This document shows, piece by piece, positions 1-64,000 of a DNA stretch of 64,000 nt (the first letter of the stretch is position 1; each line of letters starts with the position of its first letter). The notes below the pieces were generated by a model, which worked only from the letters and a program-made list of their open reading frames with translations, was not told the origin of the DNA and did not search any database. The DNA is from Anaerolineales bacterium (GTDB taxonomy: Bacteria; Chloroflexota; Anaerolineae; Anaerolineales; Villigracilaceae), in contig JACZJB010000136.1 in the NCBI GenBank assembly GCA_014860805.1, positions 36,948-100,947 of the forward strand, read 5' to 3'. A program made the translations under genes and the position numbers.

Positions 1-1
1 A

Positions 2-34
2 GATTGCTTCGTCGCTCCGCGGTTTGCAATGACG
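2..34. repeat. Partial copy of the TGTCATTGCGAG palindromic repeat
   Basis: The first bases read gattgcttcgtcgctccg followed by gcaatgac, the right-hand half of the element seen complete at 745-843. The left half would lie outside the window. It sits directly after the araD stop codon. Confidence 0.5.
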
Positions 35-39
35 GATGA

Positions 40-732
40 TTACTTCTGTCCATAATAGGCGTTTGCGCCGTGTTTCCTCAGATAATGTTTATCCAACAGT
101 TCCTGTTGCATGGGCGGGATGTTGGGATTGAGCATCAAAGTGTGCAGGTTCATGAACGCGACTTCTTCCATTACCACCGCATTGTGAACAGCATCCATCG
201 CATCCTTGCCCCATGCAAATGGACCATGACTGTAGACCACCACACCAGGAACAGCATCGGGATTTTTATCTTTAAATGTCTCTATGATGACGGTCCCCGT
301 CTCTTTCTCGTACTCGTCCTGAATCTCTTCGACAGTCATTTTTCTTGTGCAGGGAATCTCGCCGTAGAAGTAATCACCATGCGTGGTGCCGAGCGCCGCA
401 ATGCCGCGACCCGCCTGCGCAAAACTCGTTGCCCAACGACTGTGAGTGTGGACGATGCCGCCGATATTGGGGAAGGCTTTGTACAGTTCCAGATGCGTAG
501 GCGTGTCGGATGAAGGTTTGAGTTCGCCGTCCACGACCTTGCCTGTTTCCAATTCCACCACCACCATATCTTTCGCTTTCATCGTCTCATAGGCAACTCC
601 AGAGGGTTTGATCACGACCAAGCCCCTCTCGCGGTCAATGCCAGAGACGTTGCCCCATGTGAAGGTGACGAGTCCATGTTTTGGGAGCAGCAGGTTTGCT
701 TGAAATACTTGTTCTTTGAGTTTCTTGAGCAT
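40..732 (-). CDS. araD: L-ribulose-5-phosphate 4-epimerase
   Basis: Class II aldolase-fold enzyme that interconverts L-ribulose 5-phosphate and D-xylulose 5-phosphate in cytosolic pentose catabolism. The protein is 230 residues, close to the usual 231, and follows E. coli AraD along its whole length from memory. It keeps the [14 protein letters not shown] start, the [13 protein letters not shown] segment, the metal-binding [10 protein letters not shown] motif, the THGDYFYG motif and the C-terminal [15 protein letters not shown]. An in-frame ATG lies 18 bases upstream, but the ATG at 732 is preceded by GGAGA at good spacing and matches the family N-terminus, so it was chosen. It is the last gene of the unit that starts at 5199. 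A palindromic repeat (745-843) separates it from the FGGY kinase. No arabinose isomerase is in the window. Confidence 0.95.
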
Positions 733-744
733 GATTTCTCCACA

Positions 745-843
745 TGTCATTGCGAGAAGCGAACGATAGTGAGCGACGAAGCAATCTCATGGCAAAGTTG
801 AAGATTGCTTCGGGCAAAGAGCAAGAGCGCCCTCGCAATGACA
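745..843. repeat. Palindromic intergenic repeat with 12-bp inverted ends
   Basis: A 99-bp element between araD and the kinase begins TGTCATTGCGAG and ends with the exact inverse CTCGCAATGACA. The inner arms (GACGAAGCAATCTC and GAGATTGCTTC-like) are also roughly inverted. A partial copy with the same words (attgcttcgtcgctccgcgg...gcaatgac) begins the window at 2-34. This looks like a non-coding repeat scattered between genes, MITE- or REP-like. No ORF is present in it. Confidence 0.75.
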
Positions 844-851
844 TAAATTTA

Positions 852-2450
852 TTACTTCAACCCTTCCACCGCCGCGCGTTCAATGCCAAGACCTGCTTTG
901 TAGCGTTCCATGAAAGCCGCAAAGCCAGAGACATCCTTCGCATCAGGTGCAATCGTAGAGCTTTTTTCGTTGGCGAACACTTTGCCGTTCAAATAATCTT
1001 CGAGTGTTTCATTTCCAGTTTTATTGAGCACATAGGCTGCGAGCAGAGCCATGCCCCATGCGCCGCCTTCGCCTGCGGTTTCCATCACCGAGACGGAGGT
1101 GTTCATCGCTGCCGCCATGATCTTTTGCCCAACCCCTTCTGTTTTGAAGAACCCGCCATGACCCAGCAATTGGTCAAGTTTTACGTTTTCCTGAGAGAGA
1201 ATATCCATGCCGATCTTCAACGTGCCCACCGACGAGAACAAGTGTGTACGCATAAAGTTTGGCAGGGTAAAACGGCTTTCAGGGGTGCGGATAAATAACG
1301 GGCGTCCCTCGGTCAAATCTGTGATGGATTCGCCTGAGAGATAGTTGTAGGCAAGCAAACCACCGCCATCGGCATCACCCGCGAGCGCCATTTTGTAAAG
1401 CATCTCAAACAACTTCGATTGGCTGATTTCCACGCCGAGCGCCTTTGTGAATTCGCCGAAGAGTCCCACCCACGCGTTCAAATCTGATGTGCAGTTGTTG
1501 GCATGGACCATTGCCACAGGTTTGCCAGTAGGCGTCGTCACCATGTCGATTTCGGGATAGAGTTTGGACAACGCCTTCTCCAACACGATCATGGCGAAGA
1601 CGGACGTCCCAGCCGAGACATTACCCGTTCGCTCTGCCACGCTGTTGGTTGCCACCATGCCCGTGCCTGCATCTCCCTCAGGCGGACAGAGCGGAATGCT
1701 AGCCTTGAGTCCTCCGCTTGGGTCGAGCAGCTTCGCGCCTTCTTCGGTTAGCGTGCCAGCGGATTCACCGGCAACGAAAACTTTGGGCAAAATATCTTCG
1801 AGCTTCCACGAGATGTTTTCGGCTTTGAGCAGGTCATTGAATTGACCGAGCATTTTTTTGTCGTAGTCATTGATCTTGCTGTCAATGGGGAACATGCCCG
1901 AGGCTTCGCCAACTCCCAGCACCTTTTGGCCCGTCAACTTCCAGTGGACATAGCCCGCCAGTGTGGTTTGGTGGCTGATGTCTTTGACATGCGCTTCTTT
2001 ATTCAAGATGGCTTGATACAGGTGTGCAATACTCCAGCGTTGGGGAATGTTGAATTGGAAGAGGTTGGTGAGTTTTTCGGCGGCTTGTCCCGTCATGGTG
2101 TTGCGCCAGGTGCGGAAGGGGACAAGTAAATTGTCGTTCTTGTCAAATGCCAGATAGCCATGCATCATGGCGCTGAATCCCATCACGCCGACGGTCTTGA
2201 GCGTGACGCCGTATTTTTCAGAGACATCTTTGCTGAGGTTCTGATAACTCTCCTGCAAGCCTTTCCAAACATTGTCCAAACTATATGTCCAGATGCCGTT
2301 TTCATATTGGTTTTCCCATTCAAAACTTCCTGACGCAATCGGCGCATGATCTTCGCCGATCAACACTGCCTTGATGCGGGTGGAACCAAGCTCGATGCCA
2401 AGTACGGTCTTGCCGCTTTCGATTGATTTTTTAATTTCATTTTTATCCAT
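852..2450 (-). CDS. FGGY-family carbohydrate kinase (probable ribulokinase/xylulokinase)
   Basis: A 532-residue sugar kinase of the FGGY (actin-like ATPase) family, expected to phosphorylate a ketopentose in the cytosol. The N-terminal phosphate-binding stretch reads [17 protein letters not shown] (about residues 16-32). The second domain has the ATP-binding segment with [15 protein letters not shown] near 280 and the closing motif [10 protein letters not shown] followed by [16 protein letters not shown] (about 430-475). The adjacent araD makes L-ribulose the best guess for the substrate, but xylulose is possible because the sequence does not show the substrate pocket clearly. GAGGAGAC precedes the ATG. 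The gene is flanked on both sides by palindromic intergenic repeats. Confidence 0.85.
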
Positions 2451-2463
2451 ATATGTCTCCTCA

Positions 2464-2559
2464 TGTCACCCTGAGCGGCAGCGAAGGGTCTCTACGATTA
2501 TCTAAGAGATTCTCACCGCACTGCGCGCGGCGCATGTGTCGCTATTGCTCAGAATGACA
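2464..2559. repeat. Palindromic intergenic repeat, TGTCACCCTGAG family
   Basis: The element begins TGTCACCCTGAGCGGCAGCG and ends GCTCAGAATGACA. The ends are imperfect inverted copies, with internal GGGTCTC and GAGATTCT arms. It fills almost the whole gap between the FGGY kinase start and the stop codon of the SDR gene (2562). It is a different family from the repeat at 745-843 but has the same general plan of a long imperfect hairpin with TGTCA ends. Confidence 0.65.
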
Positions 2560-2561
2560 AA

Positions 2562-3554
2562 TTATCCTGGGTACCAAACCTTGCGTGGATCGTCTTCCGC
2601 CCGCACATAATCGAATGCGGCGTCGACCATCTTTTTCAAGTCGTATTCAGGTCGCCAGCCGAGTAAAAACCTTGCTTTTGTGTTGTCGAGCCACGTGGAG
2701 TGGAATTCGGTTTTGATCCCCACGGTGGGGAAGCCGCGAGTTGAATTCAAATACTTACCCATCTCGCCGTAGTCCACAGGTTCGTCCATGCAGATGTTGA
2801 AGAGTTGCTGGCGGGCTTTGGGGTGGTCGATGGCAGCCAGGATTGCACTTACCAAATCGTCAACGTGGACAAAGTTTCGTTTAACGGGAACAGCTTCCAG
2901 ATTAAGCATGATCGGGATGGTCTGCGTCCGCACGTATTCATCTGCAGTTTTCTCATCCATAAAATCACGCCAACGCGGACCGCCGAAGACATCCTCTCCG
3001 AACGAGAGTTGATATTTGAAATCATCCTTCTCCATGATCCACGGCGCGCGCAGACAACATCCATTCAAGTTGTATTGGATGTAGTATTGCTCAAGCATGA
3101 CTTCTTCGAGAACTTTGGAGAGTGCGTAACAACCCTGATACGCGGAATGTTTTTGCGTTTCAGTGACGGGGATGGGATGCGGATAAACGAAGTGCCCGAT
3201 GCCCGCATCGCCGCCGACCATGATGAACTGCTTGAAAGTCTTGCTGGTACGGCAGGCTTCAAGCAGCCAGAAGAGACCTTTGACCGCCACGTCCATAATT
3301 TGCTCAGGCGTCTCTTTGACGGTTGCAAGATGCAGCACATGCGTCACGCCATCCATCGCTTTTTCGACAAGGTCGCGATGTTCGATGGAGCCGTGGATGT
3401 TTTGGATTCGTGGATGAGGGGGAAGTTCGCGGTTGTGGCACAAGGCGCGAACCGTGAACGAATTGAATTTGGAATCTGCCAGCATGCGATTGATAAAGGT
3501 CTGTCCCACCTTGCCTGTTGCGCCTGTTACAAGAACGATCTCAGAGTTAGGCAT
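2562..3554 (-). CDS. NAD(P)-dependent extended SDR (epimerase/dehydratase family)
   Basis: A 330-residue Rossmann-fold oxidoreductase of the extended short-chain dehydrogenase type. The dinucleotide-binding glycine motif VTGATGKVGQTF is at residues 9-20, and the catalytic YxxxK appears as CYALSK near 145. Such proteins oxidise, reduce or epimerise sugars or sugar derivatives. The exact reaction cannot be read from the sequence. It lies four bases from the Gfo/Idh/MocA oxidoreductase and upstream of the kinase and AraD, so a role in an alternative entry route for an aldose is plausible. The ATG at 3554 gives a family-like N-terminus. Confidence 0.85.
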   Translation of the reverse strand: MPNSEIVLVTGATGKVGQTFINRMLADSKFNSFTVRALCHNRELPPHPRIQNIHGSIEHRDLVEKAMDGVTHVLHLATVKETPEQIMDVAVKGLFWLLEACRTSKTFKQFIMVGGDAGIGHFVYPHPIPVTETQKHSAYQGCYALSKVLEEVMLEQYYIQYNLNGCCLRAPWIMEKDDFKYQLSFGEDVFGGPRWRDFMDEKTADEYVRTQTIPIMLNLEAVPVKRNFVHVDDLVSAILAAIDHPKARQQLFNICMDEPVDYGEMGKYLNSTRGFPTVGIKTEFHSTWLDNTKARFLLGWRPEYDLKKMVDAAFDYVRAEDDPRKVWYPG

Positions 3555-3557
3555 CTT

Positions 3558-4730
3558 TTATTCCTGACATTTCGTCCATTGCCCATTGTTTTTGCTGGAT
3601 GCGATGGCGCTGAAGACAAATTTCAAAGTCATCAAGCCGTCGAACGAGTTCGGGAAATACATTGCTAAGGGATCGGGAGTCTTCCCTGACCTCCTGGCGG
3701 CAATCGCTTCTGCTGCATCAGAATAGATATTTGCAAAGCCTTCATGAAATCCTTCGGGATGTCCTGCCACGATGCGGGATGAATGTTTTGACAAGGGCAA
3801 TGTGCCAGGTCCATTGGGGGTTCTGTTTTGTGACGGCGCACCCAGCGGCTTGAAGGTCAACGCCTGCGGGAATTCCTGCATCCATTCCAGCGAGCCTTTC
3901 GTGCCGCTCACGCGAATCCGCAGACAATTTTCCACGCCCGCAGCAGCTTGTGTTACCCAATAACTTCCGCGCGCGCCGTTATCGAAGCGTAATAACGCGC
4001 CGCCATAATCGTGTACCGCCCTGTTCGGCACGATGTTGCCAATCTCCGCGGCAACCTCTGCAATTTCAAGTCCAGTAACGAAGCGCACCAGATTATGCGC
4101 GTGCGAACCGATATCGCCCATTACGAGGGATGGACCTCCGCGAACGGGATCGAATCTCCACGACTCGGACGGATCAGGCTTGCTTTCATCTGCTTTGCCG
4201 CCTTGAACATATTCCACCTGAATGAGTCGAATCGTGCCAAGCTGCCCATCTGCGACCATTGCTTTCGCCTGCCGCACCATCGGATAGCCCGTGTAGTTGT
4301 GAGTGAGGCAGAAGACCAGATCCGTCTCCAGCACTTTTTTATGCAGGGTCTCTGCTTCTTCGAGCGTATTGGTCATTGGCTTGTCACAGATGACGTCAAA
4401 GCCGCGTTCCAACGCCCACATGGCATAATCAAAGTGGCTGTCATTTGGAGTCATGATGGCGATCACATCCGCGCCGTCTTTGCGTGCGGCTTCACCATCC
4501 AGCATTTCTTTGACGCTTGCGTAAAGGCGATTGGGATCCAGCCCCAGTTCCAGCGCATCTTTTTTTGATTTTTCAAGATTGGAAGAGAATATTCCAGTCA
4601 CGATTTCGTAACGGTCATCGAGCCGCGCCGCCTGTCGGTGCATTGCACCGATGAAGGATCCAGACCCGCCGCCGATAACAGCCAATCGCAGTCTGCGCCC
4701 CAACATGTCAATCACTGGATTCAAAGACAT
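3558..4730 (-). CDS. Gfo/Idh/MocA family oxidoreductase
   Basis: A 390-residue NAD(P)-dependent sugar dehydrogenase or reductase of the glucose-fructose oxidoreductase and inositol dehydrogenase superfamily. The N-terminal Rossmann motif is LRLAVIGGGSGSFIGAMH (about 14-31), and the family's EKP motif appears as CDKPMTNTLEEA near 120. A histidine-bearing GDIGSHAHNLVRF segment (about 205) is the usual catalytic helix (GxHxxD-like). It starts one base from the UPF0303 stop codon and ends three bases before the SDR gene, which indicates co-transcription. The substrate is unknown. The neighbourhood suggests a pentose or related aldose. Confidence 0.9.
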   Translation of the reverse strand: MSLNPVIDMLGRRLRLAVIGGGSGSFIGAMHRQAARLDDRYEIVTGIFSSNLEKSKKDALELGLDPNRLYASVKEMLDGEAARKDGADVIAIMTPNDSHFDYAMWALERGFDVICDKPMTNTLEEAETLHKKVLETDLVFCLTHNYTGYPMVRQAKAMVADGQLGTIRLIQVEYVQGGKADESKPDPSESWRFDPVRGGPSLVMGDIGSHAHNLVRFVTGLEIAEVAAEIGNIVPNRAVHDYGGALLRFDNGARGSYWVTQAAAGVENCLRIRVSGTKGSLEWMQEFPQALTFKPLGAPSQNRTPNGPGTLPLSKHSSRIVAGHPEGFHEGFANIYSDAAEAIAARRSGKTPDPLAMYFPNSFDGLMTLKFVFSAIASSKNNGQWTKCQE

Positions 4731-4731
4731 C

Positions 4732-5199
4732 TTATTTCTCCTTTGCTAAAAATGTGCGGATCGATTCAACAACCAATTTGTGGTCTTCTTCCTGCGGCAA
4801 GCCAGAGACGGTAATCGTCCCTACCATGCCTGTGCCTTTGACGAAAATGGGGAAGCAGCCCCCATGCGCGGCAAATTCACTTTCAGGGATGAGATAACTT
4901 TCTTCGATACTCCTGCCTTTGCTCTTTAGCAATTGCCCCATGTAGAAAGAACTGTGGCCAAAGCGATTCACCAAACGGACTTTTCGTTTGACCCACTCGT
5001 CATTGTCCGCGGCAGTGCCGCGCATGCTGGCATGAAACAGTTGATGTGCTCCGCGTTGAATATCAATCGTGACGGGGATGTTCTCACGCATCGCATGCTC
5101 CGCCATCTGACTGCCGATCTGCCAGGCTGTGGCTTCATTGAAATTTGTGAACTGAAGTTCCTGTTCTTCCTGTAGCAATTCCACTAGGATGTCATCCAT
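4732..5199 (-). CDS. UPF0303 / heme-degrading-domain (DUF336-like) protein
   Basis: A 155-residue protein of the UPF0303 branch of the GlcG/HbpS-like fold. Recognisable family segments are NEATAWQIGSQMAEHA, PVTIDIQRGAHQLFH, the MGQLLKSKG segment and the glycine-rich C-terminal GTGMVGTITVSGLPQEEDHKLVV. The biochemical role of the family is poorly defined, and members often sit in sugar or diol catabolic loci as here. The ATG at 5199 was chosen over the one 27 bases upstream because AAAGGAC lies eight bases before it and the shorter form starts like the family. It is the first gene of the unit 5199 to 40. Confidence 0.85.
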   Translation of the reverse strand: MDDILVELLQEEQELQFTNFNEATAWQIGSQMAEHAMRENIPVTIDIQRGAHQLFHASMRGTAADNDEWVKRKVRLVNRFGHSSFYMGQLLKSKGRSIEESYLIPESEFAAHGGCFPIFVKGTGMVGTITVSGLPQEEDHKLVVESIRTFLAKEK

Positions 5200-5256
5200 G
5201 TGCTTTGTCCTTTGGCAATACAACACTTACGAAAACTCAATTCGCTTTAGTCAATA

Positions 5257-5276
5257 CACAAATATATTATTTTGTG
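5257..5276. promoter_or_regulatory. Inverted repeat CACAAA-N8-TTTGTG upstream of the catabolic unit
   Basis: An AT-rich 20-bp inverted repeat lies about 60 bp before the UPF0303 start and after the permease terminator. A TTGACT hexamer on the minus strand overlaps its gene-proximal edge. It may be an operator or promoter element for the second transcription unit. No -10 box at good spacing was evident, so the promoter call is weak. Confidence 0.35.
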
Positions 5277-5311
5277 AAAATTTACTACTTAATGATGAAG
5301 ACTTTCGCCAA

Positions 5312-5344
5312 AAAGGAAAGCAGTTGAGTGAACTGCTTTCCTTT
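5312..5344 (-). terminator. Rho-independent terminator after the sugar permease
   Basis: A perfect 14-bp stem (AAAGGAAAGCAGTT with its inverse) encloses a five-base loop. On the minus strand it is followed by TTTTT. It lies 17 bp past the permease stop codon. It splits the sugar locus into a regulator/transporter unit and a downstream enzyme unit. Confidence 0.85.
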
Positions 5345-5360
5345 GATGTGTTTGCTTTAC

Positions 5361-6524
5361 TTATGCGCTCTTGTTCTTATTGTAGACGTCAAATAAAACC
5401 GCAAGCAACAACACGATACCTTTGACAACCTTCTGCCAATCGATTCCAACGCCCATGATGGACATGCCGTTGTTCAAAACGCCGATGAGAAAAGCGCCTA
5501 CCACTGCGCCGATAACTTTACCGACCCCCCCGGTAGGCGATGCGCCCCCGATGAAACAGGCGGCAATTACGTCTAGCTCCATACCATCCCCGGCATTGGG
5601 CGTGGAGCTATTTAAGCGGGCCGCAACGATCAAACCTGCCAAGGCGGCGAGAACACCCATGTTGACAAACGTATAAAATAACAAGCGTGTCGTATTGACA
5701 CCTGAGAGCATGGCAGCCTTTACATTACCGCCCATTGCATAAATACGGCGACCTATTACTGTCTGGCTGGTCATAAAAGCATAAGCCGCGATCAGCACAA
5801 AAAGGAGGACGAGCACATTTGGAAGACCCTTATAGGAAGCCATCAAATAGCATAAGCCCATGACCGCCCCAGTAATGGCAATATTTTTGACAACAAAAAA
5901 ATAGAAAGGTGTTACCTCAAATCCATATTTTTGCTGATTTTTTCTTGTCCGCAGATCCAGCCATATTAATAAAACTGAAAGTATCACCCCGATCAGGATG
6001 GTTGTAATATGGAGTCCTTCGCTGTTAAAAATATCTGGAATAAATCCGGAGCTGATATTTTGAAATCCTCTCGGAAAAGGTCCTACTGACTCTCCCTGAA
6101 GCAAAGCGATTGTCAATCCTCGAAATATCAAAAAGCCTGCTAACGTAACAATGAAGGCTGGGATTTTTAAGTACGCAACCCAATAGCCTTGAAAGGCGCC
6201 AATTGCCGCGCCGAGCAGCAGGGAAATCGCAACAACTAAAACCCAATTAACATCGTATCTTACTATCAGCACGCCAGCAAGCGCGCCAACAACGGCGACA
6301 ACAGACCCCACGGATAAGTCGATCCAGCCAGAAACAATAATTAACAGCATACCCAGGGCCATGGTGATGACATAACTGTTCTGCAGAACAAGGTTGGTTA
6401 TATTCACGGGCTTAAATAGCACGCCCTTGGTCTGAACCTGGAAGAACACCATGACCGCAATTAGCGCGATCAACATGCCATATTCGCGAACATTATTCTT
6501 GAAAAGAGTTGTCAGGGTTTTCAT
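5361..6524 (-). CDS. mmsB: Multiple-monosaccharide ABC transporter permease
   Basis: A 387-residue integral membrane subunit of a CUT2-type (ribose/xylose/ChvE) sugar importer. It has about ten hydrophobic segments and starts with a short cytosolic [28 protein letters not shown]. The family signature [25 protein letters not shown] is at about 60-84, and [34 protein letters not shown] is near the C-terminus. The length is typical of the long permease paired with ChvE/GguA. It overlaps the ATPase gene by four bases (ATGA), so the two are translationally coupled. Sugar specificity is set by the binding protein. AraD downstream points to L-arabinose or a related sugar. Confidence 0.92.
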
Positions 6525-8062
6525 TGTGCCATTACCTCTTGTTGTGTCATAATGTACTTCATTACTTTTTCTTGAGATGCTTCGCTGGCCGGCATTTCGC
6601 CGACGACTTTACCGTCGCGCATTACATAAACACGATCACAAACCCCCAAAATCTCCGGCAATTCTGATGAAATCAGGATGATCCCTTTTCCTTCACTAGC
6701 CAGACGATTAATGATGGTGTAAATCTCATATTTCGCTCCAACATCAATACCGCGTGTGGGCTCGTCAAGAATCAGGATTTCCGGACTTGCAAACAGCCAT
6801 TTACTGAGCACAACTTTTTGTTGATTGCCGCCGGAAAGATTAAGAGCCAATTGCTGAATACTGGAACACTTAATATTAAGTTTATCCCGATATTCACCGG
6901 TAACCCTCATTTCTTGAGGCTCATTGATCACTTGACGGGTGGAAATTTCTTCAAGATTCGCCAAAGTGATGTTATTTTTGACCTCCTGGATCAGGATCAG
7001 CCCATACGCTTTGCGGTCTTCCGTTGCGTAAGCGATTCCGTTGGAAATAGCTTTATCGATGGTGCTGATGTCTATTTCCTTCCCGTGTTTATAAGCTTTG
7101 CCGCTGATACGTGTGCCATATGCGCGGCCAAAAATACTCATCGCCAGTTCAGTTCTCCCAGCTCCCATTAACCCAGAAATTCCAACAACTTCGCCCTTGC
7201 GGACGGAAATATTTACATTAGTACTTACTTTTCGATCTTCGTGAATCGGGTGATATACGTTCCAATCACGCACTTCGAAAACAACATCCCCAATATTCCT
7301 TTCACGCGGCGGGAAGCGGTGTGTCATATCGCGACCTACCATGCCGCGAATAATACGGTCTTCTGTAATATTATCTTTCTTGCAATCCAAGGTCTCAATT
7401 GTGGAGCCGTCGCGAAGGATCGTGATGGAATCAGCCACTTTGTTGACCTCGCTTAATTTATGAGAAATTAAAATTGAGGAAATCCCATGCTCTTTGAGCT
7501 GAAGCAATAAACCAAGCAGTTTCTCGCTGTCACTTTCATTTAATGATGCTGTAGGTTCGTCCAAAATAAGAAGCTTAACTTCTTTTGCTAGTGCTTTGGC
7601 AATTTCAACCAATTGTTGTTTGCCCACACCCATATTTGTAATTAATGTAGTGGGCGGCTCGTGCAAACCCACTCTCTCCAGCAATTCTGCGGTTTTGGAA
7701 ATGGATTCGTTCCAATCAATTACACCGTTTTTAGCGCGCTCATTACCGAGAAACAGGTTTTCAGCGATGGAAAGAAAAGGAATCAATGCAAGTTCCTGAT
7801 GGATGATGACAAGTCCAACTTTTTCAGATTCGGTGATGTCTCGAAACCGACATTCCTTGCCTTGAAAATAGATTTCCCCTTCATATGTGCCGTATGGATA
7901 TATGCCACTTAACACATTCATCAGGGTCGATTTTCCCGCTCCGTTTTCTCCCACCAGAGCATGGATCTCTCCCTGCGTCACGCTAAAACTCACATTATTA
8001 AGCGCTTTTACGCCGGGAAAAGTTTTTGTGATGTTGCGCATTTCCAAAATGACGTCAGACAT
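6521..8062 (-). CDS. mmsA: Multiple-monosaccharide ABC transporter ATP-binding protein
   Basis: A 513-residue cytosolic ATPase with two ABC domains in one chain, as in AraG/XylG/GguA. The first domain has Walker [10 protein letters not shown] (about 38-46), an ABC-signature-like [15 protein letters not shown] and Walker [12 protein letters not shown]. The second has the degenerate Walker [10 protein letters not shown] (about 296-304), the LSGGNQQKV signature and [12 protein letters not shown]. This asymmetry is usual for CUT2 ATPases. It follows the binding-protein gene after a 160-bp gap with a strong hairpin and overlaps the permease by four bases. The start is supported by AGGACGAG upstream of the ATG. 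Confidence 0.95.
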
Positions 8063-8177
8063 ATTATTCTCGTCCTTGTTTTGTATGGGGTGATAAATGG
8101 CAAACTCGTTGACCTTATTTTAACTTAAATTCTTATAGACTGAAATAAATATCGAACTATTTAGTTGTAAAGCAAGA

Positions 8178-8211
8178 TGGTGCGTGAGAATATTTCTACT
8201 CTCACGCACCA
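8178..8211 (-). terminator. Attenuator-like hairpin between binding protein and ATPase
   Basis: A perfect 11-bp stem (TGGTGCGTGAG and its inverse) has a 12-base loop and lies 13 bp after the binding-protein stop codon. It has only a poor U-run on the minus strand. Hairpins at this place in sugar ABC operons usually protect or partly terminate the transcript, so that the binding protein is made in excess over the membrane subunits. Confidence 0.7.
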
Positions 8212-8223
8212 CGGAAAAACCAC

Positions 8224-9321
8224 TTACTTCAGATCTTCAGCCTTGATGTAGCCGCTGTCTACCAGTTCTTTCTGATAGTTGTTGATATCAATGCTGATGG
8301 GTACCAACAAGTAGGAAGGTACAACCTTGACGAGGTTGTCATAGGTCGTGGTGTCGTTGATCTCAACCGTTTCGCCCTTCAGAGCCTGGTCAGCCATCTT
8401 GGCAGCCTGCTTGGCAAGAACGCGGGTGTCCTTGAACACGGTATAGGTTTGTTCGCCGGCGATGATCGACTTGACGGAGGCAACTTCTGCATCCTGGCCG
8501 GTTACAACAGGGCACGGCAGTTCAGGTGTGCAGTAACCAACGCCCTTGAGAGAGGAGAGGATACCGATGCTAAGACCATCGTAGGGGGAGAGAACCGCAT
8601 CCACACGTTTGTCGGTGTAGTACGCGCTCAAAAGATTGTCCATGCGAGCCTGGGCAGTCGCAGCGAGCCAGCGCAGAGTACCGACTTTGTCCATGCCCAT
8701 TTGACCACTTTGGATGACGATCGTGCCGTCGTCGATGAAGGGTTGGATGACGGACATGGCGCCATCATAGAAGTAGAAAGCGTTCGTGTCGTCGGGGGAG
8801 CCGCCGAAGAGTTCGACGTTGAAGGGACCAACGCCAGCGGGGGCTTTTTCGCCGGGTTTCAGGCCAAGGCCTTCGAGGAGCTGAGTGCCCTGGATGACGC
8901 CGACGCCGAAGTTATCGAAAGTGGCATAGTAATCGACATTCGCCGTCTTGGTGATCAGGCGGTCGTAGGAAATTACGATGGCGCCGCTATCATGAGCCTT
9001 CTGGAGAACATCAGAGAGGGTTGTGCCATCGATGGCTGCAATCACAAGAACCTTGGCGCCCTTGGTGACCATGTTTTCGATCTGGGCAAGCTGGTTGGGG
9101 ATGTCATTGTCAGCAAATTGCAGGTCAGTTTCGTACCCCATGGCCTCGAATTCTTTGACCATGCTCTCGCCGTCAGAGATCCAGCGAGTTGAACTCTTGG
9201 TGGGCATGGAAATACCAACCAGTTTCTTTTCAGACGCAGCAGAGCCAGCGCCACAAGCCGAGAGTACAAGGCTGGCCAGCATCACTACTGCCAAAAGTTT
9301 ATAAAGCAAGTTCTTGGACAT
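8224..9321 (-). CDS. chvE: ChvE-like multiple-monosaccharide substrate-binding lipoprotein
   Basis: A 365-residue periplasmic-binding-protein-fold lipoprotein that captures sugar for the MmsAB importer. The signal peptide [24 protein letters not shown] ends in the lipobox LSAC. The mature part starts with the family's [27 protein letters not shown] and contains [43 protein letters not shown] and [30 protein letters not shown], all typical of ChvE/XylF-type proteins. The ATG at 9321 has AAGGAGAAG just before it. A start 57 bases further up lacks this signal and would give an implausible extension before the signal peptide. Confidence 0.93.
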
Positions 9322-9419
9322 TTCTTCTCCTTGATTAATAGGTGACTGTTTATTGGCGTACTGATTTAGAAAAGACAAAAATCGTTGCCAAAAAATACAC
9401 GATTATCTTTTCTCGGAGC

Positions 9420-9452
9420 GTGCACATCAAACGCCAATCGACCTATGTGCAC
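9420..9452. promoter_or_regulatory. Inverted repeat GTGCACAT-N17-ATGTGCAC before chvE
   Basis: Two eight-base arms, each containing the palindrome GTGCAC, are inverted around 17 bases in the lacI-chvE gap. The site is about 100 bp before the chvE start. It differs from the TGTTATCGATAACA operator at the lacI promoter, so it may serve a second regulator or fold in RNA. Function is inferred only from symmetry and position. Confidence 0.4.
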
Positions 9453-9547
9453 TTCCTTCTTGCCAAACCCTTTCACTTCCCTTTTGCCTCACCTCCTTGC
9501 TTTTTAGTTTCTTCACGATATCGAATGAAAGAACGGGATGAAAAAAC

Positions 9548-10591
9548 TCAAACCCGCTTCGTACTTTCACGAACAATCAGGGTGGGTTGTATGAACCTTG
9601 ATTGTGCAATGACAGATTGATTCCCCTGCCGCGCCTGAATCATTTCCACTATGCTTTGCACGGCTTGTTCTCCAAGCATTTGGAGATCTTGAGAGATGGT
9701 TGTCAGGGCGGGGTAAAAATATGCCGATTCAGGAATATTGTCAAAACCAATAACAGCTAATTGATCAGGGATCGATATGTTCCGTCGGTGGGCCTCACGC
9801 AAAACACCCAAAGCCATTTGATCGTTGGCGACAAAAACCGCATCCATTTGTGGGAACGCTTCAAGCAGCTGAATGAATGCCTGATCTCCGCTGGCCGATG
9901 ACCAATTTCCCTCGGTGCAGTGCTGATCTGAAGCATCCATAGCCATCTTGAGCAGTGTTTCGCGCCAGCCGCGCTTGCGCTCATCAGCTTCCCACCATGC
10001 CAATGGGCCTGAAATATGCCCTATATTTTTTCGTCCGCAGTCCAGCAGATGCTGTACAGCCAACACACCGCCTTGATAATTATCTGTTGCAACACTGGAG
10101 ATGCCGCTGCGCGGTTCCATTGCAAGGAATAGAACCGGTACAGGGATTTTTCCAAGGCGCTCGTCAAGCCAGTTATGATTTTCTCCGATCTCCGGAGCAA
10201 CCCATAATATTCCATCCACCTGACGGGCCAAGAGTGAGTCGATTACATCATCTATTCTATTTGTATCGAAATTATCGATTTCTTTCATCAAAAGCATGTA
10301 ACCGAGTTCATCCGCTTTATCGGCAATGCCGTTGAGAGTTCGAGACGGTCCAATATATTTGAGACCAAATGTGACGACCCCCAGGGTATAACTGCGTTGT
10401 TGACTTAGACTGCGTGCAAGGGTGCTGGGGCGGTAGTTCAATTCCTCAACCACAGCTTCCACACGCTGACGGGTCTCTTCTGAAACGTACGAAAACTTAT
10501 TCATCACACGCGAAACGGTTTGGGTGGATACCCCGGCTGCCTGCGCTACATCCTTAATCGTGATGCGCTTTCTTCTTTCAGAAGGGATCAA
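9548..10591 (-). CDS. LacI-family transcriptional regulator of the sugar locus
   Basis: A 347-residue repressor with an N-terminal LacI helix-turn-helix (TIKDVAQAAGVSTQTVSRVMN, about 12-32) and hinge helix region NYRPSTLARSL. A periplasmic-binding-protein-like effector domain follows (about 65-340) with YTLGVVTFGLKYIGPS and AVIGFDNIPESAYFYPALTTISQDL. It is expected to bind a sugar and release its operators. The first codon is TTG, preceded by AAAAGGAT at about seven bases. No ATG alternative exists before the HTH. The gene carries its own operators just upstream (10611-10640), which implies autoregulation. It is the first gene of the transporter unit, reading into chvE. Confidence 0.93.
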   Translation of the reverse strand: MIPSERRKRITIKDVAQAAGVSTQTVSRVMNKFSYVSEETRQRVEAVVEELNYRPSTLARSLSQQRSYTLGVVTFGLKYIGPSRTLNGIADKADELGYMLLMKEIDNFDTNRIDDVIDSLLARQVDGILWVAPEIGENHNWLDERLGKIPVPVLFLAMEPRSGISSVATDNYQGGVLAVQHLLDCGRKNIGHISGPLAWWEADERKRGWRETLLKMAMDASDQHCTEGNWSSASGDQAFIQLLEAFPQMDAVFVANDQMALGVLREAHRRNISIPDQLAVIGFDNIPESAYFYPALTTISQDLQMLGEQAVQSIVEMIQARQGNQSVIAQSRFIQPTLIVRESTKRV

Positions 10592-10610
10592 GGTATTATC
10601 CTTTTGGGTA

Positions 10611-10640
10611 ATGTTATCGATAACATGTTATCGATAACAT
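10611..10640 (-). promoter_or_regulatory. Two overlapping LacI-type operators
   Basis: The 16-bp perfect palindrome ATGTTATCGATAACAT occurs twice, at 10611-10626 and 10625-10640, sharing two bases. The centre-to-centre distance is 14 bp. The pair lies between the -10 box and the TTG start of the lacI gene. The central CG with flanking inverted half-sites is the classic LacI-family operator layout. Confidence 0.85.
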
Positions 10641-10667
10641 AATAACAAAAATGTTAACCAAAGTCAA
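10639..10667 (-). promoter_or_regulatory. Sigma-70-type promoter of the lacI-chvE-mmsA-mmsB unit
   Basis: On the minus strand, TTGACT (10662-10667) and TATTAT (10639-10644) are separated by exactly 17 bp. The distal operator overlaps the end of the -10 box, so bound repressor would block this promoter. Confidence 0.8.
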
Positions 10668-10713
10668 GTGGAAGTTAATCCTTTTTCCCCCCGCAAAACA
10701 GAAAAGCGTCCCT

Positions 10714-11778
10714 CTAGCAAATTCTCGGCAGCATCTCGCCAGCTAGCATATCCACGATGCGGGTACTACCCAACGCGGTCTTGAGCAAAACCCGTCCGCG
10801 AGGCTCAGCAGTGACTTCACCGATGATGACCGCGCCTTCGCCGTATTTTGTGGCATGCATGGCAGCCAACACTTTCTCCGCATCTTCGCGGGCAACCATC
10901 ATCACCAACTTGCCTTCGTTGGCAATGTATAACGGGTCGAATCCAAGCATCTCGCAAGCCGCAGCAACTTCCGGGTGGACGGGAAGCGTTTCTTCGTTCA
11001 GCAGAATCCCCATGTTGGATTGAGTCGCGATTTCGTTGAGCGTGGTTGCCAATCCGCCGCGTGTGGGATCGCGCAGCACATGCACATTGCTGCTTGCATC
11101 CAAAATGGCATCGATCAAATGATTGAGCGGAGCGACGTCACTTTGCAGGCTGGATTGGAATCCCAACTCGCCGCGCGCGGCCAAAACTGCAATGCCGTGA
11201 TCACCGATCGAACCAGACAGGATAACTGCATCGCCATCTTTGGCATTCGCGCCGCTGATGGAAACTCCCTCGCGTACCACGCCGACACCAGCTGTGGTGA
11301 TGTACAGCCCGTCCGCTTTTCCTTTTTGCACAACCTTGGTATCGCCCGCCACGATCTGCACACCCGCTTCATCTGCCGCGGACTTCATCGAAGCTACCAC
11401 CTGCCTGAGCGTTTCCATCGGCAGACCTTCTTCAAGGATAAACCCCGCAGTCAAATACAACGGCTTCGCGCCCAGCATCGCCACGTCATTGACCGTGCCG
11501 CAGACTGCCAGTTTGCCAATATCTCCACCGGGGAAGAACAGCGGATAGACCACATGCGCATCTGTGCTGATGGCGAGATTTGCATGCAAGTTTGACTCAA
11601 CCCGCGCCGCATCATCGCCCGCACGCAAAGCAGGATTGTCAAATGCAGACATGAACGCCTTTTGGATCAACTGTTGACTCATCCGTCCGCCCGCGCCATG
11701 CCCCATCACGATCTGCTCGTTATGAGTCAATGATGGAGCACATACCGCGCCTTCGATGTTGATCGTTTCGTCAGTCAT
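10714..11778 (-). CDS. hypE: Hydrogenase expression/formation protein HypE
   Basis: A 354-residue ATP-dependent dehydratase that turns the carbamoyl group on its C-terminal cysteine into a thiocyanate, the source of the CN ligands of the NiFe-hydrogenase active site. It belongs to the PurM/SelD-like fold. Visible hallmarks are the N-terminal GHGAGGRMSQQLI, the nucleotide-binding GDDAARV and IAGDTKVVQKGKADGLYI-type segments, and the obligatory C-terminal PRIC ending in the acceptor cysteine. GAGG lies eight bases before the ATG. It is the last gene of hypABFCDE. The operon's end is close to the lacI promoter, and no clear terminator was seen in the 10645-10713 gap. Confidence 0.97.
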   Translation of the reverse strand: MTDETINIEGAVCAPSLTHNEQIVMGHGAGGRMSQQLIQKAFMSAFDNPALRAGDDAARVESNLHANLAISTDAHVVYPLFFPGGDIGKLAVCGTVNDVAMLGAKPLYLTAGFILEEGLPMETLRQVVASMKSAADEAGVQIVAGDTKVVQKGKADGLYITTAGVGVVREGVSISGANAKDGDAVILSGSIGDHGIAVLAARGELGFQSSLQSDVAPLNHLIDAILDASSNVHVLRDPTRGGLATTLNEIATQSNMGILLNEETLPVHPEVAAACEMLGFDPLYIANEGKLVMMVAREDAEKVLAAMHATKYGEGAVIIGEVTAEPRGRVLLKTALGSTRIVDMLAGEMLPRIC

Positions 11779-11843
11779 AAAAAAACCTCATTCAAGGAAA
11801 GTAGTGAGTGAACTTTTTCCACTTCCTACTTTCTACTCGCTAT

Positions 11844-12926
11844 TTATCTTCCATACTTGTAATATGCCGCGCAAGCCCCTTCGGACGAGACCATTGTCGC
11901 GCCGAGCGGATTTTCTGTCGTGCATTCCCTGCCAAACGCGGGACAATCGTGCGGCTTCTTCAATCCCTGCAGGATTTGGCCTGCAATGCAAAGCGGAGAT
12001 TCCTTCGTGTGGATGTCGCCGACGTTGAAACGCTTCTCAGCGTTGAATTCGTCGAACTCAGGCCGCAGACACCAGCCGCTCATCGGAATTTCGCCAATGC
12101 CGCGCCATTTGCGGTCACATTCCATGAACACTTTGTGGATGGCATCCTGTGCGGGTTTCAGACCTTCAAAGGTCACCGCGCGGGAATACGCATTTCCAAT
12201 TTCAACTTTACCCGCTTCGAGCAATTGGACAGTTGTCAAAATCCCCTGCACGATGTCGAGCGGCTCAAAGCCAGTCACCACCATCGGGATCTTGAACTCT
12301 TCCAGCAGCGGCGGGTATTCGTGATAGCCCATCACTGCATTGACGTGCCCCGCAAGCAAAAATCCCTGCACGCGGTTGTGCGGCGAACCCAAAATTGCCT
12401 TCATGGCAGGCGGAACGCGCACATGTGACACCAGCACGGAGTAATTCTTCAATCCGAGCCGTTGCGCCTGCAAGACGCTCATTACATTCGGCGGGGCGGT
12501 AGTTTCAAACCCGATCGCAAAAAACACAACCTGCTTATCGGGATTTTTCTCAGCCAATGCCACAGCATCCAGCGGAGAATAGACCACGCGCACATCCCCA
12601 CCCTGTGCTTTCACAGAAAACAGGTCACGCCCAGAACCGGGCACGCGCAGCATATCGCCATACGAGCAGAAGATCACATTCGGCTGCGATGCAATTTCCA
12701 ACGCCTTGTCGATCAACTCCAGCGGAGTCACACACACCGGGCAACCGGGACCATGTACCAGTTCGATTTGAGGCGGAAGCAACTGGTCAATGCCATGACG
12801 CACGATCGCATGAGTCTGCCCGCCGCAAATTTCCATTAACGTCCACGGACGGGTTACGGTGCGCCGAATTTCTTCGATCACATTTTTTACCAGCGCCGCA
12901 TCGCGGTATTCGGTCACGTACTTCAT
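11844..12926 (-). CDS. hypD: Hydrogenase formation protein HypD
   Basis: A 360-residue [4Fe-4S] scaffold protein on which, with HypC, the Fe(CN)2CO unit is assembled. Characteristic motifs are [16 protein letters not shown] (about 32-47), [10 protein letters not shown] (about 69-78), [11 protein letters not shown] (about 140) and the cysteine-rich C-terminal part with [23 protein letters not shown]. All conserved cysteines expected from the family appear present. Its ATG overlaps the hypC stop by one base (TAATG), which suggests coupled translation with its partner HypC. Length is normal. Confidence 0.97.
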
Positions 12927-13180
12927 TAGGTTAGCTCGGGTCCCAACTCTTCTTCAATCGCCCCGATCTGCCGCAGCAGTTCAAGAGTTTCCAATGCTTC
13001 CGATTCGCTCAACAGGCTGATCGCAAACCCTACATGGATGATGCAATACTCGCCAACTTTTGCTTCGGGCACATAGTCCAAACAGGCTTCACGGAAGATC
13101 CCGCCGAAATCCACTTTCGCCATATGCAGTCCGTCTTTTTTGTACGTCTCAACAATTTTTCCAGGCACGCCTAAACACAT
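12926..13180 (-). CDS. hypC: Hydrogenase assembly chaperone HypC
   Basis: An 84-residue HypC/HybG/HupF-family chaperone. It starts MCLGVPGKI, which carries the essential Cys2 that binds the Fe(CN)2CO group, and continues with [32 protein letters not shown], the family OB-like core. It shuttles the iron unit from HypD to the hydrogenase large subunit. It sits one base after the hypF stop and overlaps hypD by one base. Confidence 0.96.
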
Positions 13181-13181
13181 T

Positions 13182-15512
13182 TCAACCTCTCAATCTAGTT
13201 GCCGCAATCGCGGCCTGTCCTAACGAGAGTCCGCCGTCGTTTGTCGGAACCTCTCGATGTATGTATACTTCGAATCCATCTTTTCTTAATAGTGATAATG
13301 TTCGTCCTAATAGTGTGATATTCTGCCAGACTCCGCCAGACAAAACAACGGGCCGAATCCCCGTTTCCGCGCTGATTTTCGCAACCATCTCCCGCACCGC
13401 TTCTGCCAGCCCATTGTGAAAGCGCGCCGAAATTTTTTGAATGGAGATTCCCGTTGCTGCGTCTTTTACCAACGCCTCAACAACGCCTCGGACTCCGACC
13501 AAGCCTGATGCAACGCCAAAGGAATACATCCCCGCCTCAGCAGGATCTGCCAACGCCTCGAACTCAATGGCTGCCTGACCTTCATAATTAACTTTTTGCC
13601 GAACACCCGCCAAAGCTGCCGCCGCATCGAACAACCGTCCCATCGACGAAGTCATGGGCGTGTTGATTCTTCTCTCCAACTGCGCTTGCAAAACAACGAG
13701 GTCTTTCGCGTTGAATTCAGCAACAGAATCAAGCCGCGTATCCCACTCCAAACCGAGGCTCCACAACAAAGCCAGCGCCGTGCGTGCAGGTTTCCGAATT
13801 GCCGCGTCCCCGCCCGGCAAAGGGAAATATTCCAAATGAGACGCGCGTTGAAACGATTTGTAATCCCCAACCAAAAATTCCCCGCCCCAAATTGCACCGT
13901 CTTCTCCATAGCCTGTCCCATCGAACGACACGCCGATGACGGGTTCATTCAGTCCATGCTCGGCCATGCAGGCGGCAATGTGCGCATGGTGATGCTGAAT
14001 ATCGAAGAGTGGAAGATTTTCGCGCTCGGCTCGTTCATTCGCGTAGATAGATGCCAGATAATTTGGGTGCATGTCACATGCAATTGCTTCAGGCTTCACG
14101 CGGAACAAACGCTCGAAATGCTCCACGCCTTGCTCAAACGATCTCAACGTTTCGTAATTTTCCATATCCCCAATGTGGTGGCTCAGAAACGCATAATTCC
14201 CATTCGTGATGCAAAACGTATTCTTCAACTCAGAGCCCGTCGCGAGCAATTGCGGAACATCAAAAGGCAGTTTGACGGGAAAAGGCGAATAACCACGTGA
14301 GCGGCGAATGGGATAAATGGTTTTCTGGTGGTCGTCCGCCGTATCGAGACCACTGTGATGGGTGAACACTCTTGCCACCGAATCATCGCAGCGGATATGA
14401 ATATCACGATCATGCATCAGAAACGCATCAGCGAGTTTGGATAATCGCTTTCGTGCTTCATCGTTGTCTGTGGCAATGGGTTCTTCGGAGAGATTGCCGC
14501 TGGTGAGAACCAAAGGAGGAAGGATGGGTAATGAATGATGAATGGAATCTGCAAAAAGAAGGTGGTGCAAAGGAGTGTATGGAAGCATTACACCGAGCCA
14601 ACCCTGCTTGGGTGAAACTTCTTCCACGATGGTTGATTCGGGCCTTTTCTTCAGGAGAACGATAGGCCGTGCTGTAGACTGCAATAGCTCACGCTCTGCG
14701 TCGTTGAGGAAGCAATGCTGCTCAATCGTTTCGATGTCAGGCATCATCAATGCGAAGGGCTTGTCCACGCGCAATTTGCGGGTGCGGAGTTCGGTGACTG
14801 CTTTTTCATTTGTTGCGTCGCAAGCGAGATGAAATCCGCCAAGACCTTTTATTGCAACGATATTTCCTTTTGTCAGTAAATTGCGTATTTCAAGAATTGC
14901 TTCATCGCCATCTTTCTTTTCCTTTTCATCTTTTGTTTCCAGCCAAATCTGCGGCCCACACACAGGACATGCCACGGGTTGCGCATGGAACCTGCGATTT
15001 GTTGGGTCGGTGTATTCGCGCTCGCAATCTGGGCAGAGCGGAAAGCCCGCCATGGTGGTCTTCGGTCTGTCGTAGGGGATGTCTTTGATGATGGTGAAGC
15101 GCGGTCCGCAGTTGGTGCAGTTGATGAAGGGATAGTGATAGCGACGGTCAGACGGGTCGAAGAGTTCGCGCAGGCAGTCGGGGCAAATGGAAACGTCCGG
15201 TGAGATGGGCTGGAATGCGCCGTCCACGGATTCAGAGTGGCGAATGTCGAAGGAACTGAATCCGTTGGCAGGGCGGAAAGAGGCGGAGAATTCGTCTATG
15301 CGGGAGAGGGTTGGGGCTTCGTCCTGTAATTTTTGGATGAAGATGTCGAGGATGTCTTTTTCCCCATCCACTTCTACTTCAACACCTGCGGATGTGTTCT
15401 TGACCCAGCCTTTGAGACCGAGGCGCGTGGCAAGGTTATAAACAAAGGGTCGGAAACCGACCCCTTGTACGATGCCTGTGATGTGAATTCGAACACCAGT
15501 TTCAGGTTCCAA
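13182..15512 (-). CDS. hypF: Carbamoyltransferase HypF
   Basis: A 776-residue enzyme that makes carbamoyl-AMP from carbamoyl phosphate and transfers the carbamoyl group to HypE. Domains in order are: acylphosphatase (RIHITGIVQGVGFRPFVYNLA, about 8-95), two zinc-finger-like modules (CPDCLRELF, INCTNCGPRF, FPLCPDCEREY and VACPVCGP, about 108-190), a YrdC/Sua5 domain (about 205-390), and a Kae1-like domain with HHHAHIAACMAEHGL and GVSFDGTGYGEDGAIWGGEFLVG (about 500-555). It closes with VLSGGVWQN and NDGGLSLGQAAIA. Length is as expected. It is preceded by hypB and followed within one base by hypC. Confidence 0.97.
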   Translation of the reverse strand: MEPETGVRIHITGIVQGVGFRPFVYNLATRLGLKGWVKNTSAGVEVEVDGEKDILDIFIQKLQDEAPTLSRIDEFSASFRPANGFSSFDIRHSESVDGAFQPISPDVSICPDCLRELFDPSDRRYHYPFINCTNCGPRFTIIKDIPYDRPKTTMAGFPLCPDCEREYTDPTNRRFHAQPVACPVCGPQIWLETKDEKEKKDGDEAILEIRNLLTKGNIVAIKGLGGFHLACDATNEKAVTELRTRKLRVDKPFALMMPDIETIEQHCFLNDAERELLQSTARPIVLLKKRPESTIVEEVSPKQGWLGVMLPYTPLHHLLFADSIHHSLPILPPLVLTSGNLSEEPIATDNDEARKRLSKLADAFLMHDRDIHIRCDDSVARVFTHHSGLDTADDHQKTIYPIRRSRGYSPFPVKLPFDVPQLLATGSELKNTFCITNGNYAFLSHHIGDMENYETLRSFEQGVEHFERLFRVKPEAIACDMHPNYLASIYANERAERENLPLFDIQHHHAHIAACMAEHGLNEPVIGVSFDGTGYGEDGAIWGGEFLVGDYKSFQRASHLEYFPLPGGDAAIRKPARTALALLWSLGLEWDTRLDSVAEFNAKDLVVLQAQLERRINTPMTSSMGRLFDAAAALAGVRQKVNYEGQAAIEFEALADPAEAGMYSFGVASGLVGVRGVVEALVKDAATGISIQKISARFHNGLAEAVREMVAKISAETGIRPVVLSGGVWQNITLLGRTLSLLRKDGFEVYIHREVPTNDGGLSLGQAAIAATRLRG

Positions 15513-15529
15513 GTTTCAGGTTCCAAGTT

Positions 15530-16189
15530 TTAGGCGTGTGAGGCGTGTTGCATTAGCCAGCTAATCCATGCATCAAGACCTTCGCCTGTGCGGCAGGAAA
15601 GCGGGAATGTGGTAACGCCAGGGTTGAGCACCTGCACGCCGCGTTCGAAATAATCCATACGGAACTCGACGTAGGGGAGGAGGTCGATTTTATTGATGAC
15701 GAGCGCGTCCACGCCGCGATAGGTGCCTGGATATTTATAGGGTTTGTCATCGCCTTCGGGAATGGAAGCGACGAGCACGGTCTTGTGCGTGCCGAGTTTG
15801 AAGTTGGCAGGGCAGACGAGGTTGCCGACATTTTCGACGATGAGCAGGTCAAATTGAGTCAGGTCAAGTTGTTCGAGTGCGCCGCGCAGCATGACCGCGT
15901 CGAGATGACAGTCGCCGCCTGTGTTGATCTGAATGGCGGCATTCGCGCCTGCGGCGGCGGCTCGGTCTGCGTCGATGGATGTGGCGATGTCACCGTCAAT
16001 GGTGGCGACACGCAGTTTGTCTTTGAGCAAAGGCAATGTCTTCTCGATGAGCGAGGTCTTGCCTGCGCCAGGGGATGCCATGATGTTGATGGAAAAGACG
16101 CCAGCGGAATCGATGCGCGTGCGGTTTTCTTGCGCTAAACGGTCATTGGCATTGAGGATGTTTTCGACAATTGGGATATTTTGAGGCAT
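15530..16189 (-). CDS. hypB: Hydrogenase nickel incorporation GTPase HypB
   Basis: A 219-residue SIMIBI-class GTPase that works with HypA to insert nickel. P-loop MASPGAGKTSLIEK (about 38-51), metal-site segment GGDCHLDAVMLRGAL (about 91-105), ENVGNLVCP (about 119-127) and the guanine-specificity NKIDLLPY are all present. The histidine-rich N-terminal nickel-storage region found in some HypB proteins is absent. The protein starts directly with MPQNIPIVENILNANDRLA. Nickel storage must therefore lie elsewhere if it exists. Confidence 0.96.
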   Translation of the reverse strand: MPQNIPIVENILNANDRLAQENRTRIDSAGVFSINIMASPGAGKTSLIEKTLPLLKDKLRVATIDGDIATSIDADRAAAAGANAAIQINTGGDCHLDAVMLRGALEQLDLTQFDLLIVENVGNLVCPANFKLGTHKTVLVASIPEGDDKPYKYPGTYRGVDALVINKIDLLPYVEFRMDYFERGVQVLNPGVTTFPLSCRTGEGLDAWISWLMQHASHA

Positions 16190-16212
16190 TTTGATTTCCG
16201 ATTTTTGTTTGA

Positions 16213-16554
16213 TTATTCCACATCGATGGATTCAAGTGCAAATTCCTCACCAGCGATAACCTTTGCCCCTACTCCGCCGCATTGCGGGCAGACTAATTCT
16301 CTGTCAGTGGGGTGGTATTTGTGGAAACAAGTCATACATTGCAATTCGGCGGGGATGCGGCGGAAGTGGAGCGTGGCTTTTTCTGCGATGGTGTCCTTGG
16401 CGATGATCTCCCAGTAGAACTGGATGGAGTCATCCACCATGCTGGCGAGTTCGCCCATGACGATGTGCAGGTCAGTAATGCGTTTGGCACCTGCTTTTTC
16501 AGCGTGGCCGAGTGCGATTTTTAGGAGGGATTCGGTTATGGGAAGTTCGTGCAT
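16213..16554 (-). CDS. hypA: Hydrogenase maturation nickel metallochaperone HypA
   Basis: A 113-residue nickel chaperone, normal length. The N-terminal MHELPITESLLKIALGHAEKAGA provides the nickel ligand His2. The zinc domain has two CxxC pairs, CMTC and CPQC, at about residues 73-95. It is the first gene of the hyp operon, and the 181-bp gap upstream (16555-16735) should hold the operon promoter. AT-rich sequence is visible there, but no convincing promoter pair could be assigned. Confidence 0.96.
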   Translation of the reverse strand: MHELPITESLLKIALGHAEKAGAKRITDLHIVMGELASMVDDSIQFYWEIIAKDTIAEKATLHFRRIPAELQCMTCFHKYHPTDRELVCPQCGGVGAKVIAGEEFALESIDVE

Positions 16555-16680
16555 TGGCTATTCCGATTTCTATTATCTTTAAAGTTTTAATCACAGCAAC
16601 AAAATCATATCAGTGTTTTAAGTATATGTGAGGTGCAAAATGTCCCGAGTTAGATCGCCTACTTGCTAATTAAAAAATCA

Positions 16681-16719
16681 CCCCGGGGACGATTGCCGTT
16701 TGAGCAACTGTCCCCGGGG
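16681..16719 (-). terminator. Terminator of the giant surface-protein gene
   Basis: A 10-bp GC stem (CCCCGGGGAC with its inverse) and a 19-base loop lie 17 bp after the stop at 16736. On the minus strand they are followed by TGATTTTTT. It separates this gene from hypA. Confidence 0.85.
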
Positions 16720-16735
16720 CATTGTGCGAAATTAG

Positions 16736-19700
16736 CTACTTTTCAGGGATAACGCTGACAAGCACGGCGCGGACGAGCCGGCGGGAGGTGAACTTCCTGA
16801 GTTCACTGTTCCAGTTTTCACAGGTAACGAGAGTGACCCAGTCATATTCTTCGTGCTTGAAGAGCGCGGAGAGGCTGGCCGGGGAGATCAGTCGGTTCTG
16901 CTGAACCTGGTAGATGTATATCTGCCCATTGGCGTGAATCCTGAATTTGTCACCAATTTTCAAATCCTTGATGTAAGCAAAGGAAGTGAGGTTGCCGTTC
17001 GGGTCGGTGGCGTGGCCAGTCAGAATGGTGTTGCCCGCCCAAGTGGGGTAGGCGGAACCTTCAAGATAGCCGATCTTGCTTTCCAGCCAGGTGACGTCCC
17101 AGCCGTTGTTGTACTTGATGCCCACGATCGGTTGGTTGATGCTCAGGGAGGGGATCTCCAGGCGGAGATTCTCTTTGGTTTCGTAGAGCAGATTCCCAGT
17201 TTGAGCAGGAAGCGGGGTAATCTCGCCGGGAGCAAAGCCTGTGACCGGGATCATGACACCCGAAGCAGGGAGCTCGAATCCCGTGTTCGCTGCGCCGCCG
17301 CTGCCTCCTCCGCCAATTCCATTCGGGATTGTGAAGGTGCGGACCATATCAGTCCCTGCAGTGTTTCCATCACCTGCAAGCTCAAGGCCATAGAGATCTG
17401 TGATGGAGGTGGTACCGCAAATGAAGAGGCGATAGTTGCCATAGGCGAGAGGTAAGCCATCATTTACGTTGACAGTGGCAATGAAAGGACCCGCGCCGCC
17501 ATTATTACTGTAGGTTACGAAGTTGATGGTAATGGCAATATCCTGTGAGCTTACACCACCGGCGCAACTGACAGTTTGAAAATCATCAGCGTTGTCATGA
17601 ACCAGCATAAAGTTGGCCGGGTTGGTGACATCGTCCAGCGCGGTGTTGCCGGCTGGGTCATTAAGATCCTGGTCGAAGGTGACGATGAATTGCGTGACGC
17701 TGGCTGTGACCACTTCAGCTTCTGCAAGGATGCCGTCCCCGGTGTCTGCAACAGTGTTGATTCCATTCGTGACAACTTTAGGCGGCATGGGCAAAATTGA
17801 AAGATCCATGCTGGCGGAATCTGTCAGGTTGCCGCCTGAACCGTTGTTGCCGAGATCGTCAACGTCAATTTGCAGAGTGTCGCCGCCATTGAATCCCGCT
17901 GGTGGATCGTAGCGCATGCCGTTGAGCGCGGCGTTGATGTCACTCAGCGCGCCGCTGAAGGTCATTGTGTTATCGGTTGTTCCGTCGCCTGTGCTGAAGA
18001 TCAACCCACTGGTGGTGCTGAGGGTGAGCCTGCCTTGTATAACGGTGAGGGTGGTTTGGACAGCATCCGTGCCGGCATCGGGGTCGCTGAGTGTGATACG
18101 GGATGCATTGGCAGTGTTGAAGAAGAGCGGAGAGCTTTCGTCCACATTCTTCGAATTAGATTGGAGCGTAATAACCGGCGCATCATTGACATTCGAGATG
18201 GTGATGATGAATTGTTCTTCCATGAATAAACCGCCCGCATCTTCACTGTGAATGCAGATGGTGAGGGTGCCCTGGATGTCGGCATCCAGAACTGCGGCTG
18301 TTTCGAGAGTATCGCCATTCAATTGGAATGATGCATCGTCGGGCCCGCCGCAGAAGGAGTAGGTGAAAGTATCGCCGCTGTCTGGATCGGTTGTGGATAG
18401 AGTCCCGACAACGGTGCCGGCAGGCAGGCCTTCGTTCACGATGCTGTTCGAAAGAGCAATGTCTGTGGGAATGTCGTTGACGTTCGCAACAACGATAGTG
18501 AAAGGCTGCTCGACATTTACAGTACCATCTGTGACTCGCAAGGTGACGTTATGGTTGCCGATATGTGCATTGGTGGGCGTGCCGCTAAGGGTGGCAGTTC
18601 CGTTACCATTATCCACGAGGGACAACCATGCAGGCAGTGTGGGAGCGGTAATGGTGAGCGTGTCACCCAGGTCTGGATCTGAGGCGGTGATATTGTAGGA
18701 GTAAAGGACATCTTCCGTGGCACTCGTAACTGCTGTGCTGGTGAAGGCAGGAGCGTCATTGACATTGGCAACTGTAACAACAAATATCTGATCTGCGCTG
18801 GCAGTACCGTCGCTGACTCGCAATGTGACGTTGTGATTGCCGACGTTTGCATTGGTCGGTGTGCCAGAGAGCGTGGCTGTTCCATTTCCATTATCCACAA
18901 GGGATAGCCAGGCAGGTAAGGTTGGGGCAGTGATGATAAGGCTGTCACCAACGTCAGGATCATTGGTTGTAATGTCATAGGTGTACAGCGCGGCTTCGGT
19001 AGCGGAGGTCACGGCTGTGCTGGTAAAGGCAGGAGCATCGTTGACATTGGCTACTGCAATCGTGAAGTTTTGCTGAACAGAGACCGTTCCGTCACTGACT
19101 TGCAGTACCACAGGGTTGTTTCCGGCGTTTGCATTAAGTGGAACGCCGCTGAGTGTGGCTGTGCCATTGCCGTTATCTACCAAAGAGAGCCAGGAGGGCA
19201 GGGTCGGTGCGGTGATGGCGAGAACAGTTCCCAGGTCCGGATCTGAAGCGATGATGTTGTAAGTGTAGAGGATGTCCTCGGTGGCGGCGGTCACCGCTGT
19301 GCTGGTGAAGGCAGGGGCGTCATTGACATTGGCAACGGTTATGACAAAGTTCTGATCGACATTCAAAATGCCGTCGCTGACTCGCAAAGTGACGTTGTTC
19401 GCCCCGACATTGGCATTGCTGGGTGTCCCAAAGAGTGTGGCTGTTCCATCACCGTTGTCAACGAGGGAGAGCCATGCAGGCAATGTTGGAGCAGTGATCG
19501 TGAGTACGGAACCCAGATCAGGGTCGCTGGTTGTAATGTTGTAAATATAGGACAGATCTTCGGTGGCTGCGGTGATGCCTGCACTGGTGAAGAAAGGCGC
19601 GTCATTCGTGTTGCCTACATCGATCGCGAAAACCTGATTGACATTCGCAATACCATCACTGACATTCAGGGTGACGTTATGTATGCCCACGTTCGCATTG

Positions 19701-22700
19701 ACTGGCGTTCCGCTGAGTGTGGCTGTGCCGTTGCCGTTGTCAGTAAAGGTCAACCAGGCGGGGAGAGTCGGCGCGGTGATGGTTAGAACAGCTCCCAGGT
19801 CCGGATCGGAGGCGGTGATGTTATAGATGTAGAGGGCGTCTTCCGCTGCTGTTGTGATCGGGGTGCTGGTAAAGATGGGCGCATCGTTCGTGTTAGTCAC
19901 CGTGATCGTGAATATCTGATCCACATCCGTGACGCCATCATTGACGCGCAAGGTGACATTATGAATGCCGACATGTGCGTTCAATGGTGTGCCGCTGAGG
20001 GAGGCGGTGCCATTGCCGTTATCCACGAGCGATAGCCAGACAGGCAGGGTGGGAGCAGTAATGATGAGCGTATCGCCGTCTGGGTCACTGGTTGTAATGT
20101 TGTATGTGTATGCGCTGTCCTCGGCCGCATTGGTGATCGGCGTGCTTGTGAAGGCTGGCGGGTCGTTGATGGGATTCACCGTGACTGTGAATGTAGTTTC
20201 AACGAACAAGGTGCCGGTATCTGTGGCGCGGATGGTGATTTGCGCTGAGCCGTTTGCATTCGGTGCGTAGTCCAGCACCAAATTCTGGTTGCCAGTGACG
20301 CTCAACGAAGTAAATAGTGCGGCATTCGTATTGCCGGTTATCGAGTACGTGAGCGCGGAGTCTGCATCTTCCACATCTGCAAAAGAGGTCCACAGGTCAA
20401 TTGTGGTGTTCGGCGCATCTTCATCTACAGTGACATTGGCAATGCCAGAGGTGACGGGTGTATCGTTGACAGGATTCACTGTGACTGTGAAAGTCGTTTC
20501 AATGAACAAGCCACTCGCATCCGTGGCGCGGACCGTGAGCTGGGCACTGCCAAATTGATTGGGTGCATAGTCCAGAACAAGGTTCTGCCCGCCTGCAACG
20601 CTGACAGATGTGAACAGTGCGGGATTCGTATTCCCTGTGATGGTGTAGGTCATCTGCGCATCTGTGTTTTCCACATCCGCAAAGGACGGCCACAGGTCTA
20701 TTGTCGTGTCCGCGGCATCTTCGTTAACTGTTACATTCGCTATGCCTGTGGTGGTGGGCGCATCATTGATTTCAGTGATATTGACCGTGAAGACGGTTTC
20801 AATGAACAGGCCGCCTGTGTCGGTAGCCCGAACTGTAATTTGGGCACTGCCGCTGGCGTCTGGCGCAAAATCAAGGACGAGGTTTTGGCCTGCATTTATG
20901 TTGTGCGAGGTGAACAAAGCAGGGTTGGTATTGTTCGCGACGGTGTAGACCAAGGCGCTGTCAGCGTCTTCGATGTCTGCAAAGGAAGGCCATAAGTCAA
21001 TTGTGGTGTTTGCCGCGTCTTCATCCACAGTGACGTTGGAAATGCCAGTTGTGGTAGGCGCATCATTGACCGGATTAACTGTCACAGTGAACGTGGTTTC
21101 AACAAACAGGCCGCCCGAGTCAGTTGCGCGGACGGTAATGTCTGCAGTGCCCGCCTGGTTTTCAGCGTAATCGAGAACCAGGTTTTGATTGGCGAGGATA
21201 TCCACCGACGTGAAGAGCGCCGCGTTGGTGTTGGTTTGGATGGCGTAGGTCAAAGCGCTGTCAGGCTCATCCAAGTCTGAGAAGGAAGTCCACAAGTCAA
21301 GGGTCGAGTTTGAAGCGTCTTCATCCACAGCGACGTTTGCAATACCGCTGGTTGTCGGTGCATGGTTGACGATTTGCAGATAGGTCAATTCCACGCTTTC
21401 GATTGTAGGCGTGATGTTCACATCCGCCGTGCCGAGCGTAACACGGTATTGGGCGTATTGTCCGTTGGGGCTGGCGATCACACCGCTGGTGGCTTGCCAT
21501 GCAGACCAGGTTCCATCAGGCGTGGGAGTGTTGCCTGTGCGTGTTTCAAATGCAGCGTTCGTGCCGGCAGGGATGGAGCTGACCGAGATGAGATCGAGCC
21601 AATCCACAACCGAGCCTGCATCGAAGATGCGCGACTCGAAGGCACAGGGGGTGCCATACGGAGTCAAACGCATCCAGTCGACAATGGCTGCCGTGCCGCC
21701 TGCGTCGTAGTCGCTGATGGCGGGACGCATATCTGCCAGCGCGACGTTGTGCTGGGCGTAGAAAATGCCGTCAATATAAAAGGAAACAGTGGTGCCCGTC
21801 CAATCAATGCGATAACGATGCGGCGTGCCGATCCATGTTCCGGGGATGGGCGTGTTTTGCCCATCGCTGGTCCGTGCATAGAACTGGTTGGTTGTATTAT
21901 TTGTACTAAAGATCGCCCAGCTTCCGCCAAAGTCTGGCGCGCCGATCAATCCCACGTGCTGGAACTGGCTGGCTGTAAATGTGGCTACAAATTCGAAGCT
22001 TCTGCCAGGAGTAAAAGTTGTTGTCGAATAATATGCAGCAGCGCCATCGACCACAACTTGGCCGCCGCCTACAGTGGATGTTCCGCCCGTCCAAGGCGCG
22101 CTTACCCAGCCTGCCGGGAGACTGGCTCCGCTAAACTCCGTGCCAACGGTTGGGTTGAGGATTAACTCTCCGTTGGTCGTTTCTGTGATGTAGCAGGCGT
22201 TCGTACCGGACCCGAAATCTGATCCTGTTGTATCGAGCAATCCATCCGCTTTGGTGATAAAACTCCAATCCGAATCAGCGCCGAGCGGATTGCCAGCCAA
22301 ATCAGCGACTGCACTTTCCACATGGACAGCATATTGCGTCCCCAGCGCAAGGTTGCTGTTCGGGTTGAGCGTGGCAGTTACGCCGGAATAGCTGAGAGTA
22401 AACGGCACTGGAGTATTGGGACCATCCAGGGTTAATGAGAAGTTGGCAGGGATGATGGTGGCCGGATCCATGGGTTCGCTGAATGTAACCGTGATATTGC
22501 CGGTCTCATCCACATCCACTGCGTTCGGCGCAGGGACGCGGCCGATAATGGTTGGCGATGTGACATCCGCACCAATGGAATATGTGATTGAAACGTCTTC
22601 CAAGACCGGCGTGAATGTATTATTCGATGCGGCCAGTACAACCTGATATTGGATGTAGCGTGAATTACCGCTTAATGCCGATCCGGATGTTGGCACTGAC

Positions 22701-25700
22701 TGGAAGGAAGTCCACGTGCCGTCCGGAGTGGGCGTGTTGCCGATGCGGTAAGAGAATGCAAAAGATGTACCTGCGGGTGTTTGACCCGTCCATGCCATGG
22801 TTTCCCAGTTGACAGGCTGGCCTGCGTCAAAGACGCGCGAAGTGAAGGTACAAGGCGAAATATACGGGCTGACGTGCATCCAATCCACCGTGAGGGCGGG
22901 GTTATTGAAGTCGTAGTCACTGGCAGCGGCGCGCATTTGGGTGTTGATGGTCACAGTGCGGCTGAGAACATTCACTCCATCAATATAGAAGTTGACGCTG
23001 TTTGCGTTCCAGTCGATGCGATAGTGATGTGGACTGCCAATGTATTGAGCGCCCAGTGCAATTTTGTCTTCACCGACGTTGAACGGTCCGCCGGCATTCG
23101 CCAGAATACGGGCATAAAGCTGTGAACCGTCATTGCTTGTGGAGAACATGATCCAGGGCGAATTGTTGAAAGTCGGGTCGCCGCCGCCGAAGCCAACATG
23201 CTGGAACGACTGGCCGGTAAATGTCGCTACGAATTCCAATGATGTTCCGGGGTTAAGCAGTGTATCGTTTCTGGCAGAAACACCGTTCAAGGTCAGCAAA
23301 CCTCCGCTGACAGAAGGAGTTCCGCCCGTCCAGGCATTGCTGGACCAACCTGAAGGCAAAACGAAACCGTCAAACTCAGCGGCAATGGTAGGCGGCAAAA
23401 TCAATTCGCCGTTGCCGGTCTGAGTGGGATAGGCACAGCTTAAGTCTCCGCTGCTGAAATCACCGAGGATGGTATCTCCGAGTGTTCCGGACGGTGTGGT
23501 GAAATTCAGAGTCGCTGGCGGGACTGGAGATGTTGACGAGTTTGCGCTCGCATCCGCAGAGGTGACGCGGAAGTAATGCGTGGTGTTCGGGATAAGGCCC
23601 GTCAACGTGATGGAGTGTGTCGTGGTAAGAACTGCATCAGTGGAATTGAGATTCAAAGCAGCAGAATCAGTTCCAAAGTCCACGCGTGAATCGGAGGCTT
23701 CGTCCGTCGTCCAAGTGATGGTGACTGTCCCATCGCCATTGACGGTGGAAACGATATTTGAAATGACGGGCGCAGTTGTATCAAGTGAATAGACAGCCTG
23801 ATAATCCCCACCGGGGGCAAGGAAGTTGGCGTATTCGATCCCTTTGATGGTTTCAGTAGTGTACGTTACCGGGCTACCGTTACGCGTAATGCTTTGAAGG
23901 GGCCCCGCGTTGGATTGCGTGGGCAGCATGGCGTACAGCCCATTTGCTCCGCCGCCAACCGAAACATGGAAGTCAAGAGCGTTTCCATTCCAGGTGATTC
24001 CGCTGAAGGCGGAGAGGTTGCGGCCATCCAGCCAGGTCAATAATTGTTTGGCCGAGATGACAGGCACACTGCGTGCCTGAGCAGATGCGACCATCGCCAG
24101 TGCGGCAGTGTTGGCGCTGGGGCCGCCATCGGTGTGCATATTGGAAGTGAAAGCGCCATAATAACCGGGTGCGCCAATCGCATTGTCGAGGAGTACATCA
24201 ATGTTGTATGGGAATGTCTGTCCTGATTCGTCTGTAAATTGAGTGGTCGCCTGATAGACATCGATCAGCGTGCCATCAAGATCAGCGAATCGCATGGGCA
24301 TGCCCGAGCCAGTGAACAAGCCGGGACGGTCCTGAATCCAACTGGCAGGCCAGTAATAGTAGTTGGTATCTAGGCGCATACCGTTATCCAGTTGGACTTT
24401 CGGTTGAGTAGACCAGTCACTGAAGGCAATGCAATGTGTGCGCTGGGTGGTTTGCGGGTTTATGCTTGGGAACTGTGCAAGCAGTGCAGGGATCTGGGTG
24501 GCGTAATCGTTCGCAAGGGAGGCCGGTGTAAAGTTGGCACAGCCTGTATTGATATGAACCGCGAACTCGTATCCCTGCGCCTGATAGGCTGCCAGTTGTG
24601 CGTTTGTGATGGGCGCATTGGTATACAAATATGTGCTGCTGCGCACACACTCCCAATCGTTTACATTGCAGCCAACCGGGCTGAGGGAATTGTAAGCGTT
24701 GAGACGATTAACAAGGTCGCCACCGCCGTGTTCATCGTGGGTCATAACGAAGACCGCTTTTTCGCCGCGCGGGAAATACCAGAAACGCGGCAGGGGATTA
24801 TTGTCCGCATTCATGGAAAAGATCATGTTGGCAAGCAGGCGTTGCTGTTCATCCGCCTGTGGGATTTGAACTTTATTAAAGTCCACCCAATCTGGATAGA
24901 ACAAGTTATCCGAGCGGATTGGCCCGGCTTGTCCGTCACGGCTCTGACCTGCCCAGGCAGGATTGCCCTGACGGGTATACACAACCGAACGCGCCAGGTC
25001 GTACGTGAAAGCTGCTGCCTGCCCACCGTTTGATCCCACGCTGACAATTGTTACTGCGGGGTTTGTGGTGGCAGTGGTCGCGTTGGAATACAGCGTCGCA
25101 ATGGATGTTGCTCCGCTCAAGGTATAACGATCGGCAGTGCCGTGGAATTGAATGGTCTGATTGACAATGCCTGTTCCCGGCGCAGAAGCTGTGTTGACCA
25201 GTATATATCCTTCGCTTAATGTTGTGCCAGCGGGGGTTATCCCAAGGAGGGAGGCAAGCTGCGGGTCGGGTTTCATCGCGATCAAATTACCGCCGTTATT
25301 GACCCAATTTGTGATCAGGCCAACTTCTGTCGGTGTCAACGTTATTTCGCCAAGAATGACGACCTGATAATTGTTGAGCAACGCGCCGGTGAGGTTGGAA
25401 ATATCCGTGGCTGTGAATTCGTTCAAGCCTTCGGCGCGCAGGATTTCAGCGTAATAGCGGCTGAATGGATTGGCTGCGCTGGACAGAACGAGAATGGGTC
25501 CACCAGGACCTTCGTTGGGCGGGGGACCCTGGGTGGAGAATGTCCATGTGTAATTGGAGGCGAGCGGGTTACCTGCGATATCCGTTACACCGGATGCTCC
25601 GCCGATCACTCGGGCGGTGTATGTTGCTGAAAGGGTCAATGCTGAGGAAGGATTAAGAGTCACTGTCCGCGTGCCGGCGTTATAAGAAACAGTGGCAGGC

Positions 25701-28700
25701 ACCAGGTTGTTGGAAGCGTCGCGCAGTTCAACGGTGGAATTTGTGATGGTGAGCACATCCATGCCCTCGCTGAAAGTGGCAGTTATGCTTGTCCCGGTGC
25801 CGACGTTTGTGACGCCATTCAATGGGGCGACAGTTGTGATCGTTGGCGCGGTATTGTCAATTGGGGTATCGGGCGCGAAAAGTACATCCACCCAATAGTT
25901 GCTCGCCTGAAATGAACTTTGCGGGAAGGCGCTGCTTCCATAGTTATACACACCGTTTGGCCCATCTGGGTCTGCATTTGACAATGCACGCAATGGCGCA
26001 TTGTAAACCTCGGATGTGAAATAATTATTTGCAGCGGCGTAGTTGCCGGATTGAGTGAAATAAGAGCCGATGTAGGTTGTATTTGCATCGATATGGACGG
26101 GCGTGTCAAATAGAATTTCCTGCCAGCCGACATCTGCGGAGTTATTGGTGTAGTTTTTTGCTCCTAATTGTGTTCCGTTCGATGCCCATAGATGCCCAAT
26201 GAATGGACCCGTGTTCGCTGCGCCTTTATAGAATGTGATGCCGATGATCGAACCGGGGACGTCAGACTTAAATTTAAAACCAGCTTCAATGGCTGTCGGG
26301 TCATTTACAGATGCATTGCCTGTAATCGTTCCCTGCTCCCAGACGCTGTAAATTTGCGGCGTAGAGTCGAAGATAACATCCACCCAATAATTGCTGCTTT
26401 GATATGTTTGGGCCGGGAAGGAGCTTGGGCCATAGTTATACACGCCATTTGGGCCATCTTCGCCATTGGCTAAGGCGCGTAATGGCGCGCTGTTGAATCC
26501 GGTGACAAGGTAATTAACATCGGAAGAATATCCACCATTAGCCGAATGATAGGAGGCAACATAGGTTGTGTTTGCAGTGATTTGAACAGGCGTGCTGAAA
26601 TAAACTTCCTGCCAGCCGGATGCGGTTTCACTGGTGAAGACCGCTTCGGCTAATTGCGTTCCATCAGAAGCCCAAAGATGCCCGGTATGCGTGCCAGTGT
26701 TGGCGGTATCTTTGTAGAAGCGCAAGCCGGTGATGTAACCGGCTTCAGAAGATTCGAATTTGACACCTACTTCAATAGGCTGTCCATCATTCTCATATAG
26801 GTTGGCAGGGGTGAATGTATCATTCCAAATCGAGCAGGGACAAACGCGTTCAATTACATTCAAAGTGATGCTTGCGGAAGGTGCGCCAATGTTGCCGCTA
26901 TCGTCAATGGCACGGCTGAGAATTGTGGCAGTTGTGTTGGGTGTGCCGGGAATCCAGTTGTAACTCCACGCTGTGCGCCCTGTTGCCATTTTCCACGTTG
27001 CGCCATTGTCAAGCGAGACCTCAACTGCCGCAACTACACCGCCGGTATCTGAAGCGGTGCCAGATATAGTGAGAGCACTTCCACTAGGCGCATTAGCGCC
27101 GGTGATGGGAGAAACGATGGCTGCTGTTGGGGGGGTAAAATCTGTCGAAGCCGTAGCAGTTGTCAGGTTGTTTTGAAGCGAGCCGGGTTGTACTCCCATG
27201 TCTGCAAAAAGGTTAACTGTCGCTTGTTGCATACTTGGGTCTTCTGTGCTTGTGCCGCGGTCATGGTTGCCGTCAAGCCCCCACACCCATTGAACGGTTC
27301 CAGCTCCCAAGACTAGTGCGCCGCTTGGCGCGCGATACATGGAGAGGTGGTGCGTTTGACCATTGGAGTTGGTGGTCGAAAGCCAGAAACGCCCATCCGG
27401 ATAATTATCTTCGTATAGTGGTTGTTCATGGTCCCACTCGTATCCAAGCGTGTTGCTTTCGAGGTTGGCAATTGTCGCCGGGGAAAGAGATGCGATTGGC
27501 GTGTTGCGCCAGAAGCGCAGCGGACCAAAATCATCGGGCACCTGAATTGTTGCTGTGTTCCCCATCCAACTTATCGTACCCATCAGGGAATTTTCAGGAT
27601 TACAACCATCGTGTCCTGCAACACTGCATCCATCGCGCCACAAACCCGTCCATGTATTTGGGTCGGGATCGCAGTTGTTGTTTCCTTGGCAGGAATAATG
27701 TTCACTGCCTGCAAGCGAGCCTTCCTTGTAAGAGACCAATGTGCGGAAAGACGTATTCGTTCCGTCGATGCTGTTTTCCCAGCGTGTCTTCCAGTAGACT
27801 GAGTTTCCACTAAAGAATGCCAGATGCACACCCGCGTCGCGCGCTGCTTCCACTGCTGCACGCTGTTCGGCGGACCAATATTCATCATGCCCAACGGATA
27901 GAAATATGTTGTGCTCTAGAATCTCAGAACTAAAGCGATGTGAATCAACGTCTGTAAAATAACTGACGTCATATCCGTTGCGCTCCAGCCAGCGGATCAT
28001 CGGATACTCGGAGTTGAACCAAAAATCTTCGGTTGAGTTCGAGCGAGTGAGGAAGGGGCGATTGTAGCTGACTTTGTGTGCATGGTTTGGAGCGGCATAT
28101 AAACTATACCCACCGTATCCATTGTATGCCTGCCAGGTGGTATCAGAAGTTTGGAACAACAAATCTGAATTGCCGTCATCATCACGGACGATAAAAGTAA
28201 TATGGCTTGCGCCCGGTGTTGCATCGTCACGAACCAGTTTGGCAATATAAATACCTGAGGTGGCGGTTCCAGGTACCACCCACGAAGCGGATTCCGCCCA
28301 ATTGCCGCAATCTACAAGATTGATATTATCTGTTCCATTGAATAAACAGGCTGGCTGTATTTGCGGCAAAACCGCAGATGGGGCAATTGTAGCGATCTTG
28401 CGCGCGCCATTTCCCGCATAATATCCCATGCGATAAATATCAATGTGATATGCGCTTGCGTTTGTGTCAATCTTAAAGCGCACCGTGGCGCCCTGATTAA
28501 CGCTGATGTCGGTGGCAAAGCCTTGAATGTTCGCGTCGCCTGCGCCGCTTACATCCCACTCACTGGGCGGGTTGCCCGGCAGGCAGTTCTCCGCCACGAT
28601 CTCGTTTGGCGGAGTAACACAATCGGCATCGAGAGCGGGCTGCGGAGGTGCAGATGAGTTCTCAATGCCGATTGAATTGTTTTCTGACGAGCTGATTCGC

Positions 28701-28828
28701 TGGCTCTCCCGGGCGTATGCCACTTGGCCTGGAGAGCCAATTGCCCCGGCAACGACCATAAATAACAAGATTAGTGTAATTAGTTTGTGAAGTACTGATT
28801 GTGTAGTGGAAGCCGATAGATTTTTCAT
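16736..28828 (-). CDS. Giant secreted multidomain protein with C-terminal sortase domain
   Basis: A 4030-residue exported protein with signal peptide at 1-40 (ending GQVAYA). Approximate order: dimethylformamidase-beta-like region (95-560, with SVGHDEYWS), Ig-like domain (570-655), two DUF4082-like domains (661-815, 823-975), Big_5/SbsA-like Ig (991-1095), GATase1/ThuA-like segment (1105-1330), polysaccharide-deacetylase-like region (1346-1605, with VMTHDEHGGGD), FnIII (1678-1765), concanavalin/LamG-like domain (1782-2080), second Big_5 (2086-2190), second LamG-like domain (2195-2485). Then come four cadherin-like repeats of about 100 residues, six He_PIG-like repeats of about 94 residues, two more cadherin-like domains and an Ig-like domain. 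A Gly-rich linker leads to a sortase domain (about 3880-4030) with His3939 in TGHA, Cys4003 in TLVTC and Arg4016/4017. It has its own promoter and terminator. Domain names are from motif memory, so borders are rough. A cell-surface adhesin or polymer-processing role is inference. Confidence 0.85.
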   Translation of the reverse strand: MKNLSASTTQSVLHKLITLILLFMVVAGAIGSPGQVAYARESQRISSSENNSIGIENSSAPPQPALDADCVTPPNEIVAENCLPGNPPSEWDVSGAGDANIQGFATDISVNQGATVRFKIDTNASAYHIDIYRMGYYAGNGARKIATIAPSAVLPQIQPACLFNGTDNINLVDCGNWAESASWVVPGTATSGIYIAKLVRDDATPGASHITFIVRDDDGNSDLLFQTSDTTWQAYNGYGGYSLYAAPNHAHKVSYNRPFLTRSNSTEDFWFNSEYPMIRWLERNGYDVSYFTDVDSHRFSSEILEHNIFLSVGHDEYWSAEQRAAVEAARDAGVHLAFFSGNSVYWKTRWENSIDGTNTSFRTLVSYKEGSLAGSEHYSCQGNNNCDPDPNTWTGLWRDGCSVAGHDGCNPENSLMGTISWMGNTATIQVPDDFGPLRFWRNTPIASLSPATIANLESNTLGYEWDHEQPLYEDNYPDGRFWLSTTNSNGQTHHLSMYRAPSGALVLGAGTVQWVWGLDGNHDRGTSTEDPSMQQATVNLFADMGVQPGSLQNNLTTATASTDFTPPTAAIVSPITGANAPSGSALTISGTASDTGGVVAAVEVSLDNGATWKMATGRTAWSYNWIPGTPNTTATILSRAIDDSGNIGAPSASITLNVIERVCPCSIWNDTFTPANLYENDGQPIEVGVKFESSEAGYITGLRFYKDTANTGTHTGHLWASDGTQLAEAVFTSETASGWQEVYFSTPVQITANTTYVASYHSANGGYSSDVNYLVTGFNSAPLRALANGEDGPNGVYNYGPSSFPAQTYQSSNYWVDVIFDSTPQIYSVWEQGTITGNASVNDPTAIEAGFKFKSDVPGSIIGITFYKGAANTGPFIGHLWASNGTQLGAKNYTNNSADVGWQEILFDTPVHIDANTTYIGSYFTQSGNYAAANNYFTSEVYNAPLRALSNADPDGPNGVYNYGSSAFPQSSFQASNYWVDVLFAPDTPIDNTAPTITTVAPLNGVTNVGTGTSITATFSEGMDVLTITNSTVELRDASNNLVPATVSYNAGTRTVTLNPSSALTLSATYTARVIGGASGVTDIAGNPLASNYTWTFSTQGPPPNEGPGGPILVLSSAANPFSRYYAEILRAEGLNEFTATDISNLTGALLNNYQVVILGEITLTPTEVGLITNWVNNGGNLIAMKPDPQLASLLGITPAGTTLSEGYILVNTASAPGTGIVNQTIQFHGTADRYTLSGATSIATLYSNATTATTNPAVTIVSVGSNGGQAAAFTYDLARSVVYTRQGNPAWAGQSRDGQAGPIRSDNLFYPDWVDFNKVQIPQADEQQRLLANMIFSMNADNNPLPRFWYFPRGEKAVFVMTHDEHGGGDLVNRLNAYNSLSPVGCNVNDWECVRSSTYLYTNAPITNAQLAAYQAQGYEFAVHINTGCANFTPASLANDYATQIPALLAQFPSINPQTTQRTHCIAFSDWSTQPKVQLDNGMRLDTNYYYWPASWIQDRPGLFTGSGMPMRFADLDGTLIDVYQATTQFTDESGQTFPYNIDVLLDNAIGAPGYYGAFTSNMHTDGGPSANTAALAMVASAQARSVPVISAKQLLTWLDGRNLSAFSGITWNGNALDFHVSVGGGANGLYAMLPTQSNAGPLQSITRNGSPVTYTTETIKGIEYANFLAPGGDYQAVYSLDTTAPVISNIVSTVNGDGTVTITWTTDEASDSRVDFGTDSAALNLNSTDAVLTTTHSITLTGLIPNTTHYFRVTSADASANSSTSPVPPATLNFTTPSGTLGDTILGDFSSGDLSCAYPTQTGNGELILPPTIAAEFDGFVLPSGWSSNAWTGGTPSVSGGLLTLNGVSARNDTLLNPGTSLEFVATFTGQSFQHVGFGGGDPTFNNSPWIMFSTSNDGSQLYARILANAGGPFNVGEDKIALGAQYIGSPHHYRIDWNANSVNFYIDGVNVLSRTVTINTQMRAAASDYDFNNPALTVDWMHVSPYISPCTFTSRVFDAGQPVNWETMAWTGQTPAGTSFAFSYRIGNTPTPDGTWTSFQSVPTSGSALSGNSRYIQYQVVLAASNNTFTPVLEDVSITYSIGADVTSPTIIGRVPAPNAVDVDETGNITVTFSEPMDPATIIPANFSLTLDGPNTPVPFTLSYSGVTATLNPNSNLALGTQYAVHVESAVADLAGNPLGADSDWSFITKADGLLDTTGSDFGSGTNACYITETTNGELILNPTVGTEFSGASLPAGWVSAPWTGGTSTVGGGQVVVDGAAAYYSTTTFTPGRSFEFVATFTASQFQHVGLIGAPDFGGSWAIFSTNNTTNQFYARTSDGQNTPIPGTWIGTPHRYRIDWTGTTVSFYIDGIFYAQHNVALADMRPAISDYDAGGTAAIVDWMRLTPYGTPCAFESRIFDAGSVVDWLDLISVSSIPAGTNAAFETRTGNTPTPDGTWSAWQATSGVIASPNGQYAQYRVTLGTADVNITPTIESVELTYLQIVNHAPTTSGIANVAVDEDASNSTLDLWTSFSDLDEPDSALTYAIQTNTNAALFTSVDILANQNLVLDYAENQAGTADITVRATDSGGLFVETTFTVTVNPVNDAPTTTGISNVTVDEDAANTTIDLWPSFADIEDADSALVYTVANNTNPALFTSHNINAGQNLVLDFAPDASGSAQITVRATDTGGLFIETVFTVNITEINDAPTTTGIANVTVNEDAADTTIDLWPSFADVENTDAQMTYTITGNTNPALFTSVSVAGGQNLVLDYAPNQFGSAQLTVRATDASGLFIETTFTVTVNPVNDTPVTSGIANVTVDEDAPNTTIDLWTSFADVEDADSALTYSITGNTNAALFTSLSVTGNQNLVLDYAPNANGSAQITIRATDTGTLFVETTFTVTVNPINDPPAFTSTPITNAAEDSAYTYNITTSDPDGDTLIITAPTLPVWLSLVDNGNGTASLSGTPLNAHVGIHNVTLRVNDGVTDVDQIFTITVTNTNDAPIFTSTPITTAAEDALYIYNITASDPDLGAVLTITAPTLPAWLTFTDNGNGTATLSGTPVNANVGIHNVTLNVSDGIANVNQVFAIDVGNTNDAPFFTSAGITAATEDLSYIYNITTSDPDLGSVLTITAPTLPAWLSLVDNGDGTATLFGTPSNANVGANNVTLRVSDGILNVDQNFVITVANVNDAPAFTSTAVTAATEDILYTYNIIASDPDLGTVLAITAPTLPSWLSLVDNGNGTATLSGVPLNANAGNNPVVLQVSDGTVSVQQNFTIAVANVNDAPAFTSTAVTSATEAALYTYDITTNDPDVGDSLIITAPTLPAWLSLVDNGNGTATLSGTPTNANVGNHNVTLRVSDGTASADQIFVVTVANVNDAPAFTSTAVTSATEDVLYSYNITASDPDLGDTLTITAPTLPAWLSLVDNGNGTATLSGTPTNAHIGNHNVTLRVTDGTVNVEQPFTIVVANVNDIPTDIALSNSIVNEGLPAGTVVGTLSTTDPDSGDTFTYSFCGGPDDASFQLNGDTLETAAVLDADIQGTLTICIHSEDAGGLFMEEQFIITISNVNDAPVITLQSNSKNVDESSPLFFNTANASRITLSDPDAGTDAVQTTLTVIQGRLTLSTTSGLIFSTGDGTTDNTMTFSGALSDINAALNGMRYDPPAGFNGGDTLQIDVDDLGNNGSGGNLTDSASMDLSILPMPPKVVTNGINTVADTGDGILAEAEVVTASVTQFIVTFDQDLNDPAGNTALDDVTNPANFMLVHDNADDFQTVSCAGGVSSQDIAITINFVTYSNNGGAGPFIATVNVNDGLPLAYGNYRLFICGTTSITDLYGLELAGDGNTAGTDMVRTFTIPNGIGGGGSGGAANTGFELPASGVMIPVTGFAPGEITPLPAQTGNLLYETKENLRLEIPSLSINQPIVGIKYNNGWDVTWLESKIGYLEGSAYPTWAGNTILTGHATDPNGNLTSFAYIKDLKIGDKFRIHANGQIYIYQVQQNRLISPASLSALFKHEEYDWVTLVTCENWNSELRKFTSRRLVRAVLVSVIPEK
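18470..20165 (-). repeat. Six tandem He_PIG/cadherin-like repeats within the giant gene
   Basis: Six units of about 282 bp encode the pattern FTSTxxTxAxED...YNITxSDPDxG...ITAPTLPAWLSLVDNGNGTATLSGTP...VTLRVSDG...NDAP. The units at the C-terminal end (lower coordinates) are the most alike, which suggests recent duplication or homogenisation there. Confidence 0.85.
20165..21368 (-). repeat. Four tandem cadherin-like repeats within the giant gene
   Basis: Four units of about 300 bp encode the pattern NDAPTTxGIANVTVDEDAxNTTIDLWxSFADxEDADSALTY...LVLDYAPN...ITVRATD...FTVTVNP. They are a different repeat family from the six units that follow. The VDEDA and NDAP turns resemble Ca-binding cadherin-like linkers. 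Confidence 0.85.
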
Positions 28829-28945
28829 GTTTCCTTCCCAATTCCGACAGATCTAATCTGATTTAGAAATGGATATAAAAATACGTTTTTAAATAAAAGC
28901 AAAAAAATAGCGTTCAAGCTAACAATTCTGTAAGGTGCCTAGGTT

Positions 28946-28973
28946 ATTTTAATGGGTTTTGAGCCCATGTCAA
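28946..28973 (-). promoter_or_regulatory. Promoter of the giant gene with inverted repeat in the spacer
   Basis: On the minus strand, TTGACA (28968-28973) and TAAAAT (28946-28951) are 16 bp apart. The spacer is nearly filled by ATGGG-N7-CCCAT (28952-28968), a small inverted repeat that could be an operator or hairpin. The transcript would have a leader of roughly 110 bases. Confidence 0.65.
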
Positions 28974-29070
28974 CATGTAATTTAGAGGAAAATAATCACC
29001 CTTTTATAGTGACATTATCTGGTGACTTGTGTGTGGCGGGGGAATTTCAGGGGCTGATTGGTTAGCTAGA

Positions 29071-29104
29071 AAAGGCAAGCAGCCCTATTGAAGGGCACTC
29101 GCTT
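29071..29104 (-). terminator. Probable terminator of the trehalose operon
   Basis: An imperfect stem (GCGAG.GCCC with GGGC..CTTGC, minus strand) has a seven-base loop and is followed by CTTTTCT. It lies about 55 bp past the treS stop codon. Mismatches make it weaker than the others in the window. Confidence 0.5.
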
Positions 29105-29159
29105 CTATTTTATGTTCTTTTGAAGGTTTTCTACAGAGCAGGTGTTTTAGCGATTGGAA

Positions 29160-30761
29160 TTATCTTTGCATTTGCAGCCATAGATAGGAATATGGCTGAA
29201 GCGTCAGATTCTCGGCGATGATGTATTTTTGTTGCGCGAACAGGTCCAGATAATTTTGTTGAAATTTCTTTGGAAGCATCATCGATTCGGCAGATCCGCT
29301 CAGGTTGTTGAGGATTAGCATGGTGTCTTCTTCGTGTTGGCGGATATAGGCTGCTACTGCGGGATTGCCTGTTTCGATCCATTCCATCTGACTGCTTCCA
29401 AAGGCGGCGTGTTTTTTGCGGATGGCGATCATTCGCTTTATGGAGTTGAACAATGAATCAGGATCATCGATCTGGCTGGCAACATTGATATTTTGATACC
29501 CCAGTTTTCCTTTGACAAGTTCCGAATATGGCTCGTTGATGGAAAACCCCGCATTTGGAGAGTCGTCCCATTGCATGGGCGTGCGGACGCCGTTGCGATC
29601 GGGTAGATCAAGGTTGTCGCCCATACCGATCTCGTCGCCGTAATAGATGATTGGGGAGCCCGGCAGGGTGAACAGCAGTGAATTGGCAAGTTCAATTTTG
29701 CGACGATCATTATCGAGCAGGGGAGCGAGGCGGCGGCGTATGCCAAGGTTTAGTTTCATGCGCGGTTCGTAGGCGTACTGTTCCCACATCCACTGGCGTT
29801 CTTCGGGTGTGACCATTTCCAGGGTGAGTTCATCATGGTTGCGGAGGAAGGTGCACCATTGGCAGTTCTCAGGGATGGGCGGTGTGCGCCGCATAATTTC
29901 CGCCATATCTTCAAAGCGCCCCTTTTTGAGAGCCATGTAAATGCGCGGCATGATCGGGAAGTGGAATCCCATGTGGAATTCATCGCCGTCTCCGAAGTAT
30001 GGACGAACATCCTCGGGCCATTGATTCGCTTCGCAAAGCAGGATGCGCCCAGGATAGTGCTCATCCATAAATGAACGCAATTTTTTCAGGTAGATATGGG
30101 TTTCTGGCAGGTTTTCACAGTTGGTGCCTTCACGCTCAAACAGGTAGGGAACTGCATCAGCACGGAAGCCATCAATTCCCAGGTCCAGCCAGAAGCGTGC
30201 GACATTGAGCATTTCCTCCTGCACTTTGGGATTATCAAAATTCAAATCAGGCTGGCTGGCATAAAAACGATGCCAGTAGTATTGTCCCGTCTTTTCATCC
30301 CATGTCCAGTTGGATATTTCGGTATCCAAAAAGATGATGCGCGCATCCTTATACTTTTGGTTTGTATCGCTCCAGACATAGTAATCGCGATAGGGTGAAT
30401 TGCGATCGGAGCGGGATGCCTGGAACCAGGGATGGGCATCCGATGTATGATTCAGCACAAGGTCCATGACGATGCGGATGCTTCGCTGATGGGCGGCTTC
30501 GATCAACTCCTTTAGATCATCCAGCGAGCCATAGGTTTTATCCACATTGTAATAATCAGCAATATCGTAGCCGTCATCCTTCAACGGCGAAGGATAGATG
30601 GGCATGATCCAAATGCAATCTACGCCGAGCGTTTGCAGGTATTCCAGCTTTTCAGTAAGCCCGCGCAAATCGCCGCGGCCGTCACCGTTGCTGTCTTTAA
30701 AAGCACGCACAGAAATTTCATAAAATACGGCGTTCTTGTACCAGAGAGTTGTATCCATCAT
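29160..30761 (-). CDS. treS: Trehalose synthase (maltose alpha-D-glucosyltransferase), GH13
   Basis: A 533-residue GH13 enzyme that interconverts maltose and trehalose. It starts with the TreS-type [40 protein letters not shown] segment. The four GH13 regions are visible: [10 protein letters not shown] (about 98-107), [10 protein letters not shown] with the nucleophile Asp near 199, [12 protein letters not shown] with the acid Glu near 244, and [13 protein letters not shown] with the transition-state Asp near 310. A C-terminal beta domain follows. No fused maltokinase is present. It begins six bases after the glycosidase stop. No strong ribosome site is visible, so translation may depend on coupling to the upstream gene. 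Confidence 0.93.
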
Positions 30762-30767
30762 AAGATT

Positions 30768-32525
30768 TTATTTGACCGAGTTTCCAGTATTTTCCTGAAT
30801 CGCAAGTTCGATGAAGACCGCTGCGCTCCACCCGAAAATTGGTGCGGCGGATTTGGGCGGTTCTCCCGTTTGAGAGTTGTAGTATTCGCGGATGCCCGGC
30901 TGATTTGCGATCAGGTTTAATGTTTTTTCGCGCAGTTCGTTTGCAAGCTGATATTCGCCAATGGTTTGCAACGCTTCGACAAAAAAATAATTGATGTTGG
31001 CCCAGATGGGACCGCGCCACATTTTGTCGGGGCTGTAGGCTGGGTCGTTGTACGCGACAGTAGGGATGCCAAACCTGCCCAGGAATTCAGACGGGTCTTG
31101 CAAGTGGGCGAGCAATTGTTTTGTGATTTCTTTCGGAAGTTGACCGGTCCACAACGGATAGAGGTTGAAAGGCGTTGTGACAGGGATGGGCTTTTCGTTG
31201 TGTAGAGCCTGGAAGATTCCTGCTTCTTCATCCCAAAGATGTTCGATCATGCGCTTTGTAAGTGCCTCAGCTTTTTGTTTCCATTGTCTTGCCTCATCGG
31301 TTTTTCCGATGATTGCGGCGATTTCTGCCAGCGAATTCATTTGAATCACCAGGTAGGTGTTGATGTCCGGCGATTCAACAGGCATGCCATGATCCCAAAG
31401 TGGGCTGTTATCCAATCCCGATGAATAAGGATGCGTGTATTGCACAATTCCATCTTTGTCGTCATCATTATGGTCGAACCACCAGGCATTCCACCGTACG
31501 AGCGGTTCATAGATTTCCTGCAAGAAATCCGCGTTGGGGTCTGATGTATGAATTTTCAAGGCTGCCCATGCCATAATGGGAGGTTTCGTAACGCGTGCGT
31601 GGATTGGATGATTGATTTCTGATACGACGCCTTCATCGAAAATTGCATCGGGAAGCATCCCATCCGTCAGTTGATTTGCAAGCATCACGCGGATTTGATC
31701 GCGCGCAAGCTGCGGATCAATGTGGCGGAAAGCAATAGCATGCAGGGCGCTATCCCATAGCCAGGCGCCAACATAAAACGCCTTGGTCGGCATCATGGCT
31801 TCGTATTTGACATAGCCCGATGGACTGACAAGATTATTTGCCATAACCCACAACGCATACGCGTATTTTTCGCGTCTTGACTCGCTGACAACCGGTGCGC
31901 GCTCGAACCAGTTGTCCCAACGGATTTGAGCAGCCTTGTGCACGCTGGAGAATGGCAGTGATGGGGGAGCACCATCATCACCAATGTGAAGAGTGATCGA
32001 GCTGTCTTCCTCTGCTCGAACGATGAATGTGATCATGTGACCATCTTCATCTACGCGGGTCTGGTGGGTGACCACGGTGCCATTGCTCACGCTGTATGCC
32101 GCTTCACGGACATGCCGCAATTCTCCGCCGGTCTCTGTCTTGAGCCAGTGAATTGGCCGTATTCGAAAACGCATCCCGACAGTTTTATGGTCTGGGAGAC
32201 CAATTGCCAGCGTAGTTTCATCTTGAAAGACCAGGCGGAATTCTCCGGCGCTGGTTTGAAGCGTCAACATTTCAGGTGATGTGGATGTCTTAAATTCGAG
32301 CAGGTTCGCGTGTTCGTCCACAAAAGACAGGTCATCGATGAACGGCGGGCGATGCAGATAACTTTCGATGCCCGGTTCCACTTTGATAAGCCGCTCTGCG
32401 AGTTTTATGTATAAAGTTGATTTATCGCGATGTTGATAAACCAGCAGGCGCGAACCTCGATCACTGAAAGGGACGTTTTTAATGTCGATCTGGTCTTGCA
32501 GGAGTTTTCGTAATGAAATATCCAA
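30768..32525 (-). CDS. Trehalase/GH63-like (alpha/alpha)6 glycosidase
   Basis: A 585-residue cytosolic protein (no signal peptide) with an N-terminal beta-rich domain (about 1-200) and a C-terminal (alpha/alpha)6 barrel of the MGH1/GH63/GH37 type. Barrel landmarks are GAWLWDSALHAIAFRHID, PPIMAWAALKIH, DGIVQYTHPYSSGLDNSPLWD, ESPDINTYLVIQMNSLAEIA and MWRGPIWANINYFFVEALQ. It probably hydrolyses an alpha-glucoside such as trehalose, a maltoside or glucosylglycerate. The operon context (TreS, sugar importer) favours the first two. The start codon is TTG at 32525. The AAAGGA ribosome site lies in the last codons of the permease gene, and the permease stop abuts the start, so coupling is tight. No ATG occurs in the first 80 codons. 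Confidence 0.8.
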   Translation of the reverse strand: MDISLRKLLQDQIDIKNVPFSDRGSRLLVYQHRDKSTLYIKLAERLIKVEPGIESYLHRPPFIDDLSFVDEHANLLEFKTSTSPEMLTLQTSAGEFRLVFQDETTLAIGLPDHKTVGMRFRIRPIHWLKTETGGELRHVREAAYSVSNGTVVTHQTRVDEDGHMITFIVRAEEDSSITLHIGDDGAPPSLPFSSVHKAAQIRWDNWFERAPVVSESRREKYAYALWVMANNLVSPSGYVKYEAMMPTKAFYVGAWLWDSALHAIAFRHIDPQLARDQIRVMLANQLTDGMLPDAIFDEGVVSEINHPIHARVTKPPIMAWAALKIHTSDPNADFLQEIYEPLVRWNAWWFDHNDDDKDGIVQYTHPYSSGLDNSPLWDHGMPVESPDINTYLVIQMNSLAEIAAIIGKTDEARQWKQKAEALTKRMIEHLWDEEAGIFQALHNEKPIPVTTPFNLYPLWTGQLPKEITKQLLAHLQDPSEFLGRFGIPTVAYNDPAYSPDKMWRGPIWANINYFFVEALQTIGEYQLANELREKTLNLIANQPGIREYYNSQTGEPPKSAAPIFGWSAAVFIELAIQENTGNSVK

Positions 32526-33710
32526 TTATCCTTTGACCGCGCCTGCCATCATGCCGCGTACGAAGTAACGCTGGAAGGCGAAGAATACAATCATCGGCAG
32601 CAGCATGGAAAGGAACGCGGAGGCAGTCAGCAAGTGCCAGCCAGCACCGAGGGATGTCACCATGTTGCTAATTTGATAGGTCATAACCGGGGTGGTGCCG
32701 CCCAAAAATACCAGGGCAACCAGCAGGTCATTCCAAACCCATAGGAATTGGAAAATTCCAAGCGAAGCTATGGCTGGCATGGCCAGCGGAATGACCAACT
32801 TCGTAAATGCAGTCCAGTGAGAGGCGCCGTCGAGATACGCAGCTTCAAAAAGATCGCTGGGCAGGGAGCCAAGGAAGTTGCGCATTAAATAAATCGCATA
32901 CGGCATACCAAAACCGGTGTGAAAGAGCCAGACTCCCAGGAATGTGCCGTTCAATCCCATCTGGGCATACAACCGTGAGATTGGAACCAATGTCATCTGG
33001 AGGGGGACAACTTGAAGTCCGACAAGGATGGCAAATAAAATAAAGCGTCCTTTGAAATGCATCCAGGCAAAGGCATACCCGGCGAATGCGGCAAACAGGA
33101 TCGGAAGAATCGTTGCGGGTATCGTGATGAAAAGGCTGTTTAGAAAAGCGCGTCCCATGCCGCGTGGATTTAACAAATCGCTGGCATCGCATTTGAGATC
33201 CAGAGATTGCGCGTTTTCGCTGCAATCCTGCAGATAGCTGTTTCTGCCGCGATAGCCGACCAACGCGTCTACATAGTTGCTGGTTGTAAAGCGAGAAGAG
33301 ACCTCTCCCGAAGAGGCGCCTCGCAGGTAGGATGCAATGTCCGCAGCTTCTTGTGAAGTGGGAAGCGGGATATCGCCCATGTGAGGCTTGCCATCAATGT
33401 CTTTGCGCAGAAGCGCCAGTAATTGCAGTGAACGCGGGTATTTGGCGGTCAACTCCGGGTTGGATAAATCCGCTTGTGGGATGGTTTTTCCATCTGCTCC
33501 ATGGCAGGCGGCACATGATTGAATATAGGGGGCGTTTGCTTCCTGGGAGGAGAATACTGTCCACCATCCCGTTGTGTTTACATCCTGTACCGGGCGAATG
33601 GAGGTGATCAATAGGCCAAATGTTGGAACGACCCAGATGAGGATCGTAAATATGACAATGAAGTGGGTCGGAATTCTGCCCAAGACACGGTTGATCTTGT
33701 CGCGTTTCAT
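32526..33710 (-). CDS. MalG-type sugar ABC permease with an inserted cytochrome c domain
   Basis: A 394-residue permease of a CUT1-type importer. TM1 is at about 16-37, and four or five further segments start at about 190. The EAA loop is ...SDLFEAAYLDGASHWTAFTKLVIPLAMP. Between the usual GWWTVF and the NPRGMGRAFLNSLFITIPAT of TM2 lies an insert of about 130 residues in the same frame. Residues 57-131 read as a class-I (cbb3-type) cytochrome c: CAACH at 66-70 followed by GADGK, a Met at 111 in HMGDIPL, and a C-terminal EAADIASYLRG helix. Two more cysteines (163, 174) follow. The loop should face outside, where heme c is attached. The gene overlaps malF-type gene 33707 by four bases and abuts the glycosidase. 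Transport function is sure; heme binding is inferred. Confidence 0.85.
   Translation of the reverse strand: MKRDKINRVLGRIPTHFIVIFTILIWVVPTFGLLITSIRPVQDVNTTGWWTVFSSQEANAPYIQSCAACHGADGKTIPQADLSNPELTAKYPRSLQLLALLRKDIDGKPHMGDIPLPTSQEAADIASYLRGASSGEVSSRFTTSNYVDALVGYRGRNSYLQDCSENAQSLDLKCDASDLLNPRGMGRAFLNSLFITIPATILPILFAAFAGYAFAWMHFKGRFILFAILVGLQVVPLQMTLVPISRLYAQMGLNGTFLGVWLFHTGFGMPYAIYLMRNFLGSLPSDLFEAAYLDGASHWTAFTKLVIPLAMPAIASLGIFQFLWVWNDLLVALVFLGGTTPVMTYQISNMVTSLGAGWHLLTASAFLSMLLPMIVFFAFQRYFVRGMMAGAVKG
33501..33515 (-). other. Heme c attachment motif CAACH in the permease
   Basis: Codons 66-70 of the permease encode Cys-Ala-Ala-Cys-His. The probable distal ligand Met111 is encoded at 33378-33380. 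The spacing of about 41 residues between His and Met, and the GDIP-type context after Met, fit small class-I cytochromes c. Confidence 0.75.
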
Positions 33711-34669
33711 CGCATCGCCTCCTGTGCCAGAAATCTTTTGATGTTGTAGTAAATAAAGGGAATGATGGCGATCACAAGAATAACCGCCACAGCGGTACCA
33801 CGGCCCATGTTGAAGTTTTTATACATTTCGGTGTACATACGGTTGGCGATCACATTTGTGCCGAAATTACCGCCGGTCATTACATAAACGATATCAAATA
33901 ATTTCAGAACGTTGATGACCATGGTTGTGATCACCACTAAAATTGTCGGCATGATGATCGGGACCATGATTTTCCAGAATGCGGTCCATTCAGTGGCGCC
34001 ATCCACGCGTGCCGCTTCAAGGATTTCGTCGGGCACGGATTTTAATGCGGCGGAAAGGATCGTCATGCAGAACCCGGTCCACATCCAAATACCCACAACG
34101 ATTAACATCAAGGTGTTGACGCCCGGTGTGGACAGCCACGAAACGGGTTTGCCCCCGAGACTGGTAATGATCGAATTCAACAGGCCGATCTGAACTTGCT
34201 GTGTACCGTAGTCGTAGACGAATTTCCAGATGATCCCAGCTCCGACGAACGAAACAGCCATGGGCATGAAAATGATCGCCTTTGCCAGGGCTTCATATTT
34301 CACCCGATCTGCCAGCACCGCGAACGCGAGTCCAATTGATACGGTTCCTGTCGTCATCAGGAATATCCATTTGATATTATTTCCAAAGGATGACTTCCAG
34401 AATGTTTCCCAAAAGGACTTAAATGAGGTGAAGTCGAATTCAGATGTTAACGCGTAACGATAGTTTTCAAAGACGCCCCAACAGGCTTTGCCGGCTGCGC
34501 AGGTTGTCGCCGCAGATGCGGTACCATCCCCGTTCTTAAAGCTGAGAGCGACTGTATTTATCATTGGATAAACAATAAAGAAAGACATGACCAATAGCGC
34601 GGGCAATAAATATAGCCAGGGTGCGATAAGACCCTGCTTCATGATCTTGGGGATGTTTTGGGACGCCAT
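33707..34669 (-). CDS. MalF-type sugar ABC transporter permease
   Basis: A 320-residue membrane subunit with about six transmembrane segments, starting after a short cytosolic tail (MASQNIPKIMKQGLIAPWLYLLPALLVMSFFIVYPM). The EAA loop that contacts the ATPase is DEILEAARVDGATEWTAFWKIMVPIIMP. The first external loop carries a cysteine pair in TTCAAGKACWG, which is unusual and faces the cytochrome-bearing loop of the partner permease. AGGAGG lies just before the ATG, directly after a terminator-like hairpin. No ATP-binding subunit is encoded in this operon, so a shared MsmX/MalK-type ATPase elsewhere must serve it. Confidence 0.92.
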   Translation of the reverse strand: MASQNIPKIMKQGLIAPWLYLLPALLVMSFFIVYPMINTVALSFKNGDGTASAATTCAAGKACWGVFENYRYALTSEFDFTSFKSFWETFWKSSFGNNIKWIFLMTTGTVSIGLAFAVLADRVKYEALAKAIIFMPMAVSFVGAGIIWKFVYDYGTQQVQIGLLNSIITSLGGKPVSWLSTPGVNTLMLIVVGIWMWTGFCMTILSAALKSVPDEILEAARVDGATEWTAFWKIMVPIIMPTILVVITTMVINVLKLFDIVYVMTGGNFGTNVIANRMYTEMYKNFNMGRGTAVAVILVIAIIPFIYYNIKRFLAQEAMR

Positions 34670-34688
34670 AGGGGGTACCTCCTAAAAA

Positions 34689-34718
34689 GATTGGGGATGC
34701 TTCAAGGCATCCCCAATC
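34689..34718 (-). terminator. Attenuator hairpin between binding protein and MalF-type permease
   Basis: A perfect 12-bp stem (GATTGGGGATGC with its inverse) and a six-base loop are followed on the minus strand by TCTTTTT and then at once by the AGGAGG of the permease. It begins 16 bp after the binding-protein stop codon. A partial terminator here would lower permease expression relative to binding protein. Confidence 0.8.
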
Positions 34719-34734
34719 CATATGACGATAGTAC

Positions 34735-36027
34735 TTACTTTAATGCTTCAGCTTGCACAGCAGCCGCATCGCTCAATGCTTTATCCAGATCGCCGCCGTT
34801 CAAATACTCTACGATGGCTTTCCATTCGGCGTTTCCGAAGCCGCCGGGAATGGTGTCGCCAATATCGGGAGTGAAGCCTTTTGTTTCGGCGAGAGCCTGC
34901 CCAAGTTTTTGTAATGCAGGATCAACGTAGTTGCCGTTTGCGCCTTTGTTGGGTGATAAACCGAACGTTGCTTTTGCCCAATTGGCTCCTCCCTCTGTTG
35001 AGGAAAGATAAGCCACCAGTGCTTTTACAGCTGGTTTGTCGCTAAAGGCCATCATCCAGTCCGCACCGCCTTGCAAACCTTGAGCTCCAGGGACGATAAA
35101 GAAATCGTAATCAGTACCCTGCTTGAGGTCGGGGAACTGAGCCGCGATATTTCCGCCGGCAAAACCTGACTGCTTGACCATCATGGCTTCTGCTGGATCA
35201 GAGAAGGGCTTGAAGATCGCATCGCCGAAGCTGGTTGAGAGGGTGCCTTCGGCGCCGCCAACAGCATATTTCGGATCTGTTGCCCATTTTCCATAGGTTT
35301 CATAAGCAAGCTTTACGCCCGGATCATTGTAGGGGATGCTGCCATCCAAAATACCCATTACATAGTCTGGGCCCTGTTGCACAAGCAGAATATCCTGAAT
35401 GAAGTCCGATGCGGTCCAACCTGTTGCATCACCTGACTCAATTCCCATACTCCAGGGAACGTTTCCGTCGGCAGCCATCTTTTCCACAAGTGCATCCAAT
35501 TCATCCCATGTTGCAGGGACCGTGTATCCCAAGGCTTCGAAGTTTGCCGGGCTGTACCAGATGATCGTCTTTACATCGGCTTTGATGGGCAAGCCAAGCC
35601 ATTTGCCGTCAATGGTGCCGGGGGTGATGAAAAATTCCGCATAATTAGCGCGGTTTGCGCCCAGATCATCCATGCTAATCAGTTTATCCTGATACTGCAC
35701 CAGTTGAGCCACATTCCAGAATGCAATATCAGGCGGGGTGCCGGCCTGGACGCGGGTATCCAATAACGCCTGATCACGAGTGGATTCTGGCTTCAGTACG
35801 ATGCCGCAGGCATCTACAAATGGTTGCAGCACCTGGTTCAAGTTCGTCTCTTCCACGCCTGACCATTGGTAAAGCATGCTAATTTCATCGCCAGGTTGAG
35901 CCCCCATACACATTTCGGATTGCGCAGCAGGAGCCTCGGTCATGGCGGGGGCCGCACTACCACAGGCAGTTAACAACATGGCGGTTACAACGAACAAGGC
36001 AAAGGTTTGCCAAAAGAACTTTTTCAT
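34735..36027 (-). CDS. Sugar ABC transporter substrate-binding lipoprotein (CUT1 type)
   Basis: A 430-residue extracellular solute-binding protein, family 1 (MalE-like). The signal peptide MKKFFWQTFALFVVTAMLLTACG ends in the lipobox LTAC. The mature protein contains ISMLYQWSGVEETNLNQVLQPF, TRVQAGTPPDIAFWNVAQLVQYQDKLISMDDLG and MMVKQSGFAGGNIAAQFPDLKQGTDYDFFIVPG, which follow the alpha-glucoside-binding pattern. A role in maltose or trehalose uptake is inferred from TreS in the operon. AAGGAGAG precedes the ATG. Expression is expected to be controlled by the operator at 36160-36173. Confidence 0.92.
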   Translation of the reverse strand: MKKFFWQTFALFVVTAMLLTACGSAAPAMTEAPAAQSEMCMGAQPGDEISMLYQWSGVEETNLNQVLQPFVDACGIVLKPESTRDQALLDTRVQAGTPPDIAFWNVAQLVQYQDKLISMDDLGANRANYAEFFITPGTIDGKWLGLPIKADVKTIIWYSPANFEALGYTVPATWDELDALVEKMAADGNVPWSMGIESGDATGWTASDFIQDILLVQQGPDYVMGILDGSIPYNDPGVKLAYETYGKWATDPKYAVGGAEGTLSTSFGDAIFKPFSDPAEAMMVKQSGFAGGNIAAQFPDLKQGTDYDFFIVPGAQGLQGGADWMMAFSDKPAVKALVAYLSSTEGGANWAKATFGLSPNKGANGNYVDPALQKLGQALAETKGFTPDIGDTIPGGFGNAEWKAIVEYLNGGDLDKALSDAAAVQAEALK

Positions 36028-36159
36028 TCTTCTCTCCTTAATATTTCAGTACTTCATTATTATTGGTTGATATGTTGAATGGGGGATGAATCAATGCTGC
36101 CACACACCTCCTTTATACTGAATAATGGACTAGGCGGAACAGAATGAAAGACTTTTTCA

Positions 36160-36208
36160 TGAAAGCACTTTCATGAAGAAAGTATAGCATATCTTTCTTG
36201 AAAGTCAA
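36160..36208 (-). promoter_or_regulatory. Promoter and LacI operator of the second sugar operon
   Basis: On the minus strand, TTGACT (36203-36208) and TATACT (36181-36186) are 16 bp apart, a strong sigma-70-type promoter. TGAAAGCACTTTCA (36160-36173) lies just downstream, where a bound repressor blocks initiation. The same 14-bp operator in the opposite sense occurs at 37260-37273 in front of the regulator gene. Confidence 0.85.
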
Positions 36209-36245
36209 TAAGTTTATTAAAATTGATTTTTTACTTTATGCGATT

Positions 36246-37256
36246 TTAAGTGGTCAGACGTTCGATCAACTTTAAAGGAAGGTTGATATGTTGAAGCGGG
36301 CGCTCAGACTCACCGATGCGGGACAGCAGGATCTCGGCAGCCAGCCTTCCCGATTCATCCAAGTGCTGGCGGATGGTTGTTAAATCCACATGTTCTGCCA
36401 CATCAATGTCATCAAAACCGACCAGAGCCAGATCGTCCGGTATTCTTTTACCCATTTCCCTTGCAACTTTCATGACACTCATAGCCTGCATATCTGATGC
36501 TGCAAAAATTGCAGCAGGCGGTTTGGAAAGGCCGATTAATTCACGGGCAGCCTGGCGTGTCTCCATGGCTGTGTAAGGGGCGGAACGGATATAGGTTTTT
36601 GCCAATGAAAAGCCGGCATCCTGTAGCGCCTGCTTGTATCCCGTCAGACGGGATTTAATGGGATGAATTGCAAATCGTTCGGGGGGCTCAATATCCCCTA
36701 GAAATGCAAAACTTCTGTACCCTTTTTTGATGAGATGCTCCGCAACCAGACGTCCGCCGTTCATATCGTCGATCAAGATGCTGTTCAATTGCGGGTGGGA
36801 GTATTCGATCAACACAGTTTCCATGCCGCTTTTGGATAATCGCAGGGCATCCTGGTCTCCCATGGAGAGTGACATGATGATCAACCCATCGATATTCCTC
36901 ATTAGAGGAATGGAGGAGATATATCCCTGAAGATGGTCCATCGAGTCTACAGGGTAGATTACTAATTCATAATTGGCTTTCGATAGTGCAGACGCAACTC
37001 CCCGAAGCCTCTGGACAAATGAAGGAGCGGTAAAGAACGGCGTCAACACACCAATGCGGTCGGTATTCTGCAAGGCGCGGGCGCGGGCGTCTGCACGCGG
37101 AATGAATCCCAATTGGTCAATTGCATCCATCACGCGCTTGTGAGTTTCAGGATTGACCTTGTCCGGATCATTCAGTACGCGTGAAATAGTTGAAATACTT
37201 ACACCGGATTTTTTTGCTACATCGTAGATCGTTGGAGACTTCTTTTGAGCAGTCAT
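36246..37256 (-). CDS. LacI-family regulator of the trehalose/maltose-type operon
   Basis: A 336-residue repressor. The LacI HTH reads TIYDVAKKSGVSISTISRVLNDPDKV (about 9-34), and the hinge follows in LGFIPRADARARAL. The effector domain includes DRIGVLTPFFTAPSFVQRLRG, LVGFDDIDVAEHVDLTTIRQ and the C-terminal LPLKLIERLTT. It lies upstream of the binding-protein gene in the same orientation. Identical operators before this gene and before the transporter genes indicate autoregulation and control of the operon. No good ribosome site is visible because the operator lies just before the ATG. Confidence 0.93.
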   Translation of the reverse strand: MTAQKKSPTIYDVAKKSGVSISTISRVLNDPDKVNPETHKRVMDAIDQLGFIPRADARARALQNTDRIGVLTPFFTAPSFVQRLRGVASALSKANYELVIYPVDSMDHLQGYISSIPLMRNIDGLIIMSLSMGDQDALRLSKSGMETVLIEYSHPQLNSILIDDMNGGRLVAEHLIKKGYRSFAFLGDIEPPERFAIHPIKSRLTGYKQALQDAGFSLAKTYIRSAPYTAMETRQAARELIGLSKPPAAIFAASDMQAMSVMKVAREMGKRIPDDLALVGFDDIDVAEHVDLTTIRQHLDESGRLAAEILLSRIGESERPLQHINLPLKLIERLTT

Positions 37257-37259
37257 TGT

Positions 37260-37302
37260 TGAAAGTGCTTTCAGTTTAGCATATCGGCTTGCGAAGCGTC
37301 AA
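37260..37302 (-). promoter_or_regulatory. Promoter and operator of the second lacI gene
   Basis: On the minus strand, TTGACG (37297-37302) and TAAACT (37273-37278) are 18 bp apart. TGAAAGTGCTTTCA (37260-37273) follows directly and touches the -10 box. It is the exact complement of the operator at 36160. Confidence 0.75.
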
Positions 37303-37328
37303 TGTGAGATTTGAAGAGTCTCACCCTA

Positions 37329-37380
37329 CTGTCCACTTGACCAGTAAAAACTCCCCCGTTGGCAGGGGAGTTTTTACTTT
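37329..37380 (+). repeat. Two-hairpin repeat, copy 1
   Basis: This is the first copy of a repeat family built from a small CTRTCC...GGAYAG hairpin followed by a terminator-like hairpin with ACTCCCC and GGGGAGT arms and a T-run. Here the second stem is GTAAAAACTCCCC (37344-37356) with GGGGAGTTTTTAC (37365-37377). The first half is degenerate (CTGTCCACTTGACCAG). It lies before a plus-strand gene rather than after one. Confidence 0.75.
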
Positions 37381-37417
37381 CACGAACTTATGATGTGAAG
37401 GAAAAGGAGACTTCAAT

Positions 37418-37696
37418 ATGAATACGATTATCAGCATATCTGCATTCGCCATCTTGACCATTCTGTGGCTCGGATTTGGTTATGCCCTGGCTTTCAATCA
37501 AGCCGTCCTAGATACGGTCTGGCAATTCTTTCGCGGGATGCCGTTCGCGGTTCAAATAATCGTTGGATTTCTCATCCTCCCCATAGTCTTGGGATTATGG
37601 ATCTGGGAATCTTCCTGGCCCCTTTGGCTTCGCCTGATTCTCGTACTCGGGCTTGGATTCGCTACGATTTACACCTTCTTCCCGAAACAAACATAG
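37418..37696 (+). CDS. Small membrane protein of unknown function
   Basis: A 92-residue hydrophobic protein with three likely transmembrane segments (about 5-28, 45-65, 68-86) and a short charged C-terminus. No family was recognised. AAAGGAGAC lies about six bases before the ATG. It ends 16 bases before the alpha/beta hydrolase gene and is probably co-transcribed with it, so it may be an accessory membrane partner of that hydrolase. Confidence 0.65.
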   Translation: MNTIISISAFAILTILWLGFGYALAFNQAVLDTVWQFFRGMPFAVQIIVGFLILPIVLGLWIWESSWPLWLRLILVLGLGFATIYTFFPKQT

Positions 37697-37712
37697 AGCT
37701 TAAGGAATTGCA

Positions 37713-38939
37713 ATGAAAATCATTCTTAATATTCTGGTCACCATTCTTGTAATTCTATTTTGCTTGACGGTGGTTTTATTGCCATTGACAACCTCTGTCC
37801 CCGCATGGGTCTGGATAGTACTTGCTCTTGCTGATATCGTGCTGGTCATTGCTCTGTTTCGAATTACTCCTGTTGGACGCGGCATCACTATTTCGCTTTC
37901 TGGCATGATCCTTGTTTCGATCCTCGCAATCATCACTTCACAGATCTTTGCCGCTACACCTCCCATCACGGATGGTAATGGCGAACCGCTCCCCAATTCC
38001 ATCGCCACACTCGAAAAGGTGACTCTGAATGAAAGCGAGCAGTGGATCACCATCCGTGGGCAGGATGTAGACAAGCCGATTCTGTTGAATCTCGGCATGG
38101 GCGGTCCCGGCGGAGGTGGATTCGCCACTCGGTCCCTTTTTGAGTCGTTGGAAAAAGATTTCGTAGTGGTAAGTTGGGATGAACCCGGTACGGGCAAATC
38201 CTATAACGCGGTCCCTTTCTCTGAATTGAACAAACAACGTTTTGTCGAAGATGCCCATGCGCTGACATTGTATCTGCGCGAACGATTCCATCAGGAAAAG
38301 ATCTATGTCTATGGCGTTTCGTGGACAAGCATTCTGGGCGTTTGGCTGGTTCAGGAATACCCGGAGCTATATTATGCCTACATCGGCAACGGGCAGATGG
38401 TCAACATCATCCGGGATGATGTCATGGGCTATGAGTTGGCGCTCAGCTACTCGGTCGAAAGAGGCGATGCGAAAATGGTGGAAACCCTCCAGCGTAATGG
38501 TCCGCCTCCTTATACGGGCGAAAATATGTTGGATAAGTATGTCACCTATTTGGATGTGCTGAACGATTATATGCACTCTCCTCACTATACAGTCATCGTT
38601 CCAATCGTCCCTTTTATTGCACCGGAGTATGGGCTGGTGGACAAGATCAACCACACACGTGGACTGATCCGATCTTTTGAAGTGGTGTATCCGCAATTGC
38701 AGGATGTTGACTTCACGACACAAGCCGCAAAGCTGGATGTGCCCGTCTACATTTTTGCGGGGCGTAATGATGTGAATGCGATGTCTTCGTTGGTGGAAGA
38801 GTATTTCAACATTCTTGAAGCGCCGCACAAGGAATTGATCTGGTTGAACGGCGGACATGGACTGGATGGAAGTAATCTCGGGCAGTTCGTGGACGTGATG
38901 GTCAATCAGGTGCTTGCAGAGACCTATCCAAACAAATGA
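37713..38939 (+). CDS. Membrane-anchored alpha/beta hydrolase (S33-like)
   Basis: A 408-residue protein with about three N-terminal transmembrane segments (1-75) followed by an alpha/beta-hydrolase domain. The oxyanion-loop motif reads GMGGPGGGGF (about 128-137), the nucleophile elbow is VYGVSWTS (about 200-207), and the likely catalytic His lies in NGGHGLDGSN near the C-terminus. The acid is probably in FAGRNDVNAM. This layout resembles proline iminopeptidase-like (S33) hydrolases. The substrate is unknown. Topology places the hydrolase domain after the third membrane segment, probably outside the cell. Confidence 0.85.
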   Translation: MKIILNILVTILVILFCLTVVLLPLTTSVPAWVWIVLALADIVLVIALFRITPVGRGITISLSGMILVSILAIITSQIFAATPPITDGNGEPLPNSIATLEKVTLNESEQWITIRGQDVDKPILLNLGMGGPGGGGFATRSLFESLEKDFVVVSWDEPGTGKSYNAVPFSELNKQRFVEDAHALTLYLRERFHQEKIYVYGVSWTSILGVWLVQEYPELYYAYIGNGQMVNIIRDDVMGYELALSYSVERGDAKMVETLQRNGPPPYTGENMLDKYVTYLDVLNDYMHSPHYTVIVPIVPFIAPEYGLVDKINHTRGLIRSFEVVYPQLQDVDFTTQAAKLDVPVYIFAGRNDVNAMSSLVEEYFNILEAPHKELIWLNGGHGLDGSNLGQFVDVMVNQVLAETYPNK

Positions 38940-39014
38940 ATTACAAGGAGAAAAACCTTTCGGTAAAAAGCCGGTGTACACAAGGCATCTTGCAGAGGAC
39001 GATGATTGATTGAC

Positions 39015-39070
39015 CTGTCCATTTGGATAGTGAAAACTCCCCTCCTGGCGGGGGAGTTTTTATTTCACCA
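39015..39070 (+). repeat. Two-hairpin repeat, copy 2
   Basis: The small hairpin is CTGTCC-attt-GGATAG (one G-U pair). It is followed by AAAACTCCCC...GGGGGAGTTTT with a T-run. It lies about 75 bp after the hydrolase stop and before the next plus-strand gene, so it can serve as a terminator. Confidence 0.8.
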
Positions 39071-39103
39071 AAATTATCATGCTGGAAGAAAGGAAACTAA
39101 ACA

Positions 39104-39496
39104 ATGAAAACAATCGCACAACCAGCAGTCATTACCCCAACCATCATCGGACTTGCCTTGTTATTCGCCGCAGTGACATTCATCGGCGTGACAAGTAAAA
39201 AGGTCCCCCTGCTCTCCAACATCCGCGTGGACATCGTCCTGCTCGTCATCATTGGCATGACCATCTGCTCGCAGGGCGGCATCGGACGCGTCGCTGCAAC
39301 GGGACAGTGGACACATACGCTCTCGATCATTGGCTACCTCCTTGGCGGACTCATCCTACTCATCGCGCTGGCGGTCTTCGTCGGCTGGAAACTTCCGTTC
39401 ATTGCGAACGACCAGCAAGCTTTATTCGCCATCGCAATTCTCGCAAGTCTCAAAGTAGTGAATGCGGTGACACACTATCTACTGGCACGCGGCTGA
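39104..39496 (+). CDS. Hypothetical four-helix membrane protein
   Basis: A 130-residue protein with about four transmembrane segments (11-31, 43-60, 72-92, 105-125). GAAAGGAAAC lies before the ATG. No family was recognised. It stands alone between repeat copies 2 and 3, like a single-gene unit. Confidence 0.65.
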   Translation: MKTIAQPAVITPTIIGLALLFAAVTFIGVTSKKVPLLSNIRVDIVLLVIIGMTICSQGGIGRVAATGQWTHTLSIIGYLLGGLILLIALAVFVGWKLPFIANDQQALFAIAILASLKVVNAVTHYLLARG

Positions 39497-39502
39497 TTGA
39501 TT

Positions 39503-39573
39503 GTCTGTCCACTTGCCCACTATCCATCTGGACAGTCCCAAACTCCCCCAGTGACGGGGGAGTTTTTTATTCC
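39503..39573 (+). repeat. Two-hairpin repeat, copy 3
   Basis: It has a partly duplicated first half (CTGTCCACTTG then CTATCCATCTGGACAG), followed by AAACTCCCCCAGTGACGGGGGAGTTT and a run of Ts. It starts seven bases after the previous stop codon. Confidence 0.8.
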
Positions 39574-39609
39574 ATTTGGCTATGATCGATCATGAAAGGA
39601 AATGTTCCC

Positions 39610-40524
39610 ATGAAAAAGTTTTTCTTATTTCTCTCACTCTTCATCATCGTCACTTTAGCGTGTGACGTGTTGGTGAATATCGCACCCACCAACACGGTTC
39701 CCACTATAACTGAAACTCCTGTTTTGATTGAGCCTCCCACAACCACACCTGAAGTTTTCATTTCGTTGACACAGGCGATCCCCGCGACAGCTATTGTCCT
39801 GCCATCCCCTGAGACAAAGACATCCGTCACTTTTGGACGCTTAAGCCTCGATATTCCATTGAGCGTTGCAAGTGGCGCCAGCGGACAGGAATATCCACGC
39901 AACGACTCGGAAGATTCCGCCTACTGGGACAAGACCCCAGGTCATTTGCTAGTCTCGTTGAATGACTACTACATCCTGCAAGGAAAATTCCACCAGCCTC
40001 AAATTTATGTTTACCCGGCATTAGATTATGCAACACTGTTTCCTGGTGCATTTGAAAGCATGCATCGCTTGCGAAATGTTATGAGCGCTGTCGTGCCGAT
40101 GACTCTCGATCAACTCCCTGCGGTTCCATTCTTCAATGCCGCGCAGGTCTTTGCCTCGAACATCCAAGCGATCTCCTTCCAGAATGGGAGCGGCATCCGC
40201 TTCCTGACAGAGTATGCCCAATATGCTGCGCCCGTGAACAACCATGAACTGATCTATCACTTTCAGGGTTTTACCGATGACGGTGAGTATTACATCGTTG
40301 CCATCCTCCCGGTCACTGTCCCTGTGTTGGCAGAAACCAGTGACGCTGGCGCGCCTCTTCCTCCGGGAGGGATTCCCTATCCGTTTATGGCTGACCCCAA
40401 TGCCGATATGCAAGCCTACTACGCTTCAATCACTGACCTTTTGAATGCTACCTCGCCCGAAGCATTCACTCCCTCGATCAGCCAATTGGACGCGTTGATC
40501 CAGTCCATGTGGATTGCTCCGTAA
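39610..40524 (+). CDS. Secreted lipoprotein of unknown function
   Basis: A 304-residue protein with signal peptide MKKFFLFLSLFIIVTLACD and lipobox TLAC. A Thr/Pro-rich stretch (about 25-65) follows as a likely surface linker, then a globular domain of about 230 residues with no recognised family. The ATG at 39610 was preferred over one 18 bases upstream because it places the lysines directly before the signal-peptide core and has AAAGGAAA ahead of it. It stands alone between repeat copies 3 and 4. Confidence 0.7.
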   Translation: MKKFFLFLSLFIIVTLACDVLVNIAPTNTVPTITETPVLIEPPTTTPEVFISLTQAIPATAIVLPSPETKTSVTFGRLSLDIPLSVASGASGQEYPRNDSEDSAYWDKTPGHLLVSLNDYYILQGKFHQPQIYVYPALDYATLFPGAFESMHRLRNVMSAVVPMTLDQLPAVPFFNAAQVFASNIQAISFQNGSGIRFLTEYAQYAAPVNNHELIYHFQGFTDDGEYYIVAILPVTVPVLAETSDAGAPLPPGGIPYPFMADPNADMQAYYASITDLLNATSPEAFTPSISQLDALIQSMWIAP

Positions 40525-40525
40525 A

Positions 40526-40582
40526 CCACCTATCCATTCGGATAGCTCCAAACTCCCCCCGCGGCGGGGGAGTTTTTCCTTC
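40526..40582 (+). repeat. Two-hairpin repeat, copy 4
   Basis: The small hairpin is a perfect CTATCC-attc-GGATAG. It is followed by AAACTCCCCCCGCGGCGGGGGAGTTT and Ts. It starts just after the lipoprotein stop codon. Confidence 0.85.
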
Positions 40583-40628
40583 CCTTTCGATATCATGCAT
40601 TTGAAAATATAAATCGTAGGAGTCACAC

Positions 40629-41453
40629 ATGAATCTCAAAACCTGGGCATCCCGTCATCCAATTCTCACTTACCTCATTCTGACGATGATCTGGTCGTTT
40701 GGCATCTGGTCGTTTTTGTTCCTGTACATTAAGCCCGGTGGATTGTTGAAATCGCCTCCGCCAATTTCATTCCTGTTTGTTGTGCTGGGCGGGTTTGGAC
40801 CTTCGCTTGGCGGTCTGCTCACTACATGGCTAATCTACGGACGCGAGGGACTGCAAGCCCTGTGGGACAGGATCCGCATCGGACGTGTGGGAGGCTGGTG
40901 GCTTGCTCTTTTGGTTATCCCTGCGGTGACAGCGTTGACTCCGCTCTTTCGCTGGCTGACAGGCTACCCCGTTGATATTGAAGCGATGGTGAACCTGCTT
41001 GGTCCCGGCATTGCCTTGGGACTCGTCGCTGGGTTGATGGAAGAATTCGGCTGGCGCGGTTTTCTTCTCCCGCATCTACTTAAACGTCACTCCCCATTTG
41101 TTGCCACTCTGCTGTTGGGTCTGATCTGGGGTGGTTTGTGGCACGGCTATGCAGATTACTTTGGGCTGGGCGGCAGAGGCTGGGTCTCCCTGGCGTTGAT
41201 TACCTTGCTTGGTCCTGTCCTATTGACCGCATGGTCATTTATCATCACTTGGGTGTATGAACGAACACAGGGCAGTTTGCTGATTGCCTATCTCATGCAC
41301 GCCAGCCTTTCGTCCAGCGCGTTGATCTTCGGGCAAACGTATACAACCACCGCTGAAGAAATTACGTGGACGGCGATCAGCACCGGGCTTGCCATCTTCG
41401 CGGCGGTTTTCATCTGGCTATTCGCCCGCCGCCGTGGCTCACAGACATCTTAA
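40629..41453 (+). CDS. CPBP-family intramembrane metalloprotease
   Basis: A 274-residue membrane protein of the CAAX-protease/bacteriocin-processing (Abi) family. The zinc-site motifs are MEEFGWRGFLLPHLL (EExxxR, about 137-151) and LIWGGLWHGYADY (about 165-177, catalytic His). About seven transmembrane segments are present. GTAGGAG precedes the ATG. The target is unknown. Such proteases process prenylated or membrane-inserted peptides, or act in immunity to bacteriocins. Confidence 0.88.
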   Translation: MNLKTWASRHPILTYLILTMIWSFGIWSFLFLYIKPGGLLKSPPPISFLFVVLGGFGPSLGGLLTTWLIYGREGLQALWDRIRIGRVGGWWLALLVIPAVTALTPLFRWLTGYPVDIEAMVNLLGPGIALGLVAGLMEEFGWRGFLLPHLLKRHSPFVATLLLGLIWGGLWHGYADYFGLGGRGWVSLALITLLGPVLLTAWSFIITWVYERTQGSLLIAYLMHASLSSSALIFGQTYTTTAEEITWTAISTGLAIFAAVFIWLFARRRGSQTS

Positions 41454-41621
41454 GAACTTCAGTGCTTTGCGAAAACAAAAGTCCGGGCTTTCGAATAAGT
41501 CAAAGGACAACAAGATGACATCATTCAATCCACTTTCCATTTTCACGGACTCGTGCCGAGTCACACGCGTGCAAATTTCGCAACGTGTGGGCGGAGAAGT
41601 TCAACTGAACGAAATAAGTCC

Positions 41622-42353
41622 ATGCAAAGCAAATTGATCCTTTTCGAAGGCATTGCTCGATTAAGCGATTCAGAATATCAAGACTTGCTTGCACGTCATT
41701 CAGAGTTGACTGAAATCGTTCAAGAACATGCATCCATTCGCGGCGACGACTATTTATTGAAGTATCGAAAACTTCAAAATTTATATCTGGAAAAGATGAA
41801 GCAATCTCTGATCGATGAGCTGTCCCGTTTCGATGTCTATGATGGCTTGCCAATGGATGAATACTGCCGCCTCGCACTTGACCGTTGGCAGGATTTTTGC
41901 GAATCGGCGAAAGACTCAGGTGAAGTCACCTTGATGGAGTGTTGCTATCTGCAAAACCCGCTTACGGTCATGCTTGCCCGTCACGATGCTGACCAACAAA
42001 TCGCACGTCAACATATCGAAAAACTGACCGCTGTTATCTACGAATTGAATCCGCTGGTGATCTATCTACAGCCGCGTGACGTGACTGCGGCACTGCAACA
42101 CGTCCGCTCAGAGAGACCAAAAGAGTGGGTGGAATTCGTCACCTGGTATCTGACTGGGCAGGAGTATGGCAAGGCTCATCACTTGAGTGGATATGAAGGC
42201 GTCATTCAGTTCTATGAAATGCGTCAAAAGTTGGAGACAGAAGTTCTTCATGGTTTGCCAATTCAGCAACTGGTGGTCAAACATTCAGGGGGCGACTGGG
42301 AAAGATGTGCTCTGGAGATTGTCAACTTTATCAAGCCGTTCTTTTTGTGTTGA
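41622..42353 (+). CDS. Kinase-like protein apparently lacking its P-loop
   Basis: A 243-residue soluble protein. The start MQSKLILFEGI and segments such as LMECCYLQNPLTVML, LNPLVIYLQPRDV, RPKEWVEFVTWYL and GDWERC resemble, from memory, a family of thymidylate-kinase-like P-loop NTPases whose N-terminus reads KLILIEG followed by GxGKST. Here the sequence jumps from FEGI to ARLSDSEYQDLL with no GxxGxGKS in any nearby frame. This suggests an internal in-frame deletion of the nucleotide-binding part. The product is then probably inactive as a kinase, so it may be a pseudogene. The ATG at 41622 was chosen because it matches the family start. Confidence 0.5.
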   Translation: MQSKLILFEGIARLSDSEYQDLLARHSELTEIVQEHASIRGDDYLLKYRKLQNLYLEKMKQSLIDELSRFDVYDGLPMDEYCRLALDRWQDFCESAKDSGEVTLMECCYLQNPLTVMLARHDADQQIARQHIEKLTAVIYELNPLVIYLQPRDVTAALQHVRSERPKEWVEFVTWYLTGQEYGKAHHLSGYEGVIQFYEMRQKLETEVLHGLPIQQLVVKHSGGDWERCALEIVNFIKPFFLC

Positions 42354-42357
42354 GGAA

Positions 42358-42413
42358 ACTATCCATTTGGACAGTGACAAACTCCCCCAGCGGCGGGGGA
42401 GTTTTGGTTTCAG
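42358..42413 (+). repeat. Two-hairpin repeat, copy 5
   Basis: The small hairpin is CTATCC-attt-GGACAG (one A-C mismatch). It is followed by AAACTCCCCCAGCGGCGGGGGAGTTT. It begins within five bases of the preceding stop codon. The T-run is short (TTTT then GG). Confidence 0.85.
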
Positions 42414-42450
42414 TCACAGTAAGATGAAGACAATAAAAAAGGAGAAAAAC

Positions 42451-43350
42451 ATGTCCATCAAATCCATTCTCAAAATCATTCTTCAGGGGCTTGGCGCAAT
42501 GCTGGCGTTTGTGTTTAGTCTGGTCGTCGCCAATATGCTTTCTCCGCTTTCATCAGAGATCATGGCGGCAGGCGCTTCTGCCACAGGCTTTCTTTCTGCT
42601 GGGATGGCGTTTCTTTTCAATGCCGCTGTCAATGCTGTGATCCTTGTCTGGGCAGCGCGTTGTTCCAGTTTACGCGGGCTGAGAATGGCCGGGCAGTTAT
42701 TCGTTCTGTCATTTGGCGCACAGGTTTTCATGACCCAGATCGAGACAGGTTATTTCCTATCCGCCTTCCCTCTTCTGAACGGTAATTTCCAACTATATAA
42801 TCTGATCTGGCGCGGCTTCCTTACATCCCTTTTCTTTTCGGCGCTCGTGACATGGATATGCGCGGGTTTTTCAAAGGACGCCCGACCTCAAGAAATGTTT
42901 TCAGTGACTGCAAACAATGCAGTCAAGCAAGGTTCCTGGCTGCCTGTTGTGTATATTTCTCTCTACATGCTGTTCGGCTACTTTGTGGCTTGGCAAGTGA
43001 AAGAATTGCGGCTGTTCTATGGTGGACCCGTTGAATTGAACGGCTTTTTTGAGCAATGGGGGATTACGGCGATGGCAAAACCTGAATTCCCAGTCTTTCA
43101 ATATTTCCGCGGGATTCTCTGGATGTTGTGCCTGGTTCCGTTGTTCATGGGATTCTCTGGCAAACGCCTTGAGCTGATTGCACTCTCCACTCTCGCGCTT
43201 GCCCTTTTGCCGACCGCCCAACTGGCATTTGCCAATCCTCTTATGCCCGCCGCTGTCAGCCTGGGTCATTTTTGGGAAGTTTCCATCTCGACAGGAATTT
43301 TCGGGGCGCTATGTGCCTGGTTTGTTCCCGTCGAAATCAACCCCACCTAA
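42451..43350 (+). CDS. Hypothetical polytopic membrane protein
   Basis: A 299-residue protein with about eight hydrophobic segments. The reading frame is open further upstream, but the ATG at 42451 has AAAGGAGA at ideal distance and yields a clean membrane-protein start (MSIKSILKIILQGLGAMLAFVFSLVVANM). No conserved family motif was recognised. It stands alone between repeat copies 5 and 6. Confidence 0.65.
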   Translation: MSIKSILKIILQGLGAMLAFVFSLVVANMLSPLSSEIMAAGASATGFLSAGMAFLFNAAVNAVILVWAARCSSLRGLRMAGQLFVLSFGAQVFMTQIETGYFLSAFPLLNGNFQLYNLIWRGFLTSLFFSALVTWICAGFSKDARPQEMFSVTANNAVKQGSWLPVVYISLYMLFGYFVAWQVKELRLFYGGPVELNGFFEQWGITAMAKPEFPVFQYFRGILWMLCLVPLFMGFSGKRLELIALSTLALALLPTAQLAFANPLMPAAVSLGHFWEVSISTGIFGALCAWFVPVEINPT

Positions 43351-43351
43351 C

Positions 43352-43404
43352 CCCTGTCCACTCGGACAGTCCCAAACTCCCCCAGCGGCGGGGGAGTTTT
43401 TGAT
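43352..43404 (+). repeat. Two-hairpin repeat, copy 6
   Basis: The small hairpin is a perfect CTGTCC-actc-GGACAG, where G-C replaces the A-U of copy 4. It is followed by AAACTCCCCCAGCGGCGGGGGAGTTT and Ts. It starts right after the stop codon at 43350. Confidence 0.85.
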
Positions 43405-43452
43405 TGAGCAGACATATTATTGAATTGGAAGGAATTCAAAAGGAGAATCGAA

Positions 43453-43626
43453 ATGGACAAAAAATTTGGCTACTATGTTTTTGGAGGGGCTTTGATTGGA
43501 GCCTTCTTCGGATTGATATGGTCAGCGGGTAACAATTTACTGGCAGGGCTGGGTGTCGGCGCGCTCATAGGTGCTTTTATCGGATGGTTCGCCGCCGCGG
43601 CAATGCTTCAGCAAAACAAAAAATAA
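43453..43626 (+). CDS. Small glycine-rich two-helix membrane protein
   Basis: A 57-residue protein with two glycine-rich transmembrane segments (about 5-25 and 30-50) and a lysine tail, resembling small glycine-zipper-type membrane proteins. AAAGGAGAA precedes the ATG at 43453. A longer reading from 43420 lacks such a site. It ends 11 bases before the glycosyltransferase gene, suggesting co-transcription. Confidence 0.6.
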   Translation: MDKKFGYYVFGGALIGAFFGLIWSAGNNLLAGLGVGALIGAFIGWFAAAAMLQQNKK

Positions 43627-43637
43627 CGAGAGCACAC

Positions 43638-45146
43638 ATGACCAAAGAACAAAAGACCAACAATCTTATTCTGTTCATCATGGCGCTGGGCGCGGTCATC
43701 TTCCACATCGCCCTGAATGGACAGTATGGTTTTCATCGCGACGAACTTGATTTCATCATGAACGCTCGCCAACTCGATTGGGGCTACGTCTCGTATCCGC
43801 CGATCACGCCGTTCTTCGCGCGCATCGGACTCGAAATATTCGGCGAATCCCTGCGCGGACTTCGTGTTCTGCCTGCCATCGCACAGGGCATCGTCATGAT
43901 CCTTGCCGCATGGATGACGCGTGATATGGGCGGCAAACGCAATGCGCAAATTCTTACTGCATTCGCCGTGTTCATTGTGCCGATTTCGATGTTTGGTGGC
44001 ACCGTCATCATGTACTTCGCCTTCGATTATCTGTGGTGGGTCGTGGTTGCGTTCTTCATGGTGCGCCTGCTTGCCACCGACGACCCGCGTTACTGGCTTG
44101 GCATCGGCGCGGGCATCGGTCTCGGCATGATGACCAAATACACGATGGCATTTTTTGTCGCGGGTTTGGTTATTGCAGTGCTTGTCACGCCTGTGCGAAA
44201 ATATCTGCGCTCGAAGTGGTTATATCTCGGCGCGGCGTTGGCGCTGCTGATCTTCCTCCCCAATCTCATCTGGCAGATGCAGCATGACTTCATTGCCTTT
44301 GATTATCTCTCCTCCATTCACGCGCGGGATGTGGATTGGGGACGGGCGGACGAATTCCTGCCCGAACAACTTTACCTTACGACCAATCCTCTTTCCCTGC
44401 CCTTGTGGACGGTCGGACTCAGCCTGTGCCTGTTCTCTGCTTCGATGAAGCGTTTCCGCACTTTGGGCTGGATGTTCCTCGTCACGTCCGTATTGTTCTT
44501 TATCAACAAGGGGCGCGGCTATTACACGGGACCATCTTATGTGATGCTGCTGGCGGCGGGATGTGTCTGGTTCGAAGGATTGTTCGAGAGGCTTGGTGGA
44601 AAAAAGCGTCAGCTTGGATACGGCGTGTTGTGGACGACGCAGGTGATCGGGAGTCTGATCGGAGTCATCCTGATGAAACCAATCGCGCCGATCAATACTC
44701 CGCTGTGGGATTTCTCCATCGGCATCACAGACGATTTGTTTACTGAAATGGTCGGTTGGCAGGATATGACCGCGCAGGTCGCGGAGATATATCAATCCAT
44801 CCCTGACAATGAAAAAGCGCGCACTGTGATTTTGGCTGGCAATTATGGTGAGATCGGCGCATTGGATTTGTATGGGGATGAATATGGCTTGCCGCGCATC
44901 ATTAGCGGTGGAAATAGCTACTGGTATCGCGGCTATGGCGACCCCGAACCTGAGACTGTGATCGTGGTTGGTTTTGAAAGAGGATATGCGGAGCAATTCT
45001 TCAAGTCGTGCCAGTTTAGCGGCACGGTAAAAAATTCTTATAACGTGAAGAACGAAGAGACAACCTTCCATACTGGTTTATACGTCTGCCGTGAACCGCG
45101 CCGTCCGTGGGGCGAGATGTGGCAGGAAATGCAGTGGTATCAATGA
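43638..45146 (+). CDS. GT39-family (ArnT/PMT-like) glycosyltransferase
   Basis: A 502-residue polytopic membrane enzyme with about 11 transmembrane segments, expected to transfer a sugar from a polyprenyl-phosphate donor on the outer face of the membrane. The first external loop holds GFHRDELDFIMNARQLDWGYVSYPPITPFFARIG. Its acidic DEL/D residues match the catalytic loop of ArnT/PMT-type enzymes, and RGLRVLPAIAQG follows. The C-terminal 150 residues form a soluble domain with YGEIGALDLYG. The ATG at 43638 follows the small membrane protein by 11 bases. The last codon overlaps the TMEM175 gene start (ATGA). Confidence 0.85.
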   Translation: MTKEQKTNNLILFIMALGAVIFHIALNGQYGFHRDELDFIMNARQLDWGYVSYPPITPFFARIGLEIFGESLRGLRVLPAIAQGIVMILAAWMTRDMGGKRNAQILTAFAVFIVPISMFGGTVIMYFAFDYLWWVVVAFFMVRLLATDDPRYWLGIGAGIGLGMMTKYTMAFFVAGLVIAVLVTPVRKYLRSKWLYLGAALALLIFLPNLIWQMQHDFIAFDYLSSIHARDVDWGRADEFLPEQLYLTTNPLSLPLWTVGLSLCLFSASMKRFRTLGWMFLVTSVLFFINKGRGYYTGPSYVMLLAAGCVWFEGLFERLGGKKRQLGYGVLWTTQVIGSLIGVILMKPIAPINTPLWDFSIGITDDLFTEMVGWQDMTAQVAEIYQSIPDNEKARTVILAGNYGEIGALDLYGDEYGLPRIISGGNSYWYRGYGDPEPETVIVVGFERGYAEQFFKSCQFSGTVKNSYNVKNEETTFHTGLYVCREPRRPWGEMWQEMQWYQ

Positions 45147-45778
45147 AGCAAACGAAAAGCAAGCTTATTAGCGAGTTGACCAACTACGTCAACCTTGAAC
45201 GATTGACCTTTCTCGTGGATGGTGTGTTTGCCATCACGATAACTTTGCTCGTGTTGGAACTTCGCCTCCCTGAATCAAATAACGCCAACCTCGCGGAAAA
45301 CCTGCTCGCCATGCTGCCGCGTCTCTATATTTACTTCATCGCTTTTTATTCCATCGCCAATCACTGGGTCGTTCATCAACGCATGTTCCGCCATATCACC
45401 AATGTGGATACGACCATGCTTTGGCTCACGATTCTGGGATTACTCTTCATCACGTTGATCCCTGCCGCTACAGCCATTATCGGTCGTTTCCCTGGTGAGA
45501 AACTGGCTGTCGCCTGTTTTTCAGCCAATAGTTTCTTTCAGGCATTGAGTAACTGGGGCTTCTGGGCTTACGTTGTAAAGAAACACAAACTATACGCTGC
45601 GCAATCTGATCCGCGTTTACTGGCGATCACTTCACAAGTCTGGCTTATTATCAGCGCAGGGTGGTTCCTATCGATCTTTCTCGGTTATGTAAATGTGTAT
45701 GTCGCCTATGCTTCATGGATCCTTCTGCCAAATCTGGTTGGCATATGGGGTAGCCGAAGACGAAGGCAATTAATTTGA
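45143..45778 (+). CDS. TMEM175/DUF1211-family potassium-channel-like protein
   Basis: A 211-residue membrane protein of the bacterial TMEM175 family, lysosomal K+ channel relatives. The family motif FxxGxFxxxxTLLxxEL appears as FLVDGVFAITITLLVLELRLPE (about 21-42). It is followed by five more transmembrane segments with NHWVVHQRMFRHI. The ATG at 45143 overlaps the stop of the glycosyltransferase gene by four bases, so the two are coupled. A terminator lies at 45819-45851. Confidence 0.85.
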   Translation: MKQTKSKLISELTNYVNLERLTFLVDGVFAITITLLVLELRLPESNNANLAENLLAMLPRLYIYFIAFYSIANHWVVHQRMFRHITNVDTTMLWLTILGLLFITLIPAATAIIGRFPGEKLAVACFSANSFFQALSNWGFWAYVVKKHKLYAAQSDPRLLAITSQVWLIISAGWFLSIFLGYVNVYVAYASWILLPNLVGIWGSRRRRQLI

Positions 45779-45818
45779 ATTTAAAAATGTTGAGGAAGGT
45801 TTTGGGGTGTTGTAAATA

Positions 45819-45851
45819 AAACAGGAGTGGACTCAGTGTTCGCTCCTGTTT
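45819..45851 (+). terminator. Terminator after the TMEM175 gene
   Basis: An 11-bp stem (AAACAGGAGTG with CGCTCCTGTTT, one G-U pair) and an 11-base loop are followed by GTT. It is 40 bp after the stop codon. It ends the plus-strand run before two minus-strand CPBP genes. Confidence 0.7.
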
Positions 45852-45884
45852 GTTAAGCAGAATCAGTTGTCGGTTAAGAAAGAA

Positions 45885-45913
45885 GCGTTGTCCTGAGCTT
45901 GTCGAAGGGCAGG
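45885..45913. repeat. Short TGTCCTGAGCTTGTCGAAGG intergenic repeat fragment
   Basis: The words cctgagcttgtcgaagggc resemble a dispersed palindromic repeat common between genes of many bacteria (memory-based). It lies just after the stop codon of the minus-strand CPBP gene. Only one copy is seen in the window. Confidence 0.35.
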
Positions 45914-45914
45914 G

Positions 45915-46697
45915 TTATATCATCAAGTAAACCAGCACGGTTGTTACATCCAACAAGGCGTGGACGATGACGAAGTAAGGCAAAAGAGATGGGCGGAGTT
46001 TGATGACTAGTCCTGTGAAGAGGGCGAAGGGTAGGAACATGCCGAAGCGCCAGAGGAAGTAGCCGCCGTCGAGGATGGTGGGCAGAAACATGTGTTGGGC
46101 GGCGAGGAAGAAGGAGGCGATAAGCCAGGCGAGCCAGCCGTTGATCTGTTCGGAGAGACGTGGCATGGCATAGGCGAAGTAGGTGGGGAGTTCGGCGAAG
46201 GCGATGGTGAGTGGGAATAGGAAACTCAAGACGAATGCCCAGGTTGGGATGGGTCGGAAGAGTATGTTCGTGGCGATCATGGCATCGCCGAAGATGGCTT
46301 TGGCGAGGGGTTCACGCGGCGCTCCGACGATGGGCATGGCAATGATGCTGAGACCGATGAACCAGAGCAGATCTTTCTTCCATTCGGTGCGTGAGAATTT
46401 GAAGATGTCGATGAAACGTTTGCCTTCGGCATTGTATAAGCGGATGAGCAAATAGATGGAGACGAAGTTGGCAAGCGAGACCATGATCGTCCACCAGCGG
46501 GCGGATTCGTCCCAGGCGGAAGGTGTGCCTGTAACAATGAGGGTCAGGGCGATCAGGGCTTGAAAGAGGAGGAACAAGACGGAGCGCGAGATAAGCATGA
46601 GCCAGGGACGGGAGATTGCTTTTGAATCTGTAACTGGCATGGATTTGGGTTGGGCAGTGGTTTGCATCTGATTTGTCTTTCCAGGATGATCGTACAT
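45915..46697 (-). CDS. CPBP-family membrane protein (divergent)
   Basis: A membrane protein of up to 260 residues with about seven transmembrane segments. The CPBP/Abi motifs are present in altered form: AFAELPTYFAYAMPRL in place of EExxxR, and FFLAAQHMFLP for the second histidine motif. The usual double Glu and Arg are therefore not both kept, and protease activity is uncertain. An internal ATG (MPVTDSKAIS, start near 46640) could be the true start. The polar first 20 residues do not decide it. Repeat copy 7 lies just upstream. Confidence 0.7.
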   Translation of the reverse strand: MYDHPGKTNQMQTTAQPKSMPVTDSKAISRPWLMLISRSVLFLLFQALIALTLIVTGTPSAWDESARWWTIMVSLANFVSIYLLIRLYNAEGKRFIDIFKFSRTEWKKDLLWFIGLSIIAMPIVGAPREPLAKAIFGDAMIATNILFRPIPTWAFVLSFLFPLTIAFAELPTYFAYAMPRLSEQINGWLAWLIASFFLAAQHMFLPTILDGGYFLWRFGMFLPFALFTGLVIKLRPSLLPYFVIVHALLDVTTVLVYLMI

Positions 46698-46701
46698 TCA
46701 T

Positions 46702-46755
46702 TGAAAAAAGACTCCCCTGTCGCTGGGGGAGTCTTTACTGCCATTTGGATAGGTG
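46702..46755 (-). repeat. Two-hairpin repeat, copy 7 (minus strand)
   Basis: On the minus strand it reads CTATCCAAATGGCAGT, followed by AAGACTCCCCCAGCGACAGGGGAGTCTT and Ts. It follows the CPBP gene at 46758-47672 by two bases, so its orientation again matches the upstream gene. It separates the two CPBP genes. Confidence 0.85.
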
Positions 46756-46757
46756 GT

Positions 46758-47672
46758 TCAGGAGGGGTTATCTTGTGGCTTCAAAGCATCCCGCTTCAAG
46801 AAGATGACTAATGCCACCAGCACCATTGCCCATGAGCCAATGAGTCCAGCCGCCGAAGGTCCGAGCAATGTGTTGGGAGTGCCCTGTGTAAAGAACACAA
46901 AGATGCCAGCGATGCCATTGAACGCGCCATGACCGATGACTGCGGGCCAGACACTTCCGCCGCGCAGGGCTGCCCAGCCAAGGAACGTGCCAAGGATGAA
47001 CATGATCCATACCGTCATAAGGATGCCTGCCCACGGCGCACCAGGGTAATTCATGCCGTAGTTGTGTCCCATGGCGATGAGTGGAGCGTGCCACAGACCC
47101 CAGACGAGTCCCATCATAAGCATTGCTTTCCTTCCGCCGAGCGGCATCAACTTGGGTTGAAGATACGCACGCCAACCGAACTCCTCTCCCAGGATAGGTA
47201 TGGCGTTCAAGATGGGAGCGATGAAGACCGCTGTCAGTGTTTGCGAAAGGATAATTATCCACGGATCAATCGCAGGCGGAGTCTGACCCGTCGCTGCGGC
47301 GGATTGTTCCATCAACTTTGTTACTGCTGAAAATGTGGGATCATAATACTGTGGGAATAACAGGAAGAAGAGTCCCATACCCAAAAAGGTAAAAATGGCA
47401 GGAGCGATCCAGCAGATCAGCCAGTACAGCCAGCTTTTCTTGAAGTTGGGTTGCAGATAAAGTCCCTGCCAGCCTTCACGGGTGATGAGACGGGTGAGGA
47501 TGTGGGCAAGCGCAGGTGCAAGCATGTATCCGCCGCCCAATGCGATGAGAGTAACTGGGGTCGGTGTGAGCCCGCCTGTGAGATAAAGCGCCAACGCCAC
47601 AAGCCAGGCGATCCCAAAAGCGAATGCGATGTATATCCAAACACGCTTCCAATCTACAACATGGTTTTCCAT
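46758..47672 (-). CDS. CPBP-family intramembrane metalloprotease
   Basis: A 304-residue membrane protein with complete CPBP motifs: PILGEEFGWRAYLQPKLMPLGG (EExxxR) and MGLVWGLWHAPLIAMGH. It also has GHGAFNG toward the C-terminus, as in other long bacterial CPBP proteases. About eight transmembrane segments are present. The ATG at 47672 has AAAGGAGTAC ahead of it. The 26-codon upstream extension is polar, lacks a ribosome site, and was left out. Confidence 0.88.
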   Translation of the reverse strand: MENHVVDWKRVWIYIAFAFGIAWLVALALYLTGGLTPTPVTLIALGGGYMLAPALAHILTRLITREGWQGLYLQPNFKKSWLYWLICWIAPAIFTFLGMGLFFLLFPQYYDPTFSAVTKLMEQSAAATGQTPPAIDPWIIILSQTLTAVFIAPILNAIPILGEEFGWRAYLQPKLMPLGGRKAMLMMGLVWGLWHAPLIAMGHNYGMNYPGAPWAGILMTVWIMFILGTFLGWAALRGGSVWPAVIGHGAFNGIAGIFVFFTQGTPNTLLGPSAAGLIGSWAMVLVALVIFLKRDALKPQDNPS

Positions 47673-48018
47673 TTTTGTACTCCTTTTTCCTCTTTTCGAA
47701 TGGGCCGCCTTGTTAGTGTACATTTGCCTGAAGACATATGTACCTGCCAAACGTCAGGGATTTACCCTGTCCGAGTGGATGGGTACACTTTACCGCAAAG
47801 TATTAGAATTTGCATGGCAGGTTGAAAATTGCTCCGATATTGGAGGCGATTCGTATCTTTAACTTATTTATTCTTTAATTTGCATGATCAAGCCGCAAGA
47901 ATTGGAACTCCCGTTTTTATAAAATCACTATTCATTTGTCCACTCATTAAAAACGCCGCCAACCTCATAAAAGGTTGGCGGCGATGCCATAATATCCAGG
48001 CTATTTAACTCTTAATAG
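47673..48018. other. 346-bp gap between CPBP and SnoaL-like genes
   Basis: It contains the ribosome site of the CPBP gene at its left edge and the terminator at 47954-47983. The stretch 47700-47865 has an open plus-strand frame without a convincing start and no recognised homology. Nothing else was seen. Confidence 0.6.
47954..47983 (-). terminator. Terminator of the SnoaL-like gene
   Basis: A perfect 12-bp stem (CGCCGCCAACCT with its inverse) with a CATAAA loop is followed on the minus strand by TTTTT. It lies 35 bp after the stop codon at 48019. Confidence 0.9.
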
Positions 48019-48465
48019 TTAGTTCAAACCTGAAGGCTCAACTCCAAGTTGACCAAGGATCGCGGTCAGATCAGCGCCATAGGTCGGCTCCACTGCCCAT
48101 AAAGTGATCTTGTCCTTCTTGATGGTTATTCTTGTTTTTGCCATTTTGGCAGAAACAGGCTTATTTGTGGCAGGCGTCATGCCCATTTTCATGTTCACCA
48201 GGTTGAGCGCTCCTGTTTGGGTGCCGCTCAGTTGTGTGGTGAATCTCACAATATCGCCGTCCGTGCCGATCATTTTAAAGTGATAGTCCAGGTCCGGGAA
48301 TGCGGTCTTCAGGTTGATGCTCATTTCAAGCCAGGCTTCCTTGTTGATCGGTTCAGAGACCGGACCGCTGAACTGAAAGTCATCTGCCAGCATGGATTTT
48401 GCGAGTTCGAATTCACCCTTCTGGACAGAATCCATGAGGGCTTGTACAGTTTCTCTTTTATTCAT
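48019..48465 (-). CDS. SnoaL/NTF2-like fold protein
   Basis: A 148-residue small protein with the SnoaL-like (ester cyclase/NTF2 fold) pattern: N-terminal helix MNKRETVQALMDSVQKGEFELAKSMLADDFQFSGP, then KEAWLEMSINLKTAFPDLDYHFKMIGTDGDIVRFTTQLSGTQTG. The function of such proteins ranges from cyclase to simple ligand binding and cannot be assigned. The ATG at 48465 has AAAGGAAAAC ahead. The gene is divergent from the histidine kinase, with a perfect inverted repeat in the shared upstream region. Confidence 0.75.
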   Translation of the reverse strand: MNKRETVQALMDSVQKGEFELAKSMLADDFQFSGPVSEPINKEAWLEMSINLKTAFPDLDYHFKMIGTDGDIVRFTTQLSGTQTGALNLVNMKMGMTPATNKPVSAKMAKTRITIKKDKITLWAVEPTYGADLTAILGQLGVEPSGLN

Positions 48466-48524
48466 AATGTTTTCCTTTACTACTTTTAATCGTGCCGATC
48501 CAGACAAATGGGCTTGGATTTAAT

Positions 48525-48546
48525 GGATATTCCCTATGGAATATCC
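48525..48546. promoter_or_regulatory. Perfect inverted repeat GGATATTCC-ctat-GGAATATCC
   Basis: Nine-base arms surround a four-base centre, 60 bp upstream of the SnoaL-like gene and 190 bp upstream of the kinase gene. The AT-rich core and symmetry suit a dimeric regulator. No U-run follows, so it is unlikely to be a terminator. Confidence 0.5.
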
Positions 48547-48736
48547 TCCATTTCCCCCGGATGATGAGCATATTGTTCACCGAATGCCTTAATCAGTGTA
48601 ACACACTAGCTGTTCAAGAATATGCGAATTAAACCGGAGCAGCAGGAACTAGATTCAATTCCGTCTGTTTATTGCAGTAGAATGAATATATGGACACACG
48701 GGGGTTCATCGAGATACGTGAAAGGAAACTCGTCTT

Positions 48737-50290
48737 ATGCAGCAGAATCGGAAAACTTCTGAAGAGGAATATAAGAATATTTTTGAAGCCGCAAGCGACG
48801 GGTTGATCATCCATGATATGAACAAGAGACAGGTGGTGGAGGCGAATGCCGCCGCCTGTAAAATGCACGGATACACCCGCCAGGAATTCATCGGGTTGAG
48901 TTCATCTGCGTTTATGCCTGCGGATAGTTACAAGCAGTTTCTGGAGCATATCCAATCTGCCCAGAATGGAGGGGAATTTGAATCGCTGGTTATCCACACA
49001 CGCAAGGATGGCACGCCATTCCATACCGAGGTGCGCAGATCCATCATCGACTTTCGAGGTCAGCAATGTCTGCTGAGCGTGATTCGGGATGTGAGCCAGC
49101 GTATTCAAACCGAAAAAGTCCTCGGCGATGAGATCGAAGCCAGAATGCGCGAACAGGTGATCCTGCTTGCCATTTCTCATACCTTGGCATCCACATTGGA
49201 ACTTCAGCCGGAATTGATTCTCGATCAATTGCGCGAGATCATCGAATACAGGCATGCGGGATTATTTTCATTTGAGGGTTCTCAATTGGTCACTCTCGCC
49301 ATGCGCGGGACAACCCAGGTGGAGCGATCCCTGCCCATCATTATTCGTGTGGATAACCCTGAACATCTTGTCGATCTATTTAATGGGCACCGTCCCATTC
49401 GCATCGCGGACATATGGAGCGATGAGCCTCAAGCGCAATTCCTGCGCTCATTTTTGAACGATGGTGCTGCAATACTGCTCGAAGGAATGCATTCCTGGAT
49501 GTGGGTGCCGCTGGCGGTGAAGGGCCGCATCATCGGCGGGATAGGTGTCGCGCATGAAGAACGGAATTACTTCAATCCCCATCAAGCAGACCTGGCTCTC
49601 AGCGTTGCCAACCAGGCAGCCATCACCATGATCAATGCGGAGCTGTACGGGCATGCGCAAGCCATTGCCGTGTTGGAAGAACGTCAACGCCTTGCGCGTA
49701 ACCTGCATGATGCAATTAATCAATCTCTGTTTTCGGCAGGGTTGATCGCTGAAGTACTACCGCGCTTATGGGAGCGTGATCAAGTAGAGGCGCGTCGCTC
49801 GCTGCAAGATCTGCGCCGCCTTACGCGTGGAGCGCAAGCCGAAATGCGCGCCCTGTTGGCTGAACTGCGCCCCACCACATTGACAGACTCAAACCTCGGA
49901 GAATTGTTGACCTTATTGGGGAACGCGCATTCGGGCCGCACAAATATTCCTGTGGAAGTGACCGTCACGGGAGAGTTCATCCCGCCAGCCGAAGTGCAGA
50001 TCGCCTTCTACCGTGTGTGTCAGGAAGCGCTTTATAACATTGCCAAACATGCAAAAGCCAGCAGGGTTGTGATCGACCTTCGTCAAAGTGAAGAAATGCT
50101 TAATTTGCGCATTCAGGATAACGGTCAGGGGTTTGAACCGACGCACCAGTTCTCAGGTCATTACGGCATGAGCATTATGCGGGAACGCGCAGAATCTGTG
50201 AAAGCCGAGTTGTCCGTTGTCAGTCAGCCCGGTCAGGGAACTGAAATTTCCATTCATTGGAAAAACCCCGACAAAAAGGAATCCTTATGA
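48737..50290 (+). CDS. PAS-GAF sensor histidine kinase (NarX/DegS type)
   Basis: A 517-residue cytosolic kinase with no transmembrane segment. PAS domain is at about 10-125 (DGLIIHDMNKRQVVEANAAACKMHGYTRQEFIG), GAF at about 145-310, and HisKA_3 at about 315-385, with the phospho-acceptor His in ERQRLARNLHDAINQSLFS. The HATPase domain is at about 420-513 (NIAKHAKASRVVIDLR, DNGQGFEP, GHYGMSIMRERA and GQGTEISI). The redox- or ligand-sensing input is unknown. AAAGGAAAC precedes the ATG. The stop overlaps the start of the response-regulator gene (ATGA), so the two form a coupled two-component pair. Confidence 0.92.
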   Translation: MQQNRKTSEEEYKNIFEAASDGLIIHDMNKRQVVEANAAACKMHGYTRQEFIGLSSSAFMPADSYKQFLEHIQSAQNGGEFESLVIHTRKDGTPFHTEVRRSIIDFRGQQCLLSVIRDVSQRIQTEKVLGDEIEARMREQVILLAISHTLASTLELQPELILDQLREIIEYRHAGLFSFEGSQLVTLAMRGTTQVERSLPIIIRVDNPEHLVDLFNGHRPIRIADIWSDEPQAQFLRSFLNDGAAILLEGMHSWMWVPLAVKGRIIGGIGVAHEERNYFNPHQADLALSVANQAAITMINAELYGHAQAIAVLEERQRLARNLHDAINQSLFSAGLIAEVLPRLWERDQVEARRSLQDLRRLTRGAQAEMRALLAELRPTTLTDSNLGELLTLLGNAHSGRTNIPVEVTVTGEFIPPAEVQIAFYRVCQEALYNIAKHAKASRVVIDLRQSEEMLNLRIQDNGQGFEPTHQFSGHYGMSIMRERAESVKAELSVVSQPGQGTEISIHWKNPDKKESL

Positions 50291-50934
50291 ACTCGATTCA
50301 AGATAAACCGATTCGCGTCATGCTCGTTGATGACCACACCATGGTCCGCCGCGGGCTGGCGACTTTCCTGAAAGTTTTTGATGATCTGGAACTGGCGGGC
50401 GAAGCGGAAAGCGGCGCGGATGCCGTTAAACTTTGTGCAGAGATTCAGCCGGATGTGATCCTGATGGATATGGTGATGCCGATCATGGATGGGGCAAGCG
50501 CCACACGCATCATCCGCCAGAAGTTTCCGCAGGTGCAGGTGATCGCGCTGACCAGTTTCAAAGAGGGGGAGTTAATAAAGAAGGCGTTGGAGGCGGGAGC
50601 GATCGGATATTTACTTAAGGATGTTTCCGCCGATGACCTGGTTCGCGCCATCCGCTCCGCGCACGTTGGTCGCGCCACACTCTCCCCGGAAGCTGCCCAG
50701 TCTTTGGTAGAGACTGCCAATCTGCCGCCTTTGCCCGGTGTAGACCTGACCGAACGCGAACGGGATGTACTGGTGTTGATGGTCGAAGGATTAAGCAATA
50801 CCCAGATCGCAGGCAGGCTGACCGTGAGTCCATCCACGATCAAATCGCATGTCAGTAACATCCTGTCCAAATTGGGCGTAGCCAGCCGCACCGAGGCGGT
50901 GACGTTGGCGTTACGCAACCATATCGTCCCCTGA
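50287..50934 (+). CDS. NarL/LuxR-family response regulator
   Basis: A 215-residue regulator. The receiver domain (about 9-125) has the acidic pair VDDH, the phospho-acceptor Asp in DVILMDMVMPIMDG and the Lys in GYLLKDVSADDL. The LuxR-type HTH (about 150-210) reads LTERERDVLVLMVEGLSNTQIAGRLTVSPSTIKSHVSNILSKLGV. The ATG at 50287 overlaps the kinase stop. It is expected to be phosphorylated by the upstream kinase. Target promoters are not evident. Confidence 0.93.
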   Translation: MNSIQDKPIRVMLVDDHTMVRRGLATFLKVFDDLELAGEAESGADAVKLCAEIQPDVILMDMVMPIMDGASATRIIRQKFPQVQVIALTSFKEGELIKKALEAGAIGYLLKDVSADDLVRAIRSAHVGRATLSPEAAQSLVETANLPPLPGVDLTERERDVLVLMVEGLSNTQIAGRLTVSPSTIKSHVSNILSKLGVASRTEAVTLALRNHIVP

Positions 50935-50964
50935 AGTTCTTTGTAAGAGCGACGGTTAAAAAAA

Positions 50965-51005
50965 TGCTTCCCGCCAGGATGAGGGGGGCATCCTAACGAG
51001 AAGCA
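50965..51005 (+). terminator. Hairpin after the response-regulator gene
   Basis: Nested stems TGCTTC/GAAGCA and AGGATG/CATCCT lie about 30 bp after the stop. A T-run is missing, so termination strength is uncertain. Confidence 0.5.
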
Positions 51006-51035
51006 ACTATATATTACCAGATAATCAGTTATTGT

Positions 51036-51103
51036 CTCTCCCCCAAATGATGGAGATATAAACTCCCCAGCCGATGGATGCGGCTGGGGAGTTTATATTC
51101 TAG
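51036..51103 (+). repeat. CCGATGGATGCGG hairpin repeat, copy A
   Basis: The element starts CTCCCCCAAATGATGGAGA and continues into a perfect 18-bp stem, ATATAAACTCCCCAGCCG (51056-51073) with its inverse (51081-51098), around the loop ATGGATG. It lies between the NarL regulator and the HD-GYP gene. The loop is conserved in copies B and D, which a plain terminator would not require. Confidence 0.85.
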
Positions 51104-51164
51104 AATTAACTAGCATCAGCGCATTGACTGTGCGCTCAATGCAGGAAAGGCACCCAAAATATTT

Positions 51165-53447
51165 ATGAAATCTGCTTCGGAGAAGGGAAACAGATCGCTC
51201 GAACTATCTTTGAAAGATTCAGAGATCCGTTACCGCCGTCTGTTTGAAGCCGCGCAGGACGGTATTTTGATTCTGGATGCCCAGACGGGCATGATCGAAG
51301 ATGTCAATCCGTATCTGATAAAGATGCTGGGCTATTCGCGCGAAGAGTTTGTGGAAAAAAAGTTGTGGGAGGTGGGGGCATTCAAGGATATCAAAGCCAG
51401 CAAGGATGCATTTGAAGTATTGCAAGACAAAGAGTATATCCGCTACGAAGACCTGCCGCTCAAGGCTAAGGATGGTCGGCTGGTTCAGGTTGAATTTATC
51501 AGCAATGTGTATTTGGCTGGGGATGAAAAGGTCATCCAGTGCAATATCCGTGACAACGCAGAGCACAAACTGATCATTGCGGCCTTGCAGGCAAACGAGA
51601 AGAAATATCGGGATTTGATCAACCAAAGCCCGGACGGTTATTTCATCATTGAAGTATCGGGCAATATACTAACTGTCAATGAGGCAATTTGCAAGGAACT
51701 TGAATTCAGCGAGGAAGAATTCCTTTCCATGAATATTTGGGAGATCATCCCCGAACACTATCTGGAGCAATACCGGGAAAGACTGACGAAAGCCTTGAAA
51801 GGGGAGAGCTTGCAGGAATCGACTGAGTATGCGGTGCTTGGGAAACATGGAGGGATTCATTATGTGGAAGTTCTATCTGCCCCGCGTTACAGCGGCGTGG
51901 ATATTATCGGTTTCCAGGGAGTCGCGCGTGACATCACCGCCCGCAAGCGGGCGGAAAAGGCGCTACAGAACTCTGAGAAAAAATTCCGCAAGCTGGTTGA
52001 ACACCTTCCTACGGTGGTTTATATAAACGCAGTCGGTGATGCAAGCTCCACGATTTACATCAGTCCGCAGATCGAGGCCCTGATGGGATACACCCCGCTG
52101 GAATGGCTGGCCGATCCGAAATTATGGTCGAAAACACTGCATCCTGAAGATCGTCAGGATGTACTGGCACAGATTGCCCGCACGGATCAAAACAATCTAC
52201 CATTTGAAATGGACTATCGCATGATTTCTCGTGATGGACGCCTGGTTTGGGTTCATGATCAGATCGTGCTGGTAAATGATCTGGAAGGCAAGCCGCAATT
52301 CTGGCAGGGGATCATGCTCGATATTACGGAGCGCAAGCAGGCAGGGCAAAAAATCCGCCGCCAGATCGATTATCTGACCGCTCTGCAGGATATTGACCGT
52401 ACCATCGCCTCTGATGTTGACATGCACTTAAGTTTGAATGCTCTGATCGCGAAAGCCCGCTCCCTGCTTGCCGTGGATGCCGCCGCAGTGTTATTGGTAG
52501 ATTACAGTATGAACGCCTTCGAATTTGCCGCCGGGAGTGGTTTTCAGACGGATACCGCGCCAGGTTCCACGGTAAAACTAGACGAGACGCATGCCGGCAG
52601 AGTGGCCTTGGGACATCATATTGTAAAAATTCTGGATCTGAAGAGCGAAGCGACGAATTCATTCATGACAGGCTACCTCAATGGGGAGGATTTTGTCAGT
52701 TACCATGGCGTACCCTTGGTCATCAAGGGGAAAGTGATCGGTGTGTTCGAGGTGTTCCAACGTTCACTGACCAGGCGCGACCAGGAATGGCTTGATTTCC
52801 TCAATGCCCTGGCAGGACAAGCTGCCATTGCCATCAGTAATGCCCAGCTTTTTGAAAACCTGCAGCTATCCAACATTGAACTGACCCAGGCTTATGACGC
52901 CACGATCGAAGGCTGGTCGCGCGCACTCGACCTGCGTGACAAGGAAACCGAAGGACATTCTCAGCGGGTTACCAAAATGACAGTGGAACTCGCGCGCAAC
53001 TTCGGCTTGAGCGATGCGGATCTGGTACAGGTCCGCTGGGGATCGCTGCTGCACGATATCGGCAAGATGGGCGTGCCGGACAGAATCCTGTTGAAGCCAG
53101 GTGCTTTGACAGATGATGAATGGATCGCGATGAAGAAGCATCCCGTCTTTGCGTACGAGATGCTTTCCCCCATCCACTACCTGCGGTTGGCGCTGGATAT
53201 CCCTTATTGTCATCACGAAAAATGGGATGGCTCTGGGTATCCGCGCGGATTAAGCGGCGATCAGATCCCGCTGATCGCGCGCATTTTCGCAGTCGTGGAT
53301 GTGTGGGATGCAGTCACATCCGAACGTCCCTATCGCTCCGCCTGGACCAAGTCCGATGCGTTGAAACATATCCAAGCTTCATCCGGCATACATTTTGACC
53401 CGCAGGTGGCGGATCAATTTTTGGATTTAATTGGAAGGCAGCTATGA
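51165..53447 (+). CDS. PAS-PAS-PAS-GAF-HD-GYP cyclic-di-GMP phosphodiesterase
   Basis: A 760-residue cytosolic protein. Three PAS/PAC domains occupy about 10-130, 135-260 and 265-390, a GAF domain about 405-560, and an HD-GYP domain about 575-757. The HD-GYP part keeps EGHSQRVTKMTVELA, the metal-binding LLHDIGKMGVPD, KKHPVFAYEML and the defining HHEKWDGSGYPRGLSGDQIP, so hydrolysis of c-di-GMP is likely. Its first PAS domain is nearly identical to that of the next gene. The ribosome site GAAAGG is somewhat far from the ATG at 51165, but the following residues match the paralogue's start. Confidence 0.9.
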   Translation: MKSASEKGNRSLELSLKDSEIRYRRLFEAAQDGILILDAQTGMIEDVNPYLIKMLGYSREEFVEKKLWEVGAFKDIKASKDAFEVLQDKEYIRYEDLPLKAKDGRLVQVEFISNVYLAGDEKVIQCNIRDNAEHKLIIAALQANEKKYRDLINQSPDGYFIIEVSGNILTVNEAICKELEFSEEEFLSMNIWEIIPEHYLEQYRERLTKALKGESLQESTEYAVLGKHGGIHYVEVLSAPRYSGVDIIGFQGVARDITARKRAEKALQNSEKKFRKLVEHLPTVVYINAVGDASSTIYISPQIEALMGYTPLEWLADPKLWSKTLHPEDRQDVLAQIARTDQNNLPFEMDYRMISRDGRLVWVHDQIVLVNDLEGKPQFWQGIMLDITERKQAGQKIRRQIDYLTALQDIDRTIASDVDMHLSLNALIAKARSLLAVDAAAVLLVDYSMNAFEFAAGSGFQTDTAPGSTVKLDETHAGRVALGHHIVKILDLKSEATNSFMTGYLNGEDFVSYHGVPLVIKGKVIGVFEVFQRSLTRRDQEWLDFLNALAGQAAIAISNAQLFENLQLSNIELTQAYDATIEGWSRALDLRDKETEGHSQRVTKMTVELARNFGLSDADLVQVRWGSLLHDIGKMGVPDRILLKPGALTDDEWIAMKKHPVFAYEMLSPIHYLRLALDIPYCHHEKWDGSGYPRGLSGDQIPLIARIFAVVDVWDAVTSERPYRSAWTKSDALKHIQASSGIHFDPQVADQFLDLIGRQL

Positions 53448-53451
53448 AATT

Positions 53452-54393
53452 ATGAATCTTGGAAACAAAAAGTCTTTGCTTGAACTATCTTTGAGAGATT
53501 CAGAGATCCGTTACCGCCGCCTGTTTGAAGCGGCGCAGGACGGTATTTTGATTCTGGATGCCGAGACGGGCGCGATCACGGATGTCAATCCTTTTATGGT
53601 CAATATGCTGGGGTATTCACGCGCAGAGTTTATCCAAAAGAAGCTCTGGGAAGTTGGCGCATTTAAGGATGTCGAAGCCAGCAAGGATGCATTTCAAGCC
53701 TTGCAAAAGGATGAGTACATCCGATATCAGGATCTGCCGCTCAAAGCAAAGGATGGACGGTTGGTCCAGGTGGAATTTGTCAGCAATGTGTATTGGGCGG
53801 GCAGTGTCAAGGTTATTCAATGCAACATCCGTGACATTACAGAGCGTAAGCAGGCTCAGGATGAGCTGCTTAAAAGTGAAGCATCTCTGCGTGAGCAGTC
53901 GGTTCGGGATCATCTGACCGGCCTGTTCAACCGCCGTTATATGGAAGAGACCCTGAAACGCGAGTTGCTGCGCGCCTCACGAAAGGGATCTTCATTGGGC
54001 ATTATCATGTTGGATGTGGATAATCTTAAACAATGCAATGACACCTGGGGACATGCGGCTGGCGATGCGGTCCTGCGTGAGCTGGGAAATGTATTGCTCG
54101 GGAATTTTCGTGGTGAAGATGTCCCTTGCCGGTATGGCGGCGATGAATTTGTGATTATCCTGCCGGATGCTTCACTGGCGGCAACCTACGAGCGCGCCGA
54201 ATCTCTGGGTAACTATGTCAGGCAGTCCCAATTCAAATTCCAAGAACAAACTCTCGGCACGATCATGCTTTCAGTGGGCGTTGCCATCTTTCCGGAACAT
54301 GGCTTGACCAGTGACGTCATCTTGCAGGCAGCCGATGCTGCACTTTACCGCGCCAAGCGCGCAGGGCGCGGGCAGGTGGTATTGGCAGATTAG
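53452..54393 (+). CDS. PAS-GGDEF diguanylate cyclase
   Basis: A 313-residue protein. A PAS/PAC domain (about 10-135) is followed by a GGDEF domain (about 150-312) with the intact active-site motif RYGGDEFVIILP and DHLTGLFNRRYMEETL, so it should make c-di-GMP. No RxxD inhibitory site is evident right before the GGDEF. The PAS domain matches the first PAS of the HD-GYP protein over about 115 residues, including ELSL.DSEIRYRRLFEAAQ and KKLWEVGAFKD. The ATG at 53452 lies five bases after the HD-GYP stop, so the pair is likely co-transcribed. Confidence 0.92.
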   Translation: MNLGNKKSLLELSLRDSEIRYRRLFEAAQDGILILDAETGAITDVNPFMVNMLGYSRAEFIQKKLWEVGAFKDVEASKDAFQALQKDEYIRYQDLPLKAKDGRLVQVEFVSNVYWAGSVKVIQCNIRDITERKQAQDELLKSEASLREQSVRDHLTGLFNRRYMEETLKRELLRASRKGSSLGIIMLDVDNLKQCNDTWGHAAGDAVLRELGNVLLGNFRGEDVPCRYGGDEFVIILPDASLAATYERAESLGNYVRQSQFKFQEQTLGTIMLSVGVAIFPEHGLTSDVILQAADAALYRAKRAGRGQVVLAD

Positions 54394-54416
54394 TTCGATT
54401 GAATGGCGCCAGAATC

Positions 54417-54480
54417 CTCCCCCAAGTGGGGGAGACGCGAATTCCCCAGCCGATGGATGCGGCCGGGGAATTCGCATTCT
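54417..54480 (+). repeat. CCGATGGATGCGG hairpin repeat, copy B
   Basis: The first hairpin is CTCCCCCAAGTGGGGGAG (54417-54434). The second has GCGAATTCCCC and GGGGAATTCGC arms (54437-54447, 54465-54475) around AGCCGATGGATGCGGCC. It lies 24 bp after the GGDEF gene stop and can act as its terminator. Confidence 0.85.
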
Positions 54481-54579
54481 ATAATGATAGAGAAGTAATA
54501 CAGGTACATTGAAACTGGCTGCATGTAAAGAGTCGTCAGGCAGTTTTAAATTCGTTCAACTTGAAAAAGGAGTAATTCC

Positions 54580-54786
54580 ATGTCAGTTGCAAAAGTAAGT
54601 GAAATCATTGCGTCTTCGCCAACCAGTTTTGAGGATGCGATCAAGGTGGGTGTTGCGCGCGCTCATAAAACGCTGAAGAATGTCAAATCCGCTTGGGTCG
54701 AGAATCAACAGGTCAAACTGAATGATAAGGGACAGATCACGGAATACCGCGTCCAGTTGAAGATCACCTTCATTCTCGAAGATTAA
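54580..54786 (+). CDS. Dodecin family flavin-binding protein
   Basis: A 68-residue protein with the dodecin pattern MSVAKVSEIIASSPTSFEDAIKVGVARAHKTLKNVKSAWV and the C-terminal beta strand EYRVQLKITFILED. Dodecins form hollow dodecamers that store flavin or CoA and buffer free flavin. AAAAGGAG precedes the ATG. It is the first gene of the stress/envelope run and is followed 21 bases later by a GlsB-like gene. Confidence 0.92.
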   Translation: MSVAKVSEIIASSPTSFEDAIKVGVARAHKTLKNVKSAWVENQQVKLNDKGQITEYRVQLKITFILED

Positions 54787-54807
54787 GCGTTTGTTCAGGA
54801 GAAGAAA

Positions 54808-55188
54808 ATGATCAATTTCATTATATGGATCATCGTGGGGGCTGTGATCGGCTGGGCAGCCAGCCTGATCATGAAGACCAACAGCCGGCAGGGATTGATC
54901 GCCGATATTATCGTTGGCATCGTTGGAGCATTTCTGGCGGGTATCTTTCTGAGTCCGCTGTTCAACATTGGCACGATCAACGAAGGTGACTTTAGCATCC
55001 CAGCCCTGTTGGTGTCGCTGGGCGGAGCCATCATCCTGCTGGCGATCTCCAAGTTGTTCCGCAATGTTGCCGGGTTCCTGGCGGTCGTGATCATCGTACT
55101 GCTGGTATTCGTCTACTTCAATTGTTGGGTGATGGCATCGGACTCCATGTTTTGTGCCTCCATCAGACTCCTGCCATTCCTGCAATAG
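54808..55188 (+). CDS. GlsB/YeaQ/YmgE-family membrane protein, extended form
   Basis: The first 85 residues are a typical three-helix transglycosylase-associated (GlsB/YeaQ/YmgE) protein: IIWIIVGAVIGWAASLIMKTNSRQGLIADIIVGIVGAFLAGIFLSPL. Family members are usually 80-90 residues. Here 40 extra residues add another transmembrane segment and end CASIRLLPFLQ. The extension could reflect a lost stop codon or a frameshift near 55065. The family is linked with envelope stress. A second, normal-length paralogue lies at 56590. Confidence 0.85.
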   Translation: MINFIIWIIVGAVIGWAASLIMKTNSRQGLIADIIVGIVGAFLAGIFLSPLFNIGTINEGDFSIPALLVSLGGAIILLAISKLFRNVAGFLAVVIIVLLVFVYFNCWVMASDSMFCASIRLLPFLQ

Positions 55189-55224
55189 TTCTTTTGCAGA
55201 AAATAAAGACACTGGAGGTGCACC

Positions 55225-55620
55225 ATGAAAGGATTTGTACAAAACATCGAAGATATTGTCGACAAGAACAAGGATTTTCGACGGGTACTTTATACAGCCG
55301 GGAATGTTCAGCTTGTTGTCATGTCCTTGAACCCCAGGGAAGAGATCGGGATAGAATTGCACGAGTTGGATCAATTCTTTCGTGTGGAAGAGGGGACCGG
55401 CGAAGCGCTTCTTGAAGGAGTCCGCACAGTGATTAGCGCAGGCTTTGCCGTGCTCGTTCCCGCAGGCACGCAGCATAACATCATCAATACCGGTAATGTT
55501 CCATTAAAACTTTATACACTCTATGCTCCTCCAAATCATCGTGACGGTGTTATTCACCACACCCGCGCCGATGCAGAGAAGGATGATGAACACTTCGACG
55601 GTAAAACGACAGAGCAGTGA
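55225..55620 (+). CDS. Cupin-domain protein
   Basis: A 131-residue single-domain cupin. The metal-binding motifs are EEIGIELHELDQFFRVEEGTGEALLEG (motif 1, with His and Glu ligands) and VLVPAGTQHNIINTGNVPLKLYTLYAPP (motif 2, with the second His). YAPPNHRDGVIHHT ends the fold. Close relatives are often annotated as mannose-6-phosphate-isomerase-like cupins, but no substrate can be assigned. GGAGGTGCACC precedes the ATG. Confidence 0.88.
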   Translation: MKGFVQNIEDIVDKNKDFRRVLYTAGNVQLVVMSLNPREEIGIELHELDQFFRVEEGTGEALLEGVRTVISAGFAVLVPAGTQHNIINTGNVPLKLYTLYAPPNHRDGVIHHTRADAEKDDEHFDGKTTEQ

Positions 55621-55673
55621 TCTAAAAGGCGGCTGAAACATACAAATGCATAAGCCGAATCATAAATAGGTTT

Positions 55674-55731
55674 TCCCCCAGGTGGCGGAGACAGATACTC
55701 CCCAGCCGCAGGATGCGGCTGGGGAGTATCC
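55674..55731 (+). repeat. CCGATGGATGCGG hairpin repeat, copy C
   Basis: After TTCCCCCAGGTGGCGGAGACA comes a perfect 17-bp stem, GATACTCCCCAGCCGCA (55694-55710) with its inverse (55714-55730), around a three-base loop. The loop is shorter than in copies A, B and D. Confidence 0.85.
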
Positions 55732-55747
55732 ATTGTAGGATGAATGT

Positions 55748-56119
55748 ATGACCCGCGTATATGTAGCCGATGCCAAACTTGAAGAACGTTCCGCCCTGCG
55801 TTTGTTAATTCTTGATATGAAGATGAAAATAGCAGGCGAGGCAGCCGATTGGTCCACAACACTGAAGCAAGTTCCCGTCAGCCGTGTCGATATGCTGCTG
55901 GTGGATTGGGACCTGTTGCCCCGTGAGCCTGTTGCGGCTCTGGTGGAACTTCGGAAAGCTTGCCTAGGCGCGCTGGTCGTTGTGCTCATCAGTCATTTGG
56001 ATGCCCGTCAACAAGCCGCACTCTCCGCCGGGGCGGATGCCTTTATCAGTAAAGATGAAACGCCCGAGCGTGTGGCTGAACGCATACGGATTGTTGCCGC
56101 AGGCGTTCTTAATAAATGA
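55748..56119 (+). CDS. Stand-alone response-regulator receiver domain
   Basis: A 123-residue CheY-like protein with no output domain. The phospho-acceptor is probably the Asp in MLLVDWDLLP (about 56), with Ser in VVLISHLD and Lys in DAFISKDETP. The acidic patch near the N-terminus is reduced to one residue (VYVADAKLEE) instead of the usual pair, so metal binding may be weaker. No partner kinase is adjacent. The nearest is 5 kb upstream. It starts 17 bases after repeat copy C. Confidence 0.8.
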   Translation: MTRVYVADAKLEERSALRLLILDMKMKIAGEAADWSTTLKQVPVSRVDMLLVDWDLLPREPVAALVELRKACLGALVVVLISHLDARQQAALSAGADAFISKDETPERVAERIRIVAAGVLNK

Positions 56120-56158
56120 CGGCCATGACTGGATGAGAGATTTGAAATCCGGCGCGCC

Positions 56159-56195
56159 AAGCTGTCTCGAGCGCCGGCGTACATTGAGACAGCTT
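56159..56195 (+). terminator. Terminator after the lone receiver gene
   Basis: A 10-bp stem (AAGCTGTCTC with its inverse) and a 17-base loop are followed by TTTTA. It lies 40 bp after the stop codon and just before the CsbD ribosome site. Confidence 0.8.
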
Positions 56196-56220
56196 TTATG
56201 AAAAAACCAAGGAGACCAAA

Positions 56221-56460
56221 ATGAATCAAGACATAATTGAAGGCAAGTGGAAACAAATGCGAGGCGAGGCCAAGGCATGGTGGGGCAAACTCACCGATGA
56301 CGATCTCGACCGCGCGGCTGGAAAGTTCGAAGTCCTGGCTGGTTTGCTTCAGGAAAAATACGGTTATTCCCGCGAGAAGGCCGCCAATGAGATCGATAAG
56401 CGCGTGACCGAATTTGAAGAGGGTCTGAAAAATAAAACCCAGCCTGCCGCTGTTAAATAA
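56221..56460 (+). CDS. CsbD-family stress protein
   Basis: A 79-residue helical protein with the CsbD pattern MNQDIIEGKWKQMRGEAKAWWGKLTDDDLDRAAGKFEVLAGLLQEKYGYSREKAANEID. CsbD proteins are general-stress proteins of unknown molecular function. AAGGAGAC precedes the ATG. Terminator hairpins lie on both sides, so it is probably a single-gene unit. Confidence 0.93.
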   Translation: MNQDIIEGKWKQMRGEAKAWWGKLTDDDLDRAAGKFEVLAGLLQEKYGYSREKAANEIDKRVTEFEEGLKNKTQPAAVK

Positions 56461-56477
56461 TTCGGCTTGCAAAACGT

Positions 56478-56536
56478 AGGAGCGATTCCTTCTAGGATTA
56501 TCGAGACACTTTTCTCTCGAAAGGCGGGTCGCTCCT
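56478..56536 (+). terminator. Branched hairpin after csbD-like gene
   Basis: Outer arms AGGAGCGA/TCGCTCCT and inner arms TCGAGA/TCTCGA form a two-level stem 18 bp after the stop. No strong T-run follows. Confidence 0.5.
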
Positions 56537-56589
56537 CATTTACCTGTTATGGAAATCCATAACGGGAATCATTCAAAAAGGAAAAGAAA

Positions 56590-56844
56590 ATGAACCTCAT
56601 TATTTATTTGATCGCTGGTGCAATTGTCGGCTATATCGCCAGCAGGATCATGCACACAAACTCACAACAAGGCTTGCTGCTTGATATCGTCGTCGGCGTT
56701 ATTGGTGCTTTTATCGCCGGCTACTTCATCAGCCCGCTCCTGGGCATTGGCACCATCAACGATGCCATTTCCCTCCCGACCTTATTGGTCACCCTGTTGG
56801 GTTCCGTTATTCTCTTGTGGATCGTCAAACAAGTCCGCCGTTAA
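56590..56844 (+). CDS. GlsB/YeaQ/YmgE-family membrane protein
   Basis: An 84-residue three-helix membrane protein of normal family length: IIYLIAGAIVGYIASRIMHTNSQQGLLLDIVVGVIGAFIAGYFISPLLGIGTIND. It is a paralogue of the protein encoded at 54808 and shares the NSxQGLxxDIxVGxxGAFxAG core. AAAAGGAAAAG precedes the ATG. An envelope-stress role is inferred from the family. Confidence 0.92.
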   Translation: MNLIIYLIAGAIVGYIASRIMHTNSQQGLLLDIVVGVIGAFIAGYFISPLLGIGTINDAISLPTLLVTLLGSVILLWIVKQVRR

Positions 56845-56911
56845 AGCAGCAAAAGTACTAAAGCGAACATGATCTTTTTATTAACTGGCACATGTTCAGA
56901 AGGAAAGAAAA

Positions 56912-57325
56912 ATGTCAAACGAAAATAGAGTATCAGAAGTCAGATCATCTCAAAACGAACCGGGACGCGAACAGCGCATCTTCAGTTTTAAAGCGACTCA
57001 ACTCATCTGGTTGCTGCTTGGTCTGCTTGAAGCTTTGATCGCGCTTCGCATCGGACTTAAGCTGGTAGGGGCCAATCCCGAGAGTCCGATCGTCGCCCTG
57101 ATATACGGCTTCACATACCTGTTCCTCTTCCCGTTCGAGGGATTGGTCGCTTCCCCTACAGCTGGCAGCATGGTGTTGGAACTGTCCTCCATGTTTGCGA
57201 TGCTGATCTATGGATTGATCGCCCTGGCTGTGGAAAGAATCGTCTGGTTGATCTTTTACCGCCCGCGTGGTCCCGTGGTTGCAGTGACCGAAACGAGCAC
57301 GAGCGAAAGTCACACACCTCGATAG
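56912..57325 (+). CDS. YggT-like membrane protein
   Basis: A 137-residue protein with a polar N-terminus (1-27), two or three transmembrane segments (about 30-50, 62-85, 90-115) and a polar C-terminal tail. The pattern LLGLLEALIALRIGLKLVGAN...FLFPFEGL resembles YggT-family proteins, but similarity is modest. GAAGGAAAG precedes the ATG. It is followed 15 bases later by a 55-codon ORF. Confidence 0.65.
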   Translation: MSNENRVSEVRSSQNEPGREQRIFSFKATQLIWLLLGLLEALIALRIGLKLVGANPESPIVALIYGFTYLFLFPFEGLVASPTAGSMVLELSSMFAMLIYGLIALAVERIVWLIFYRPRGPVVAVTETSTSESHTPR

Positions 57326-57340
57326 ATCAGGCATATTGGT

Positions 57341-57508
57341 ATGAATTATCTCTTCCGTCAAAAAGATTCCGAAATACAGAAGCCAGGCGGCTTTTCCGCA
57401 ATCTTGCAGTGGCTCGCCAGGCTGATAAGTTTCATTTGGTTGACGGAAGAGGAACAGAATAATGCCGGGATTTATCTTGGCAGACTAGATGAAGACCACG
57501 AAGAGTAG
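57341..57508 (+). CDS. Small ORF of 55 codons between YggT-like and YtxH genes
   Basis: It reads MNYLFRQKDSEIQKPGG, then a hydrophobic or amphipathic helix (FSAILQWLARLISFIWL), then an acidic tail ending DEDHEE. It fits exactly between the neighbours (15 and 13 base gaps) in the same orientation, which supports it as a gene. The ribosome site is weak. No family was recognised. Confidence 0.5.
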   Translation: MNYLFRQKDSEIQKPGGFSAILQWLARLISFIWLTEEEQNNAGIYLGRLDEDHEE

Positions 57509-57521
57509 AAAAGGATAGAAC

Positions 57522-57875
57522 ATGTTAAATGATAATCAAGAAATTCAATATCACAACAATAACACCTTCAGTGTTTTTATAGGGTTGTTGGTTGGTGGCC
57601 TGGCTGGTGCTGTGGCAATGTTGTTGCTGGCGCCGCAATCTGGAAAAGACACCAGGGTACAGATCCAGAAAAAGGGTATCGAACTGCGCGACCAGACTTC
57701 TAAAATGATCGAAGATACTGTGTCTTCGGCGCGTTCAAATGCAAACAGGATATCGATCAGTGGGCGCATGAAGGCTGAAGAATTATTGCAGCAAGGTCAA
57801 GCGCTGGTGGTCGAGCAATTAGACCATGTATCCGAAGCCGCGCAAGCTGGAAAAAAGACAATCCAAGGTTCCTAA
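57522..57875 (+). CDS. YtxH-domain protein
   Basis: A 117-residue protein with one glycine-rich transmembrane helix (FIGLLVGGLAGAVAMLLLAPQSGKDTR, about 19-45), the hallmark of YtxH general-stress proteins, followed by a long charged helical tail. Function is unknown. Family members are induced by stress in Bacillus. GATAGAAC lies before the ATG. Confidence 0.88.
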   Translation: MLNDNQEIQYHNNNTFSVFIGLLVGGLAGAVAMLLLAPQSGKDTRVQIQKKGIELRDQTSKMIEDTVSSARSNANRISISGRMKAEELLQQGQALVVEQLDHVSEAAQAGKKTIQGS

Positions 57876-57878
57876 TAT

Positions 57879-57926
57879 CCGAAACGACGGCCCTTGAGAT
57901 CCTGGCTTAGCAAGGGATCGTTTCGG
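57879..57926 (+). terminator. Strong hairpin after the YtxH gene
   Basis: CCGAAACGA pairs with TCGTTTCGG, and further inside CCCTTG pairs with CAAGGG. It starts four bases after the stop codon. A T-run is absent. Confidence 0.6.
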
Positions 57927-58020
57927 GACTCGCCAGCTATGCTTTGTTGCTGACGGTGCCCGGGTTGTGAGATAGAACTTCACAGTTTTTGCAGATAGCT
58001 TTACCCAAAGGAGAATTGAA

Positions 58021-58170
58021 ATGAATGATAGATTGAAATGGATCTTGCTTGGAGTATTTTTGATCATCACAGGACTGGGTCTTCTGGGTATAGGCCTTGG
58101 TGGAATATTAAGCGTTGTTGCAGGAGTCTGCGCGTTGATCGCAGGTATCTTGTTCATAATCAATCGTTGA
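58021..58170 (+). CDS. 49-residue two-helix membrane protein
   Basis: It reads MNDRLKWILLGVFLIITGLG, then a glycine turn and a second hydrophobic segment ending AGILFIINR. AAAGGAGAATTGAA lies before the ATG, a clear ribosome site. No family was recognised. Its place among small stress genes suggests an envelope role. Confidence 0.65.
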   Translation: MNDRLKWILLGVFLIITGLGLLGIGLGGILSVVAGVCALIAGILFIINR

Positions 58171-58186
58171 TCTCAATCCCCTTCTC

Positions 58187-58217
58187 AGGCACGGTCTCTT
58201 AACAAGAGGCTGTGCCT
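58187..58217 (+). terminator. Hairpin after the 49-residue membrane protein gene
   Basis: A 12-bp stem (AGGCACGGTCTC with GAGGCTGTGCCT, two wobble pairs) and a seven-base loop lie 17 bp after the stop codon. There is little T-run. Confidence 0.6.
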
Positions 58218-58261
58218 TTGATGGCGATTCTTTTAACCGTTCAATGAAATGATGGATTTCC

Positions 58262-58411
58262 ATGCTTAAGTTTGTGATCCTGATGACCATCCTGCTATGG
58301 ATTCATAGTTTCTTTGGTCATTCTGCTTCTCCGGGAGCTTATCGCTCCAGCGGTATTTATTTTTTGAGTATCGCTATTGTTGGTTTAATTATTATTGGAT
58401 TTTTATCTTAA
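58262..58411 (+). CDS. Second 49-residue membrane protein
   Basis: It starts MLKFVILMTILLWIHSFFGH and has a second hydrophobic segment (FLSIAIVGLIIIGFLS). The ribosome site is weak (GATGGA). No family was recognised. Its frame and length fit the gap between the preceding hairpin and the BON-protein gene, but it could be chance. Confidence 0.45.
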   Translation: MLKFVILMTILLWIHSFFGHSASPGAYRSSGIYFLSIAIVGLIIIGFLS

Positions 58412-58500
58412 TCGGAATTCACCGGTTTATTTCTGAGGTGTAAGTTGTTTTTGCTGAAGCGCATTTTTACATTGCTCTTCGGTTTGAAAAGGAAGACATC

Positions 58501-59526
58501 ATGTTGAGTGAACAGACCCACAAAGACAGCCCTGCACAGGTTTCGAGGTGCGAAGAACGTATCCTGTTATTGGAGCATGGAAAAAGCCTCAGTCCGGTTG
58601 AAAAAAGGGATGCAGGTGTAAAAGCAGAGATAGCCGATATCCTTTGGAAAGACGACATTCTGCGGGCATTAGACTATCACGAAATCGATGTTCATTTCAA
58701 AAATGGGGTCGTTACCTTGAACGGTCATATTTCAAGTTCAAACAGCCAGAAACGGATTGAAAATGCCCTTCATGCGATTTCTGGGATTGTGGAAATAAAA
58801 AACAATCTCGTTTCAGACGACAAACTTACACTTGATGTGGCAGCGGCACTGGGAGATTTGGAACATACGTATGGCTGTAAGTTTTTTACGGGCGCATCTC
58901 ATGGAGTAGTATCTGTAAATGGGACCGTCAAAAGTAATAATGTCAGGTTGCTAGCGGAGAAATGTATATCGGATAATCCCAGTACCCGCGGTGTTATTAA
59001 TAACATTCAAATTCTCGGGAATGAGCCGATGGTACAAGATCAACCGTTCCTGCAGCCAGCCATCGGGCAAACCATTTATTTTCTTGATTGGGTGCCCGGA
59101 GTTGTACACCAGGTGATTATAAATCCCAATAACCGGCGTGTGATCGCCATGATCGTTCGCGGAAAATTAACCAGCCAACAGGATGAACTTAATTCGATGA
59201 ATGATGGCAGTACCCTTCCACCAGAGCGTCTTGTTGTTATTCCCATGAACACGGTCCGCCATCTAACCAAGACCTCGGGGTTCCTTCAAATTAACGGCAA
59301 TGAAAGAAGCCGGTATATGGACTTCTTCCCTGCTTCTTTAATAACCCCTTCCAAAGATTGGGTGCCTCCATATCCATATTGTCCTGAGGATGTATTGTTC
59401 CCGGTGGAATACAAGGAAAATAATGTGCAAATTGAATACAAGCCTGATCAATATTCTTTTGCGACATTATCGAAACATACACGACTCGGAGATCAGCTTC
59501 TTGCCAATGATAGTCTGGGTGGCTAG
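58501..59526 (+). CDS. BON-domain protein with PRC-barrel-like C-terminus
   Basis: A 341-residue protein without signal peptide. Two BON domains lie at about 45-110 (DDILRALDYHEIDVHFKNGVVTLNGHISSSNSQKRIENAL) and 115-180 (VSVNGTVKSNNVRLLAEKC...GVINNIQIL). A PRC-barrel-like segment follows at about 190-270 (PAIGQTIYFLDWVPGVVHQVIINPNNRRVIAMIVRGKL). The last 70 residues are not recognised. BON domains bind membranes or periplasmic partners and occur in osmotic-stress proteins such as OsmY. AAGGAAGAC precedes the ATG. Confidence 0.82.
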   Translation: MLSEQTHKDSPAQVSRCEERILLLEHGKSLSPVEKRDAGVKAEIADILWKDDILRALDYHEIDVHFKNGVVTLNGHISSSNSQKRIENALHAISGIVEIKNNLVSDDKLTLDVAAALGDLEHTYGCKFFTGASHGVVSVNGTVKSNNVRLLAEKCISDNPSTRGVINNIQILGNEPMVQDQPFLQPAIGQTIYFLDWVPGVVHQVIINPNNRRVIAMIVRGKLTSQQDELNSMNDGSTLPPERLVVIPMNTVRHLTKTSGFLQINGNERSRYMDFFPASLITPSKDWVPPYPYCPEDVLFPVEYKENNVQIEYKPDQYSFATLSKHTRLGDQLLANDSLGG

Positions 59527-59528
59527 CA

Positions 59529-59759
59529 ATGAATAAAAAAATATATAACTTAAGATTGTTCCGCTATTTCAGGCGATTGATTTATGGCAAGAATCCAGGC
59601 AATATGTCACCAACCGAGAAGAGAAAGGCCGTGGTTGAAACCAGCCTGCGTTGGGAGGATGATGGCGGGCCGGTCGTTGAGGTCGCCGCGCCAACTGACC
59701 CGCTGATAAAGAACGATCCAAACCAGCCAGCCGATGGTTCTGGAAATGATTTATCTTAG
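59529..59759 (+). CDS. Hypothetical 76-residue protein
   Basis: A basic N-terminus (MNKKIYNLRLFRYFRRLIYGK) is followed by a polar, acidic and proline-containing tail. No family was recognised. It starts two bases after the BON-protein stop, which supports co-translation. Confidence 0.55.
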   Translation: MNKKIYNLRLFRYFRRLIYGKNPGNMSPTEKRKAVVETSLRWEDDGGPVVEVAAPTDPLIKNDPNQPADGSGNDLS

Positions 59760-59809
59760 TTTGATGTGAAATCGTGATGCTCCAATCTGAATAAAAGGAG
59801 ATACATCTT

Positions 59810-60460
59810 ATGTTACCAATTGGTGATGACAATAGCTCTCGTAGATTAATCCCTTTGGTCACTTACGCGTTGATCGTCTTGAATATCCTGTTTTTTCTAG
59901 TAGAGATGAGCGGCGGTGACGCTTTTATTGTGCAATGGGCTTTTATTCCCAGCCGCTTCCTTGCCAACCCCGTTGCTGATTTTCCAACATTGTTCACTTC
60001 CATGTTCATGCATGCCGGGTTGCTTCATTTGGGCGGCAATATGCTTTATTTATGGATCTTCGGCGACAATGTGGAAGACCGCTTCGGGCATACAAAGTTC
60101 CTGATCTTTTATTTGCTCTGCGGTCTCGGGGCAACATTTGCGCAGTTGATGTTCAGCCTTGATTCGAACATCCCCAATCTGGGTGCGTCGGGTGCCATCG
60201 CAGGAGTGCTTGGTTCTTATATTTTGATGTTTCCCAAAGGTAGGATTCGAGTTTTACAGGGTCAGCGGGTTGTTCAAGCACCCGCATTGATGGTGATTGG
60301 TTTCTGGATCGTTCTGCAGTTATTTAGCGGCATCGGTTCCATCGCAGCAACCACAGACACGGGCGGCGTGGCATACATGGCACACATTGGTGGATTTGTC
60401 GCAGGGTTTGTACTGACTTTTTTGCTCAGAGGAAATACATCAACCCAGTTGACTGCTTAA
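59810..60460 (+). CDS. Rhomboid-family intramembrane serine protease
   Basis: A 216-residue six-helix membrane protease. The catalytic serine is in LGASGAIAGVLGSYILMFP (GxSG, about 123-127) and the histidine in MAHIGGFVAGF (about 193-203). The oxyanion-region HLGGNMLYLWIFGDNVEDR lies at about 72-90. The length is that of a minimal bacterial rhomboid. AAAAGGAG precedes the ATG. Ten bases separate it from the first AI-2E-family gene, so they probably share a transcript. Confidence 0.93.
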   Translation: MLPIGDDNSSRRLIPLVTYALIVLNILFFLVEMSGGDAFIVQWAFIPSRFLANPVADFPTLFTSMFMHAGLLHLGGNMLYLWIFGDNVEDRFGHTKFLIFYLLCGLGATFAQLMFSLDSNIPNLGASGAIAGVLGSYILMFPKGRIRVLQGQRVVQAPALMVIGFWIVLQLFSGIGSIAATTDTGGVAYMAHIGGFVAGFVLTFLLRGNTSTQLTA

Positions 60461-60470
60461 GAGGATCTGC

Positions 60471-61745
60471 ATGGCGCTTCATTCCCCTTCGAGTCCATAT
60501 GATTGGACATTCCGCCGCGTCGTCTGGGCGACGCTGGTATTCGCTTCGGTTATCTTTTGCTTCTGGCTTCTCTATCAGTTTAACCAGGTCGTTTTTGTTC
60601 TCTTTATCGCCATTGTAATAGGGACGGTCATTCGGCCAGCCGTCGCCTGGTTGCATCAGCGTGGACTCCCCCGTACGGTAGGAGTTGTTTTTGTCTATCT
60701 TCTGTTATTGTTCCTGCTTGCGGGTTTTCTGATGTTGCTATTTCCGTTGGTCATTGAGCAAAGCACAACCATGGTTGCCGCAATGCCGGGCTATTATCAA
60801 AACCTGCGTGAATGGATGATAAATTACCCCAACCCGTTCATTGTGCAATTAAGCGAATTCATCCCAGTGACGCTTCCAAGCCTGAGCCCAGTTCAGCAGA
60901 CGGGGGAGGACGTCATGACTTCAGTGGGGCAGGTATCTGGTTATGTGACATCGGCAGCCCGCTTCTTTTTTATCTTCATTGTCGTTCTGGTACTTGCCTA
61001 TTATTGGACGATTGATGGACCGCGCGTCATCCAGTCGTTTTTGCTGTTGGTTCCACAAGAGAAGCGCGAGAATATCGGCGAATTGGTCTCTGCCATGGAA
61101 GTCAGAGTGGGACACTATATAGTCGGGCAGGGTGTCCTTTGCCTGGTGATCGGTATTCTGGCTCTGATTGCTTATCTAATTATCGGGTTGCCCAATGCAA
61201 TTGTCCTGGCGCTTGTTGCGGCTTTGTTTGAGGCGGTTCCGATCATCGGTCCATTGCTGGGGGCTGTCCCTGCTGCGATCGTGGCATTGTCCATTTCGCC
61301 CGATAAACTGATCTGGGTCATCGTTGCGACAGTTGTTATCCAGCAGTTGGAGAATAGCCTGTTGGTACCTCGTGTTATGAGTAAGGCAGTTGGAGTCAAC
61401 CCCTTCGTTACGCTGCTTGCGCTGTTTGCCTTTGGTTCTTTCTATGGCGTTATTGGAGCGCTCATGGCAATTCCCATGGCGGCCACCATTCAACTGCTGC
61501 TCAATTATTTTGTCTTTCACCCGGCAGCAATGGAAGCGGATGCTTCAACCGGGCGTGATTACGCCAGTCGTTTGCGTTATGCGGCTCAGGATCTGGCACA
61601 GGATCTACGCAAACAGGCACGGCTCAGGAAAAGAGGCACCGACTTGCGGATCAAGCAGATCGATCAGGTGATGGACGAGATCGAGACAATAACAACCGAT
61701 CTGGATGCATTATTGGCTCAGGCAAGCGCGGTGGATGAAACATGA
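60471..61745 (+). CDS. AI-2E-family transporter, first copy
   Basis: A 424-residue membrane protein of the AI-2E/TqsA/PerM family with about eight transmembrane segments. Landmarks are FVLFIAIVIGTVIRPAVAWLHQRGLPRTVGVVFVYLLL near the N-terminus and FEAVPIIGPLLGAVPAAIVAL plus ENSLLVPRVMSKAVGVNPFVTLLALFAFGSFYGVIGALMAIPMAATI in the C-terminal half. The C-terminal tail is soluble. Members export various small molecules or ions, so autoinducer transport should not be assumed. It overlaps the second copy by four bases. Confidence 0.9.
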   Translation: MALHSPSSPYDWTFRRVVWATLVFASVIFCFWLLYQFNQVVFVLFIAIVIGTVIRPAVAWLHQRGLPRTVGVVFVYLLLLFLLAGFLMLLFPLVIEQSTTMVAAMPGYYQNLREWMINYPNPFIVQLSEFIPVTLPSLSPVQQTGEDVMTSVGQVSGYVTSAARFFFIFIVVLVLAYYWTIDGPRVIQSFLLLVPQEKRENIGELVSAMEVRVGHYIVGQGVLCLVIGILALIAYLIIGLPNAIVLALVAALFEAVPIIGPLLGAVPAAIVALSISPDKLIWVIVATVVIQQLENSLLVPRVMSKAVGVNPFVTLLALFAFGSFYGVIGALMAIPMAATIQLLLNYFVFHPAAMEADASTGRDYASRLRYAAQDLAQDLRKQARLRKRGTDLRIKQIDQVMDEIETITTDLDALLAQASAVDET

Positions 61746-62953
61746 CAAAACAAGTTGCAGTGTTTGGTGCGGCGGTCATGACCACGCTGCTTGCGTTGGT
61801 TGTGTTCTGGCAGTTTCGCATTGTGGCTGTTTATATTATGGCTTCGCTTGCACTGGCAGCGACGGTTCGCCCATTGATCCTGAATTGGAAAAAACATGGC
61901 TGGGTGATGCGTGTGGTCTTGATCCTCCTTTACCTGGTTGGATTTGGCGGCTTCGGCTTCTTGATCCTGTTTGTTGGCAGGCACGCGGTTAATGACATCC
62001 AACAATTGGCTGAAACCCTGTCCGTGCAGGGTGCCTGGAGTATGCCGCTCTGGTTGGAAGGCAGCTCATTTCAAAAGTTACTGGTTGCATGGCTGCCTGT
62101 ACCGGCGGCGTTGTTTGAAGCGATGACCGGCGAACAAGGTCAATTTGTTCTGCCTGCCATGCTCAACTTCACGGAGAACATCGGCACTTTTGTAAGCGGC
62201 GCATTCCTTATTTTATTTTTGAGCATTTATTGGAGTATCAACCAGATTCATTTTGAACGGCTCTGGCTTTCGTTGCTTCCATCTGAACAGCGCAAACGCG
62301 CCCGCGGAATTTGGCGGACGATCGAACCAGACCTTGGTGCATATATCCGCAGTGAACTGATTCAAAGCCTGCTGGCTGTATTGTTATTAGGCGCTGGTTA
62401 TTGGCTGCTTGGATCGCCGTTCCCGGTCTTGTTGGCATTGCTCGGCGCTTTGGCGTGGCTGGTACCTGTGGTGGGCGTCCTGCTGGCAGTGATTCCGCTC
62501 ATGTTGATCGGAATGTTGACCAGTGTGCAACTCAGCCTTATTACAGTTTTATATACGGTCATTGTGGTGGTTGCCTTGCAAGTGTTGGTGGAGCCGCGTC
62601 TGTACAGACGGAATTGGAATAGTCCGATCCTGACTCTCATCATCATGGTAGCCATGGCAGATGCGTTTGGTTTGATTGGCATCATAATTGCACCGCCTGT
62701 TTCTGTTTTACTTCAGATCGTGTGGAAGCTTCTGGTCAGCAACCGTCTGGCGCCAGGAGCCGCCATTCAAATTTTAGATCTCAAGGAACGTCAGGAACAT
62801 CTTCGAACTGTGATTGCAGAAATGGAAGAATCTGTGCCGCCCTTGGTCCTGAGCAGCATGGAGCGCCTCACTGCTTTACTGGAGAAAGCCGAACCCATCC
62901 TGCCTGTAGTTTCGCTGGCTGAAACTTCTGAATCTCGCCTGCCATTGTCATAA
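61742..62953 (+). CDS. AI-2E-family transporter, second copy
   Basis: A 403-residue paralogue of the preceding gene with the same fold: SLALAATVRPLILNWKKHGWVMRVVLILLYLVGF, LGALAWLVPVVGVLLAVIPLMLIG and LVEPRLYRRNWNSPILTLIIMVAMADAFGLIGIIIAPPVSVLLQ. Sequence identity to the first copy is low, so the pair is old. The ATGA overlap means coupled translation and hints that both subunits form one complex. Confidence 0.9.
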   Translation: MTKQVAVFGAAVMTTLLALVVFWQFRIVAVYIMASLALAATVRPLILNWKKHGWVMRVVLILLYLVGFGGFGFLILFVGRHAVNDIQQLAETLSVQGAWSMPLWLEGSSFQKLLVAWLPVPAALFEAMTGEQGQFVLPAMLNFTENIGTFVSGAFLILFLSIYWSINQIHFERLWLSLLPSEQRKRARGIWRTIEPDLGAYIRSELIQSLLAVLLLGAGYWLLGSPFPVLLALLGALAWLVPVVGVLLAVIPLMLIGMLTSVQLSLITVLYTVIVVVALQVLVEPRLYRRNWNSPILTLIIMVAMADAFGLIGIIIAPPVSVLLQIVWKLLVSNRLAPGAAIQILDLKERQEHLRTVIAEMEESVPPLVLSSMERLTALLEKAEPILPVVSLAETSESRLPLS

Positions 62954-62956
62954 TTA

Positions 62957-63020
62957 CTCTCCCCCAGTAAGCGGAGACAAACACTCCCCAGCCGATGGAT
63001 GTGCCGCGGGAGTGTTTTGT
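62957..63020 (+). repeat. CCGATGGATGCGG hairpin repeat, copy D (degenerate)
   Basis: CTCCCCCAGTAAGCGGAGACAA leads to AAACACTCCC (62979-62988) pairing with GGGAGTGTTT (63008-63017). The middle reads AGCCGATGGATGTGCCGC, so the inner stem has decayed. It lies four bases after the second AI-2E-family stop codon. Confidence 0.75.
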
Positions 63021-63151
63021 TTATGATGAGATAGTAACCTGCGCGCTTTGGGTGATGGTTTTTATACGCTGATCCCAGCCAAAAGTACACATCGCATTCG
63101 GACTATTAAACCACCCGTAAGGGATTCGAACGAACAAGAAAGAGACTGTCC

Positions 63152-64000
63152 ATGAAAATTAAAAATGTTTTTGCCTTAAATACCATTCTGGCAATTGTTT
63201 TGCTGCTGACATCATGCAGCACGCTAAAACCGACCCCTACAGCACAACCTGAACCAACACCGACTGTTGTGGTCATCCCTGTTACAGGCGCGCAATATCA
63301 ATTTGTTACCGATAAACTTCTGTTGCCTGTAACACGTACACTGACCCAGGATTTTGGACTGAATATCGATGACGATGACAGACAAAATACGGATAACAAA
63401 TTTGGGGATTTGCTTACTCTGCTCACATCGGTTGCCCCGGAACTTGAATTACAGTCAACGCTTGATCAGGCGGTAGACAACGGACAACTGGTCACTCTGC
63501 ACATGGTGAAGGCGGATGATTTTTTGAATGACCCCAGTGTTTTATGGTCTGTCTATTTAGGGCAACGGACTCAGGCTGCGCCTGCATTTGACGGCTCGGA
63601 CCAATTCACGCTTGACTCAGCCACGCCTCTTGACTCGCCGATAGTTGGTTCGCTGACGAATGGCCACTTCACAGGTGGGCCGGGTGCGGCGCGAGTCCGT
63701 ATGCTTTTGCTTGGTCAGCAAGTCGAGGTGGATCTGATCGGCGTACGCCTTGAAGCAGATGTCAGCGCGGCTGGATGCGTTAACGGCAAACTAGGCGGCG
63801 GCATCACTGTGGAAGAATTCCGCAATAGGCTTCTCCCAGCCATCGCGGATGGACTCAATCAAGTGATTGCAGCAAATAATTCGGCAGCGACCCCGATCCT
63901 GCAAGCCTTTGACTCAAATAAAGATAAGGTCATCACCGTTGAGGAACTCGAGAAGAATCCTGTGTTGATGCTCGCGGTTTCCCCCGATCTGGATCTGCTG
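63152..64000 (+). CDS. Lipoprotein with an EF-hand, cut by the window end
   Basis: The frame is open from the ATG at 63152 to the last base (283 codons, no stop). The signal peptide MKIKNVFALNTILAIVLLLTSCS ends in lipobox LTSC. A Thr/Pro-rich linker (about 25-42) follows, then a globular region of about 190 residues with no recognised family. Near codon 255 a canonical EF-hand loop reads DSNKDKVITVEE (ligands at 1, 3, 5 and the closing Glu). Calcium binding at the cell surface is inferred. The C-terminus is unknown. Confidence 0.8.
   Translation, partial: MKIKNVFALNTILAIVLLLTSCSTLKPTPTAQPEPTPTVVVIPVTGAQYQFVTDKLLLPVTRTLTQDFGLNIDDDDRQNTDNKFGDLLTLLTSVAPELELQSTLDQAVDNGQLVTLHMVKADDFLNDPSVLWSVYLGQRTQAAPAFDGSDQFTLDSATPLDSPIVGSLTNGHFTGGPGAARVRMLLLGQQVEVDLIGVRLEADVSAAGCVNGKLGGGITVEEFRNRLLPAIADGLNQVIAANNSAATPILQAFDSNKDKVITVEELEKNPVLMLAVSPDLDLL

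Follow-up and report, generated by a model that had tools for sequence, protein, structure and literature searches.

ABC importers use ATP as the driving force, and their known points of regulation are the cytoplasmic ATPase and the binding protein. Among the closest described permeases, MalG of E. coli and SugB of the mycobacterial LpqY-SugABC system have neither a cofactor nor a cytochrome domain in the loop between the first and second transmembrane helices (TM1 and TM2). In the topology of MalG, the loop after TM1 lies outside the membrane, where c-type heme gets attached. Another relative is AglG of S. meliloti. It is encoded in the agl operon, in which the genes are arranged in the order of regulator, substrate-binding protein (SBP), AglF, AglG, and glucosidase, and the ATPase gene is next in line. 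In the 64,000-nucleotide stretch of Anaerolineales DNA analyzed here (the window), a permease of the same type, with about 41% identity to S. meliloti AglG over 93-97% of the length, is found in a matching gene order, although the ATPase gene is absent from that position. This permease is almost certainly the AglG-type subunit of an ABC importer, probably one for trehalose or an alpha-glucoside, with a single class I monoheme cytochrome c domain in its TM1-TM2 loop on the outer face (Table 1).

The reading frame of the fusion gene is uninterrupted from the ATG to the stop codon. Both parts are recognized in one protein: PF00528 (BPD_transp_1) scores 57.8 bits against a cut-off of 26.4, and PF00034 (Cytochrom_C) scores 24.1 bits against 21.3 over residues 62-131. 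A second cytochrome profile, PF13442, stays below its cut-off in the whole protein (24.2 against 27 bits), whereas the excised domain clears both (29.2 for PF00034 and 28.3 for PF13442), and PF13442 is matched by all 29 homologous cytochrome domains scanned. The closest solved relatives of the permease part, by sequence and by fold, are SugB (8ja7_B and 7cad_B) and MalG (2r6g_G). An earlier note on this DNA had described a MalG-type permease with an in-frame cytochrome c domain, and most of its description holds. The CAACH motif and the GADGK turn (residues 71-75) were located as claimed, the EAA loop is intact with E289, D294, G295, and P308 invariant in the alignment, and the topology of MalG puts the heme site on the outer side. 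The size of the insert had to be revised from about 130 residues to about 87. In the alignment with domain-less orthologues, the cytochrome domain lies between GWWTVF, following TM1, and FTxxNY, preceding TM2. The stretch from 141 to 183 is not part of the cytochrome, since it is also present in domain-less orthologues and its two cysteines are kept with or without the heme domain: Cys163 and Cys174 occur in 72 of 72 domain-bearing orthologues, and in 16 and 17, respectively, of 17 domain-less ones.

Table 1. Features of the fusion-permease locus (positions are those of the window).
Feature	Position	Strand	Basis
Sugar ABC permease of the AglG/MalG type (394 aa) containing the cytochrome c domain	32526..33710	-	Profiles; closest solved structures
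TM1, residues 15-37	33600..33668	-	Helix H15-37 in predicted model and MalG topology
Cytochrome c domain, residues 54-140	33291..33551	-	PF00034, PF13442, domain model, structural matches
CAACH heme attachment motif, residues 66-70	33501..33515	-	Invariant in all distinct domain-bearing homologues
His110, probable distal heme ligand	33381..33383	-	85/86 homologues
Met111, earlier ligand candidate, not conserved	33378..33380	-	M 42, L 28, V 10, I 4, T 2 of 86
Cys163...Cys174 loop, probable disulfide	33189..33224	-	Conserved with and without heme domain
BPD_transp_1 transmembrane domain, residues 207-387	32550..33092	-	Pfam profile
EAA loop (ATPase docking), residues 289-308	32787..32846	-	Sequence EAAYLDGASHWTAFTKLVIP
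Partner MalF/AglF-type permease	33707..34669	-	Profile; stop overlaps fusion-gene ATG by 4 bases
Cys57...Cys63, partner MalF first external loop; general feature	34481..34501	-	Conservation
Lipoprotein sugar-binding protein	34735..36027	-	Weak NgcE/GlcS/MalE matches; operon position
GH63/MGH1-like glycosidase (glucosylglycerate hydrolase/alpha-glucosidase-like)	30768..32525	-	Profiles
TreS-like GH13 (maltose alpha-D-glucosyltransferase)	29160..30761	-	NCBIfam TIGR02456, 823 bits, cut-off 678
LacI-family regulator	36246..37256	-	Profiles
Promoter-like TTGACT-16-TATACT, 5' of binding-protein gene	36181..36208	-	Consensus match only
Near-perfect LacI-type palindrome TTCATGAAAG-TG-CTTTCATGAA, candidate operator, just 3' of promoter-like site	36156..36177	-	Sequence

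The residues expected to hold a heme are kept far better than the remainder of the domain. CxxCH is present in all 87 distinct fusion proteins, and in the 86 aligned homologues over which conservation was counted (locus L070 was set aside), C66, C69, H70, and G71 are invariant. By contrast, the mean pairwise identity across the domain is only 46%. The distal Met ligand is usual, although not universal, in class I cytochrome c. The earlier note had proposed Met111 for this role and had regarded replacement of Cys, His, or Met in homologues that keep the insert as evidence against a cytochrome. The cysteines and His70 are never replaced, whereas position 111 is Met in fewer than half of the homologues and otherwise Leu, Val, Ile, or Thr, so that the Met assignment is weakened; the residue that is kept is His110. 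In a gap-free alignment with CcoP, the ligand Met of the 'NGQMP' motif lines up with residue 109, immediately before His110. The simplest and more likely reading is that His110 took over as the distal ligand and would form a bis-His heme with His70, since Met111 is not conserved and His110 is nearly always kept. The sole exception, L114 (= L054), reads RGHPDISQNGQMP there, and in this protein a Met may be the heme ligand. Apart from these, the TM1-TM2 loop of L070 (5986-7569, plus strand) holds two cytochrome c domains in tandem, each with its own CxxCH and the conserved His. The ratio dN/dS is about 0.35 in the cytochrome domain versus 0.15 in the transmembrane part; these are rough figures, because they were calculated by the Nei-Gojobori method from pairs with dS < 1.5 and synonymous sites are near saturation. 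By these values, the domain evolves faster than the core yet is under purifying selection.

Predicted structures agree with a cytochrome c fold. When the domain was modeled alone (mean pLDDT 81), helices were placed around CxxCH and, as the earlier note had supposed, at the end of the domain; the model resembles small cytochromes c. A Foldseek search with this model gave weak E-values, 0.1 at best, yet each of the 37 top matches contains a cytochrome c domain. The VIA Z score reached 6.1 with cytochrome c6, and a cbb3 CcoP chain and the cytochrome subunits of fructose dehydrogenase are among the structural matches. A Z score of about 6 is modest by itself, so that the assignment is carried by the sequence evidence. 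The model of the whole protein is mediocre (pLDDT 64).

The surrounding operon, LacI-SBP-MalF-MalG-GH13 and often a GH63-like gene, has a largely similar order with or without the cytochrome domain. Thus, the heme is an add-on that modifies rather than defines the importer. SugB and AglG are the nearest relatives, and the operon contains TreS-like GH13 and GH63-like genes, so that the importer probably takes up trehalose or another small alpha-glucoside. The partner permease has a cysteine pair in its first external loop, which the earlier note had pointed out. The pair is real, but a tie to the heme is rejected, because C57 and C63 are equally conserved in heme-free systems: they are found in 71 of 71 partners of fusion permeases and in 16 of 17 partners of permeases without the domain. 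No gene for a redox partner, dehydrogenase, or cytochrome recurs in the operon or its flanks, where many of the unlabelled clusters resemble shadow frames.

Two other regions of the window deserve mention. The minus strand at 16736-28828 encodes a secreted protein of 4030 residues with DMFA2_C, two DUF4082 domains, many Ig/cadherin-like repeats, and a sortase domain at the C-terminus (PF04203, 67 bits); it is unusual for a giant surface protein to end in a sortase. Genes at 10714-16554 on the same strand resemble, by eye only, the hydrogenase maturation genes hypE, hypD, hypF, hypB, and hypA.

The earlier note had asked whether the fusion recurs in related genomes, and it does so widely. Among 400 genomes sampled from the same order, 84 encode a close orthologue. 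Sixty-eight of these match over the full length and have the domain, and 16 match only from about residue 132 on and are without it. Sampling 396 genomes across the class revealed fusions in yet more families, all with CxxCH, and a phylum-wide sample gave no genome beyond those already found. In total, 87 distinct fusion orthologues are spread over 19 family codes of Anaerolineae (Chloroflexota). A single scan of genome contigs with peptide patterns drawn from this fusion protein, from which a distant parallel fusion could escape, gave 54 related loci and no fusion outside Chloroflexota among them. Other proteins of the same genome or class showed only weak matches to this domain subtype. The fusion is present in independent assemblies, including several single-contig genomes, which rules out an assembly join or a frameshift. 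In one contig (G335:C64), two equal-scoring copies of the fusion gene, 1984-3180 and 144311-145507, are located on opposite strands near both contig ends, perhaps as an assembly duplication.

In a permease tree built without the domain columns, all fusions and 17 domain-less orthologues form one clade on a 99% branch, and a minimum of four state changes is needed. The simplest history would be one ancient gain and about three losses, since the basal rows of the clade carry the domain. The losses fall within one family, which includes fermentative lineages. Within the order sample, every genome without the domain belongs to family code f13, and the records related to them are Anaerolineaceae, Leptolinea, and Brevefilum. 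The cultured genera among these are fermentative anaerobes. A Brevefilum-like orthologue (L145) has a frame of 257 residues without the N-terminal part of the permease, so that this gene is truncated or restarted.

The earlier note had suggested looking for maturation genes. A cytochrome c assembly protein (PF01578) is encoded in all 48 domain-bearing genomes tested, versus 9 of 16 genomes with a domain-less orthologue (Fisher p 2e-5). COX1 oxidase is found in 38 of the 48 (one of them, G137, by a weak match) versus 2 of the 16, and the remaining 10 domain-bearing genomes have no COX1 match. Both associations are phylogenetically confounded, because the genomes are not independent and only two or three losses stand behind them; with so few losses, an independent-pairs test of the domain against maturation or oxidase genes is underpowered and cannot reach significance. 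The pattern fits the view that the domain disappeared from lineages in which c-type heme was no longer available or of use, but it is not proof.

The favored reading, at somewhat less than an even chance, is that the domain regulates the importer from the outer face in response to redox state, because the operon also exists without the domain, no redox enzyme goes with it, and the residues expected to bind heme are by far the best kept. In such a mechanism, the maturation system of the cell would attach heme covalently outside the membrane, and the heme would exchange electrons with external carriers of the respiratory chain. Its redox state might then alter the packing between the domain and either the outer gate or the binding protein, so that import of this sugar would rise or fall with the respiratory state. 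The full statement, in which the permease itself is a c-type cytochrome and the redox state of its outer-face heme sets the rate of sugar import, directly coupling the electron flow of respiration to ATP-driven nutrient uptake in a single polypeptide, is put forward more tentatively still.

Cytochromes of this type, such as cbb3 CcoP and the subunits of sugar dehydrogenases, are mainly electron carriers, and the fructose dehydrogenase subunits among the structural matches point the same way. The domain might therefore be a station for electrons, passed from an extracellular sugar dehydrogenase or another docked donor to the respiratory chain, with transport itself unregulated. This is a serious rival but a less likely one, since a dehydrogenase or cytochrome gene never recurs in the operon or its flanks, and the loss of the Met ligand points to a low potential, which is less usual for such acceptors. 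A structural role is an equally serious rival, with about the same probability: the heme may merely stabilize a compact lid that aids docking of the binding protein. Unrelated inserts at the same loop in AglG of S. meliloti and Ruegeria and in Chloroflexota paralogues agree with this idea, as does retention of the operon by insert-free orthologues. These heme-free inserts also count against the redox-regulatory reading, because they mean that an insert at this loop of AglG-type permeases need not be redox-active. However, a mere lid does not explain why CxxCH and His110 are strictly kept amid drift elsewhere, or why, in the tested genomes, the domain occurs only where maturation genes are present. 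An outer-face heme sensor of NO, CO, or O2 that modulates import is improbable; the sixth ligand is uncertain, since half of the homologues have another residue in place of Met111, but the conserved His110 argues for a six-coordinate heme, a poor binder of gases. A tolerated non-functional insertion or an assembly join is hardly credible, even though some orthologues keep the transporter without the domain, given the independent assemblies and single-contig genomes, the many families, the purifying selection, and the invariant heme motif.

If the domain functions as the redox-regulatory reading proposes, electron transport and carbon uptake would be hard-wired to each other. Because otherwise equal operons encode orthologues that lack the heme domain or contain one or two of them, the question is directly testable. 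Searches of a collection of open-access papers turned up no account of an ABC importer permease that contains a cytochrome c domain, although protein databases may list the architecture uncommented. The parts are known, and their combination and its long conservation appear new.

The fusion permease shares its transmembrane core and EAA loop with MalG and SugB. Its cytochrome domain shares the fold, the CxxCHG.DG start, and the terminal helix with small cytochromes c of the cbb3 CcoP and cytochrome c6 types, but it has the conserved His110 instead of their conserved Met ligand and is embedded in a transporter. Within the order, the orthologues that lack the domain (L055-L066, L068, L069, and L139-L146) share the operon and the Cys163/Cys174 loop, with 70-88% identity in the transmembrane part, and differ in having no cytochrome domain between GWW and FTxxNY. 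The insert of S. meliloti AglG at the TM1-TM2 loop is also domain-sized, but it is without CxxCH or cytochrome c likeness, and that of Ruegeria AglG, likewise alphaproteobacterial, is not a cytochrome c either. Since the Chloroflexota paralogues have yet another insert there, this loop is open to extra domains. Heme-free inserts of about 70-95 residues, unrelated to the cytochrome domain, are seen at this loop in paralogous and AglG permeases (L016-L025, L073-L075, L188:3968-5116, and L189:3923-5065). Among the several inserts seen at this position, the heme domain is the only one of redox type.
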